A stretch of 64,000 nt of DNA from Branchiostoma floridae. Taxonomy: Eukaryota > Chordata > Leptocardii > Amphioxiformes > Branchiostomatidae. The stretch is from the NCBI RefSeq assembly GCF_000003815.2, contig NC_049988.1, forward strand, positions 2,907,127 to 2,971,126, read 5' to 3'. A model generated the notes under the pieces. It was given only the letters and a program-made list of their open reading frames with translations. It was not told the origin of the DNA and ran no database searches. The first letter of the stretch is position 1. Every line of letters starts with the position of its first letter. Positions 1 to 64,000 of the stretch are shown piece after piece. The translations under genes and the position numbers were made by a program.

Positions 1-558
1 CACTAGTAGAAAAGTACATTAAATGCCGGGACAGAATCTTTACAGTACTAGTAAGAGAACAGGGCTTTTGCCCCGAGTGTGAATACCTGGCTAAATAAAA
101 TAAAATAGAATAAATGAGTATCAGTACCATAACAGTACATTATGAGTACAGTAAGAGTACAGTAGTGGAAAGGTAGAGTGAAGTAGCAGTACAATGCCAG
201 AAAAGAATCAGTACAGCATCAGATGATTATGCATTGTTTTTGCTTTTCTAAAGAACATTTAAGGACTTGGAACAACGTTCCTTAAAATGGCTGGAAATCA
301 ACATGATTTCCTGGCGGTAGGAATCAAAACTGGAATTACATATACATGTACATGTATGATTAAATTTGGTAAGATTCAATATTCAATACCATCAGAAGGG
401 TGTATATTTTGTACAAAAGTCTATGTTCTTTAAAAGAATACTCATGATGTTTTTTTTGTCAGGAACTGTTGTATTTTTGTCTCTTTGGTGACATAAGCAC
501 TTTAATATTGCTACATTTTGTTCTTTTCTATAATCATTAAAAAGTATCCACAACGAAC
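1..558. other. Intronic sequence after DNAJC1 exon 9; no coding exon recognised
   Basis: I searched the minus strand here for the missing third helix of SANT2 and saw nothing convincing. Bases 50-115 resemble the AT-rich 3' tail of a retroposon (gggcttttgccccgag, then an A/T-rich run). Confidence 0.5.
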
Positions 559-695
559 CTTTCCCTTGCCAGGCACCATCTCAGCAATTTTCTCCCATCT
601 CTCTGCTGTCCCCTTGGGGTGCTGTGCTATTGCTGTCTCCAGCTGTTTCTGCTGTTTCTGTGACCATGCTCCGCTGTCCATGTGTGCGCTGGCAT
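559..695 (-). CDS. DNAJC1: DNAJC1 exon 9 (SANT2 domain, first two helices)
   Basis: 137 bp encoding GAWSQKQQKQLETAIAQHPK and then ERWEKIAEMVPGKGK, the start of a second SANT domain. The donor GTTCGT follows, so at least one more exon is expected beyond base 1. Confidence 0.9.
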
Positions 696-3600
696 CTGTG
701 GTGGGGTGTTCAATATGTGCTTTATGTTTTCTAAATATTTATGCATCTTCAATGTAACAGTATCACTGTACAATGTAAAGTGCGTACATGTAGCGATTAG
801 ACAAGGGGGTAGGCAGGGAGAACACAGAATAAAAAATGTTAGCGTTGGTTCCAAGTTCATGGTGAAGCGGTCGCAGCAAAAACTACAAACATAAACCACC
901 TCACCGTAGAGCAATTTTGGTTCAACTAAGGTAAGGAAAACCTGGATTTTCAGTTAATTAGGAATGTCAGAATTCTAGATTTTGTCCAGTCTGTTGCTTG
1001 CTTCCAGTGCAAGGGCTATCCTAGTTTTAAAGTCTGACACTTACCTAGTATAGACTTGGCATCACTGACACTTTTGTTTTCCGCTGCGACTCTTTCTTCC
1101 CTGCCGTTCTGTACTTTCACTTTTGGCGCGCCGGGAATCAGAGCAGTTCTATCCACGTTTTTATCGCTCTTGGATTTCTTCTTGCCGTCCGTTTTCGCGA
1201 CGTCGCTGTCAATCTTCTTGGACTTGCGACCCCGACCCTGACTCAAGCCGTCGCCCGATAGAAATGCGTTGATGTCGTCTGTTTCGTCCGTGTCTCTTGT
1301 TGAGATAATATCATCAGAAATGCCCTTCCCCTTCTGGTTTATTTTTGTCGCGTTTGGAACAGAACCTGGAAAAAAGGAACATTGTACAATTTGCTGTAAA
1401 TGCATTTGAGTTTGCAGGGATTTAATTTCACGGTATTGAGAAAATGGAATTTGTTTGCAATGGTTTTGTGTTCACAGTAGCAGTATAGTCCCATACTGTA
1501 GAGTAATGAAAACTCACTGACAGGCACTAGTCAGAAACCACCTACTACAGGTAGACAGAACTTTTGGCAGCGCTGGCAACTGTCACTGATCAAACCAAAT
1601 CTACCCTCTTGATAGGTAAAAAAAAAGCACTAAAAACTTCCCATGTAATGCTGAAATGGGGTAGGCGGGCAGGAGACATACCTAAAAGCTTGGCAGTGTT
1701 TTTGAGTTTGTGGTGAAGTGGTCACCATGAAAACTGCAAACAGAAAGCCACCACAAAAGTTTCTGAATTTACAGTTAACAGTCTTTTTAAGAAAATGTGT
1801 TCTTTTAGTACATGTAAGTGGTGGGACAACTCTACTTCTTATGAAGATGACAATTCTGTAATTTTTGCTCAGATTTTGTCATGTAGATATTGTTGTGCTG
1901 TTTCTATGCAGTATGTTGTAGAATGCCAAAGTCAATTCTAATCTCAAAGAAGAAGATGTGAAAGAACAAATAAAAAAATCTACTGTTGACATACTATACT
2001 TTGGGTTCAGTCATTTGTTCCACCTTCCTGCTCACATCAGTTTTGGGATTCACAGAGGATGTCATTTGCACCAACAAATGAACAAGGCCTAACAAACATC
2101 TTTTGCAATGGTCTATTATCAATGGAAATGTATAAAAGTAAAAACTTATCCATTCTACTTTATAATATATGAGTAGTAAAGCCACTTACCAGGAGCTGGC
2201 TTCCCTTGTACCACTGTGAACTTATTGGACTTGACCTTGGCGGCCTGGGTGGTGACCTCCGACACAGGCCTGCCGACCTCTGCGGCGATCTTCTCCCAGC
2301 GACCGGCGGTTCCCCCGGGAAACTTCGCCATGCTCTTCGCCAACTGCGACAGCTCATCCTCCGTCCATTCTACATTCTGTACAGGACATAAGTGTTGGTG
2401 TCATTAGCACATCTTGTAGCACTTGTAAGCTCCACCATCAAGGTGTTGCCAAAAATGGCATGTCTGAGTTTCTGCAGTGCAGTTTTGATTTGCTTTGCTA
2501 GAGGGCGTTCATTCCTAAGGTTGTCTTGACATCTGATTGCCTTTTTACCTTCACCAACAAGGTTATGTTTCCTGTATTGTGTGTGTGTTTGTGTCTCTGT
2601 GTGTACATGTGTCACCTGCATAACTCAAGAAGCTGTGAATAGATTCTAATGATATTTGATAGGTGGGTAGAAGTCCAGAAAACAAAGCTCAAGTTTGATA
2701 ATTGACCTCTAACTCTACCTTTTTCTTGATAACAGGCTCATCGTCGAGGTACGAGTCGAGATCGGCCTCGATAGAGTCGGAGTTTCTGTAGTGCAGTTAT
2801 TACAAGTTTTGCTAGGGTGCGCTCTTGCTAGTGAGTATTCTCACCTTTTTCTTGACAACAGGCTCATGATCAAGATACGAGTCAAGATCAGCCTTGATAG
2901 ATTCTGAGTTTCTGTAGTGCAGTTATTACAAGCTTTGCTAGGGGGCTCTCGTGCTAGTGAGTACTCTCACCTTTTTCTTGACAACAGGCTCATCATCGAG
3001 GTAAGAGTCCAGATCTGCCTCGATAGAGTCGATGCTGATGGTGGGCGCGCTGTCCCAGAGGATCTCCGTATTCCCCCCGGACATGTCGTACTGAGGGATT
3101 TCCGGTTTGGGCCGCCGGCGCACTTTGGGCTCCTCTGTCAACACAGGAGATTTCATGTTGTTCAATGAGAATGATGGTATACAAAATTACAAAAAATCTA
3201 TTTCTTGTTTATGTGCGTGTGTCTGTCCCTATGACTGTGTGTCTGTGTGTGTGTATGTATGTGTCTGTCCGATGTATGTGTGTGTGTGCATGTGTGTGTG
3301 TGTTTTGTCTGCATGTGTGTGTGCGTGTGAGTGTGTACTCTCACCTCTCAAATAGAAGTACCCCCTGGAATAGAAGTACCCCCCGGACAAATCTTCAAAA
3401 TCTAATAAAAGTACCCCCTGGAATAAAAGTACCCCCCGGAAAAATACCAAATTGACATGTAAACTGTGCCCATGCTACTTCAGTCCAAGAGAAGATGATA
3501 AGCAGGTAGGCTCTTTTTATTTATTTATGCCTCAGTACCATATCAGTTATTTTTTATTTTTTTTATTACCATATCAGTTAATTGTATAAATAATGAACAG

Positions 3601-6600
3601 AATAAATCCTATGTTATTGCACATATTTTCTTTATCTGAGTGTCACACCATCAACAAAGATTAAAATAAAAGTAAAAAAATGAATGAAAATAAAAAGTGA
3701 AGAAATAAAAAAAGAAGTTTATTTTATAATCATTGTTACAAAATAACATTTTGAAGAAACATTCCAACTTAGAATACCTTATTCACCACTTGTGCTATTT
3801 TCAATGTTGCAGAAACCAAGGTCATAGACACTGCCCCCTATCGAGAAATACCGGTACTGCAGAAAATATATGATTCTCTCGCGCATTACCGCGAGATTCG
3901 GCGTGAGTTGATGAATCCAACATGGCGGATCTTTTCGAGCCGATTGAACGCTATGCTTTGTTTTGGAATGATTTTTTCGTTGCTGGAACATTAAAACAAG
4001 TTGACTACGGGTGAAAAATAGTGGAAAAGTATTGGTAACTTTTTAATTTGTTTGGTTGGTGGTTAGTTTCTGTGTTTTGATAGAGAATTTACGGAAGTAA
4101 GCGACTGTGTGTGTAGCATGTGACCTCGATGTTTTCGTCTTTGTTCAGCGCAACATTTCAAGATTTTTGGAAGGTTAAAGATGGTCTAAAACGAAAAGGA
4201 TATATTTTTTACGAGTCCAGTGCCGAATCACTTGTGTTCCGGTATTTTTGGACCTGAACCGAAACGTTTTTGCAAGTCCAGAACTGGTCCTGCGTACCGG
4301 TACGCATCCCTAGTTATGTTTGGGTCATAGCGCTAGCGGCAGGGAAAATTATCCGCGATGCCTCGTCCGAAAAATAGTGAATATTATTATATAAAGCAAA
4401 AATACAGCGGAAATATGGGCAGAAAATACCAAACTTTCAATATTTTTGGGGTCCCTGGTTAGTAAAGAAAGCCCCAATTTGAAAAAAAAAATAAACGTAC
4501 CGTCTAAAATAAGGACGTACCGGGTGGATTTTGAGGCGGAAAAAAATAAACGTACCGGTACGTTTATTTGAGAGGTGAGAGTATGTGTGTGTGTGATTGT
4601 GTGTGTATGATTGTGTGTGTATGTAGCTGTGTGTGTGTGTGTGTGTGGTTGTGTGAGAGTGTGTGTCATAAATATACATTGGTGCATCTTTTAATGATTT
4701 TTTAAATACAGTATACTACATGTATAAGCATTTAGCTTACATATCAAAGATATCATAATACTTTTTTTCAAAGCTCTAAAAGTTAAACAAAAGCAAGGAT
4801 AAGCAAAAAAAAACAAACATTGATGGATAAGAGCATTCAAAGATTAGTGATTAAATCCATGAAGATGGAGGTATTGTTGCCATACTGTTTTTTTCCTATT
4901 TCTAAAATGTCCACCTACTTGGCTTCTTTCGTTCTTCCTCTTCTTCCTTCAGTATTCTCTCCTCCTCTTCTCTTCTCTTTTGTTCCTCTAATCGCGCCTC
5001 CTGTATGGACCTGTACGTCTCTGGGATAGCAAAAATGAGCCAGTATGCCCCCCTCCCCAGCGCCAGGGGTAGGAGGTCTCGGAACTCGGGCTTCTTCAGC
5101 TTGTTCTGTATCTCCTCAGGCATGGACTCAAGGAGGGAGTCTTCTGTCTCAGCCTCCTTCTTTCCTTTCTTGTTCTTCTTCCTCCGTTTGGGGGCAATCT
5201 CCATCTGAAAGAACAAGACAAATATGATATACAATACTGTAAATGCAGAAATCTTTGCAGCGGATTTATGTTCTCGGTTTTTGTGGTGACCACTTCACCA
5301 CGAATTCAAAACCACCGCGAACATTTTTCCATTATAGAATGAAACTGCAGTCAATGGCGCTACTGCAAGCTTAAAACCACGAACACTCCATTTTCCTACT
5401 ACCGCGAAAGTAAATTCCTGCGAACTAAATGCATATACAGTATATTTCTGTAACTTGCGGTAGACAATTCTGAAGCCTGCAGGGAACACTAGCACCTAAG
5501 GAAGGAAATTGTATAGAAGTCCTTGATTTATGCAAAACTACTCGGGGAAAAGAGAAGAAAACATCATAGATTGGTGGACAAGGGTGCATTTCTTTTCTTT
5601 TCAGTACCAACATATTTGTCTGAGACTTGCCCCAAACCAGGGGTGCATATTTTGCTTGGTGCACGTACTTTAATCAAGAAAATTTGGCATATATATATAA
5701 TACATTCACTTTGATCTTGGATATAGTCAAAATCAGATTACTGTAAATGCATTTAAGTTCGCGGGGATTTAATTTCGCGGCAGCGGGAAAAGAACTTTTC
5801 GCGGTGGTTTTAAGTTCGCGGTAGCACCATGCACTGTAGTCTCTTACTGCCATGGAAAAATGTTCGCGGTGGTTTTAAATTCGCCGTGAAGCGGCCACCG
5901 CAAAAACCGCGAACTTTAAACCACCGCGAACATTTTTGCATTTACAGTACTTTGTGACAAAAACCTTATGTTTGAGTAATTTAATAACGAAGTTCAAGGA
6001 ACAAATGAATGAATGAATGAAGACCTTAATTGCATGTTTTTGTCCAAAAGTTTCTTTGTTAACTTGAAATGACAGATTTAACAACACATGCTCCCAAACA
6101 ATGAGTGGAACAGAAAAAAAGCTGGCGAAAACCCTGCTTGACCATTTGACTGACCAGTTCAAATCTCCTCTCGAAGTAGATGGACCAGGCAACCAGGTAG
6201 TGACCGATGGTGAGAATGACCAACAGGAAGACGGACATCTCTACCAGCGACAGCTTCCGCACGCGCCGGTAGTAATACACCGGCGTGCGCCAGTCGGGCA
6301 AACCGGTAACCAGAATCTCATCGTATCTATAGAAGAAACACAAAGTTTGTTAATGTCCAGAAAAAAAGCCTAGGCCTAGGAAAACAAGAAATCTTTTTAA
6401 AAAAGCTGTGCCTTGCCACGTATTTTATGTTATTTTGGTAAGTTAGACTAGATTCTACGCTTAAAAATCCCGAGTTCCACATGTCGCCCCCCTCCCCCCT
6501 CATTATCATAATTTATGATAGATGAATTATTGGCACATTAAACAGGTTTTGTAAAACTTTTTGACCCACAATGAATATGCATTATATTTTATTACAAACT

Positions 6601-9600
6601 AAGTTCCTTCTGATGCAATTTGTGATATATCTTTATATAAACATGGTGAGTTAAAGCGTAGATTTATTACGCTGGACCACATACAGTAACATGCGTCTAG
6701 TAGAGCGTTTTAATACTCGCCTGGAATGTACCATTGTCTAACTAAGCCATGAAACTCGGCAAGGAAAGAAGGGCCTTTGGAAGGGGCTTTGGAAGGGCTG
6801 GGTTAACAGGTCAGTCCATGGAACCATGGAAGAAAGCTGGCGTAAAGCCTTGCCGGCGGCAAGGCAAAAAATGTTGTCTTTCCTGTTTCGGTCTTGAAAA
6901 AATTAGGGTCGGTAGGTGGGAATTATTATAGTTTTTTTTTTACTTGTAATTTTTTTTTAGGGTGGCCAAAACTCTAGTTTTTGTAATAGGGACATATTAC
7001 AATACAGTTAAACAAAGTAAACTGAAATGCATGAAGACACTGCATATCTATCCTTCATTAGATAGGACAAGTAGTGTTTTTACTACTTCAATAAGAAGTA
7101 GACTGAATAAAAATTCTAACTGGAGGCTATGTGACTCCAATGCCCACCCCCCCAAAAAGTCTAGGGTCGACAGGTTTTTCTAGGGTAGGTAGGGAAACAG
7201 GAAACACGACAATTCTTTTCCTAGGCCCTAGATTTAAATCCAAAAGATTTCACTTTTGGGTTCCGGGCCAAATACTGTAAACATTATGCCAACTTGTTGA
7301 CACAATTACATGTAATTTGGTAAGATGGCATCGTACAGGTACAAAACCGTTTTTTTCTGCATGGACTGAGCTATAAAATGTATAAACTATAATGTCTTTG
7401 CTATAACTAAGGTTTCATATAAAGGGGAGTTTGAAATACTCACTTTTTTCTCATGTCCTCATCTCGGAGAACCTCGGAAACTGCAACAAGCTGGAAAACA
7501 CATTGTACAAGAGATTTCTCCACCAGCTTCACCTTTTCACAACTTTCAGAATTAAACCATATGAGACTAGGGGTGGGTACCAGTGTACCAGTACAAAACC
7601 GTTTTTTCTTATTGGACCGGTCCATAAAAACCGGAATTGAAAAAATTTGGTGGATCGGATGTTGGACCTATTGGAAAATGAACAGATTATATGATCAGAT
7701 ATTCACATGTTTCACGGCTTACCGGTCGAGGAAAATAACAGAGCAAAGTAGCGTAGAGTCTATAGTCATTTCTACCTAGTTTTACAGTCAATCGTACAGA
7801 GGCAGTTAGCCTTGTAGGATTTTAAAACACAAGTGGGACTCGAATAATCCACAAAACAGATTTCTTTGTAGCGAAAAGGACCATTGTTTTAAGAGTGTTA
7901 CGCCGAAGGGCGGTTAGAAATAGATACAGATAAATAATCAGCTCCTAACCTTTCTGAACCGCTCCTCTGCGTCCTCGGCTGACCCCTCACCCTTGACCTT
8001 GTCAGGGTGCATCTGTAGCGCCAGCTTACGATACGACCTGCGGATGTCCGACATGGACGCGGACTGTGGGAAAAGTGAGAACAGAGAAAGTTGGAACGAT
8101 GGTTACTATTGGTCGTTTCCCTGTGGTAAAAGCAATAAGCAAGTTAAAATTCTATGTACCCGCAAATGATCCATATCAATTTTGTCTGTTGGACTGAATG
8201 GACTGCAAAGCAATAAGGGTCTGAAGACTGCCATCTCTGATTACCATGTTTTGGCAAGAAATTTTTAAGTCCCCAAGCAAAAGAAAGCAGGAAGAGTATT
8301 CAGAATTTTCCATGACACTTTTTAAAAACTGAACAAAATGTTTACATTTACATGAATACTAAATTCACCACGTGTGTATTATTGCCACCAGTAGGTACCC
8401 AATCTGAGCAACGTCCTTGATCTGAGTAATGAGGCTGTTCTACGTGCTCGAGGCACCTTCTCGTCTCAAGTCTCAAACATGGGGCCTCATATTTTATGTT
8501 CCTTCTGAAAGACGAATGCAATCCCTTATAACGTGTCCGAGCCGAGCCAACCCAGGGATCGAACTCAGGCCCACAGATCCAGATGGCCAAGCAGAACGGT
8601 TGCTTAAACCGCTCGACCACAGAGACACATTAACAATGCTTGAAATACTGGGTGCATGTGCACCCAGGTTCACCCAAAATTAAAGATGTGCACCCAATTT
8701 TTTTCTGTGGGTGCACCCAAATATTTTCTTAGGTTTACGTATGGAAAGATATCAACGTATACTAGTAGTATACACCATATTCTTGACATTATCTAAGTGT
8801 TAGAAAGATAATAAAAATGTCTCTCATGGTACTTGTTTAAGAATTGAATAGCTTGTAATTAAGTTTTGTATTTGTGTTTTTTCTGACATTTTTGGTGCAC
8901 CCAATGTTTCAAATTCAAGCTGGTGCACCAGTGCACATAATCCCCAAAATGAATTTCAAGCCCCATATCAACTATCACCAGGCCACAGCAAGTGAATTTC
9001 ATAGATGACATTAGCAGTCGCATTCATTTTTGCCTGACTTCACAGAAAAAAACAAGTCTCCTGCCTTCAGCAGGGTTGGACAAGTCCACTAGCCCTATTG
9101 TCAAGGGCAAGTGAAAGTGCATGACCTACCCCATTTGCCCGGGCAAGTAAGATTTTTCCATTGACTGAGGGAAATTTTGATATACTTGTTACTTTTTACA
9201 GTCATGACATCAAGCAATGGTCAACATAAAAAAAAAGACAATGATAAGAATTCCATTGCTGGAAGTAAAAATGCATATAAAAGTGACATTGGAATTTTGG
9301 GCAAGTGAAAAATTGGTTCAGGCAAGTAAATTTTTATGTGTGTTTGCCTGATAGGTCAAGTGAATTTCAGAAAACTTGTCCAACCCTGCTTTAAACTGGC
9401 TCAACATGACAAGGTAAAACCGAAAATGGGAAAATGTTGTGTGGTAGCCCGAGTGTAGTTGTAGAAATGACACTAGCCTTGTACAAGTTGTAGGCTGATT
9501 GTGTTTACAAGTGTGCAGCACAAGTGTCACTTTCTGTAGGTCCAGGAATAAAAGACTTGTTGGCTATGATAGCAAATGTCAAATCAATTCCTGCTACAAT

Positions 9601-10148
9601 TTTTCTGCTCCACATCTTAAAAATCAGGCATCTTGTTTTTGACGCCCTCTCAAACTGAATTCTTCATCTGTAGAATATGTCATCCATAAAACTTACTTGC
9701 TATGGCCCAGTTTAATCTTCAAGACATGTGACGTGGCGTTGATACTAAGAAATGTGTGAAAAACTATCTGGGCTTCTATCAAATCAGTTGTTGCTACACA
9801 GCGAGGCCAAACAAATTCAAAACTTCATTTTCTGATTGTAAACATAAACGTGCAACAAAAGAAATACTGTAACTGAAAATAAATTGTCTGCGTTCTTCAA
9901 CTATTCACCCAAGCAACACACCGGTAAGAAAATTAGAATTTCCTTACAACATATGTTCGATACTTCGTCAAAAACTGGGTCTCTACACTGACCTGGTCTA
10001 GTCCTAGGACTTCATAGAAGTTTTGGTTGACTTCCTCCACTAAGTCGAAGAGTTCCAGTTCCTTGGTGTCCCAAGAAAAGGCCGAAGGAAGGAGGAAAAT
10101 CGTAAGAAGAAGTGAGAAACCCAAACTCTGGCTACAGTCGGCAGCCAT
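559..10148 (-). CDS. DNAJC1: DNAJC1 (ERdj1/MTJ1): ER-membrane J-domain protein with two SANT domains; 9 exons in window, 3' end missing
   Basis: Nine minus-strand exons join in frame with GT-AG introns to give 528 residues. Seen in order: a signal peptide (about residues 1-25), a J domain (about 44-118) with the HPD triad at residues 71-73, one membrane segment (about 136-157), a basic and then glutamate-rich cytosolic stretch (about 164-260), an acidic spacer, SANT1 (about 315-365), a lysine-rich linker and SANT2 (from about 490). This order is that of vertebrate DNAJC1, whose J domain faces the ER lumen and stimulates BiP ATPase while the cytosolic part contacts ribosomes. Family length is about 550, so roughly 25 C-terminal codons with the last SANT helix are missing; I found no matching exon in bases 1-558. 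The start codon is followed at once by the signal peptide. Identity is secure; the exon model comes from reading splice sites by eye. Confidence 0.93.
1045..1365 (-). CDS. DNAJC1: DNAJC1 exon 8 (lysine-rich linker between SANT domains)
   Basis: 321 bp of low-complexity polar sequence, rich in Lys, Ser and Asp with KKKSKSDK. The phase (2 bases in, 1 base out) fits exons 7 and 9. Acceptor TTCCAG, donor GTAAGT. Confidence 0.88.
1388..1530. mobile_element. Partial MITE of the ACTGTAAATGCA family
   Basis: It starts CTGTAAATGCATTTGAG and continues with degenerate versions of the internal sequence seen in the better copies at 5235-5442 and 5739-5949. Further half-copies are visible at about 840-960 and 1690-1780. 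Confidence 0.55.
2190..2376 (-). CDS. DNAJC1: DNAJC1 exon 7 (SANT1 domain)
   Basis: 187 bp encoding VEWTEDELSQLAKSMAKFPG, then the helix with GRWEKIAAEVGR. This is the Myb/SANT tryptophan pattern. Acceptor TGTACAG, donor GTAAGT. Confidence 0.93.
2716..2910 (-). pseudogene. Two decayed copies of the 3' end of DNAJC1 exon 6
   Basis: Copies at about 2846-2910 and 2716-2783 read ESIKADLDSYLDHEPVVKKK and DSIEADLDSYLDDEPVIKKK, each still ending at a GT donor-like site (GTGAGA, GTAGAG). They are separated by a shared spacer with CTGCACTACAG, so the whole is a tandem repeat of about 120 bp that includes the real exon end. If spliced from that CAG after exon 6 the phase is wrong and a stop follows, so I read them as non-functional duplicates. 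A further spacer-only fragment is at about 2464-2511. Confidence 0.75.
2971..3134 (-). CDS. DNAJC1: DNAJC1 exon 6 (acidic linker before SANT1)
   Basis: 164 bp. It has a basic KVRRRPKP start, then an acidic part containing SIEADLDSYLDDEPVVKKK at its 3' end. That 3' end and its donor are repeated twice more in the following intron (see 2716-2910). Confidence 0.9.
3197..3335. repeat. TG-rich microsatellite
   Basis: Imperfect (TG)n with TGTATG and TGTCTG variants. The inverted-repeat element at 3336-4583 sits inside a TG tract that continues on its right side. Confidence 0.85.
3336..4583. mobile_element. Inverted-repeat DNA transposon-like element in DNAJC1 intron 5
   Basis: The left end TACTCTCACCTCTCAAATA is matched by its inverse at 4565-4583. 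Both flanks are TG microsatellite. Next to each end are imperfect repeats containing agtacccccc (left) or aacgtaccg (right). I see no transposase. Bases about 3840-4315 may be a second element, because they end in CATCCCTA and resemble 7567-7740. Confidence 0.6.
4584..4668. repeat. TG-rich microsatellite
   Basis: The continuation of the TG tract on the right side of the element at 3336-4583. Confidence 0.85.
4919..5204 (-). CDS. DNAJC1: DNAJC1 exon 5 (basic and Glu-rich cytosolic stretch)
   Basis: 286 bp: a lysine/arginine cluster just after the membrane, then a long charged helix rich in EEEER. The basic cluster fits the ribosome-contact region known for MTJ1. Acceptor CTTTCAG, donor GTAGGT, phase 1 end that matches exon 6. 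Confidence 0.9.
5235..5442. mobile_element. MITE with TACTGTAAATGCA ends
   Basis: It starts TACTGTAAATGCAGAAAT and ends TGCATATACAGTA. Internally it has accaccgcgaacatttttcc, shared with the copy at 5739. About 208 bp and non-coding. Confidence 0.75.
5739..5949. mobile_element. MITE with TACTGTAAATGCA ends (best copy)
   Basis: Ends TACTGTAAATGCA and TGCATTTACAGTA are perfect inverses. The subterminal block gttcgcggtggtttt occurs in both orientations. About 211 bp and non-coding. Confidence 0.85.
6155..6326 (-). CDS. DNAJC1: DNAJC1 exon 4 (end of J domain and transmembrane segment)
   Basis: 172 bp. It completes the lysine codon, then YDEILVTGLPDW closes the J domain. A basic YYYRRVRK stretch precedes about 20 hydrophobic residues (SVFLLVILTIGHYLVAW). 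This fits a luminal J domain followed by one membrane crossing. Confidence 0.92.
6874..7212. mobile_element. MITE-like element with TTTCCTGTTTC ends
   Basis: The left end ttgtctttcctgtttcgg and right end gaaacaggaaacacgacaa are inverted. Next to them on both sides is tagggtcggtaggt or a variant. A fragment of the same family is at about 39515-39580. Confidence 0.55.
7444..7490 (-). CDS. DNAJC1: DNAJC1 exon 3 (J domain helix III-IV)
   Basis: A 47-bp exon encoding LVAVSEVLRDEDMRK plus two bases of the next codon, which is J-domain helix III and the turn. Acceptor TTCCAG, donor GTGAGT. The phase matches exon 4. Confidence 0.9.
7950..8063 (-). CDS. DNAJC1: DNAJC1 exon 2 (J domain helices II-III with HPD)
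   Basis: 38 codons in phase 0. It contains SYRKLALQMHPDK, the J-domain helix II plus HPD loop that contacts Hsp70/BiP. Acceptor CCCACAG, donor GTTAGG. Confidence 0.94.
8385..8637 (-). mobile_element. tRNA-derived SINE
   Basis: On the minus strand the head reads tctctgtggtcgagcggttt (box A-like) and gagttcgatccctgg (box B), followed by a tRNA-unrelated body that shares the cacgttaaag-type block with the other SINE copies. Confidence 0.6.
8638..8961. mobile_element. MITE-like element with GTGCACC-rich ends
   Basis: gcttgaaat at the left and atttcaagc at the right are inverted. Next to them are blocks with gtgcaccca or ggtgcacc. About 324 bp and non-coding. Confidence 0.5.
9071..9388. mobile_element. 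hAT-like MITE with CAGGGTTGGACAAGT termini
   Basis: CAGGGTTGGACAAGT at 9071 is exactly inverted as ACTTGTCCAACCCTG ending at 9388. The CAG...CTG ends are typical of hAT elements, but the flanking octamers do not match, so no target duplication is seen. About 318 bp and non-coding. Confidence 0.75.
9993..10148 (-). CDS. DNAJC1: DNAJC1 exon 1 (signal peptide and start of J domain)
   Basis: 52 codons in phase 0, beginning MAADCSQ, then a hydrophobic leucine-rich signal core, and ending FYEVLGLDQ, which is J-domain helix I. The donor GTCAGT follows directly. Confidence 0.93.
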
Positions 10149-10559
10149 GTTGGATTCTCTGTGATTTCTCTTTCGGGACGCACCAATAAGGTAACGGGGG
10201 TAAAATTATATGAATATTTTAAAATAACAACACTAGTAGATTAAATAAAGTATTTTATGATAGACACATGCTAATATAGTATTTTATGATATGAATCTTC
10301 ACAATATAACAAAATTGTTGTTTAAATTGCAATTTGGGTAAACCTTTTCTATACATTTATCCCTATGATACTTATTGGTTTGTCCCTAACATTTTAAATG
10401 ACACTGGACCAACACTGGACCGAATTTGGAATATTACGAAATATAGAGTAGAGTAGAGTAGTAGTTTTAAAGGCCATATTCTGTCAACACCTAACCTGAA
10501 TTCACATCCAACGCTCATACACTACTTTAAAGGAACATAAATGCTATGAACTTGTGTTT

Positions 10560-10877
10560 CTGCGTTATTTTTTGCACATGGGTTTCGCAACGTGTCATCA
10601 GCGCCCCTGTGCGATAGTTGAACGTATTGCAGAAACCAACACCGTAACGCTGCAAACTTCTAGAGAGTAAAACGTTAGAGTAAAAACAATTAACGTTAAC
10701 GGCTTTTAATTTACTCTGATAAGAAATCAAAGACCGTAATTTTCAAAAACTATTTGAAACAATAACTGCTACAAAAGCAATGACAGAAAGCGCGGGAAAA
10801 CGCCACACAAATACGTCTGTTGTTTTACTTTTCGACGCAAGGCGACGCTTTTGACACGCGGGCATCACAGGTTTTGG
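10560..10877. repeat. Left half of host tandem-repeat unit A, interrupted by the foldback element
   Basis: It matches 16341-16690 in the same orientation, for example at cgtattgcagaaaccaa and at gacgcaaggcgacgctttt. Unit A resumes at 16268 after the 5.4 kb insertion. Confidence 0.75.
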
Positions 10878-10898
10878 CATCTGGGTAAGGAGCGCTCC

Positions 10899-11153
10899 CA
10901 GCACGTCACCGGAACGTACTGCGCCTGCGCGAAAAGTATAGACATGCTAAACCTTGCTAAACCCCCGGTTTACTAAAGGGCCGCATTTAAGAAAGTACGT
11001 GCGTATATAAGGGTAAAATCCCGTGTACGTTTTGCATGAAACCATGTCTCTAACATATACTGTGCAACAAGCGGGATTTCAATGCAACGTTGACCAAACC
11101 AAGCCCCAAAACACCAGGGTTCGCGCAGGCGTAGTACGTTCCGGTGACGTGCT
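10899..11153. mobile_element. Nested 255-bp MITE inside the foldback left terminus
   Basis: The ends CAGCACGTCACCGGAACGTA and TACGTTCCGGTGACGTGCT are inverted over about 34 bp, continuing into cgcctgcgcgaa. It is flanked by AGCGCTCC at 10891-10898 and 11154-11161. The right arm of the host element carries the uninterrupted sequence, which proves the insertion. The 8-bp duplication and CAG start suggest hAT. Confidence 0.88.
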
Positions 11154-11535
11154 AGCGCTCCCGGTGCCAGCCATATGGGGAGGACAGGCCGGGGAGGGTA
11201 GGCCGGGGGAGAGGGGGCCAGACTGTACCATTGTACGTGTAGGGGGGAAAGCACAGTAGTATTGCAAGCACATCTGTGTCCTCTAAAACAAATTTCTGGC
11301 TAGCTGGCGCCCACTTTGGAAGCTAAACTACGATATTTCTTGGATTACCAGAAATTTATGCTATGGCAAAGTCGGGACTCTAAGTTTAGCAAAAACAGCA
11401 AAATTATATAAACCTGTAACAGCGACACCTACCGGAGTGAGTGTCCTTACTTTTGCTGCCATGCAAAATCCTATATTTTTACCGAACTAAAAGCTTCATC
11501 GACAATAAACTAAACATACAAATTCGACCAAACTC

Positions 11536-14500
11536 TTTCCATTTACACCGGTGTGTTGACGCTACGTACTCCAAGTGACAATTTTAACAGACATCAATGC
11601 GTAATGACGTCAGGTTACCATAAAGTTGACAAGGAAATCATGGCGGGACGTCAGGGTACCATAAAGTTGAAATATGCGCTCAGAAGGAGGTCAGGGCGGG
11701 TTTTCCACTGTTTTGACCTAGTTCATAAAGCCATAGACAATAAACTAAACATACAACTTCCACCAAACTCTTTTTCCTTACACCGGTGTGTCTACGCTAC
11801 GTACTCAAAGTGACAAATTTAACAGACATCAATGCCTAATGACGTCAGGGCACCATAAAGTTGACATATGCGCTCAGAAGGAAGTCAGGGTGGCTTTTCC
11901 ACTGTTTTGACCTAGCTCATAAAGCTTCATCGACAATAAACTAAACATACAAATTCGACCAAACTCTTTTCAATTACGTCGGTGTGTTGACGCTACGTAC
12001 TCAAAGTGACAAATTTAACAGACATCAATGCGTAATGACGTCAGGGTACCATAAAGTTGACAAGGAAATCATGGCGGGTTTTCCACTGTTTTGACCTAAT
12101 TGAAAGAGTCATTGACAATAAAGTAAACATACAACTTCGACCAAACTCTTTTTCATTACACCAGTGTGTCTACGCTACGTACTCCAAGTGACAAATTTAA
12201 CAGACATCAATGCGTAATGACGTCAGGGTACCATAAAGTTGACATATGCGCTCAGAAGGAAGTCAGGGCGGGTTTTCCACTGTTTTGACCTAGTTCATAA
12301 AGCCATAGACAATAAAGTAAACATACAACCTCGACCAAACTCTTTTCAATTACACCAGTGTGTCTACGCCACGTACTCAAAGTGACAAATTTAACAGACA
12401 TCAATGCCTAATGACGTCAGGGTACCATAAAGTTGACATATGCGCTCAGAAGGAAGTCAGGGCGGGTTTTCCACTGTTTTGACCTAGTTCATAAAGCCAT
12501 AGACAATAAACTAAACATACAACCTCGACCAAACTCTTTTCAATTACACCAGTGTGTCGACGCCACGTACCCAAAGTGACAAATTTAACAGACATCAATG
12601 CCTAATGACGTCAGGGTACCATAAAGTTGACAAGGAAATCATGGCGGGTTTTCCATTGTTTTGACCTAATTGAAAGAGTCATTGACAATAAAGTAAACAT
12701 ACAACTTCGACCAAACTCTTTTTCATTACACCAGTGTGTCTACGCTACGTTCTCCAAGTGACAAATTTAACAGACATCAATGCGTAATGACGTCAGGGTA
12801 CCATAAAGTTGACATATGCGCTCAGAAGGAAGTCAGGGCGGGTTTTCCACTGTTTTGACCTAGTTCATAAAGCCATAGACAATAAACTAAACATACAACT
12901 TCGACCAAACTCTTTTTCATTACACCGGTGTGTCTACGCTACGTACTCAAAGTGACAAATTTAACAGACATCAATGGATAATGACGTCAGGGCACCATAA
13001 AGTTGACATATGCGCTAAGAAGGAAGTCAGGGCAGCTTTTCCACTGTTTTGACCTAGCTCATAAAGCTTCATCGACAATAAACTAAACATACAAATTCAT
13101 CAACCAAACTCTTTTGAATTACGCCGGTGTGTTGACGCTACGTACTCAAAGTGACAAATTTAACAGACATCAATGCGTAATGACGTCAGGGTACCATAAA
13201 GTTGACATATGCGCTCAGAAAGAAGTCAGGGCGGGTTTTCCACTGTTTTGACCTAGTTCATAAAGCCATAGACAATAAAGTAAACATACAACCTCGACCA
13301 AACTCTTTTCAATTACACCAGTGTGTCTACGCCACGTACTCAAAGTGACAAATTTAACAGACATCAATGCGTAATGACGTCAGGGCACCATAAAGTTGAC
13401 ATATGCGCTTAGAAGGAAGTCAGGGCGGGTTTTCCACTGTTTTGACCTGATTCAAAAAGTCATAGACAAGAAACTAAACATAAAACTTTGGCCAGACTAT
13501 TTCCATTTAGTAATGTCTTCGCTACGTAATCAACGTGACACATTTAACAGACATCAATGCGTAATGACGTCAGGATACCATAAAATTGACCATGGGGTCA
13601 GAAGGAAGTCAGGGCGGGTTTTTCAATATTTTGACCTAGTTCATAAAGCCATAGACAATAAACTAAACATACAACTTCAACCAAACTCTTTTCAAATATA
13701 CCGGTGTGTCTACGCAACGTTCTCCAAGTGACAAATTTAACAGACATCAATGCGTAATGACGTCAGGGTAAAATAAAGTTGACATATGCGCTCAGAAGGA
13801 AGTCAGGGCGGGTTTTCCACTGTTTTGACCTAGTTCATAAAGCCATAGACAATAAACTAAACATAAAACTTCGACCAAACTCTTTTCAAATACACCGGTG
13901 TGTCTACGCAACGTACTCAAAGTGACAAATTTAACAGACATCAATGCGTAATGACGTCAGCGAAGTCATCGATCTTTGATATGCGCTCAGAAGGAAGTCC
14001 CGCTGGGTTTTCCACTGTTTTGACCTGATTCACAATGTCGTAGACATAAAACTTCACACAAACCTTTGGCCAGACCATTTCCGTGTATACGCCTCTTCCC
14101 CACAGAGACAACGTGACCCAACTTACATACATAAATGCGTCAGGACACCAGGATGCCGAAAAATTGACCATGATGTCAGACGGAAGGCAGGGCCCGTTGT
14201 TCTGTACTTTCACCTAATTCATCAAGCCTTATACAATAAACTAAACATACCACTTCAACCACACTCTTTTCCAACATACCGGTGTGTCCACGCAACGTTC
14301 TCCAAGTGACACATTTAACAGACATCAATGCGTAGTGACGTCAGGGTAAAATACAGGTGACATATGCGCTCAGAAGGAAGTCGGGGCGGGTTTTCCACTG
14401 TGGTTGACCTAGTTCATAATGCCATAGACAATAAACTAAACATACAACTTCGACCAAACTCTTTTCAGCATCCACCGGTGTGTATACGCTCCGTACTCAA

Positions 14501-14580
14501 AGTGACAAATTTAACAGACATCAATGCGTAATGACGTCAGGGTACCATAAAGTTGACATATGCGCTCTGAAGGAAGTCTG
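11536..14580 (+). repeat. Foldback left array: about 16 tandem units of 183-198 bp
   Basis: Units recur at acatcaatgcgtaatgacgt with spacings mostly of about 183 or 194 bp. Two subtypes alternate: one contains caaggaaatcatggcggg, the other catatgcgctcagaaggaag. Fifteen units hold TGACGTCA; the unit near 14130 has lost it. Confidence 0.9.
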
Positions 14581-14584
14581 GCCG

Positions 14585-15930
14585 GCGTAATTGAAAAGGA
14601 GTTTGGTCGAAGTTGTATGTTTAGTTTATTGTTTCTACTTTATGGTACCCTGACGTCATTACGCATTGATGTCTGTTAAATTTCTCACTTTGAGTTTAAT
14701 GTGCGGAACTCTGGTGTAATTGAAAGAGTTTGGTCGAGGTTGTATGTTTACTTTATTGTCTATGGCTTTATGAACTAGGTCAAAACAGTGGAAAACCCGC
14801 CCTGACTTCCTTCTGAGCGCATATGTCAACTTTATTTTACCCTGACGTCATTACGCATTGATGTCTGTTAAATTTGTCACTTGGAGAACGTTGCGTAGAC
14901 ACACCGGTATATTTGAAAAGAGTTTGGTTGAAGTTGTATGTTTACTTTATTGTCTATGGCTTTATGAACTAGGTCAAAACAGTGGAAAACCCGCCCTGAC
15001 TTACTTCTGAGCGCATATGGCAACTTTATGGTACCCTGACGTCATTACGCATTGATGTCTGTTAAATTTGTCACTTTGAGTACGTGGCGAAGACACACTG
15101 GTGTAATGAAAAAGAGTTTGGTCGAAGTTGTATGTTTACTTTATTGTCAATGACTCTTTCAATTACGTCAAAACAGTGGAAAACCCGCCATGATTTCCTT
15201 GTCAACTTTATGGTACCCTGACGTCATTACGCATTGATGTCTGTTAAATTTGTCACTTTGAGTACGTAGCGTCAACACACCGACGTAATTGAAAAGAGTT
15301 TGGTCGAATTTGTATGTTTAGTTTATTGTCGATGAAGCTTTATGAGCTAGGTCAAAACAGTGGAAAAGCCACCCTGACTTCCTTCTGAGCGCATATGTCA
15401 ACTTTATGGTACCCTGACGTCATTACGCATTGATGTCTGTTAAATTTGTCACTTTGAGTACGTAGCGTCAACACTCCGGCGTAATTCAAAAGAGTTTGGT
15501 TGATGAATTTGTATGTTTAGTTTATTGTCGATGAAGCTTTATGAGCTAGGTCAAAACAGTGGAAAAGCCACCCTGACTTCCTTCTGAGCGCATATGTCAA
15601 CTTTATGGTGCCCTGACGTCATTACCCATTGATGTTTTGTAAATTTGTCACTTTGAGTACGTGGCGTAGACACACTGGTGTAATTTAAAAGAGTTCGGTC
15701 CAAGTTGTATGTTTGCTTTATTGTCAATGACCCTTTCAATTAGGTCAAAACAGAGGAGAACCCGCCATGATTTCCTTGTCAACTTTATGGTAACCTGACG
15801 TCATTACGCATTGATGTCTGTTAAATTTGTCACTTTGAGTACGTAGCGTCAACACGCCGGTGTAAATGGAAAGAGTTTGGTCGAAGTTGTATGTTTAGTT
15901 TATTGTCGATGAAGCTTTTAGTTCGGTAAA
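14585..15930 (-). repeat. Foldback right array: about 7 units in inverse orientation
   Basis: Inverse of the left array with seven TGACGTCA cores (about 14654 to 15799). The outermost units correspond to the outermost left units, so copy number differs internally between the arms (about 16 against 7). Confidence 0.9.
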
Positions 15931-16267
15931 AATATAGGATTTTGCATGGCAGCAAAAGTAAGGACACTCACTCCGGTAGGTGTCACTGTTACAGGTTTAT
16001 ATAATTTTGCTGTTTTTGCTAAACTTAGAGTCCCGACTTTGCCATAGCATAAATTTCTGGTAATCCAAGAAATATCGTAGTTTAGCTTCCAAAGTGGGCG
16101 CCAGCTAGCCAGAAATTTGTTTTAGAGGACACAGATGTGCTTGCAATACTACTGTTCTTTCCCCCCTACACGTACAATGGTACAGTCTGGCCCCCTCTCC
16201 CCCGGCCTACCCTCCCCGGCCCGTCCTCCCCATATGGCTGGCACCGGGAGCGCTCCTTACCCCACTC

Positions 16268-16740
16268 GGTTTTGGTGCTGCGTTCTGGAGCTCGTTATAA
16301 TTTTCAATACATGGTGATTACGTTTTGGGTGCCGTTTTGCGTCCTTTGTGCATTCATGTATCTCGGTTGTATATTATCAGCGCTCCTTTGCGATAATTAA
16401 ACGTATTGCAGAAACCAATACCTTACTGCTGGCAACATTATAAACTCCTCCTTCTTCCGTTATTAAGTACTAGCCTATGAAGATTAAACATAATTAACAG
16501 CTTTCAAATTACTCCGATAACAAAGACTGTAATTGTCAAAAACTGTTTGAAACAATAACTGTTACAGATAAACATAAGCCATGGTAGAAAACACTAGCTA
16601 CGTGAAAAAGCAAAACAAATGTGTCTGTTGTTATGCCTCTAGACGCAAGGCGACGCTTTTGACACGCGGACAACTCAGATTGGACCTGCGTTCCGGAGGC
16701 TCCTCGTATTTTGTAATACATGGTGATTGGGTTTTGGAAG

Positions 16741-16750
<10 letters not shown>
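16268..16750. repeat. Rest of host unit A and complete tandem unit B
   Basis: 16268-16340 is the right part of unit A; 16341-16750 is unit B, an uninterrupted second copy of about 400 bp. The segments ctgcgttctggagctcg and ctgcgttccggaggctc, each followed by acatggtgatt, mark the repeat. Confidence 0.7.

Positions 16751-16772
<22 letters not shown>
16742..16772. repeat. (GT)n microsatellite
   Basis: An uninterrupted GT tract at the end of tandem unit B. Confidence 0.9.
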
Positions 16773-17265
16773 ATGTTTGTTTGTTAACGACATAAATATG
16801 ATATGTCGGATAAGAAAAATCTATCCGGGGACGTCCCAAACCGAAGCTAGGAACTCATTTTCACCCAATTGAAGTGAGTGCCAGTAATGACAGGGGTCAG
16901 AACTGACCAAAATAACATTTTGCAAAATACAGCTGTGTATGTCGCATAAAAAAGGGCCTTGCAACTTTCAGCAATGATAGGCAAACAACATGGCTATACT
17001 GTTATCGGTGCCACAAAACTACTACTTCTACTACAGTGCGCGAACTAGAGAACTACATATCCAATGACATTGCAAACAAATTATTTCGTTTGGCTCATTG
17101 TCGTATTCATATTCAGGTTCAAACATTATGAAACAGTCTTTGCATCCACAAAACGCAGCTCTCTGACCTCTTGTATTATTTCCCAAAGTCTAGAAACAAA
17201 TTGAGAAAATGTGAAATTGCTCGTAAAGACAATGTGATCGTGTGTTCACCGAAGCACGTATCTAC

Positions 17266-17411
17266 TTGTACAAGGAAAGTGGTCATCTTTTCCGCCATTT
17301 CAAGGGCAGCTGGTAGGACCGAATTGACGTCCCGAATGTCGGGCTTGCTTTCATTCAAGCAAGCTGAACGGACGGTCTGCACTGTGATGTTTAGTAGTCG
17401 CTCACAGACTT
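17266..17411 (-). CDS. Candidate orphan coding exon, unknown product
   Basis: Between an acceptor (CACCTAG) and a donor (GTAGATAC) lie 48 open codons of normal protein-like composition, VCERLLNITV to KMTTFLVQ, with possible N-glycosylation sites. It could be an extracellular exon, but I cannot name a family and see no neighbouring exons. It may equally be chance or a pseudo-exon. Confidence 0.22.
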
Positions 17412-17512
17412 CTAGGTGCACAAGCGTTTATTTTTTTGGGGGAGCGCTTAAATTCACGATTTTCAACATGGGTAAGGGTATTCAATACCAGGGGAGATTC
17501 TTTTCCGGCATT

Positions 17513-17567
17513 TGTCTGTATCTGTATCTATATAGCCGGTATAACCGCCCGTCGGCGTTACACACTG
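17513..17567 (+). repeat. Single dispersed unit of the AGCCGGTATAACCGCCC minisatellite
   Basis: It reads tctgtatctgtatctatata, then the AGCCGGTATAACCGCCC core. The same unit is arrayed at 26742-27470 and occurs once, inverted, at 7897-7937. Confidence 0.75.
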
Positions 17568-17868
17568 AACGACCCGTCACACTAACTTTTGCACATTTAT
17601 CTGCAAGCTATCTTAAAAAAAATATATCCAGAGAAGATGCTCCTACTGTGCTTGGTGATAACAAATTCCACTCTACGATAGTTCTGGGAAAATTCGAATT
17701 TTTGAACACATCAATCCTTGTTTGGTAACTCTGATCTGAAGGTATGACTGTTTCTTGTTCTTTTTTTTTTGAGCTGGCATTAGATTCTTATCAGTCGGCA
17801 CGTCCACCAGAGTATTGGTAATTCTGTACATCATGCAAAGTGTGGACATGTTGAAAATCGGGAATCAG

Positions 17869-17883
17869 CCCCCCCCCCCCCCC
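17869..17883. repeat. Poly-C tract of 15
   Basis: An uninterrupted run of C, directly seen. Confidence 0.9.
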
Positions 17884-18047
17884 ATAAAAAAACGCCTGTG
17901 CACCCAGAAGTCTGCGAGCGAGGCTAGTTTCATGGACTTAGGCAGCTGTTTCTGTACGGCCCCTCTGTGAGCACACATTATAATCATCACTTTAGACATA
18001 TTTGCCAAGAATATGTCGGTTATTTGACATGGAAGCGAAATAAGTGG

Positions 18048-18180
18048 CGTCGCGTGGCGCAATGATAGGTATTTGGCCTAGAAACTAGAGGTCCTGGCTT
18101 CGAGATGTTGTTCCCATTGGGAAAAGAACTTGACACACATTTCCTTATGTAGGTAAAAATGAGTACCTAGCTTCGTTTTT
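18048..18180 (+). mobile_element. tRNA-derived SINE, degraded
   Basis: It contains gcgtggcgcaatgatagg (box A-like) and ctagaggtcctggcttcgag, then the family body aaatgagtacctagcttcg. Confidence 0.6.
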
Positions 18181-18324
18181 GAACACCATCTCGGTTCCAT
18201 GTCAGTACCGTAGAAAACCACGGGGGTGGCATATAATCTCACGTACACGTACCGTTTCTTCCCTTTTCCAATACCTACAAACATACAAATATCATAAAGA
18301 TCCATCCACAACTTCTAGAGTTAT

Positions 18325-18399
18325 CGGTTTTACATACATACACACACACATGCATATACACATACATACACACATACACACATACATACATACATACAT

Positions 18400-18466
<67 letters not shown>

Positions 18467-18475
18467 GGCAGGCAG
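18325..18475. repeat. Compound (ACAT/ACAC/ACAG)n microsatellite
   Basis: About 150 bp of tetranucleotide repeats, passing from ACAT to ACAG to GGCA units. Confidence 0.95.
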
Positions 18476-18769
18476 GCGCTCCCGAAAGCACAACCTTTTA
18501 GGCGAAGGTAATGAGCTGCATTCTAACATCTGCTTGGCTATAACTGGGACCCAAGTACACTGTAGTCGAAGTACACGTGTTGTTAGGTCACTCAATAAAA
18601 TTGCTTGCAAACTATTAACAGTTCATAAAAAAAGCACTACCTTTTCCATTCTATTGTCAATGAATAGAAATTGGCAAAAACAAACTTCTATGTCTTTCCT
18701 CATAGTTTGGTCGCAAATGTATCAAATAAGTGTTCGTGTCTCTCCCAACACCCCGCCCCCATAAATTGT

Positions 18770-19118
18770 CTCGTGGTGTAACACACCAGGTTTGTACTGA
18801 ACAGTACAAGCTGCATATCCGGAGAGATTTATTTGGTCCTCTCACACCAGGAAGGACTCCTACTCTTTTCTATAAGTGAGGTGGGTTCTTTAACGTGCCC
18901 GATGTGTGGCTCTCCTCAAACACGGGACCTCCATTCAACGTCCCATCTAAGGGACGACCCTAACCGAAGCTAGATACTCATTTTCACACGAATGAAGCGA
19001 GGAAAGTCGTGTTAAGTCCTGCACCCCGAAACGCACAACGTCAAAGAAACATGTCTGGGGTTTGGGCTAAACGCCTTGCCATTAGGCCACTCGACGCCAC
19101 GAGTGACCTCATATTATT
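18770..19118 (-). mobile_element. tRNA-derived SINE, long copy
   Basis: On the minus strand the head gtggcgtcgagtggcctaat is followed by the body with cgttgtgc, tttcctcgcttcattcg, ctagcttcggttaggg, then gggcacgttaaagaaccc. Related copies are at 16800-16895, 24715-24905, 44640-44985 and 63240-63530. Confidence 0.7.
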
Positions 19119-19267
19119 TGATAACTTACAAGGCGTCAAAAAGAACAAAAATACTGTATGATCTAGATGAGTGGTTATCAATTAATTATTCAACAGCTTG
19201 CCTACAAATCTATACATAATTTAGTACAACGATACTTTCCAAAATTAACCTATCAAAAAGACACATT

Positions 19268-19345
19268 AATAATAATAATCTTTATTGCAATTTCATGCCC
19301 GAGGGCTAATTGCATACAGATTAAAGTAGTAGTGGTATAAATAAA
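19268..19345 (-). mobile_element. Retroposon 3' end fragment (ttattgcaatttcatgcccg type)
   Basis: It shares ttattgcaaatttcttgcccg-like sequence and gggctaattgca with 29578-29650, preceded by an AAT-rich tail. Probably the 3' terminus of a LINE on the minus strand. Confidence 0.5.
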
Positions 19346-21260
19346 CATACTTAACAAAGAAGGAAAATGATATTCATAGATAAATCATAAGGGAATAACG
19401 TCTAAACTCTACTTTTGGTTCTTAACTATAAACGATAGATTTTTGCGTAAGTATAACTTTAGCTGTATTTTTTGTCCAATTGTTAATAAGCAACGCCAAC
19501 GCTACAAGCAATTATATTTTACTTAATGTCTTTAATGTCATAGTAAAGATACTGCAGCTGGCCTATATATGTGGCTAAGAACGTATGAAGAAAGATTATC
19601 ATGTCATATCATATCATACCATTGATAGTAGGAAACAATAAAGAAATATATTATGTAACAGTACGTACGTATACGTACTCAACGTCAAGAACGTGCAAAG
19701 AAAGATTATCATATCCTATCATCCAGAATGGGAAACAATATAGAAGATATATCATGTAACAGTTCGTATACGTACTAAACGTCAATAATTTAGTATCGGG
19801 TAGCCACCCATTGATAAGAAATTTACTGTTTTTATTTGTCGTTTGATATGATCAGTTTCTGTGACGACACCGTTCGCAACTACACCTGCCCCGTGGGCAA
19901 ATTTACCCTCCCCGCAATTCCTCCTGTATCAATGTTGACTTTCCACAGTTTGGTGCCAACACTACAAACACAACAGGAAGGTGCTTCAGTCGAGAAGAGT
20001 ACAAAGTTACCGTGTTTTGGGGCACTCCAGAAACCCTCTATATTACAGGTGTTGATAAGAAAAGCGGGTATTGGAAGTAGAAGAGGGTTGTTGTACAACA
20101 CAATGTGGTAGAAGACACGGCGGATTGTGTGTTTGCGTAACACGTAGGCGCGCGCGCCGCTCGGAGATTTCTATCGGACATATTATCGGGGAGTGCTAAC
20201 AGACTCTATAAGGGCAAGGTCCCGCGTTAACTATATATTATGATATAATTATCGACAATCATATCGTGACATCTATTCATAAAAGGTTGGACATGACTCG
20301 ACAATATAAAACAAGTGCCGTAAAATATCTAGCTTTAACTTTACCTTTTTACCTTCAAATGATTCGAATATTGTCAATACAATATGCTAGACTGGTACTA
20401 CGTATTTTGTAACATGTACAATATTTTCGCCACTTGTGAAACGTCTCTCAATATATATATATATATATAATTGTTGTAAACTTTAGAAGACAATATCAAA
20501 TTCCAGTGCTGAAGAAAAACTATGTTATTTCAGATCAAGAAAGGATTATATTTGTAAGAAATCCTGATATCATGAAACCGTCAATATTTCTCTATTATAT
20601 TCATTGGACTGTTTCAGCTTTATATGAAATTTGCATATACGTTTCTTTGTTCTGTAACTTTTCGACCATAGCGCAAGTCAAACGAAAAAAGATCCTTATC
20701 ATTTTTGAAAAGGTGTGCATCCCAATACACCTGTCTATTATGTCAACACCTGCGTTTAACTTATCTAAAAGCACGTGAAATGTATGACTTAATGATATGC
20801 CCTAGGCCCTGTATAAACTCTCAATAAAGTATTATTAGGTAAGCCACAAAGGCCAATATAGTCACTGTAACTAGAAATATAGTCACTGAAACTAGAAATA
20901 CAGTCACTAAAACTAGAAAACAGTCACTAAAACTAGTAAAACGTGTCTCAAATTCTTTTAAAGATTTTATGGCATAATCTTAACACAAAATGCTAAAACA
21001 TTAACAGCCACTGAAATTATGACTAGAAGTTGCCTGAAATTTGGCTATAAATTTCATATTAGGTTTTGTAAAATGACCCCAAATGCTACAACGTTATAGT
21101 TACTGAAACTGGGATAACGTTGTAAAAATTCCACAGCAACTGCTAAATGATATAAACAGTTCTTTTTCTTCTACTACTACTACTTCTTCTTCTTCTTCTT
21201 GAGAACTGTCAATAGTTCTTATTCATATGTATCTAAGAAAGAGTTTAATACTGAGGAAAA
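19346..21260. other. AT-rich intergenic sequence, no gene recognised
   Basis: It holds a (TA)n tract at about 20451-20470 and a four-copy 21-bp repeat at 20861-20940. A sequence at 19880-20070 recurs inverted and degraded at 52740-52860, so it is probably a repeat. No exon is supported. Confidence 0.6.
20861..20940 (+). repeat. Four tandem copies of a ~21-bp unit (GTCACTRAAACTAGAAATA)
   Basis: Four consecutive gtcact...actag units, 20 or 21 bp each. Confidence 0.85.
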
Positions 21261-21461
21261 CGACTCACGACAGGACACGGTCGCACGACCGTAGTACGAC
21301 CGCAAACTGAAAGCAGTCTTGGGATTGTTGTGCAAGTGTTGTACGAATTCACCTAATACGGAAACTGTTGTCTTATATTGTTGTCGGTGGTTGATTCTGT
21401 CACAGCCTACTTGAAAATCCTATGACTACAACATCCAAAATCGTACGATAGTATACGACAA
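21261..21461. mobile_element. MITE of the TCGTACGAC family, copy 1
   Basis: Its inverse shares gtacgattttgg, aggattttcaagtaggctgt and ggtcgtactacggtcg with the copies at 28465 and 35845. About 200 bp and non-coding. Confidence 0.7.
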
Positions 21462-21904
21462 ATAAAACCACACCGTACACAATAGTCGTTACCACTAGTA
21501 TATGTAGTTTAGGTGACTATTAAGTGTCGACTATTTGCTATACGTTGATGAGTTACTAACGTGTAATTGCCAGCTGCATGGGTCAAGTACAGTTCTCTAA
21601 TATCCACCAAACAATGAAGCACAATCAATATTGATTTGCTCCTTTATATAAAACCGAATTAACGCTTGAAAGCAAGCCGATTAATTTTCTCACCAGAAAG
21701 GACGTTGCTAGCGTTTAGTTTCCAATCTTATCGTTAATTTCTAGTGCTGAAAAATTGCGGGATTAATTTGTTATGGATTACGTATTTTTCTTACTAGGCA
21801 ACGCCCACTGTCGTTGTAACGGTTAGTGTAATTTTGCCCAGAACTTTGAGATCCTTGGTCCTAATCGTTTGAGTATTGATAAACCACCATTGTTGTGAAC
21901 TAGG

Positions 21905-22117
21905 GAACTTTCTTCACTTCATCCAGGTGTAAAATTGGGTACATTAGTTAGGTAAAAGGCGGTGGAAGGATAGGAATGGACTCTCTCTCTCTCTCTGTCT
22001 CTCTCTCTCTCTCTCTCTGTCCCTTTGTCTCGATCTGTCCCTCGATCTGTCTCTCGGTCTGTCTCTCGATCTGTCTCTGTCTGCCTGTCTGTCTGTCTGT
22101 CTCTCTCTTCCTCTGTC

Positions 22118-22154
<37 letters not shown>

Positions 22155-22315
22155 TTGTTTCTCTCTCTCTGTTTCTCTGTCTCTGTCTCTGTCCCTGTCT
22201 CTGTCTCTCTCTCGGCCGAGTTGGCTTTGGGAACGAAAATCATGATCTAGGATGGGCTTTTTATACCGTACCAAAGACACAGTGGGAAACAAACCATTGT
22301 CTCTATGGTCTCAAA
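21905..22315 (+). mobile_element. SINE 3' part with an expanded (CTGT/CT)n tract
   Basis: cttcatccaggtgtaaaatt and gtaaaaggcggtggaagga match SINE copies at 26016 and 44010. A C/T-only tract at 21978-22215 follows, and then the cacagtgggaaacaaacca end also seen at about 44230. Confidence 0.6.
21978..22215. repeat. (CTGT/CTCT)n pyrimidine-rich microsatellite
   Basis: 238 bp of C/T-rich repeats with scattered G. Open frames across it are artefacts. Confidence 0.95.
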
Positions 22316-23689
22316 AAAGGTTCTGGGCCTACCGTTACCTTTTTCTAGCGCTCACTGCAATACTAGCGTTTTTATCTTTTTATCGGCCCAAGCTATCGCA
22401 AACTACGTTCAAAGTTCACAGCACTACGAGTATTTATAAACGAGCGATTGAGATAAGGGCACACCGGCCGGTCGTGTGCCTTACTCGCGCCTCGCCCTTT
22501 TCTTGGCGCCACACTCGTGCCTCTCCTGATAAATTACTGAGATAGCTCCACAACCAACGTCACCATGTAAACACGTACCCGTGAGGTGGCTTCATAGGGA
22601 GATAGCGCTGGAGAAAAGAGATATCGGCGTATTACGTGTTTGTATAATTGAGTATGGTAAACTTGGTTCTTTTGTAGCCTCCACCAGGCCTTGTAGTTGG
22701 ATAAAAGAATTTGGCAAAAATCGGATGAAACTTATTCCAAAAATCATGATGATCCGTCAACCCATTCTTGAGCTGTTTTCTTCCAAAGTCTGAAACAAAA
22801 CCGGCTTCTACAGTTTCTAAAAAGCCGCTAGGGGACCCACACCTACACCACGTGCTCTTTCGCCCAAAATCTTTCAAATCTTGACATTCTAAACTCACAA
22901 TCATAGCATGTTATAAACCCGAGATAGCAAAATCAGAATTTCCACTGCAGTATCATAACAAGCACTAGGGGCCCCAAAATCAAATTTATAGGTCTCCGTG
23001 CCAGATATTAGCATCATTCTCGAGTTATGCTGCACATCTATACGCATTTCTAGTAGTCTGTATCCCAGACTTCTTGTGTTGCTGTAAACATATTACTACA
23101 TAGGTTCGTATGCATAATCATATAGGCAGCCTGGCCAATTAGTTTCCCAGTAATAAAGAAGGTTGTTGGAGACTACACTTCTTATATAACGTTACACTTT
23201 GGGACTTTTGAGAATTTTTTTCATGATTATACTGGAATATGTATGAAGGTGTTTTGTTTTGAAGGTGTAAAGTCTATAAATGATTTGGCTTTAGAATGAT
23301 AAGATTTTCTGAATGATTGCATCATATCCTAGATTGTTTTCACCTAACTTACCACCTGTATAACATTCACAATTCTATTTCAATATTTCACTTTGAGAAC
23401 GGTTATGACGATTATGCCCCCCTCCCACAAAAGTCATGATAAGCACCAGAATTACCACCAGTTCATGGAGTGGTTGTTTTCCTGATTGTACTCCTAGAAC
23501 TGTAAAGGCGCAGATAACATGACAGTGTTGCTAAAACACACGGTAGCAGAGGGCAAACACGGGGCTCAAGCAGGTTATTTATTTTCAAAGAGCCTGGTAT
23601 CCGCCATCTTGGATTTTGTTTTTTCGCAATTGCAAGGCAACATGGGAATTAGTTTTTTTAAATGTTTTCAAACAAATAGTTGACGCATT

Positions 23690-23870
23690 ATTATTATCAC
23701 CTTCGCCAAAGAAGGTTATGTTTTGGTAGCGTTCGTCTGTCTGCCTCAATGTCAATGCGACAACTTATATTTGCTATGTGGGTAGGTCTCGAGATGATCA
23801 GATTTTGGGCCCCCTGGCAGCTTGTTATGTTACTACAGCGGAACCGTTTCTTTTTATACTAGATATGGTA
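23690..23870 (+). mobile_element. Repeat beginning CACCTTCGCCAAAGAAGGTTATG
   Basis: The palindromic start CCTTCGCCAAAGAAGG and ggttatgttttggtagcg recur at 2548-2700, 28130-28300 and 30290-30480 (plus) and, inverted, at about 30640-30780, 32270-32470 and 34980-35110. The body has aactcaagaagctgtgaatg or variants and a CA/CAGA microsatellite. Class unknown. Confidence 0.6.
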
Positions 23871-24149
23871 AGATCACCAAATCAGAGTGGCACATAGGTC
23901 TTGTGCATGGAAATACATGATATAGGTTGAGCCCCATAGGAACTTGTTCCTGAACTGCAGGGGTGTTTTTTTCATAATGTCAAAGTTATGAGGTCGTGGA
24001 ACTCTGCCTTTAATTGACGCAAACATTTCTATCTTAGTCTGAGAGAAAACGTATTAGGTTCTCTCAAGCAGCTGTCTTTGACACTGCAACAGCATTTTTC
24101 TCTACTTTTGCCAATAGTGAAACATCATGATCATCAAACAGCGAAACAA

Positions 24150-24245
24150 CAGCAACATGCCGACACCCGGGATTGAGCCCGGGCCGGCAGATCACAAATC
24201 TGACGTGTAAACCGTTCGGCCAAAAGGCTTAAGCCGTTTGGCGTC
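24150..24245 (-). mobile_element. tRNA-derived SINE head
   Basis: On the minus strand ttttggccgaacggtttaca (box A-like) and gggctcaatcccgggtg (box B). Confidence 0.6.
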
Positions 24246-24309
24246 TTCAGTTTGGCAGTCCTTGAACCTCACTGTTACACTAGTTATGACTACAAAAGGA
24301 TAAACTTTT

Positions 24310-24615
24310 GCTGTATTGTCGGAGGTCTTTGCATTTCCTCAAAGCAGAAAAGTATTGTCCCTTTCCGCTTTGGAAAATAATTCGTTGGTGGCCATTGATT
24401 TCCTTATGAATCTAGACAAACCTTTACTTATAAAGCATATCTGTTCTTACATTTTCGATATCAGAAAGAAACGAGAAGAAGCCGAATGTACGCAGTAGAA
24501 TACGATTCTTGAGTAGTGTAGATTCATTGTATCATTGTATCATGTTGTATCGTTTGTTGTGACCTGTACTGAACCCAGTTGGTATGTATGTACAATAAAG
24601 GTCTTCATTCATTCA
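24310..24615 (+). mobile_element. LINE 3'-end fragment
   Basis: The open stretch ends in DIRKKREEAECTQ and a stop, followed by an untranslated tail gttgtgacctgtactgaacc and aataaaggtcttcattcatt. A second tail of the same family is at 32010-32105 (KKREEAEL). Confidence 0.55.
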
Positions 24616-24898
24616 TTGATACCAGCTTGTTTTTCAAATAAAAAAATGGCCACTACACCTCTTCTTCTTTGTATTGCATATCCCGTAAACCGATTCAAGA
24701 CGTAACTCATCACGTTTGCATCGAAGAGTACAAGCTGCATGTCCGATCCACTCACACCGGGAAGGACCTCTAGTTCTCATTTTGATTAAGTGTGGTGGGT
24801 TCTTTAACGTGTCCGAGGTGTAGCTCTTCTCAAATACGGAACCTCCATTTAACGTCTTATCCTAGGGACGGCAGAACCGAAGCTAGGTACTCATATAC

Positions 24899-25258
24899 AT
24901 AGAGTTAATTGAAGATGAATATCACTTTATGATTGTATGTCCCAAATATTCTGAAATACGCAATTCTCTATACAGAAGGTTGTCATTTTATACACAAGCA
25001 TTTATCTCAATGGACCCGAAGTGCAAATTCAAATACATCATGACATGTGACAATCCCTGCATGGCAGATATAGGAAAATATATCAAAGAAGGTTTGGATA
25101 TTAGAAACTCCTCAACTGATTGTAAAAGCTTCCAATGATTGTAAGAAGCTTATCCCATACTACAACTCCTGTATTAGTTAGTTAAGCTATAGAACTGTAG
25201 TTATGTAGATGCCATACTTTGTACCTCGTACAATTGTTGTGCAATAAAGTTATCAAAG
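24899..25258 (+). mobile_element. LINE 3'-end fragment, C-terminus of reverse-transcriptase ORF
   Basis: ELIEDEYHFMIVCPKYSEIR, then about 60 more codons to a stop, looks like the C-terminal end of CR1/L2-type non-LTR polymerase proteins. The tail is acaattgttgtgcaataaag, followed by ttatcaaag repeats. 5'-truncated. Confidence 0.7.
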
Positions 25259-26015
25259 TTATCTGATTAGAATAAGGAAATAAAGTGTCTTTTCCAAGGA
25301 ACAACAACCTAGGACAGTTTGAGTTTGAGCCAAATGCCCTACCGCTAGTCCACGCGACGCATGTGCTGTGTTAACTCAATGCATTGAAGTTCTCCACAAT
25401 ACTTGTGAATTATAGCAACGTCTTTCCTTTCGTTGACATGACTTACAGAGTCAACATGAAGTTTTCAGCTCCAATAATCTCCATATAAACCACCAGAAAA
25501 AGAAGAGAGAATATCAAACGCTCAGTGCTTCAGTTACAGTCGTTCGTTTCTGTAAAGGACTTCGGTTGACTATGATACTAAATCCACTCGAATTCCACCC
25601 GAAAGGACTCTCTTGAAAAGGCGGGAGACTTTAATCTTCAGCGCTTTGCGGTAGGTACAATTATATCAACATCTCAAGGGCGTGTTTTCATTAGAACTAC
25701 ATCCACTTGAGGGCATGTGGATTTGACGCAACACCGGCCGGGTAATCCTGACGTTGCCCTCCCCCCGACACTTGAAGCGGATAATCTGTGCGTGCGAGGG
25801 CAGGGAGAGTCGTATTCCCACACGCACGGCTGCATGTGTGTGGACTTGGGCCGGTGGGCTTGGTCGTACCATTATCTCAGCTGGGGAAAAGTACAGGTTA
25901 ATTCGGAACATCTGCCGGCCATGTTGTCCAGGAAATGTAGAAACCAAGTGTCCACTCAAGTTAAGGGTTCAGTCACATGAGCGTGTATATCAAGCTCGTG
26001 TGAGAATGTGTCGTC

Positions 26016-26262
26016 GGGCGTGGCGTAACTGGTAGCGCGTTCGGCTCGGAATCTAGAGGTCCCAAGTTCGATCCTCGCCGTGCCCCCGACGTTGTGCCCT
26101 TGGGAAAGGGACTTTACATGTACACGACCTTCCTCACTACACCCAGGTGTAAAAATGGGTACCTGACTTCGGTCGGGAGGTAAAAGAATACCTTTACCTT
26201 CTGGCTGTACTGTTCAGTGCCACATTGTCCTCGTCTGTCCAAAAAGCTAAAATAGAATAAAA
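26016..26262 (+). mobile_element. tRNA-derived SINE, best copy
   Basis: The tRNA-like head 26016-26085 has a pairing 7-bp acceptor-like stem (GGGCGTG with CGTGCCC), box A tggcgtaactggtagcg and box B gttcgatcc, but its anticodon stem no longer pairs. A tRNA-unrelated body (gggtacctgacttcggtcgg) and an A-rich tail follow. It resembles a tRNA-Pro-derived head. Confidence 0.8.
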
Positions 26263-26741
26263 AGGCCGTATGAGGTCCGTATTGACATCTCTTTCATACG
26301 CAGTTGTACGCACAAGTACAATACGCACCTCATGCATATCTCAAAATTATTTTGCATCAGCTTTAGGTACACACGCTTACCCACAGTATATCCCAGTTCC
26401 TAAAACTAGCACAAGCACTACTAGCCCACCCCCTCCCCCGAAACCTCTGCTTGGAAGATAATGTCTCCAGGGATAAAATGATTTACATGCTAATTTTCTC
26501 CAGAGACTTCAAGGGATAATATGTAATTACATTGTGATTGAGATGTTACATGGACTCATTTTCGGATTAACTAATCCTACCCGTAAGCCCTCGTACAGAC
26601 TTGATGCGATTAATCCAAGTCTCTTTATCGCTTAAATAGAATTAAACCCATAGAATTGCAGCTTAAGATACATCTAGTTAATCATGGTAACATTAATTTC
26701 TTTTGGTGCCTTTGTAAGAAATGTCTACAGTACTGTATAGT

Positions 26742-27470
26742 CAGTATAACTGCTCTTCGGTGTAACACCCCAGCTTTTGTATCTGTATCTAAATTTTATA
26801 TAGCCGGTATAACCGCCCCTAGGCGTAACACACCAGCTTCCATATCTGTATCTATCATGATAGCCGGTATAACCGCCCTTCAACGTAACACACCAGCTTC
26901 TGTATCTGTATCTAAATTTTATATAGCCTGTATAACCGACCTTCGGCGTAACACCCCAGCTTCTGTATCTGTATCTATATAGCCGGTATAACCGCCCTTC
27001 AGCGTAACACGACAGCTTTTGTATCTGTATCTGTATTTATTAAGCCGGTATAACTACCCTTCAGCGTAACACACCGGCTTCTGTATCTGTATCTATATAG
27101 CCGGTATAACCGCCCTTCAGCGTAACACGACAGCTTTTGTATCTGTATCTGTATTTATTAAGCCGGTATAACTACCCTTCAGCGTAACACACCGGCTTCT
27201 GTATCTGTATCTATATAGCCGGTATAACCGCCCTTCAGCGTAACACGACAGCTTTTGTATCTGTATCTGTATTTATATAGCCGGTATAACTACCCTTCGG
27301 CGTAACACACCAGTCTGTATCTGTATCTTTATATTAAGTAAAACCGCCCTTCAGTGTAACACACCAGCTTCTGTATCTGTATCTGTATAGCCGGTAACGT
27401 TATAACCGCCCTTCAGTGTAACACACTAGCTTCTGTATCTGTATAGACGGCGAAACACACCAGTTTCTAA
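26742..27470 (+). repeat. ~60-bp minisatellite array (TGTATCTGTATCTATAT AGCCGGTATAACCGCCC)
   Basis: About a dozen units of 55-63 bp, each with a tgtatctgtatct block, an agccggtataaccgccctt core and cgtaacacaccagctt. Some units lack the core or carry small indels. From 26998 two alternating unit types repeat as a pair. Confidence 0.92.
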
Positions 27471-27479
27471 ATTCTGGCT

Positions 27480-28460
27480 GCAACTGTATAGCTAGTATAA
27501 AAGCCCTTCGGCGTAACACACCAGCTTCTGCATTTGAATGTGTATCTACATAACCGTAAAAATTGGGCCAGACGACTTCTTTTAATTCGCTGAGTGGATA
27601 CCACATTGCCACATCGGCGCTTCCTATCCAAATTAATCTAATTTCACAAACAATTTACCTCTCTACCAAATAACACATGTAAACGGTCGGTTAAATGTAG
27701 CGAATGATCTTGTTTGTACAATACGCGTGTTGGAACAAGTTTGTCTCCACGGGACAGCCTAAAATCCCCTTACACTCACGCCTAGCGTGAAATTGCGACA
27801 ACCGTTCGCCAATATGGCACAAACGATTTAACAATTTCATGCAATGTTTTTAAAACTTATTTCCAAGCAACTTGGGTCTAAATCTGATTAAATTATAAGA
27901 GATTTGGTTTAAAATCGTGTTAAGTCTATCCGTGAGCTTACATGGGAAAGATTTGTTAATCCGGAAAGAAGCGCATGTAATGTCTTAATCACAGTGTAAT
28001 TAGGTATTGTTTCAGAAAGTCCCATGAGAAAAATTAAGATGCTAAGTTACGATTTATTTATGGACGTAACTCCTTGTTGGGTTATGTTGTTGAGTGATTA
28101 GCTTACTGTTTTACTCGTTGTTCGTAAAATTTCCTTCACCAAGAAACTTATATTTCGTAACGTTTTTACTATGTGTAAAGCTAGCTCAAGAAGCTGTGAA
28201 TGGATTATCATGAAATTTTTGCATGTGGTTAGGCCATGTATTGTCAAAGACTAAGAGAAGAGAAGATGTTGGATATCCACGCGGCTTTTCTTGGTACTGC
28301 AGAATGACGTATTGTATCTCGTGTTCTAGATCTGGACAAGCTATGGTTACGATTTTGGGGTTGTAGCTAATTCTTATAGTCGGGAAGAAGTGACATAAGT
28401 TGAAGTCCTCTAGTTTTGAAATGCATGAAATAAAAATGCAATATTGTTTGCTGCGTTGGC
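27480..28460. other. Intergenic, no gene recognised
   Basis: It contains a decayed minisatellite unit up to about 27560 and the CTTCGCC-type repeat at about 28130-28300. Nothing else stands out. Confidence 0.5.
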
Positions 28461-28464
28461 ACAA

Positions 28465-28655
28465 TTGTCGTAGCCCCCCGTACGATTTGATGCCGTGGAT
28501 TTTTTTACGGCAGGCTGTGGCAGAACCAACCGCCGACAAGAGTCTAAGACAACACTTTTTCTTACTTGTAAGACAACTGTTGTGCAACACATTGCACGAT
28601 TGTCACAAGACTGCCTTTGGTTCGGATCGTACGACGTTCGCACGACGAATACGAC
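28465..28655 (+). mobile_element. MITE of the TCGTACGAC family, copy 2
   Basis: It starts ttgtcgtag and ends acgacgaatacgac. It shares ggcaggctgtggcagaacca with copy 3 (caggctgtgac). Confidence 0.7.
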
Positions 28656-29450
28656 CCCTTAAGTCCATGTTATCCTTAGAAATGCAAACGTGAGCTATCG
28701 TAATAATGTATTCCGTCAACAAGACCAAAGGAGGGAGATACCTTGCGTTCTCTTGCGAATGTTGGACGTAATTAATTTGAAATCTCCAGTTCTCGTATTG
28801 TAGATTGAGCTGAGAACGTCATTCTATGAGTGTGCCATACATAAGTTACTTAAAATCCTCTCCAAACCTTTCGGTGTATAGGGTGGTGCCCATCTCTCTT
28901 TCTTGCGCCCTTGGGCCAAACAGATCTGCAATCCCTACAGCGAAGGAGAAGAGTCTAGTCCACTCTTAGTGGCGTGTGTATTCAACTACTTTCCTTTTTT
29001 TTTCATAAACGCTAAGCGGTACGTACGTTTTTAAAGTCTTTGGTATTACTTGACTAGCACGTGTACTGACCACTCGACCACGCCCTACCCACTAAACTAC
29101 CATGCAACATGTATTTAAAGAATTTACTTCAAAATCGGAAAATTTGTATTTTTCTTTCAATGAAAACCTCTGGCTATTCCGCTTAACTTCCAATTGTCCA
29201 GCTGTAGACCTTTGTGGACGATCTAAAAATAGATGTCCCTGACCACTTGTTTTGGGGAGCGAATAGCCGAATTGTAAACTCTCTGCATTGAAATCTTGCA
29301 AACAAGTTAGCTCGGAAGTATTCTATAATCACATCTTTAAACAAACTGCATACAAAAGCGGTCAAGGGCACTGCAAAGGTTTGCTTACATACGTAAGAAA
29401 CGCTCAAGGTCGACTTGTCTATTAGATAAAGCTTGTAGGTCCCGGCCCTC

Positions 29451-29503
29451 CCGCGGGTCGGATCACCCTCCGGCCTTCGGCCGTCGGGCGGTCTGACCCG
29501 CGG
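29451..29503. other. GC-rich hairpin
   Basis: The arms CCGCGGGTC...CGGCC and GGCC...GACCCGCGG pair at about 19 of 25 positions around a TTC loop, in an otherwise AT-rich region. Confidence 0.7.
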
Positions 29504-29577
29504 TCGGGCTGATACCTCGGGTGATACGGAATACACCGTGTTGTATTCTATATTTACACCTTGATAAAACAGTTATG

Positions 29578-29650
29578 TAAAGTTATTGCAAATTCTTGCC
29601 CGTGGGCTAATTGCAGGTAATATGAGAGATTTAAACAGTGTAAAACAATA
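29578..29650 (-). mobile_element. Retroposon 3' end fragment
   Basis: ttattgcaaattcttgcccg and gggctaattgca, as at 19268-19345. Confidence 0.5.
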
Positions 29651-29879
29651 TCACAAGTGTCTAGTCTACAACTAGCAAAAGCCGTAGTAGTAACTCTAGA
29701 TCCTGGGTTATTGGGTTTGACTCCTTTTTTGAAGACGAAAGATCCGACATTTTCTATTATGTGTGGGTTTTGTGATATTAGAAGGAAAATTGTTTTCTTT
29801 TGTCAGTAAATGTGAAGAAGCTTGGGTGGAATTTGGTGGACTCGAAAAAATAGTGTAAGTGCACAACAAGGGCACAACA

Positions 29880-29960
29880 TCGGTGTTGCATGTCATAGGG
29901 TTCGAACCTCTGGGTTCCGGGCCAAGCACCCTAGCCGTTACTCAACGTGTCTAAGTGAGT
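29880..29960 (-). mobile_element. tRNA-derived SINE head
   Basis: On the minus strand gagtaacggctagggtgctt (box A region) and ggttcgaaccctatg (box B). Confidence 0.6.
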
Positions 29961-30066
29961 TGTTAATCATCCCTCACAAAAACAACATTTACATCAGTGG
30001 TTTTCTAAACCATATATTGTATGACGTACGTAGGCGCCATGTTCTTGTGTGTGCGGTTCCGTGCTG

Positions 30067-30093
30067 CACCTGTTTGGATGGGAGATTTTCCCA
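30067..30093 (+). promoter_or_regulatory. Candidate two-turn PTF1 composite site
   Basis: E-box CACCTG (30067-30072), then TTTCCCA (30087-30093), offset by 20 bp. The PTF1 complex (Ptf1a, an E protein and RBPJ/RBPJL) binds an E-box and a TC-box one or two helical turns apart. Motif match only. Confidence 0.3.
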
Positions 30094-32384
30094 CTGTCCT
30101 TTGCTGAGTGGTGCGTTCGGCCGCAGACTACAAACAAACGCTAACAAAAGCCGGGAATATATGGCAAACCTTGGCGCGTGCGGTTCTAGCCGAGAACTGA
30201 GGCTACGGTCTACTGACTACTTGTTCGTTCTATGTCATTTCTTGTTGTCCAAAGACATATGTATGGGCTAATTTTCTAATTTTATTACCTTCGCCAAGAA
30301 GGTAACTTTTTGGTAGCATTTGTAACGGTGCAGAAGTGTTTGTATGTGGTTTGACAGCATAAATCTAGAAGATATGAATTGAAATTTGTTATACTATTAG
30401 GTATTGATCTATCGACAGAATGATGAGATTTTGGGCCCACTGGTTGTTCATTATGGTACTGCAGCAGAACGTTTCTATCTCTTTTCTATTGGTGCAAGGA
30501 TTTTGGGAGTTCGTTTGTTGGTATGGAGAGACTAACAATTACAACAAGACAGGACAGGACAATAGATGACAGTAACAGGTTCTGCTGCAATACCATTGTC
30601 ACACACTAGGAGGCCCCCAGAATCGACCTTGACCTTCGTCTTCCCAAGAGCTGTCCACATACGACAATGTCATCACAATCCGTCAGAATTTCTTACGTTA
30701 TACTAGCCACAAATATCAGGAGCAAAACACACAGAGACACAGACGTACAGACAGAAAGACAGACAGACACACACACACATTGACACACTCTTATGTCAGT
30801 AGTATACTGTGTATGCAGTCAATCCTGGTTATAGTAACCAGTCTTGACTCTAGACGAAAATGGTCGCATTAGACAGGTGGCCATTATAGACAGGATTCTT
30901 AACACTTAGGTCAAGGGAACAATTATCCAAGGGACCACCAAGAAGCGGTCATACCATCCAGGTGGTCTAGATGTAGGGGTGGTCACTAGTACAGGTTTCA
31001 CTGTACTTCAAACATGCAGCTATATTGGATGCTGTAGTTTCTTTCTTTCTTAGTCCTTTGTTCAATATTTCTATGAAAAAAGGAACACTATGGTGTGACG
31101 TTAAATACTACCACAATAGTTTTCTTGCAGTAGAGTTTCTTGACTTTGAAAATTCTGGGCAAGCTACTTATGTAAGAGTGTTGACAACAACAATGCAATG
31201 TCAAATGATCATTTATTGGCTATTGTCACCGGAAGTTTGGTCGACATTGTTCCTTTTGAATGACCAAGTGACCGCTGCTGCTTAGCGTGTGGCCGACGGA
31301 CCTCGTTTGTTTAAATCCTGAATTCTATTCTTTCACCGCGTCCCCCCCCAAAAAGATTGAAAAAATGATCGCTTTGTGTTCTAATTCAATCCACAGTGAC
31401 CGATTCAACGCTGCGGTCGCGCTAAGTCCAAAGACAGGTCACTAAAGATCGTTTGTCACTGTAAATATGCTAATATCTTCTATTGCGCGCTTTAGTACAC
31501 TCTTTTCCTGCCGTCCATTTTGTTGTGAATTCACGGTGGCCTCGAAGGTCGAGGTTTGACATCGTTTTGAGCGAGCAGTGACCTTGAATAATGTGACATA
31601 AAACATCAGGTAAAGATCCAGCGTTTAGATGCAAATGCGAGGATTACGCCCCCCCTCCCCATACGCACAATTCCCTGTAATTGTCTCTACCAGACTAAAT
31701 AGGTTGATGGAAAATAGTAGAAGTTGGCAAGTAGGCCATGTTTCAAACTGTACTCCTAACTCGGCTCCGCTAAATCCTCTAGCATTTTATTCAATTTTCT
31801 ACCATAAACATATAGAAAAGATGAAGTGCATTTGGACGTAGATTGTACTATGTATGTTAACTTAAAGACAGAAAACCTATTTGTTTATCTATTTAAACTA
31901 AATCCCACCACTTTAGCATGGATAACACTAATAAATCATATTCCTCATGCGTTTTGACAAACTAACCATAGCTAAACCCATACAGTCCTTCATTTTCACC
32001 ATTACCAAAAAGCGAGAGGAAGCCGAACTTTTACATGTATACTAGACTAGATCAATGAGACATTTATATGGATGTTTTTGTCTTGGTTGTGACCTGTACT
32101 TTGCAAAATTTCTACTCTTCTATTTTCCAGCAATTTGTGGAGTCTGGTGGTAAAAGTTCCCTTTCCACTGGCTTACTAGTATTCGCAAAGATATTGAAGC
32201 AACACGTAGGTACTAGGTAGTTATAAAGAATAACTTTATAGACGTCCTTATATCGAGTCGTAACAGGGCTATCATTTGTGGTGTCCTCCTTAAAAAAACA
32301 ATACATACCCACAGGCCAAATATCATCACTATCTATCCAGAAGTTCTAATGTTATGCCTACTACAAATATCTGGAAATATGAAC

Positions 32385-32555
32385 ACAAGTATTCGCACGC
32401 ACACAAACACACGCACACGGGTAGGGTCGGAGAAACAGACAGACACAGACACACACCCACACATCTACGCACACACGCAAATATGTACACACATACACGC
32501 AACCACATTGGTAGGGAGAGAAACACACGCACAAACACTCACACAGACGCACCCA
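32385..32555. repeat. CA-rich microsatellite
   Basis: Imperfect (CACA/CAGA)n, continuous with an inverted CTTCGCC-type repeat to its left. Confidence 0.85.
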
Positions 32556-34442
32556 AAACAATACCACGATTTTTCATGGAGGTGAAAAAGCGAAGTGCCT
32601 TGATCAATCTTCACGAGTCAGATCCCACAGACGACGCGGCCTTCGCTCGTTTTTCATAGACAGACATTTTCAATATGTCTGTTGTGTCGGGGCGGCCCTA
32701 ATTCTCTTTGGGCACAAACACAGGTCAACCACGGTCATTCGTCATGGCCAAAGTGGCTCTGTGTCCCCCTGACACCAGAAAGGACCACTCGATCTATGTT
32801 GGGTCTATTCAGGCGTCTTTTTGGCGTCCCTTTAAAGCTTTTTTTTTGGCCCACGCTGGCGAGACAAGCATCGGAAGATCTTAGCTTAAAAGTTGTGATA
32901 CTTTTAACGCAAATGTTGTATAGATTACTTCTTGCCGACCCCCCCTCCCCCAAACACACACACATACACGAACATATAGTTGTTGCCATACATTGTATCA
33001 TGTACAATTGTCGTGCAATAAAGTTCTTCTGTATTACGTGGAATTAGCAGTTGTGGTAGCGGTGACAGCAATAGTTTTCTTTCCATTGTAATCTTACACA
33101 CAGTACATTTCCTTGAAATGCCACCTCAATTACCGATTAAACATTATTTTTTAGCCAAATATTTACTTCGTTCCTTTAAAAAATGTATGTGTATGAAATG
33201 CGTATGAATATCCAAATCTTACGTTTAACAAAACACACGTAACTTTCTTTACATCGCAAACACGGTGACAGTATAACAGTAGAGAAAAATAATTCTGATC
33301 GATTTTTCCACGAAAATACCGCATGACAGCATCAAAACGGAGTATTATCATAATAATTCCCCTGTAATTTCTCCTCTTTTTGAAGAAGAAAAATAGTCGC
33401 TATCAGTTTCTCCCGTGCATGAGCTGTTTCCAAAAGCGGGGCTGGTTGTGTACATAGACAGTGGCTAGACGATATTCAGTCCGCCCTATTTTCTGACGAC
33501 CCCGCTATGAATAGGAACTGGCCCCCGGGTAGACCCCTTCCTCATTATCGAACTTTCCGGGTGAACGCCGAGAGCAACAATTGTCCAAGTTCGCTCTTTT
33601 TCCCCCCACTCTTTGGTTGGCAGTTCTTTTCCTTTAGCTCTGGGTGGCGTTTTCCTTTTTCTGTCTTCACAATAAACAACCAAATATGACGGAATAGAAG
33701 CGATACACCGTATACGGATACGGATACCACGTACAGAAATCGGACGTCGTGTTTGGTACGAGTTTTAATTCGAGCCCATGTAAACCGCGGTATGAAAGGG
33801 GTCCATTTCTCCATCAAACGAAAATAAATGACTTCTGTTCCCTCCCCTTCCTTTCAGCCGATAGTCTACACCAATTATTATCCTTCGGGACCGGCGACCG
33901 TGCGAAGTTTCCCTCAACTTTCCCACATATTCTCCCTGTTTTAATTCAAGATAGGTATCGCCCTGTTCGATGCAGTGAGATTTCTATAACATATTTTGAC
34001 GGGATCTTTTGTAGGATCTGGGTGCTAGAATTGGAAATATTCTCAACAACAAATTTTTGCCTGACGTTTCTATTTATAACAACTTTTTGCTCGTTCTATC
34101 ACATTTCAAGTGTTTATCAAAGTATAATACGACCAAAAGACGACCAGTTTATTATGTGTTGAAGTAGTCAGGTACTCCGGACCAAAACAAATATAAATCT
34201 CAGATTTTCAAACATTTCAAAACGATGTCTTTTTTTTTACTCTGGGAATATCTATTTATCTATTTTGTGAATATCACTAGGCAATGTGATAGTAGAACTT
34301 AGTGTATAAAGAACTGATCCAAAACCTCGACTTTTCCGTCGTTTCGATTCTAAAAACTGACGTATATACATACATGTAACTATAGGCATTGTTACAAATT
34401 GTCAATACAAGTCTTTGCTTCTTTTACCGATAACATATTTGG

Positions 34443-34565
34443 TAGCCTCTACCAGTCTTCGCAAACTGTGCTTTTCGGTAAGATAACTCTTCTTGCATAC
34501 GGTTATCTGTCTATTAGGCCAATTTCTGCTATTTTCCTACGACCTGTGGAGCCTGGTAGAGGCTA
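34443..34565. mobile_element. MITE with TAGCCTCTACCAG ends, copy 1
   Basis: Ends TAGCCTCTACCAG and CCTGGTAGAGGCTA are inverted. About 123 bp. Other copies are at 55160-55321 and 61009-61135. Confidence 0.8.
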
Positions 34566-35844
34566 TATTTTGGTGAACACCATGAAAAGTGTTTGAGAAA
34601 TGACCCCAGGGGTTGAACAAAGCAGTGAAATAGACGATATACATCATCCTAGTCTCACACGTACTGTTGACATTGACTCGGCGGGAAGCTCGCCAGTTTG
34701 ACCCGGCTACACTGTTCCGCAGTTTTCACGGTTAAGTGGCGGGCAAAGGGAGAGCTTTCGACCCGAAAATTGAGCTTGAACTCTCCCGCGAAAAGGCAGC
34801 ACGCGAATAAAAGGGTGCGAACTGCGAGCTCGCTTCACGCTTTGTCACTCAACTTTCACAACTGCAGACGACACTGAGCACTGGTGGTTGGTAATATCCA
34901 AGCAGATATTGGGTAGAACAAAGTAATGTTTTCTGGCTGAAGAGTGGATTGAACCTCCACTTGGAGAATAAGAAAACATGACAAATTTTCCACCCCGATA
35001 TCTGTGTGATTATAATCCACCCAGAGGTTCTGAATTTGATTGGATTTATTGGAAATTGTGCTGATCAAAAATGTCCAGAAAGACACACAGACAGACTGAC
35101 ACACATACACACAGATACCAAAAATATAACATGAAAAACGTCCCTTTGATAAGGTGTGTACGGGAAAGTAATAAGATAGTCTATGTTTATGTAACAAAAA
35201 TTTGAAAAAGAGACAAACATCGTCGAAACAGGTTTGAGGTCAATGCGACACTTTTGTGATAGTAGCAAATTTCAATTTTTAATTGAAATAATATTCGGAT
35301 GTACAAGATGTGAATTAGGTCAAGACTCGTTGCTATTTCTGTTTACAAAGAGATGGCTTATTTTCGTATACAGTAATTTTCCTTAAAACACAGTGAATTC
35401 GTTTAGTAGTCCTTTTTCATTTTGTTGCTGTTCAGGTAGCATAAGTACATTGACTTTTCTGTCGGTTTTTATTTTGGAGAATTCGTACGTCTGTAAACCT
35501 ATTCACTATTTCTTTGACGTCTCAATATGTTGTGTATTCACAGGTAAATTGCGTCAATTCTATCCCATTTCGGGAAACGATAACGTATCTAATTTGGCTG
35601 ACTAAAGTTGGAGAAAGGAATCAGCTAATCCAAATTTGCATAATTCGTCAATCAGTTTCGGTCACTCAGACTCTGTGCAATTCAGTCCTATATTGACGAA
35701 GTAAACGATAATCAACTGTAGATGCTGAGCATAGATTCATATTTGTAGTATTCTATTAAAATGAGTTTTTTTTCGCAAGCAATGTGCGTTTATTGGACTT
35801 TCATTTCAGGTGAAGAAGTCATTTTACTACATAGCGCGGTCAAT

Positions 35845-36015
35845 GTTGTCGTATGTCGTCGTGCGATTTTGGTGTCGTAGGATTTTCAAGCAGGCTGTGA
35901 CAAAAACAACCGCAAGCAAGAACTTAAGAGAGCGTTTTCCGTAACAATACAGCTGAGATTCGTACAACCCAAGCAAGACTAAACCAAGAATGCCCTCAGT
36001 TCACGATCGTACGAC
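35845..36015 (+). mobile_element. MITE of the TCGTACGAC family, copy 3
   Basis: It starts ttgtcgtatgtcgtcgtgcg and ends cgatcgtacgac, with aggattttcaagcaggctgt inside. Confidence 0.75.
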
Positions 36016-36476
36016 AAATGTGATCGGGCCCTAAAACCAACCGGGTAAGGCGTTTACATAGCGGACATCTTGCCCAGTTGCCATTAATAGAGAAACACCA
36101 TAGCAACACCCCGCACAAAGCACTATCTCAGCAAACAGACACGAACTGCCTCGTTAGTACAATGTGGTTCTCTAATTCTTTTCATTACCAGCAGTGTCTA
36201 TACAAACTTTGGTGCACCAGCGAATAGCACGTATTCTTTCCTCCCTTTAAACAACAACAAGTGGCGCAAACTGGATTAGTAAACAATGGTTAACCGTGAC
36301 CGAAAAAAAACTGCGCAGACGACGTAGAACAAAACGTTTTCTGTGGAATCAGCCAGCCAAATTGATAAACTAAAAAAACTGTGTCAAGTTGGGAGAAATA
36401 TTGCTTGCTTTCGTGCGCTGCGCGCCATTGTTTCCGCTGACAGAATCTTTGTGAGGCGAAGTGTCGTCTGATTTTC

Positions 36477-36590
36477 AAAATGGCGGAAAATTGAGTGGCC
36501 GTGGCCTTAACGAGACGGGGTGACGTCAAGGGCACGGAGCAGCTGCTCGGGGACGGCCGCCATATTAGTCATGGTCTTCAAGGAGGGGAG
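36477..36590. promoter_or_regulatory. Promoter-like cluster: two opposed YY1-type motifs around a CRE
   Basis: AAAATGGCGG (36477-36486, plus), TGACGTCA (36521-36528) and the inverse of AATATGGCGGC (36556-36566) lie within 90 bp. On the minus strand an ATG lies in the second motif and opens a 21-codon frame (MTNMAAVPEQLLRALDVTPS). This could be a bidirectional start site of an unannotated transcript. Confidence 0.35.
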
Positions 36591-37290
36591 AACTTTCAAT
36601 GTCGTTTGTTGAGCAGGTCGCGAGGCCCACTTAACACAGTTAACTTGTGAAAAGAACAACCAACTCAGCCCCTGAAAGAGATGGATGGAGGCTGGCGAGG
36701 TTTAAACCTGCGGCCAAAATCGCCAGGATTAGTTCTGGTGCATTATGAAAATAAGGGCCTGCAGGCCGCACCCCTGTACCAGGCACTTTGAGGAAGAAAA
36801 CGACGATTTTTCATCCCTTCTTCTTCTGTCATTTCAGATCACTCTTTTCGCTAAACGACATGTCATCTTTGTACGTGATACGTAAGTTTTCAAACCACAA
36901 AATACATTAAAAGAAATCCGCCTGGAAGCTAAGGAGAGAGAATAAAGCAGGTGTCAAAAGACAAGATCAAAGTTTAATTTTTCAAGTCTTACTAGCAAAA
37001 ACGAGTTGCAAAGGCATTGAATATACCAATATATACATGAATTGACAACTCATTGGCTGAATGCATATAACGTTAATGAATTGTCCTGTGACCAATAAAA
37101 TAAGTGATTAAGCTGGTTTGAAATATATGATGAGATGTCATATTTTTGTTCATGTATGTCTTGAGTACTGAAATACATACAAGTCCATACAGCATTTTTT
37201 AGATTCTTTATGTGTTTAGGGCTCGTGAAGCTAGTGTCTTCAAAAATGTCTTAACAGTACTTTCTATAATCATCAATTGCAAAACGTTCT

Positions 37291-37291
<1 letters not shown>

Positions 37292-37335
<44 letters not shown>

Positions 37336-37364
37336 TGTGTGTGTGGTGTGTGTGTGTGTGTGTA
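37292..37364. repeat. (GT)n microsatellite
   Basis: A GT tract with one TATG and one GGTG interruption. Confidence 0.95.
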
Positions 37365-39890
37365 TGCGCTTTGCTATTGTGCTAAGTCAATGTCAAAGCG
37401 CAGACGTTGAAAATATACATTTTTGGTCCAAAAATGGCTAAAAATTTCATGAATTTTATTTTGGACAGAAATTGACATACTTATACTCGTTTAAGATACA
37501 TCCAACTACCAGTGCACCAAATTTGGTGCTTATAACGTTATTTCCACAATTTCTCCAAAGTAGTAAGCGTATCAGTCGATGTAACACGGCTTGAAACCGA
37601 TGAAAATTGATGCGCTATCGCACATTGTACTTGATCTTGGCGTCTGATATCATACCATTAGTTACGGACATCAGGACCCAAATGCACTTGTACTTGAGGC
37701 TGTATTGTTGTGCAGGGAAAGTCCGTTTTAGTGACACGCTACATTTTCATGACAACCGTAAAAAACACTGAAAGACCGCCAATGTCTGGAAAACAACGCT
37801 CAGTTCCTAAGGGAAAAAACAGACAAGCATAGAAATAAACGATAAACAAGACAAGAGGCAGACAAATAAATTATGGTTTCTTATAACAATAAATTTTCTA
37901 CCTAATAACATCAAAAATAATCTTATGAGGAAACAATTGTATAGAATACAACGTATCACAACTTTACTAATAACAATAGTTCTATGAAGCTAAATGAAAC
38001 TAACAAGAGAATATGCATATGTATATAGGTATATATGAATATGAAGAAGTATATATACATTGTGGAATAACTTGCAAACTAAGAATGATACTAATTTTTT
38101 TTAATATTCTTGCATGGTCTTTGGTGGAAGTTCTTTGAATATGCAATATGACCTAGTTGATCGTTATACAAAAATAAATCTTAAACTTAAGAACTACATG
38201 ACAATAGACGTTTAGGTATTTAGACTGATCATGACTAACTTACTGTTAAAATGATTTTCTTTACCATAAAACTAGAACAAACTATCATCTTATTAGATCT
38301 ATTGTTGTAAGTTTTACTACATTTGTAACATTTTGTGCTTGAATCCTCTGAAACCAATGCGTAAAAAGATAAGAAGGATATTTTACATGCTTTCTGCTGC
38401 AAACGGTATAATGTTATGGATGAACTTATTGATTATGATGACAATTTTCATCTCACAACTCTTCCCATGCACACTATACGAAGTATAGGGCAGTGCCAAT
38501 CTCCATTACAATAGTCCTTGGGCCACACAGGGCCACCACAGCATATATGTGTGTGTTCAATCATAGACTTTCTCTTAAATTTTTCACTGTTTCAAGTGCG
38601 AGCTCCTATTGTTTTGGCATAGTAGCCATAAACTGTACTTTCAATGATGTGTGTATAAAACTCGTGAAACAAATCCACCTCCCGAATCGGAGGTTTGAAA
38701 ACGAAAGTAGTGATCCCGAAACAAGCTCTAGACAGACACTACCAGGAAATCATACTAACTGTTTTCGACAAACACAATGAACAGTGGACCACGGCTTAAC
38801 GTCCCGTCCTAAGGGCTGCAAACCTTTTCGGGACAGTCGGGATTGTCGCTCATGCCCATAGACAGGTTCGCTAATAGCTAACCACTGGACTACAATTGCC
38901 CTAAAGCTAGTTATCTCATCACAGTGTCTGTCACTATCATAAACACACCCTGTCAACCTGACAGCTAAAGAGGACACTCAGAGAAGATTGTCTGGGGTAA
39001 AAAAATGGACAGAGGCAACTGTCCGGTCGAGCGCTTCCCTGTGCGGTCAGCAGGGGTTCTTTCTGGACGACCTGTCATGTATGGGACCCCACCGGGCGAG
39101 CTTGTAGCTACAGGGGCCGGACACAGGCCTGAATAAGGCGGGAAGCTAAGGGCGCAACCTCGCTGGCGACAGGCTGACCACTGTCAATTTTTCTTCTGGA
39201 CATGGCTGGGCGTTTCTTTGGACGGACTGGATATGAGATTCACTCGCTGTTGTGCCATGAGAAGTGGTGTGTTTTGTTGTATGACAATGTTGTCGTCGAC
39301 TGAAGACAGTGGCTGACACAGGCTGAGCATATCTAGTCTGAAAACATTAGGCTGCTCTACCGTAACATCTGCTTGGAGACTAGCAAACCTGTTACTAAGT
39401 GTTAGGCCTACGAAAAATACATTATACAAGCAACAGAACATACAAGGATAACGTGTTGGAAACAAACAATTCTACAACTCTTTTTTCACTCATTTTATTG
39501 TAAGTTGTGAAACTGCTAGGGTCGGCAGGTTTTTGCTGGGATCGGTAGGGTAACCTGAAAAAGAACACTTTTTCTAATACTAACACATATGTATTTGTCA
39601 GATAAATGTACATGTATAGGGAAGTGTTATAAGACTGTAGTGCGACTTTAAATGTTATTGAAGCGGTAGGCTTTGAAGAGAACAATACAAGTTAAAAAGT
39701 TTAAAAAAATGAGTAGCTGAGAATGATCGGTCGCTCATCTTTTTTCTGATAGATGTAACTCAATGGACTAGAAGGGGCTAAATAGATAATCTCAGAGGAG
39801 ATTAGTTTTGTGTATGTAGTGGGGCACAACGTCGTGTTTATATTTGACGAAGTGTAGAAAAGAAGTATAGGAGTGAAGAAAGAAGTGAAG

Positions 39891-40156
39891 ATTATAGAAA
39901 TTGCTAAACTTTCTTTCCAACACTGAATTAGTATAGGGACTTACCCTAAATTTTNNNNNNNNNNNNNNNNNNNNNNNNNNNNNNNNNNNNNNNNNNNNNN
40001 NNNNNNNNNNNNNNNNNNNNNNNNNNNNNNNNNNNNNNNNNNNNNNNNNNNNNNGGGGTCATTCTGTGTGCAAGGTCGACGGAGTTTGACCGAAAATTTA
40101 GGGTAAGTCCCCATACTAATTCAGTGTTGGAAAGAAAGTTTAGCAATTTCTATAAT
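39891..40156. repeat. 64-bp inverted repeat flanking an assembly gap
   Basis: 39891-39954 is the inverse of 40093-40156 with one visible mismatch. Between them are 100 Ns and 38 known bases. Confidence 0.95.
39955..40054. other. Assembly gap (100 N)
   Basis: Exactly 100 N, the usual placeholder for a gap of unknown size. Confidence 1.
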
Positions 40157-41135
40157 GTATTCTACCCACACAGATGAACTTTCATGCTAAGAAGTGAAGA
40201 TGTTCCTCCCTTGTATCAAAATGGATACTACACAAGGACGACTCAAAAATTAAAAAGTAGTTACGGTAGTCCACAAACACTGTCATAAAATTTGCTTAAA
40301 ATCAGCAGAGGAATAAGTGGTGGATGTTGATGAAAAATCTTTAAAAACTAGAGCCAAGAAATGACATTGGCCTTGTCTATTTCATAGAGTCATAGACGAT
40401 TGATTCTTATGAAATATCTTATAATTCCAAAGGACAGAAACAAGGACAATTTCAAAGGAGATTGAAAAACTGAAGATGTTTTACGGTGACTAAAGTTCAA
40501 CCCCAATGGTGTTGTACACGAACAAAAGATGCTCCAGTTTTAATAGATCCAAAGTGAAGTAGAATTGGTCTATAATCTAAGGACTAGCTCCTTACACAGA
40601 CACGGGATAAAAGACCACAGCACGGCCAGAGTGTAAGAACAGGGCCCGTGAATAGCACGTTCCCGGACAAATTAAAGGCCGTACGTACCGGCTCCGAGAG
40701 GGGCACGGTCAAAAGTAAAACCCCTTCCATACACCGGCTCAAGAGAGGTCCAGACTTCAAAGCTAAAGGGGTAGTGCCTGTGCTTGACTTTCAACCTCAG
40801 CTTTCAACCCTTGTGAACGGATCTTTGTGTGTCTCAAAACGGCTAGAATTGAAAGTCGGCGGTTTGCCTTGACACAGAACGATTGGTCGCCATTGTGCTT
40901 GTAGCCGCGACCACAATGTCCGAGCACCCCCCTCCCATTTCTCTCCCAATCGCGATGTAAAAAAAAAAGAAAAATAATGGCCAATAATGTAACCACTTGA
41001 CAACCGTGAGATCGGTTCTTTGCTGTCTGCTTTTCAAAATTCTAAACTTGCAAATAGAAAGCTAAAAAAGAATGGCATTGTCAATATGATTGTCATAATA
41101 TTTACTTTCATACACACCGCACACTCAGCGAAAAT

Positions 41136-41386
41136 ATAGCTCAATGTTTTCTTTCATTTCGGTTGCCATATATAACATTAACATAAAACACGAGGCAGTA
41201 GCTATAGGCTAGGTTATCGTTTCCATCTAGTACTGTATTTAGCAGCATGTCATAATATAACATAAGATCTAGCTCAATGGTTTCTTTCCGATTTCGGTTG
41301 CCATACTAGCATATAACGTAAATACATGATAACAAGGGGCAGTAGCAATAGGCTAGGTTATCATTTCCATCTAGTACTGTATTCAG
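41136..41386 (+). repeat. Local tandem duplication of ~120 bp
   Basis: atctagctcaatggtttctt, gatttcggttgccata and ggctaggttatcatttccat occur twice with about 15-20% divergence and small indels. Confidence 0.85.
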
Positions 41387-41467
41387 CCGAAGAGTTTGTA
41401 TCTTATTTGCATTTCATATTTTGTCGGAAAGCGCGCGCCAGCTGACTTGGGCGCCTCCGAGGTTCCA

Positions 41468-41485
41468 TGGGAAAGGCCACAACTG
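41468..41485 (-). promoter_or_regulatory. One-turn PTF1 composite site (E-box + TC-box)
   Basis: On the minus strand CAGTTG-TGGCC-TTTCCCA: an E-box, a 5-nt spacer and a perfect TC-box, the spacing of a one-turn PTF1 site. It lies in a short GC-rich patch (41428-41490) with another E-box, CAGCTG, at 41439-41444, about 7.6 kb downstream of the proximal Ptf1a gene. Occupancy is inferred. Confidence 0.5.
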
Positions 41486-41827
41486 GCCCGATCATATACA
41501 TGCATCAAGTGTTGGCTCAATCCGTAATATGCAAAAATAGATTAATCTTACAAATAAAATATAAATGCATGTGGCAGACTATAGTCGGCTAAAGAATATG
41601 TGATAGCATATTTCCATAAACTATGATAGTTTTAAGACTTATATAAACTGTCATGAAGTATACGTATTACTGGCTTCAAAATCGATCTGTCAATGTGTTT
41701 TTTTTTTAAAACACATTTTTAACTATGATTGACGAAATTCTGTGCTTGATTTGAGATTTAAGTGCATTTTCTATCTTCCCTACTTGCTGATTGCTTGTTT
41801 TGTTATGACGCAATAGCCAGTGTTGTT

Positions 41828-41895
41828 TGCGCATGCGCTCTAAAGTTCTTGTTGCCAGGGAAGAACAGGGCAAAATGGCGGGAAACTTGCATAGA
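41828..41895 (+). promoter_or_regulatory. Promoter-like NRF1 + YY1/E2F-type motifs
   Basis: A perfect NRF1 palindrome TGCGCATGCGC (41828-41838) is followed 34 bp later by AAAATGGCGGGAAA, and the ATG there opens MAGNLHRVEGCSISNHQS then a stop. The arrangement resembles a core promoter of a broadly expressed gene; no downstream exon was recognised. Confidence 0.35.
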
Positions 41896-42059
41896 GTAGA
41901 GGGATGCTCTATATCAAACCATCAATCATAAAATAGAGCTGTTCTTGACCATATTCTCGATTTTGTATTTGTTAACTGTAGTATTTTCTCAACATACATT
42001 GCTGTGAACTGCATTTAAGCCCGGTGTTGGAAAAATGTGCAATAAAGTTCTTCATTCAT

Positions 42060-42362
42060 CCATATATCTCTGTATCTCTCCCTCGCTCTATATCAGTCTC
42101 TCTGCCTGCCTCTGTCTGTCTTGTGTCTCTCTCTGTCTCTCTCTTTGTCTTTGTATGTGTCTCTCTCTGTCTCTTTTTGTGAGTGTCTCCCTCTCTTTCT
42201 CTCTCTCTGTCTCCGTGTGTGTGACTCTTTGTGTTAATGTCCTCCTCTCTCTGAATTTGCCTCTGTGTGTGTGTCTCTCTGTCTTTCTCTCCCTCTCTCT
42301 CTGTCTTTCTCTCTCTCTGTCTTTCTCTCTCTGTCTCTGTGCCTCTATGTCTCTCTGTCTAT
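42060..42362. repeat. CT-rich (CTCTGT)n microsatellite
   Basis: About 300 bp of pyrimidine-rich repeats, directly after caataaagttcttcattcat, a LINE-type 3' tail. Confidence 0.95.
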
Positions 42363-43074
42363 CCCTTAGGACCCATATTTGCACTATATCCGTGACCCTA
42401 ATACTTCTTAAGTGTGTTTTTAGAAAGAATTAAAGGCTGCAAGGCATGTGTCAAGACAGACTACTTCACCACACAACCGTTCTTCAAACTTGTAAGCTTC
42501 CAAAAGGCAGCTGCCTCACGATGGACTGAAAAGTTCTGCGCTGGTTGAATGTCACGTTTGTTTTTTCTATCAGGAGACCGGACTTGGTCTCAACCCGCAT
42601 ATTTTCTACTCCGACGCTTAAACTGTTTCTTTGTGCAAGTTTATCCCATGGAGAAGGCTTTAGCCGAAGTTTATACCAAAGTTGGTCCTACAGGCACGTT
42701 CTGTTGTCATTGTTGACTTTTTATTTCATTTTCAGGACATGCTTTCGTGCAAACTCACGTGGCTACTACGCTAATTGGACAAAACTAGGATAAAACATCT
42801 GCTTATTGTAGAAAAACGTAAAACTACAAAACAAAAGACCTATTTGAGCTGAGATTTGCTAGTGGAACATTCGCCTCGCTTGATGAGCAATTAGCGACGC
42901 TACACTAGTCCGAATAGGGCATTAGTGTATGATAACCTATAGTGGAGACTGACACGGTACTTTTGAGTTTGATAAATATGGGGTATCAAACTCTACCAGG
43001 TGATATACGCACTTGCCGATAGACTTTTAATACACCAGATTATTTCAGATTTAACAAAGAAGAGAGTGAGTTTG

Positions 43075-43750
43075 GAAAGATTAATGTTACCGCCGCCTGC
43101 CGCCTTCGCCCGCCCGGTCGAAAACGGAACAAAGCTGCGGATAAAGTTGTGTTTGTGTCGGTCACATTAGGCAGTAATTGCAAAGTTGTATTTTATTCGA
43201 ATCTGCTCTCACTGCCGTTGACACATTGTCGTAAGACAAAGGAGGGGATGGATCGTCAACACGGCACGAATGGAGCCGACAAGACGCGGCCGTGTTCGCA
43301 GCTGGCGAGGGATAATAGAAGAACATGTGAACACGCACAGGTGCATGTTGGGGTCACCGTCGTACCAGACATTTCCACTAACCCCCAGATGAAAGAAAAA
43401 AATCTGTCTGTATGGATCGCAAGAAAAAAGTAAACACGTCAGAGTCTTTTCATAAATGCAAACACTCCTGACAAACAGGGCGGGCGGGATGGCAGATTTG
43501 CCCGAGCAGCCGACGAACCACCTGCGCCGAGTTTTTTGTCTGGTCGGAACACCCTCGGATAATGACTCAAAACGTCAAGGTCGGATTTGTATCGTTTTAT
43601 ACATGCTACCGTGGGAAGAAAACCGTTCAGAACAATTCGGTTCCACACATGTGGATGTTTAGACTCTATCGGTCTGCAGGGCCCGGGCGGGGGCGTCGCT
43701 AGGCACCGTCTAGTTAGGTAGAACAATGCGGACACCTGTGTCGACCACGT
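43075..43750. promoter_or_regulatory. GC-richer patch with several E-boxes and an RBPJ-type motif
   Basis: CAGCTG (43299), CATGTG (43324), CAGGTG (43338), CACCTG (43519) and CGTGGGAA (43610) fall within about 310 bp in a region less AT-rich than its surroundings. It is about 5.5 kb downstream of the proximal Ptf1a gene. Suggestive of a cis-regulatory module, not more. Confidence 0.25.
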
Positions 43751-44009
43751 CGTCTTTTGTCGCTAGTGGAGACCGTTTCTACTCAAATCGCACAGGCACA
43801 GACTTTCACGGCAGCGGCTTTCCGGGTGCTTACAGATTGTTGGTTTAGCATGGCGTTTTCATTTCTCTTAGGTTTTTTTCTAAAGTATAATTTTTCTAGA
43901 GTATAAAGTAAAAAATGCTATTTCGCAGAGAACCAAACATACTAAGCAGAGTCAATGTGTGTGTGTGTCGTCGGTCTGGTTTTTACTGGTCCTACATTGA
44001 TAACCTTAG

Positions 44010-44280
44010 TGAGGTCGTGTGGCGTAATTTTAGGGTGTTTGTTCCAGAACCCAGAGGTCTAGGACTCGAATTCTGCCATGCTACCGATATTGTGCGTTTG
44101 GGAATGGTATTTACTCGAATTTTCCCACTCCATCCAAGTGTAAAGTGTGGTACCTGACTTCGGTTGGGGAGGTAAAAGGCGGTGAAAGGAGAGGGATGGG
44201 CTCAGCCTTCCAATACGGTGCCCAATACACAGTGGATAACAACACACTGCCCATACGGCCTCAAAACAAAATATGCCGTA
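44010..44280 (+). mobile_element. tRNA-derived SINE
   Basis: gtgtggcgtaattttagg (box A-like), cccagaggtctaggactcga (box B-like), then the family body with tacctgacttcggttgggga. Confidence 0.7.
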
Positions 44281-44639
44281 TGTTATTGAATGTTTCCGTA
44301 GACGTATTTCCCATATACTATATACACTAAGACTAACATAACTTGATACGCGTATTATTATTTTAGTATCCAACAGGTGTGCAAAGCTTTGTAGCATGTG
44401 ACCTATAGAGGTATGTATTACTATAATTCATACTTTGTGTCGTTTGACCCCGCTACATGTACAATAGCTAGAAATGGGTCAAGGCAAAATCTCTATTGAA
44501 CTGCTTTCGTAGTGTACTCATATCAAGTTAACTTCAGTATATAAGAAATGTTCCCGCTACCACTACTAACTATCTCAACTGACTAACAGTACAATACTAA
44601 TACCTTTCTATGACGTCTTGGTAGTTTTATGTTCGCCCT

Positions 44640-44985
44640 GTTACACGGCAGGTTTGTACTGAACAGTACAAGCCTGCATATCCGGACAGATTTAATTGAA
44701 CTACTCACACTGGGAAGGTCCCCTAATCATTTCGATGAGTGTGATGGATTCTTTAACGTGATCGGGTGGTAGGTCTCCTCAAACAAGTGACCTCCATTTA
44801 ACGTCCAATCCGAGGGACGTCCCTAACTGAAGCTAGGTACTGATGTCCACCCGAGTGAAGTGAGGAAATTGGTGAGCCTTTCGAAGGGCACAACATCGGA
44901 GTATGTCAGTGTATCTGAACCAAGGATTCTGGACCAAGCACCCTACCAATACGGTAACAATGTCACCATATTCCATCACATGATG
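44640..44985 (-). mobile_element. tRNA-derived SINE, long copy
   Basis: It shares ttgtactgaacagtacaagc, ttctttaacgtgatcggg and gaagctaggtactgat with the copies at 18770 and 63240. Confidence 0.7.
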
Positions 44986-45914
44986 TCCATCGATGGTAGG
45001 AGTGCGTACGAAGGAAAAAAAAAGTTGGGCAAACATTTATAAAAAGTTGCCTTCATTATGAAATCTACGTTGTTAGGAAGGTTGAAAAATGACCACACTG
45101 AAGATGGGATAACAAACAATATATTTTTCTTTTCGTTCGGTCACATTTTCTTTGACTTTGAAAGACTTCGCTCGTAAATATCCGTCGTGCCATATTTTAG
45201 CAGTTTATGGCATATATTCGGTAATTTTCTAGCTCCTATTGTCTTCAATTTTGTAACTTCTGTACGATTTACAATGCGGAACCGAACAACACATTTTTTT
45301 CGAAACGGACAAAATTTGATGCGTAAGTAAATGTCATCCATATTATCAAGTCAGTGTGGCCAACTAACAAACACACAGCACATACGTCTAGCTACTCTAC
45401 AAGTCGAGTTTTCGGTTGTTTTTGACGCATTTTCGTGCCTGTTTACTTTCTAGTTTGTTTGGACGGTGGTGGACACGAAAAAAAATCGGTACAAAATGGA
45501 AAGTCTGAAAAATACGCCTAATAAAATCGCAAAACAACCGGAGCCGAACTTGCCGCTTGGAGAGTGCCGTCTAGCCCCGTTCCCAGCCCTAACGTTAGCA
45601 ACACTGTTCAACGGCAAGCACACAGTCATAAATCATCTCGGCTCGACAGAAAACTAGCCCCGAGCATTTTGACCCCAAAATGGCGGGACGGTCTTCGCAA
45701 AGAAGAGGGTTCGTTTGACCTTGAACGCCAGAGAGTGTCGGGCTAGTTTCTTGCTATAATTATCCAGTTTCCTGTGACTATAGTTTCTGTATGACCCAGT
45801 CCGTGGGAAAAGAGAGGAGGTTTTAGGGTTGGGTGGTTCTAAACAGACGTGAACGTGGTTCTCACAGACAAGCCAAGTTCGCTGCAGACGACAGAATCGT
45901 GTGAGGAGAAAAAA

Positions 45915-46025
45915 ATGGCGGGATCGGTGTCTGTTGTCGTCTGCATGAATATCAACAAGTTGGTAGGGTTGACATTCGCTATTGTTGTATACCAAATGTG
46001 TCAGAGGGATAGGGCTGTATTCTGA
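45915..46025 (+). CDS. Small ORF, 36 aa, hydrophobic segment, after an ATGGCGGGA motif
   Basis: The ATG lies in AAAATGGCGGGA, as at 45677 and 41874. The frame has a hydrophobic stretch VGLTFAIVVYQM and ends at a TGA. A GTAGGG donor-like site after codon 16 is an alternative, which would make it a first exon. No homology claimed. Confidence 0.15.
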   Translation: MAGSVSVVVCMNINKLVGLTFAIVVYQMCQRDRAVF

Positions 46026-46404
46026 GGTATGTTAGCCTGATTTTCGTATCGAGAAACTTTCTATTAGTTTCTGAACGATGTCAGTTACAGTAATGACAGC
46101 AGGGGTGTTATATTGTACAGTGCGACATCGTTGTATCAGCACCTATGGAGCATAGAAAGAAGAAAGGTTTTTCTAGCCAAAGTCATGATAAACAAAGTTT
46201 GTAAGTATTGATGTAACGTTAGAAGTAAAATGTTTCAGTTTCTATTTGGTTCATTATTTTAGTATATTAGACTAGCTCTAACATTTTCAGGAGTATTCTG
46301 ACAGAAAATTATTGTCTACGATAGCTATAGATAATAATTCGGAGGAGAGTTCAGCCACCGTAGAGTAAAATTTTAAATGTAACTCTCGTTAACCTTTGTC
46401 CGAG

Positions 46405-46572
46405 GGGTAACCTATATCCGTTTGTTTACAAAAACAGAATATCTAGCAGCATAGGGATATCAAGTCGAAGGTTGGTTTTAAACTGTAATGTTTTGAAAAT
46501 ATTCCAATATGAAACCACCGTTTGGATATCCCTAAATAACCCCGCTTTGAAACAACGGATATAGGTTAGCCC
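46405..46572. mobile_element. MITE with GGGTAACCTATATCCGTT ends
   Basis: The left end GGGTAACCTATATCCGTTTG and right end AACGGATATAGGTTAGCCC are inverted over about 25 bp. A second inner inverted pair contains agggatatc. 168 bp. Confidence 0.85.
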
Positions 46573-46698
46573 ACGTATAAAGGTGAACTAGCGTTCCCCT
46601 TCCAGCAAACTGACTCTTCTATACAATTATTCACCTTATTTTTCGGAAATCTAGTATCTATACCCCGTAGGAAGGCCTGGTGGTAGCGAGCAGAAAAA

Positions 46699-46909
46699 TA
46701 CTAATCTCCAAGCAGAGGTTAGGCTCCGGCTGTTTTTTTAACGTTTTTTCAGTCGTTTTTTTTTCGGGCTTTCTATTTTGTCATGAAGAAAAACTTTATT
46801 GCACGACAGTTCTTGAAGTTCACCACAATACAAGACACGATACAGAACAGAAAGCCCTATAAAAACGACTTAAAAAAACAGCAAGAGCCTAATCTCTGCT
46901 TGGAGAGTA
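46699..46909. mobile_element. MITE with CTCCAAGCAGAGGTTAGGC ends, copy 1
   Basis: ctccaagcagaggttaggct at the left is inverted as agagcctaatctctgcttgg at the right. Inner cgggctttctattttgtc is also inverted. Copies at 47418 and 59010. Confidence 0.85.
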
Positions 46910-47087
46910 CAAACATAACACATTACGATCGACCCAGGCGCGGAGTATGGGAAAGGACGTAGCTACCACCACCTGTATATGTTCTTTTTTTAATTTGTAT
47001 TGTTTATGTGTTTGTCAGCAGGGCTAGCCCTTTGTAATAGCCATAGGCTAGTTGGGCAGCCCTGGCTGTGTGTTCGGTGCAGCCAAA

Positions 47088-47091
47088 CCAA

Positions 47092-47122
<31 letters not shown>

Positions 47123-47123
47123 G
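47088..47123. repeat. (AATA)n microsatellite
   Basis: Nine consecutive ATAA/AATA units. Confidence 0.95.
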
Positions 47124-47417
47124 CAGATCGGTAGATAGGCCCAGAGCGAACGGGAAAGGTCTATCCCAGTCCGAGGGGCCACTGTGGTGCCACAGGGCCA
47201 CCAAGGTGACCGAGGTCACGAGCAACATTCACGGGAGGCAGGCGAACAATGCCGAGGTCATATGGCATGAGGGTGGGGGGGCAGACACTGAAGGGGGGAA
47301 GAATAGTTCTCCTTCGCTGGGTGACCGAAGTTTTCTCCGCGAGAATGCACGACAGCTAGCATAGTGTGATCCTTTTTTTCTCGTCTCAAAAATACTGCGT
47401 TATAACACGGGCTATTA

Positions 47418-47596
47418 TACTCTCCAAGCAGAGGTTAGGCTTTTTGGACATCTTTTAGGCGTTTTCTTCTGGATTTCTATTTTGTCTGGTTTTATTTTTG
47501 TCCTCAAGACAAACGTAAAAACTGGTTGGCGAAATAAAACGCTCCACAATGACTAAAAGACGTATAAAAGAAAGCATAACCTCTGCTTGAAGAGTA
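47418..47596. mobile_element. MITE with CTCCAAGCAGAGGTTAGGC ends, copy 2
   Basis: Ends TACTCTCCAAGCAGAGG and CCTCTGCTTGAAGAGTA are inverted; the inner part is shorter than in copy 1. Confidence 0.85.
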
Positions 47597-49057
47597 GGTA
47601 CGTATATTACTGCAGAAGTGGGGAGGGGAAATAAGCCACAATTATTACCGGGAATTATGTAATATCAGACATGTGGAAATACCGTCGCCGTGGAAACGGG
47701 ACGACATGATCAACCAATCAACAGTAATCATAGACATCGCCTGATTACCTCGTTCCCAGAGTATCTCTCGGACTCAGGAATCCAAATTTTACCCAAGTTT
47801 GCCAGCTTACTAAATAGACTAGTATCAGGCAGTTACATACACGTAGATCCTTCTATCTCATTCTGATTCCGAAGTTTCGAACCTCTCAGCTTAGACTATT
47901 TGGGTCTGTATGGAGGTTTTGTTGTGGTTCTTTTGTTGCGTGTGTGTGAGAGAGTGTCGCGACAATGGACGGGAGGGAGTGAGCCAGCAATTATCCTCAG
48001 CAAAGTCACCTTCCCCTGCTATTTACACGTCAAAGTCGTCCATTTTGTTTCCACGTTCACACACAACACTAACCATTTACCCTCTACTCTCCAGAACAAA
48101 AAGCACCCGTGAGCTCGAAAAGGCGACACGTCTATGCAAATTCAAGTCAACTACTTGCATTTGAAGACTTTCTGAGGAAAAGTTTTGGTCAGAATTTTGC
48201 TGCGTAGAGGAACCAAAGTGAAGAACGTAGCCTTGCTTTATGGAAAGCCACGTTGCTAAGGGATACCAAGTTTGGGCGGCCAAAAAGTCGTCTGACAACA
48301 CCACGTAGAAACATAAGTTTGGGTTAGGGGAGCAGGGAGGGGGCGCAAATTGATTCACGTATTCTTCCCTCCCTCTTTCACGTCCATTGTCGACCATTTC
48401 TCGCACCGCAGTGGGGCCAAAGTGAGCTGAAACGACGTGAAATTTCTCGGCATAGAAGCAAGAAAAACTCAAGTGGCGAACTTGAATCGACAGAGCAAAA
48501 GCCACACAAGACCTCCCCATCGCTTGTAAAGATCTCAATTTAATGGTTTTCAATAGCACAGATCTTTAGAAACAAACACAGACTACGAAAAAGTCAAGCC
48601 GCAACAACAATAGAATGTCTGTACAAAAATATATCTACATCACACAACATTTAGCAGAACAATTAAATAATGCATTGTTTACACTTAACCGGAAGCGCTC
48701 AAAATCACGAATAAAGCCTCAAAAATATCTAGCATGTATTCTTGACATAATTTTTGTCAAAAAAAATTTCGATCTACGAAATTCGATAGATTATATTAGC
48801 CTCCTGAATAGCAGGCTGTACGAACGTGTCTTTTTTTTTGAACTTCAGAAAGTATATCAGTTTTATTACACCCTGTTTCTATTGCTATTAAATGGATGGT
48901 TTTGTAGTGCAATAGGTCTAATTTGCCATGGCCATTAGACAAATAAACAGACTCGTAGAACCTACTTGGGAGGATAGGACTATATAAATTCACACATATC
49001 GTCCACAAAGAAAACAAAATGTCCATCCATGCAACAACTGACGAAGGAATGATCGGT

Positions 49058-49242
49058 TCATGCCGGCGTGACGTTTTCGTAACCCGTCGTCTTACTTCGG
49101 GAGGCTCTCGGGTCTTCGGGAGTCCATACCTTGGCGTACAGTGTTGAGCCGCTACTGGCGGGCTTCTTTTCGTCCGTCCAGGACAAGGAATGACCCGCTA
49201 GCGGTGGTAGTCCATACTCTAGGTCTCCGGGCGTCGGGACGC
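49058..49242 (-). CDS. Ptf1a: Ptf1a paralog 1 exon 2
   Basis: 185 bp from acceptor AACACAG to TGA at 49058-49060. It encodes the HSLSWTDE and KVWTPEDP motifs. Confidence 0.95.
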
Positions 49243-50781
49243 CTGTGTTAATGAAGTAAATAACAGTGTAAAAATGACACGAAATGGGTAGCGTTTTCTA
49301 CTCGTGGCTATAACAAGGCCAGCGTTAGCAAAAGTTATGTATTGCCTCCTTCGGTCAATATTGACCATGGTAAAATCCTAATTGATATCAGCCCTACAGC
49401 TTCAACTATGACTAAACCGTTCAATAAGAGATTGACACTCTCTGTCTGCAAAATAGAATCAAATATAAAACAGGCATCATAGAAAAAACAAACAAAGAAA
49501 TAATTGAATATTTCGTTATTTTGTAGTATAAACACAAAGCAATATCTGACCCCCTCCCCTAAGATGTTGGTAACGCGCTACGTCGCGTGCTTCAAAAGTT
49601 TCCATATGGAAAACTTTGTCACGGTTGTGTTTCAATTTTTCACGGTCCTAATCATAACTTACTGTCCCCCTGCCAAACACTGTATTCAAAAGGCAAATCA
49701 GTGTGTCAAAATCTATTCTTATTTTCCATCTGGAACTCCGACCAGTTTTTCGCACGAGTTTTGCGGGCGCCCATTTCGAACGTGACGTCATAATCAAACG
49801 AGTTAGAGGGTGGGTGAGGGAAGGTCCGTGAGAAAATTTTGCTTTCCTACAATATGGTAACTTTCTAATCGTATTCCTTTGTGTTTGTAAGATTGAAATG
49901 ACCTCCGATCGTCACAGAAATGCTGCACCTGTTCTTGTAAAAAAATCAGAGACGTCGTAAGTTGAATATTATTTTTGAAAGCGATAGAAAGTTTGCAATT
50001 TTCGAAGAACAAAATACTGCGTCGCAGGCCTTTTCTTCTTGTTCGTTATTTCACTAGAAATATGATCATCATAAACATGGTACCTATTGATACATACGTA
50101 AATCTATGTAATTTCATAAATTTTTCATGGCAAAATAACTTCCAAATCGAAATGTTACGTGCTTTTTTCGTGTGTCTGTTTAGTATTGTTGAGATAGAAG
50201 TTGTGAATATGTGCGCGCGAAGTAGTATATGTTTAACCATTACCAGAGCTGTGAAGAAAAAATGGAAAATTCCTAAAATATTAAATAAAAAAACTCTTAC
50301 CAGTTCCTCGGTGACATATGATGACTTTTTTGGGCTGTGGGTGATTCGGGATGACTTCGCCGTTTAGTTCGACGTCAGAGTTCAGAAGGTCCGAAAGGAA
50401 GTTTATGTACCCAATGGCCAGACGCAAAGTGTCGACTTTTGACAGTCGCTTTTCGTACGGTAGCGTCGGGATTCTCTGACGCAGGCCGTCAAAAGCATCG
50501 TTGATCGACTGCATGCGTCGCCGTTCGCGTAAGTTTGCGGCCTGACGTTGCGCTTGTTGCTGCACCGCCGATCTCTTCTTACGTCGCCGTCGGACGCTGG
50601 GAGACGTTGATCCGTCAGGCGAGCGCGAGTCGTCCGTCAAGTCTTCCTGATCGAAGACGCCGTCGAGGTTGTCGTAAGACGACGGCGACGACGCGAAGTC
50701 GTCGAAGAAGTGTTCGACGTCGACGTCGCTGCCGACGCTGCTCATATCGTCTAGCGTGACGTCTTGACGTAAAGTGGACAT
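49058..50781 (-). CDS. Ptf1a: Ptf1a paralog 1 (bHLH transcription factor), 2 exons
   Basis: Exons 50301-50781 and 49058-49242 join in phase 1 to give 221 residues. The bHLH domain is at about residues 79-133, with [15 protein letters not shown] and [20 protein letters not shown], followed by KKVIICHRG. Exon 2 gives [17 protein letters not shown] and KVWTPEDPR, the conserved C-terminal Ptf1a motifs whose tryptophans mediate RBPJ/RBPJL contact in vertebrates. Ptf1a is a sequence-specific activator in pancreas and neural development, acting as the PTF1 trimer. The protein is shorter than vertebrate Ptf1a, mostly before the bHLH. I chose the ATG at 50781; an ATG twelve codons later (50745) aligns as well with paralog 2. 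A TTTAAA box and CCAAT lie upstream and a minus-strand AATAAA is at 48862-48867. This copy is nearer vertebrate Ptf1a than paralog 2. Confidence 0.95.
50301..50781 (-). CDS. Ptf1a: Ptf1a paralog 1 exon 1
   Basis: 481 bp: an acidic N-terminus, an RRRRKKR stretch, the bHLH and [10 protein letters not shown], ending at donor GTAAGA in phase 1. Confidence 0.95.
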
Positions 50782-50815
50782 AGCGCGGTCCCTAGAGTTT
50801 ACGCCCGCGGGTCCC

Positions 50816-50888
50816 TTTAAACAGGGCCGAACTCTTCTTGGATTCAAACCAAACCCGTGACACGTGGAACTAGAACTAAGGGACCAAT
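50816..50888 (-). promoter_or_regulatory. Ptf1a paralog 1 core promoter: TTTAAA box and CCAAT
   Basis: TTTAAA at 50816-50821, 35 bp before the chosen ATG; CCAAT at 50884-50888. The short distance to the ATG supports the alternative start at 50745. Paralog 2 has the same TTTAAAGG context. Confidence 0.5.
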
Positions 50889-50983
50889 CACAGACCAGGA
50901 CACGCACGGCCGCGGTTTTCATGGCGCGTGGCGGTTAGGTGGGGAGGGTGGCCCTCGCGTGGGCTCGCATTTTGTCAACAACA

Positions 50984-51009
50984 GCGGAAGAGACAATATT
51001 TGTCCACTC
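50984..51009 (-). promoter_or_regulatory. 26-bp upstream element shared by both Ptf1a paralogs, copy 1
   Basis: It matches 54601-54626 at 23 of 26 positions, including an identical CAATATTTGTCCACTC. It starts about 203 bp upstream of the ATG. TATTTGT fits the forkhead consensus TRTTTRY. Confidence 0.7.
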
Positions 51010-53514
51010 GGCCCAGAATTACCGGGACTACACAAACTAGTAACCAAAGCACAGAAGATTTCGTGGAGAAAGAAGGGGGAGGGGCTATTTTTTTGTGTAT
51101 AAAACAAGCTCTCACACAAAGAGAACATTTAGACCAAAAGTAAACATCCTTTAATAGTTTTCACAGTTTAAGCGGACGGTAGAAGGTATTGGGCACAAAC
51201 CAAACACTGGGTTAAAATGGAGGCAAACAAGAACACGCGACTACAAGAGAGATTATTGACAATTACTAATCCTTACGGAGTAGAACCAAAAGCAAGAAAT
51301 AACTTAAGCTTTTTAGAGATATCTGGCTACAAACGATGCTGAATATTATCATGTCAAATCTGTAAGAAAAAAAAAGAACGAAAAATAGATATATTATTTG
51401 ATTCCTTAGTATGAAAATTAACGTGATAGCCCACACCACGTTTTAATCTAGTGCTAATAATTTTAGATTTATTTCTTTTTGTTTTTTGAAGCGACTGTAA
51501 ATTTTTCATAATCATGGAAAATGTCATTGAAATGTATCACTGTTATGTAGGACAAAACATTTCGCCGTTGTCATCCGTTAACGTTTACAGCAAACTGTTT
51601 CTTCTACCTATTACATAATTTATCATATCTATAAATTACATATATTCATCGTGCTTACCTGGCTATATTTGCTATGGACAAGTAGGGGTTCTTTAATGGC
51701 CTAAAATTAGCACGTTTTCTTGGTTCCACGCCGAATTAAAGTTAGAAATTCTCTTTCAGACCCCCTTCCAGAAGATTATATCATTTGATCAAGAAAGTTA
51801 TCAAATATACGTTGACATTTTAAAGTTCGTTTTCCGCATTTATGGCGTCGTGTGTTGTAATGTTTGCCAACTATAGAATCATAATTCTTCTCACCGCGTT
51901 TCCATAACATAACAAGCGAAAAGAAGTTGAACCTACACAGTACATTAGTTAATTTAGATGTAAGATAACGCAGTTCTATGTCACAGTATTCTATTGTAAA
52001 CGCATAAATGTAAAATACAGGTCTTTCTTTTATATTGATTTATTGATTATACAGGTTGTGTGAAGGTTTGCGCTACATGCGAACTTTTTGGAAGATGTGA
52101 CGAATGGAAATACCCTTTTCCTTGTTGTTCTTATTTTCTTTTTTTGTGTGGAAAATTCAGCCAAGTCCTGGTCGTGGACGTTACCATTATGTAAGAAGGA
52201 TTTACCTATTAATATCTAGATCGGGGCCCGACTGGGATATTTGCGGAAACAAAAAATAAAGGTGTTTTCAAAGGAATATACATAACTTATGCTGATAACT
52301 ACTTTTGTTTGTATCCTGTGTGTTTTGTTATCATTTACGTATGTCATACATTGCTTTCCCGAAAACAACCCGGCCGGGTCCACGGTTTGGAAATGTGGAT
52401 TGACATTGCCAGGTAATTGGGGTCAGTAGCTCAACTGTGAAACCGCTACCAATTGAACTACAAGGACATCCTTTTACTCCGCTTTCTTCGGCAGCTACTT
52501 GGCCAACTATATTGCAATGGAGGCCTTTACCATTTAAAGACTTGTTGGCGGGGAATTTACCATTGTAAGCGGACTACATCAACCAAAATTCTACTAGTTC
52601 ATGGCATACCCAGCAAAATTCAAACGAGGGGTAAGAATGGTGCCGGGGAGGGGGGCCGTTTCCTCTAGCTCTCACTCCGACAACATTAAGTGTATCCTGA
52701 AGAGCTTTTCAAGTGCCACAAAACACGATAACTCTGTCCTGCTGCTTCCTGAAGAACGCCCCTACTCGTGTGTTTGTAGTGTTGGCACCAAACTGCGCCT
52801 AAAGTCAACATTGATACAGGAGGAATTGCGGGGAGGGTAAATTTGCGCACAGGCCAGGTGGAACCAGAGGTGATTTAGACTGATTGATAATACCCTACCA
52901 GGGCTGAATTGAATAAGAGCATTTCTTTGAAAAACAGCGGTATCCCAACACAGGGCTTAAAGTATTGTATGTGGGGAAAACTCGGTTTATTACTTTTTTT
53001 GTCCGGATATTTGCACGTGAGAGACTATTGTAATCTACCCGTGTAAGGGGCAATAAAGCTCGCAACAAAGGTATTTCCGTTCAACCATTTTATATACACC
53101 ATAATACACAATAGCGTCACATTGATCGTATAAAATTGTTCCATCGACTGACAAAATGACCCGGCAGAACAGTTTGTATCACGTCCAACTTCCTAGCGAA
53201 ATATACAAGAAATATAACAATCGAGATACGGCAAAATACATTAACTGCACAGCATAAATACATACTCAATGCAGGCGAATCATAATGCTTTTTTCATGTG
53301 TAGTGCGGTTTCAATACTGCTCGCCTATTCGTCATTGTAGAAATATACAACGAGTTTTGACGTAATAAGACCAAAAGCTTCTGTGCAATGGTATTCAAAG
53401 ATAGCGAACAATATACACGTTCTGATATATCAACATTTACAAAATAAAGGCGCCTGGCCTATATGTATATATAATACTGTTTACATATAATGTCTTTGTT
53501 TTGAAGTACTTTCA
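51010..53514. other. Spacer between the two Ptf1a paralogs
   Basis: AT-rich, with no exon recognised. 52190-52400 resembles the MITE at 62083 (gtttggaaatgtg); 52640-52860 is a degraded repeat shared inverted with 19880-20070. It contains any 3' UTR of paralog 2. Confidence 0.6.
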
Positions 53515-53708
53515 CTACGCCGGAACAACTTGTGCCAACCTCAAACTGTTACTTTTCTGGGTGCATTCAGTCCTGGGGTCTAAAGGGGTCCAGATTTTGG
53601 CCACTAGTGTCTGCCCTGTGTTGGGTGTTTTCCTTTCGTCCGTCCATGATAGGGAGTGTCCCTCTAGCGGCGGTACTCCGTACTCCATATCAGTGGGCGA
53701 CATGCTCC
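53515..53708 (-). CDS. Ptf1a paralog 2 exon 2
   Basis: 194 bp from acceptor CTGAAG to TAG at 53515-53517. It holds HSLSWTDER and KIWTPLDP. Confidence 0.92.
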
Positions 53709-54415
53709 CTTCAGAAGGAAAACAAAGAGAGAAAAAAGTCATGAATCATTATTTCAGTCCACACATAACAGATAGACATTTAAATATAGATAAATGGTGG
53801 AAAATCTCTCCAAATGTTGTCGCTATAATATAAAGTACAAAGGCAAAATTAAGCAGTCAACAAGCTGATAATTGAAAACTATTTGTGAAGTTTGTCTTGT
53901 AACGTACCTGTTCCTTTGTGACTTATGATGATTTTTGGTGGCTTCTTGAGTCGGCTGTGCGCGACTGCTCCCTCTCCTTGAGTGTCAGATTTGACTAAGT
54001 CCGTCAGAAAGCGAATGTACCCGATAGCAAGATGCAAGGTGTCTGCCTTGGAGATACGCCTCTCGTACGCTAACGTTGGCACGCGTTTCCGCAACACGTC
54101 GAAGGCGCCGTTGATAGACTCCATGCGTCGACGCTCACGCACGTTGGCGGCCAGACGTTGCTTCTTTCTCTGCGTCGCTGTCTTCTTCTTCCTTGGAGGT
54201 GACGTCTCTGCGTCGCTTACCGGTGATGCTACGCCGTCAGAGCTAGAGCCGAAACTCGCCACGCCGTCGGATCCGGACTCGAAACTCGTTTCGCTCACAT
54301 CGTCCATAAATTCGTCCAGAAAATCACCACTAGGTGATGGAGGTGAAGAAGACAATATGTCTTCCAGCATCCTTGCAAAGTCCACATCACTGGCAACACA
54401 ACCGAACCCGTCCAT
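53515..54415 (-). CDS. Ptf1a paralog 2 (bHLH transcription factor), 2 exons
   Basis: Exons 53908-54415 and 53515-53708 join in phase 1, at the same place as in paralog 1, to give 233 residues. The bHLH is at about residues 87-141 ([24 protein letters not shown]), then PKIIISHKG, then exon 2 with [17 protein letters not shown] and KIWTPLDPR. Intron position and both C-terminal motifs identify it as Ptf1a-type, not merely a related Fer or Atonal gene. Differences from paralog 1: Ser for Cys in the IICHRG motif, His for Arg in TLRLAIG, Lys-rich text before the bHLH and a longer C-terminal tail. It is the more diverged copy. Whether it still binds RBPJ is open, although both tryptophans remain. 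Confidence 0.93.
53908..54415 (-). CDS. Ptf1a paralog 2 exon 1
   Basis: 508 bp: [13 protein letters not shown] start, Ser/Asp-rich region, KKK patches, bHLH, ending at donor GTACGT in phase 1. Confidence 0.93.
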
Positions 54416-54484
54416 TGTTTTGCAGTTGTCCGCTCTGTTCAGCCCCTACTTTGAACTGCCCGGAGTCCGAGCTTCACTCCCTCC

Positions 54485-54531
54485 TTTAAATATACCCCGT
54501 GGATTCTAATTGGTCGGTGACCACGACCAAT
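54485..54531 (-). promoter_or_regulatory. Ptf1a paralog 2 core promoter: TATA box and two CCAAT motifs
   Basis: On the minus strand TATATTTAAA (54485-54494), 70 bp before the ATG. CCAAT is at 54509-54513 (minus) and 54527-54531 (plus). Confidence 0.65.
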
Positions 54532-54584
54532 CAGGAGCGTTGTTTCTCTCGGACGCGTGTAGGGGCGGGGCATGTTTGCCACAT

Positions 54585-54601
54585 GGGGGGGGGGGGGGGG
54601 G
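54585..54601. repeat. Poly-G tract of 17
   Basis: A run of G ending exactly where the shared upstream element begins. Confidence 0.9.
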
Positions 54602-54626
54602 CGGAAATGCCAATATTTGTCCACTC
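54601..54626 (-). promoter_or_regulatory. 26-bp upstream element shared by both Ptf1a paralogs, copy 2
   Basis: Same as 50984-51009, about 186 bp upstream of the ATG of paralog 2. Confidence 0.7.
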
Positions 54627-54665
54627 ACCTTGATTACAGCGTTTAAAAGGTCATTCAGTAGACCC

Positions 54666-55075
54666 GTAGCCTGGATGCCAGACTGTGTCTAGGGCCCGCA
54701 CAGGCCAGCTCTTCGGCTTTCTTATAGGGCCAACATGCCCCTAACAAATTTTGCCCGGAGACAATCCTCAGTAGCCTGGATGCCAGACTGTTTCCAGGGC
54801 CCACACAAGCCAGCTCTTCGGCTCCAGGGCCAACCTTTCCCCAAGGAAATTTTACCACAGCCCCAGAGTTTAGCGTAGATGCCAGACTGTTTCCAGGGCC
54901 CACACAGGCCAACTCATCGGCTCTAGAGTCAACATGCCCCCAAGGAAACTCTACAACCCCTAGGCTCTTGGTCTAATATGCCTCTAAGGAAAGTTTACAA
55001 CTTCGTGAGGTTTTCGGGGCCTACACAGGCCAGCTCCTCGGCTCCAGGGCCGACTTGCACCAAAGCAATTTTACC
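54666..55075 (+). repeat. Diverged ~108-bp tandem repeat upstream of Ptf1a paralog 2
   Basis: Three to four units with gatgccagactgtttccagg, cccacacaggccagctc and aaggaaatttta blocks. Confidence 0.88.
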
Positions 55076-55159
55076 ACAACACACAACATGTAACGTTATA
55101 AAAATGTCCATAGATACAAAGGTTAAAAATATTAAAAACCTCTTTGTGTGTGTAAAAAC

Positions 55160-55321
55160 TAGCCTCTACCAGGCTCCGTGGATCGGTAGAATCATTATCC
55201 TCACCACGAAGTGGTGAGGAAACGTACTCTTCTGGCCGGCTAACTCCCCTAGCGTACTATAGATTCTATTTGTCCAATTTCTACAATTAGACCACCGATC
55301 CACGAAGCCTGGTAGAGTCTA
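55160..55321. mobile_element. MITE with TAGCCTCTACCAGG ends, copy 2
   Basis: tagcctctaccaggctccgt at the left is inverted at the right as acgaagcctggtagagtcta, with gatcggt also inverted. 162 bp. Confidence 0.88.
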
Positions 55322-55324
55322 TGT

Positions 55325-56225
55325 AAAAACCTCTTTACGAACAAATAACAAAGACATATTGGTGGTTGTTAACAATTACAGCACAAATTTAGCATATAGC
55401 AAGACAATAAGTGTATCATACACATGAAAACGGTTAATAAGATGGGTTTTTATTTTCTTGCACCTTGTTTCGTTCTCAGTTCAAAGAAGACATTCCTAAA
55501 CAAACAGGGGCTACATACTCTTGAATGCACACCTGCCTCCTTATCACTGTCATCGGATAATTCGTGTACAGATACGTGTTTCTGCAAACATTTAAAGTAC
55601 AACACGACGATACCCGGCCCTTCCTTTGGTCCAAAGCATCCGTACACAATTAGATATGATTATAGGTATCTTTATCTTGTCTGAGATGACGATCCTTTGT
55701 CTTCTGTTTCTACAGCTGTCATTACGTTATACGGACAAATTCGTCCAGACAAACCTTCGCTCAAAAAACCTTCTATCTGTTCCTTCTTTTCCACCATGAA
55801 AACAAAAAAGCGAGAAAACGCTGTATCCATGTTGTAAGATCATACCGCAAGGAGATTTCATAAAACTTCCTTCATGTAGTGCTCAGAAAGTTTGCAACTA
55901 CATGCACGTATTTGTATCTATATATTCTTTAAGTGACTGCTTTCTAGCTTTTCATTCTTAATCTAGGATCTGTATATATTATGCCAAATAGATGCCAAAT
56001 CTGCTTGTAGTACTTGTATTACCGCGTTTAGTCAGCTAACATATCAAACTGCTGGATATACGTAGGACCCGTCACATCTAACAGTTGCATTCAACTTTAC
56101 CTGTAACGTTGTCCTTTGCACATCTTACTCAAAGTTTGGTGCCTTCTATTACAACAATGTTCAGGATATGAGGAGTCTGCAGACTTCTTTAGATAACCTT
56201 TTGTTTCATGGTGGCTCACTGGTGA
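55325..56225. other. Intergenic, no gene recognised
   Basis: AT-rich with no splice-flanked open frame of protein-like composition. Confidence 0.5.
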
Positions 56226-56227
56226 AG

Positions 56228-56425
56228 TAAGGGCGACCGACGGATTAGAGACGGTACAGAAGCACCACCTAGCATCCGACTATAACAGTACAAGGTTCAT
56301 AGTTGCATGCATACCTGCGAAGGCCGGCCAGTGGACAAGAGACGGTACAGAAGCGCCACCTAGCAACCAGTTATAATTTTACAAGGTTCACAATTGCACC
56401 CACGCGAAGGGCGGCCTAGTCGCCA
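56228..56425 (+). repeat. Two tandem copies of a ~110-bp unit
   Basis: gagacggtacagaagc, ccacctagca and acaaggttca occur twice about 110 bp apart. Confidence 0.85.
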
Positions 56426-57369
56426 AGCAATCTACGTGTCAGCTAAATGACAAAAGAGAAAAAAATTGGCCAAATAGGGACAAATAAGTTGCCATGACCT
56501 CAATGACATTTTATAGAGGTAAATATACCAAACTATGCCAATTCTAAACTAAAAGAATAATGATTTGATAAAGGAAAAAAAAAATTATAGTTGGGTAACG
56601 TTCCCCCCTCTGTCGATGGTGAACATTACAAGATACTAGTAGTGCCAAAATGGGAAAATATATCATGTGGTAACCTTGATTGCACTTGTAGAAGTGAAAC
56701 TTGTGAGGTAGCCATGACTGAAGTTGTAAAAGTGACCATGAAATGACTTCGGTAATATATGGTGGCACCAATCTGGAAGCCATAACCATCACCTTGGTCA
56801 ATAATACTAACGTTACCACACTAGTGTCACTTTGTTCACCTGCTGAATACATGTACAGAAATAAATGACTTGTCGGCTGTGAAACCATATTTTGCTGCGT
56901 CAGTTCTTGTTGCAAATCTATGGTGTCTATTTTGAAATCATTTTTTTGCTAATCTTGTTTCACCATAGGGAACTATGCAAATAGAAATCTTTATTGACAC
57001 GACAAAAGTACAGCGACTTTCGTAAAGTCTATATGGTTTACATTTGAGTGACATTTGCATACGATTATAAGGATTTAGTGAATTGACATGTTCAACTGCA
57101 GTTTTTCTTAATTAGCTGTAGTTGTGTTGAATTGTTCTGCCAGTTCATTCTAGTGACGCTGATAACAAAAGCAATGGCTGTCACTCGAAACGTCCGGAAG
57201 TGAATTTACGTTTTTTTTTTACCAGGTTGTAGAGATTGAATTGTATTTGAAATTGTTTACCTAGATAACCTTTAAAAATGTCTTGTTTTTTCTCTCGATA
57301 AATGTGAAGTGTACAGAGGATGCAATCCATAAGATTTTCTTGATGTGGCCTTACTGGTGGAAGTTAACG

Positions 57370-57660
57370 GTCCCTGTTGGGAGGATGGGGAAGAAATTCA
57401 ACCTGCCGGTCGTTGACCTTCCAAATTTACCGCGCAAACACTGTGCGAGTTTACGTGTTCATGTAAAATGTAAGGGGGATTCAGTCTATCTGACGTTGAC
57501 TTACCATGCAAACGCTGGCCATATTGATTTGATTATATGGATAACATCCTTTGTGAATCTCAAAACTCAGGCGCGTGTGTGACTGAAAAATTAGCAAAAG
57601 AGTTTTGCCTTCATTATGACATTACCTTTATTTATTGTGGAAAATTGTCGTGCAATAAAG
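57370..57660 (+). repeat. Repeat also found near 60490-60680
   Basis: ggtcgttgac, ggccatattgattt..attatatggataacatc and the end ttgccttcattatgac match 60495-60680 in order, with divergence. The tail gtcgtgcaataaagc resembles LINE 3' ends at 25225 and 33010. Confidence 0.55.
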
Positions 57661-58006
57661 CACTCTCTCCGTCTCAAGGCATCTATGTGGTCAGGATTTG
57701 AAGTTTGAACCGTTTCTTCTAAACTCACAGATTAACAGAACAGAGTATGTAAACACTTAACACTACAGTATATTCTTAATTTTCGGTTCTTTCACATCCT
57801 CTTGTTTGACTTTGGAACGTACTTTGGCATCCTTCGACCTTTTTTGTTCCTGCAATTCATTATTTTAAAAAAAAATCATTTTTGCATCTGTTTTGCACGA
57901 TCTACAGTTTGGTTGAAAACTTTTTTTAACAAACGAAAATTGATGCGCGTATTGGTTTTTTCCATACAATCGAATAGACAAGGCCTGAAGGGAGGGGGAA
58001 ATTCAT

Positions 58007-58048
58007 CCTACCGGTCGTTGACCCGTTAGAAGGTCAACGACCGGTAGG
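58007..58048. promoter_or_regulatory. Perfect 17-bp palindrome containing an ER6 nuclear-receptor motif
   Basis: Arms 58007-58023 and 58032-58048 are exact inverses with an 8-nt loop. Within it TGACCC-GTTAGA-AGGTCA (58019-58036) is an everted repeat with 6-bp spacer, the ER6 class used by PXR, CAR and VDR at CYP3A promoters. It lies about 100 bp upstream of the P450 start codon. Confidence 0.6.
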
Positions 58049-58134
58049 CTGGCTGAGGAGGCTGGGACCGACCCATACTGGACAGTCAGAGACTGGTCTG
58101 TTCGGCTGACGGAAACACTCACTCAGTCACCGAC

Positions 58135-58202
58135 ATGCTGGAATTGTTACCTTTCTCCCCTACATGGGTACTGGTAGGACTGTGTGCGCTATTCCTCTAC
58201 AT
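58135..58202 (+). CDS. P450 exon 1 (membrane anchor)
   Basis: 22 codons plus two bases: MLELLPFSPTWVLVGLCALF then LY. Donor GTAAGT. Confidence 0.85.
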
Positions 58203-61200
58203 GTAAGTAGCTTCTTTACGCTTTCATAATGGCTCGCATGCCTTTTTCTGTAAAGCGTAGAGAGCTATTCTAGAATTCAGCGTTAATCGTCGACGTACTT
58301 CTATGATTCAGTGTTAGGCGTTGTCGGTAAAATATTGGTGAAATCGTGTTTGCTTTACGTTGCTTTAGTCCAACGTCGTTACGTTACTTGTTATTCAGAA
58401 TCGCTAAGCGTTATTGAGAATTTCCTTGTAACGTTATACATATGTTGGTTGCATAAACATAGTTGATGACATAAAAATACACTGTAACTACATATGCACA
58501 CGGTACTGGCCCTGGTCTTGGGCAGGGGCCAATTGTGGCATTTGTTCCTAGTTCTTTGAGTTGCAGGGGGTCTGCAAGGGTATGTGTGTGTCCGCACACC
58601 GCTTTACTCTGAATCAGGAAGAACCCCATATAGATCATACATACGTATCATGCTAGAAACAAGGAAGGTACAGTTTGATGTGCTACGAATAACGTAAATA
58701 AGGCGGCTTTCCTTACAATGTACGGAAAAATAAAAGTAGGCTGCCTACGAGAAGGTACGGAAAGGGGATTGCAGGCCCTCTTGCAGTTATGACTTGTCTT
58801 CCTCAATTTGGTGCCGAGTCCTCTTTTTAATACGTATCTATATGCTTCAAAAACCGTGAAAAATCGTTTGAAGGTACAAATGTAACTTAAAACTTAAAAA
58901 GGGTTTAGTACATGTTTAGTTTGCTTGGTTTGTGAGTGTGATTTAACTTATTCTTTCTTTCTATTTATCCATCTATCCATAAGGGATTTGCTGAATCGTA
59001 GCTAGTTCCTACTTTCCAAGCAGAGATTAGACGCTGGGTTTTTTTTCAAACGCTTTTTACGTTTGTTAGTCGTTTTTATCGGGCTTTCTATTTGGTCATG
59101 TTTCTTGAAGTCAACCAGCCAAAGTTAGGTTTTGACAATACAAAATAGAAAGCCCGATAAAAACGACTAAAAAACGTAAAAAAAAAACAATATTCGGAGC
59201 CTAACCTCTGATTGGAGAGTAGCTAGTGCCCGGAGTATCACATCATCATCATCTTTTTATTCATTTGTATTTATATATCTGTAATGCAAATAACTCGTGC
59301 GTCACTGTGCCAGGGAATACTGCCCAGAAGATCGCATATTTCTGTTGCGATGATTATGGGGATCTACCAGTGTACCAAATGAACAAATAATCCACACTAC
59401 ATATTCATGTTACTTCGTTGACACTCTTAGGTACCTAGTATGGCCATTTTCTACCTTCAAGAAGCTTGGCATCCCTGGTCCCAAACCTGTGCCGCTGTTT
59501 GGACACTATCTGGAGTACGGAAAGGTTCGTATGCTCAAGCTCTTGATGTGGTTCCCAAAAATATAAACCAATACATGTCGCACGATAATGTCTGAAAATG
59601 AGTTCGATGACACTTGAAAATATCACCTAAAAGTCTAAAAATTACACGTACTGTAGGTAAGAGACAGAGACGGAGAGTGAGTGTGAGGGGGGGAGAGAGG
59701 GAGAGAGAGGGAGAGGGAGAGAGAGAGGGGGGGAGAGAAGGGAGAGAGAGGGGAGAGGGAGAGAAAGGGGAGAGGGGGAGGGAAAGACAGTGGGTGAGTG
59801 GGTGTGAGAGAGCGAGGGAGGGAGAGAGAGTGGGAGGGGGAAAGTGTGATAGCGAGTGAGAGAGGGATGGAGAGAGAAAGAGAGAGAGAGCGAGCTAGAA
59901 AGAGCTAGAAAGAGCAAGACAGCGTTGACCAGGTTTATGCCGAATCGCCCTGATCCATATGCAGCCCCCCCTAGAAGGTCCTCAGCGCTGCCTGTCACAT
60001 CGATCATCAACAGTAGACTGCTGATCGCCGTTCCGCCTTTGATGCAAACCGTAGGTCAAACAAAACGACATTTTAGCCATTTAAATCCGATCTTCAGTTG
60101 TGGGAAGTGGAAGGGATGGGTATGACATATAGTTCATCCCTTGTCACACAGTTGACGAGCTTCAGCCACATTTGTACATGTTGATCTTCCGAAGGTTTAA
60201 GATCGTACAAGAATCAAAAGGGTGACGGAAAAACGGAAAAGGGTTTGCATATATGCTTCAGAGATTTCCTAGTATGGCGTATGGAAAAAAAAAACACGAG
60301 TGGAATTGAACAAAACGACCTTTAAAAGTACATATGACAAAAGCTTGATGATACCCTATCTCATGAGCAGACAACGCAACGTGTGCGTGATCGCTACTTT
60401 GAAAAATACTTCGAAATGTGTTGAATAGGGTTTAAAATACGTTTGACTCTGTGCCGAGTTTGAAATTCGGAAAACATCTGGCCATAAAAACATTCTCCCA
60501 AAGGTCGTTGACATTGTGACGTCAGTTTACAAGGTAGGTCACATCGCCACATGCACACTAGGGGCCAACTCAAGGTTTGTTTTACATTGGTTAGGCCATG
60601 TTGATTCAATTATATGAATGGCATCTTATTGGAAGCGTAAAACTGATGCGAATGTGCGAATAAAAGTGCTGCCTTCAATATGAAATATAACATAGGTTGC
60701 CAGAACGGTTGAACAAATGACTGAGTATTCACTTCCGTAAATAATTGCATCGTAATAATCAAGTTCTTTGTGAACAACCAAATAAATGTTAATCATGCCA
60801 AGCCTACGTTTCAATGCGGTACTAAGGGGTGTAGATGCATTCTTCACAGTGCAGCAGCGACGCCTAGCTGCAGTGTGGAGAATAACAAGTGAGTATTGCC
60901 CCACGAGAAGCCTGGATACCATCCTCCGCAGTAACCACTGGCTCATTCTTTCCGCTTGCTAACCACGATGAATTTGAGCCTGCGGTTACTACGGGGATGG
61001 TACCTAAATAGTCTCTACCAGACTCCCGCCTGGCCGAATAGGGGACTTTGGCCAAGTTATATTACGAATAAAAGCCTTGTAGGAGTTAACTAGCCTAAGA
61101 GTTTCGGCCGCAAACTGTTGAGCCTGGTAGAGGCTAGTACCCTGGCCAGACAGACGGTCACCAAAACAAAACGTTGGCTGGGTAAATAACAGTTATACTT

Positions 61201-63691
61201 GTAAACAAAGAAATTTGTGTCCTTTTCTGTTCCTTATTGCATTCATTGTCTTGATGTGTTTTTTTTTATCCAGGGGATTAACATCTTCGACCAAGAATGC
61301 TACCAAAAGTACAACAAGATCTACGGGTATGTATTTTACTATCTACTGCTGTTCGTTGTTGTGCCAGCCAGTAGTCGGCATAAGGCCACTGCAAGTTAAT
61401 TTTATGGATGACATCCTCTGCAGACTGCAAAAATAATGAGATAGGGCAAAAAAAAACAACAAGATGGGTAAAAAAAAACTACGATGACAATTTTTCAAGA
61501 TAGACACCATAAATGTTGTGACAAGAATTGAGGTGACAAAAGGTCTCATCACACCTAACAATTTGCATGTTTGGTGTTTGTTTATGTTGCTACGAATTAC
61601 ATGAGTTACAGGTCATTATGACGTATATTTTGTGATATTGCAGAATTTTCGAGGGACGGCAGCCCATACTGATGATCGGTGACCTGGACATTGTGAAGGC
61701 CATCACAGTGAAGGGCATCAACACTTTCACCAACCACAGGGTAAGGCTAAGGGCACAACCCGCCGCACGTGCAATTTGTCCGTACGTTTTTTTGGAGGCC
61801 ACGTCCGCCTCGTATTTCTGAAAACGTCCAGGCTGTACAGGGCAGGCGCGTCGCCCGTACTGGCACGTACTGGGGGCGAATCCGCAGCCCGACGGCACAC
61901 ACAGTTTTGCCTGCACGTAAAGTTCTACGGCGTGTCTGAGTGCTCCAAAACCCGTCGGATTCCCTACGTGTTCGTACGGAGGCAATACTTACCACGTACG
62001 GATTCCAAAAGATTGCCCACGTTTTGGCACGTAGACAGCACGCATTTGCACGTACGGCGAGTTGTGCCCTTAGCTTAAGGCCTGCGTCACATTTCCAAAC
62101 CGGGGCCCGGTCGGGCAGCTTTGGAGAACGAAGAGTATGATATAAAAGACACCAAACCACACAGGACGAAAGGAGAACAGTCGTGGGCTTTATTTGTGTA
62201 TATTTTTACGTGTACTCGTACATGTCTATTTTCCGTTTCCACAAACAGCCCGGTCGGTCCCCAGTTTGGAAATGTGACGTCATGCGCACAATACCAGTTT
62301 TACCATCGTGAATATGGAGGTATTGACTATTGTTTTTGGTTCGTTTTATTGTCTTGTTATTTGTGTGTGTGTTCCTATCTATCATCTAATAACCCATTCA
62401 CACTCAGAAAAACGATTCGAATAAAACATGTTATCCGAATAAAACGACCCGATTCGAATAAGTTTCTGCAGTGTGAACGCTTCAAAATCACTTGGACTTC
62501 GTCGAAGTGAATCCTTCGCGATCCACCTCGGGGAGGTGGATAGAACTGGGGCAAGTGGATAGAACTGCGCTGAGGGGAGTCCCGATTCGTGCAATTCGGC
62601 AGTGTGAACGCGCGAGTGGATAGGATTCTGGGGTGTAACGTCATTCATCCGGGAACTTGGAGTCATACTTCGCATCGCGCGGGAAACACTACACACTGTC
62701 ACTGATCGCTTCGTTTTTCAGCGAGCATTTTCCACCGTATTTTACTTCCAACAACAATAAGCGGAAAGAAGGGAAATCTTCATCATTCGCCAAGTGGACA
62801 CCGTAACAAACGAAGCTGCTTATTTCCATCTGGGGGTGGGAGGAGACGCAGAAAAAGCTCGGGGAGGTCCATAAAAACAGGGACATTATAATATGAAGAT
62901 ATATCCTAAGGAATGGCGGAGCATGGAGTTGAGAAATCCCTCGACCAGTGCAGAAATAAAGTGAATCTCACCGCCAACTACCACAAGACGTAGCGATACA
63001 TCTGTGAAACGCAACTAATGTTTTATTCAGATAAGACTGAGGGCGCACTAATCGGATTGCTGAAGAGCAGTGTGAATGTTTTATTCGAATCGTTTATCTG
63101 AGTGTGAATGAGTTGGTTTGGTTTTTGGTTTGGAGTCCTGTTGATTGATGTAAATCACCATATGGCTAATAAGAGACGGAGGTTCGCTAGGCCTCCATCC
63201 GGGGGATTTGTAGTAAATCACCAACTCCAGACAGAAGGATTTGCACCATCGCACACCGGCATGCCCGTACTCTTTTTCGAAAGGTGTGGTGAGATCTTTA
63301 ACGTGCGCAAGGTGTGGCTCTCCCCAAACACGGGACCTACATTAGACGTCCTATCCGAGGGACGTCCCTTGCCGAAGCTAGGTACTCATTTTCAGTTTCA
63401 CCTGAGTGAAGTGAGGAAAGTCGTGTAACGTGCTTTTCCGAAGGGCACAAGATCAGTGCCACGGCACGATTTGACTCGGGACCTGTACGTCCTGAGCCAA
63501 ACACGCTGCCCATGACGCCATGCGATCCCACCGATGAGTTCATTTTGGGTCATAACTTCTTTTTGCCCGTCCCACAGGACATGCCAGGCCAAGGTGAAGG
63601 AAAACACGCCCTCTTTTTCTCCAAGGATGAGACTTGGAAACGGCTCCGAATTGCGATGTCACCTGCTTTCAGCTCTGGAAAACTCAAGCAG
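58135..63691 (+). CDS. CYP3-clan cytochrome P450, first five exons (cut by window end)
   Basis: Five plus-strand exons (58135-58202, 59431-59524, 61274-61326, 61644-61740, 63578-63691) join in frame to 142 residues. Seen: a hydrophobic N-terminal ER anchor (WVLVGLCALFLYMYLVW), the FKKLGIPGPKPVPLFGHYLE hinge, NIFDQECYQKYNKIYG, the GRQPILMIGDLDIVKAITVK segment, TFTNHR, then FFSKDETWKRLRIAMSPAFS with the helix-C WxxxR pattern (WKRLR) and SSGKLKQ. The order and wording are those of CYP3A and CYP3-clan proteins. Such enzymes are ER-bound monooxygenases that oxidise varied lipophilic substrates with NADPH-P450 reductase. About 360 residues, including the I helix, ExxR and the heme-ligand Cys, lie beyond the window, so function and subfamily cannot be settled. 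Confidence 0.92.
59010..59221. mobile_element. MITE with CTCCAAGCAGAGGTTAGGC ends, copy 3 (P450 intron 1)
   Basis: tttccaagcagagattagac at the left, gcctaacctctgattggaga at the right. The inner gtcgtttttatcgggctttc is perfectly inverted. Flanks tagctagttcc and tagctagtgcc are similar and may be a target duplication. Confidence 0.88.
59431..59524 (+). CDS. P450 exon 2 (proline-rich hinge)
   Basis: It completes Met, then YLVWPFSTFKKLGIPGPKP and onward. Acceptor ACTCTTAG, donor GTTCGT. Confidence 0.93.
59660..59900. repeat. (GA)n purine tract in P450 intron 2
   Basis: About 240 bp, almost purine-only on the plus strand, of GAGA and GGGA units. Confidence 0.95.
61009..61135. mobile_element. MITE with TAGCCTCTACCAG ends, copy 3
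   Basis: TAGTCTCTACCAG at the left, CCTGGTAGAGGCTA at the right. In P450 intron 2. A different inverted pair (gataccatcctccgcagtaa) precedes it at 60908-61003. Confidence 0.8.
61274..61326 (+). CDS. P450 exon 3
   Basis: GINIFDQECYQKYNKIY plus two bases. Acceptor TATCCAG, donor GTATGT. Confidence 0.9.
61644..61740 (+). CDS. P450 exon 4
   Basis: It completes Gly, then IFEGRQPILMIGDLDIVKAI and so on to TFTNHR. Donor GTAAGG, with a MITE beginning 8 bp after the exon. Confidence 0.92.
61748..62072. mobile_element. MITE with TAAGGGCACAAC ends, abutting a P450 splice donor
   Basis: TAAGGGCACAAC..CGCCGCACGTGCAA at the left is inverted at the right as TTGCACGTACGGCGAGTTGT and GCCCTTA. 325 bp. Confidence 0.88.
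62083..62282. mobile_element. MITE with GCGTCACATTTCCAAAC ends
   Basis: gcgtcacatttccaaaccgg with ggcccggtcgggc is inverted as gcccggtcgg and agtttggaaatgtgacg. About 200 bp. Confidence 0.85.
62395..63110. mobile_element. Inverted-repeat element with CATTCACACTCAG ends
   Basis: CATTCACACTCAG and aacgattcgaataaaaca at the left are inverted as tgttttattcgaatcgttt and CTGAGTGTGAATG at the right, about 34 bp. 716 bp with no transposase. Confidence 0.88.
63240..63530 (-). mobile_element. tRNA-derived SINE, long copy
   Basis: It shares tctttaacgtgcgcaagg, cttgccgaagctaggtactc and gaagtgaggaaagtcgtg with copies at 18770 and 44640; the head is at the right (ggcgtcatgggcagcg on minus). Confidence 0.7.
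63578..63691 (+). CDS. P450 exon 5 (helix C, WxxxR)
   Basis: 38 codons from DMPGQGEGKHALFF to SSGKLKQ, with WKRLR. Acceptor CCCACAG, donor GTAGGC. Confidence 0.93.
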
Positions 63692-64000
63692 GTAGGCACG
63701 CAATACTGTCATCATCTATGCCTTCTGCCCCAAGGCCTATACATCTTGGGGAGGTTCAGCTTAACATGCTCAATTTTTCTTCTTTTCTGGCCGTGGTCCC
63801 TAAAGGTGTACTCTCACTGCACTTGCGTCAAGCTTGCGTCAATGCGGGACTCGTTCACTGTGTCACTTTGGATATTGCTTGATACGTAAAAGTATGACTT
63901 AGAAGACGAAAAAATACACAAAAAGTAAGAAAATTGTTCTTTATCTCTATAAATTCTTTCGAACCCCGCAGTGATGCAAGCTTGACGCAATTGCAGTGAG

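Follow-up and report, generated by a model that had tools for sequence, protein, structure and literature searches.

A tandem pair of Ptf1a-type genes in Branchiostoma floridae, with a conserved first copy and a second copy that appears to evolve faster

The window analysed here, i.e., the whole stretch of 64,000 nucleotides of Branchiostoma floridae DNA at C10:2907127-2971126, carries two intact, two-exon bHLH genes, both on the minus strand and arranged head to tail (Table 1), with a gap of 2,733 bp between the start codon of copy 1 and the stop of copy 2. Both copies are located on one chromosome-scale contig of 23.9 Mb (C10), and the letter N is absent from the 9 kb around them. Splicing of both copies was predicted from sequence rather than from cDNA; four in-frame acceptors in all were found for copy 1 and three for copy 2, and the first of each was used. 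Both predicted introns are of the GT-AG type and in phase 1, and they interrupt a homologous glycine codon, after IICHRGTG in copy 1 and after IISHKGTG in copy 2. The bHLH is not interrupted by an intron in either gene and matches the Pfam HLH family with E-values of 1.5e-21 (copy 1) and 1.6e-18 (copy 2). An earlier note on this DNA had described two intact tandem copies 2.7 kb apart, with a common phase-1 intron, with IICHRG in copy 1 and IISHKG in copy 2, and with both C-terminal tryptophan motifs; the matching gene models and the distance between them bear out the tandem pair, the predicted splice sites agree with a common intron, and all of these motifs were found in the sequences.

Table 1. 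Features of the two genes and of their upstream regions; positions are those of the window, and offsets give the start of a word relative to the start codon.
Feature	Copy	Position	Strand	Offset	Details
Whole gene	1	50781-49058	-		221 aa
Exon 1	1	50301..50781	-		start codon, N-terminus, bHLH, IICHRG
Intron (predicted)	1	49243..50300	-		phase 1, 1,058 bp
Exon 2	1	49058..49242	-		includes stop
Whole gene	2	54415-53515	-		233 aa
Exon 1	2	53908..54415	-		start codon, N-terminus, bHLH, IISHKG
Intron (predicted)	2	53709..53907	-		phase 1, 199 bp
Exon 2	2	53515..53708	-		includes stop
Word GAGTGGACAAATATTG	1	50994..51009	-	-228	16 bp, identical in both copies
Word GAGTGGACAAATATTG	2	54611..54626	-	-211	16 bp, identical in both copies
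Word TGATTGGTC	1	50882..50890	-	-109	inverted CCAAT box type
Word TGATTGGTC	2	54525..54533	-	-118	inverted CCAAT box type
Word GAATCCA	1			-64	
Word GAATCCA	2			-91	
Word TTTAAAGG	1	50814..50821	-	-40	TATA-like
Word TTTAAAGG	2	54483..54490	-	-75	TATA-like

To the left of the pair, a DNAJC1-like gene (550-8069, minus strand) encodes a J domain (7944-8069) and two SANT domains; the best PDB matches of the SANT domains are to human DNAJC1 (2cqq, E 2.5e-17; 2cqr, E 3.5e-9), with DNAJC2 close behind the 2cqr match (E 1.4e-8). DNAJC1 and PTF1A are linked on human 10p12, and it is possible that the linkage of the DNAJC1-like gene with Ptf1a is conserved with that of vertebrate PTF1A. Apart from the J domain, the matches in a Pfam scan of both strands from 7000 to 46990 were limited to short stretches of DHX37_C and a single weak hit to DUF6431; the DHX37_C matches recur over 7000-16990 on either strand and in more than one frame and probably represent a repeat rather than genes. 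To the right of the pair, near the end of the window, an open frame on the plus strand (63410-63886) contains a stretch that resembles cytochrome P450 3A (PDB, best E 2e-4), and the same strand has, at about 62865-62990, a Myb/SANT-like match to Myb_DNA-bind_4 that is weak (E 1.6e-4) and does not reach the cut-off of the family.

By their structure and their C-terminal motifs, copies 1 and 2 are Ptf1a genes and form a real tandem duplicate. Copy 1 has a PTF-type bHLH, as judged against reference domains that were entered by hand, as well as the C-terminal motifs GHSLSWTDE and WTPEDPR, as judged against a hand-entered human sequence. Copy 2 likewise has a PTF-type bHLH, which is free of introns in contrast to those of the Fer2-like and Ferd3l-like genes of this genome, as well as both C-terminal tryptophan motifs, including GHSLSWTDE, and, in comparison with copy 1, a matching phase-1 intron after II.H.GTG; copy 2 is thus a Ptf1a gene by structure, since its bHLH contains no intron, its later intron is that of copy 1 and neither tryptophan motif is missing. 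As these motifs are kept in both copies, the proposal that the two proteins have diverged activation surfaces is not clearly borne out. We also searched the assembly from which the window was taken (513 Mb; 513,431,437 bases on 431 contigs). With the HLH profile (E≤0.001), copy 1 ranked first and copy 2 14th among at least 78 matches listed, and copy 1 as a query gave 49 matches at E≤10, among which the C-terminal exon alone (E<1) was matched only at copies 1 and 2. Exon 1 of copy 2 matched 13 PDB sequences, TWIST1 best, with no Ptf1a-named entry among the 13. Searches of prokaryote and virus contig collections (genome_contigs and viral_contigs with alignment A1, and genome_contigs with the copy 1 bHLH) found no relatives, which is uninformative given such collections.

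Four PTF-type genes were found in the genome, i.e., copy 1, copy 2, a Fer2-like gene on contig C1 (locus L043, about 4446, plus strand) and a Ferd3l-like gene on contig C7 (locus L045). In the Fer2-like gene the first bHLH piece stops after RLSKV, and in the Ferd3l-like gene the bHLH is interrupted close to where helix 1 ends; both intron positions are approximate. According to an ant survey (PMC3527142), Fer2 and Fer3 (PTFb) have an intron in helix 1 and the bHLH of Fer1 (PTFa) is intron-free; the site of the Fer2-type intron differs between the ant and the amphioxus genome. An intron inside the bHLH, as found in the Fer2/Fer3 types of the ant and of this genome, is absent from copy 2. A downstream piece of the Fer2-like locus, DLTARLSWIKWE, contains LSW and may represent a tryptophan motif of the RBPJ type in a gene other than Ptf1a; a WTP motif was not seen on the plus strand of this 9 kb locus.

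For the comparisons, the PTF sequences of human and fly were entered by hand rather than taken from database records. When these hand-entered sequences were included, the best bHLH tree placed both copies in one weakly supported group with PTF1A and Fer1 (UFBoot 58), and inside this Ptf1a group copy 2 joined PTF1A and Fer1 rather than copy 1 (support 45); without the hand-entered sequences, copies 1 and 2 came together with a support of 72. Four alternatives were compared by the AU test, namely (i) the two copies as sisters, (ii) copy 1 with PTF1A and Fer1 but without copy 2, (iii) copy 1 with PTF1A, and (iv) copy 2 within PTFb. None of the four was rejected, either on the bHLH or on the bHLH plus the C-terminus, and none of three was rejected when Fer1 was omitted; the lowest AU p value (0.052) was obtained for copy 1 with PTF1A on the bHLH. 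With regard to a tree that places copy 2 outside Ptf1a, which the earlier note had named as counter-evidence, the best tree keeps copy 2 inside the group, but the AU test rejects no alternative; the assignment of copy 2 to Ptf1a is carried by gene structure and not by the tree. The AU test leaves a placement of copy 2 in PTFb unrejected (p 0.25, 0.15, 0.32), and a published lancelet PTFb count of three would fit copy 2 having been classed there. That copy 2 is a PTFb (Fer2/Ferd3l) member which came to resemble Ptf1a by convergence is nevertheless very improbable, as it has the intron and both C-terminal motifs of copy 1, its bHLH is intron-free, and separate Fer2-like and Ferd3l-like genes exist.

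As to the published counts themselves, Simionato and colleagues give three PTFb genes in B. floridae compared to one in sea urchin (PMC1828162), and a table in PMC2862960 lists one PTFa and three PTFb genes for lancelet and one PTFa gene each for chicken, zebrafish, rat, and mouse. Since the published one plus three equals the four PTF-type genes found here, we infer that these earlier gene counts probably placed copy 2 in PTFb. A 2025 preprint (PMC12338642) credits B. lanceolatum with an apparently true Ptf1a and has one lancelet protein in its tree. Among the matches listed by a literature search on amphioxus Ptf1a/PTF, which covered titles and the starts of abstracts and mostly excluded subscription papers, there was no mention of a tandem Ptf1a pair.

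The proteins encoded by the two copies are 54% identical over the whole alignment and identical at 43 of 59 positions in the bHLH; identity of the bHLH to hand-entered human PTF1A is 50/59 for copy 1 and 40/59 for copy 2. The copies differ at 37 of 56 fourfold sites (pS 0.68), with a dS of about 1.8, which indicates that the duplication is old, as synonymous sites are near saturation. Compared to this dS, dN between the copies is low (0.41 for the whole proteins and 0.17 for the bHLH), so that both frames have been under selection. Collapsed or unmerged alleles of a single gene, i.e., an assembly artefact of the kind raised in the earlier note, have virtually no chance of explaining the pair; we found no point in support of this explanation, and the copies differ at the majority of fourfold sites and in intron length, and lie on a single chromosome-scale contig in a region that contains no N.

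The relationship between the copies extends beyond the bHLH and the C-terminus. A Smith-Waterman alignment of the two N-termini scored 60, compared to a mean of 31.9 (sd 5.8) for shuffled sequences, with 3 of 5000 shuffles reaching 60, and SDVD as well as acidic stretches are common to both N-termini; the earlier statement that copy 2 lacks clear N-terminal similarity thus does not hold for the comparison between the copies. When compared to the hand-entered human N-terminus, copy 1 was similar (9/2000 shuffles) and copy 2 was not (627/2000). Moreover, the 300 bp that precede the start codon contain four words whose order is the same in both genes (Table 1). Among 2000 Markov shuffles of the upstream stretches the longest common word was 13 bases, compared to the 16 observed. 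Exact matches to GAGTGGACAAATATTG in the window are limited to the two promoter sites; with up to 3 mismatches there are 3 matches in the window, compared to an expectation of 0.80, and a count of 3 is attained in 6 of 100 shuffles. In 52 further loci (194,101 bases) this word gave five matches, all of which are the two window sites again. The 300 bp upstream of copy 2 also have a 17-base word in common with the tile at 17701; this word is a C run. Because the copies differ at roughly two thirds of their fourfold sites, the identical 16-mer points to constraint, and with a proximal promoter that is partly common to both, there is no need to assume distinct sites of expression for the copies. 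Degenerate direct repeats with a spacing of ~100 bp are found at 54666-55078, just upstream of copy 2. With a simple motif definition of our own, bipartite E-box/TC-box (PTF1-type) sites numbered zero in the 9 kb around the genes, compared to an average of 1.9 in shuffles, and 26 in the whole window; the lack of such sites in these 9 kb provides no support for local autoregulation. One loose RBPJ-like 8-mer is located at 49827.

An origin of copy 2 as an older paralogue, which would predate the chordate or the bilaterian split and would have survived in amphioxus and been lost in vertebrates, rather than as a duplicate that arose within the cephalochordate lineage, would be consistent with synonymous sites near saturation, with the best tree that includes hand-entered sequences, in which copy 1 falls outside the grouping of copy 2 with PTF1A and Fer1, and with the AU test, which leaves copy 1 with PTF1A and Fer1 but without copy 2 unrejected (p 0.13, 0.12). 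By contrast, bp-RELL excludes this same arrangement in both data sets that test it (0.042, 0.044), and the copies are adjacent, with common N-terminal sequence and upstream words in the same order. The copies also have in common four bHLH residues that are absent from hand-entered PTF1A and Fer1; this last point is weak because these residues are in part found in the Ferd3l-like (D21, R26, D54) and Fer2-like (S58) genes. Overall, we consider an older paralogue unlikely.

Change in the bHLH is distributed unevenly between the copies. Private changes in copy 2 and copy 1, respectively, numbered 12 and 2 with hand-entered human PTF1A as the outgroup and 10 and 2 with hand-entered fly Fer1; they numbered 5 and 2 with TWIST1 (PDB) and with hand-entered fly Fer2, and 5 and 3 with hand-entered FERD3L. 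When the Fer2-like or the Ferd3l-like gene from the same assembly served as the outgroup, they numbered 5 and 2 in either case. The direction is thus the same for all seven outgroups, and the lean toward change in copy 2 is strong only with the two hand-entered PTFa outgroups. Judged from these sequences, copy 1 looks conserved and copy 2 looks derived, as a lopsided change would fit such a pair better than an even split.

The earlier note had suggested subfunctionalisation, in which the copies would have split ancestral neural and gut roles between them. Two old copies that are both constrained would be expected under this scenario, and a 2026 gut study (PMC12768270) assigns ptf1 to an exocrine-like module that also comprises hhex and bhlha15/mist and is described for several species, one of which is B. 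floridae; in the passages considered, ptf1 is given without naming copies. However, the lopsided change argues against an even division, as do the upstream words common to both copies; as originally stated, the suggestion is unsupported, and a conserved plus a derived copy provide the better fit. A neural-versus-gut split of the pair would be possible, and we regard subfunctionalisation as improbable.

We consider it likely that the locus comprises two working Ptf1a-type genes, a conserved copy 1 and a faster-evolving, specialised copy 2, that originated by an old tandem duplication. This duplication would have copied promoter and gene together; copy 1, as the conserved copy, most likely keeps the ancestral Ptf1a roles, and copy 2 would be an intact duplicate that is evolving faster. 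Ptf1a is known to assemble with Rbpj and an E protein into a trimer, in which the substitution W298A disrupts the interaction with Rbpj (PMC6054649). Since the tryptophan motifs are kept in both copies, both proteins probably act as Ptf1a does; on the basis of their domains and motifs, each most likely dimerises with an E protein via its bHLH, then binds E-boxes, and recruits RBPJ (Su(H)) via the C-terminal tryptophan motifs. Both genes are presumably transcribed, with proximal promoter input that is probably common to the copies and may lead to shared expression. Distal enhancer input probably differs, and the copies probably also differ in fine DNA-binding or partner properties; for these reasons a specialised duplicate is the best interpretation of copy 2.

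In vertebrates, Ptf1a is a switch gene for pancreas and inhibitory neurons, and for reconstructions of its ancestral role amphioxus provides a key outgroup. The pair described here is a genuine, old duplicate that belongs to a known kind, and it represents a testable case, with a conserved copy, a drifting copy, a common upstream word, and RBPJ-type motifs that have been kept. If there are two copies and one has been counted as PTFb, expression work on one copy may miss or misassign signal. A more far-reaching interpretation, to which we give little credence at present, is that cephalochordates have a second, misfiled Ptf1a in which the RBPJ surface and the promoter module were kept while the DNA-reading domain drifted, and that the pair divided or extended a neural and exocrine programme; if this were true, amphioxus, with its two genes, would offer a natural test of the order in which the roles of Ptf1a arose.

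Among known systems, Ptf1a/p48 (PTFa; fly Fer1) is similar to the pair in its intron-free bHLH and its WTPxDPR motif, whereas amphioxus has two tandem genes, and in copy 2 the bHLH has diverged and IICHRG is replaced by IISHKG. Fer2 and Ferd3l/Nato3 (PTFb) have a bHLH related to those of the copies, and the Fer2-like locus includes the LSW piece; by contrast, their bHLH is split by an intron and they are located on other contigs, while that of copies 1 and 2 is unsplit. Ciona Ptf1a and Ptf1a-r provide another example of one chordate with two Ptf1a-named genes (PMC7693978), but the annotated Ciona Ptf1a is called a paralogue in the Fer cluster in the 2025 preprint (PMC12338642). Finally, amphioxus MRF (MyoD family), according to PMC7693978 and PMC7530620, is likewise a developmental bHLH gene that was independently multiplied in amphioxus, albeit in a bHLH family other than that of Ptf1a.
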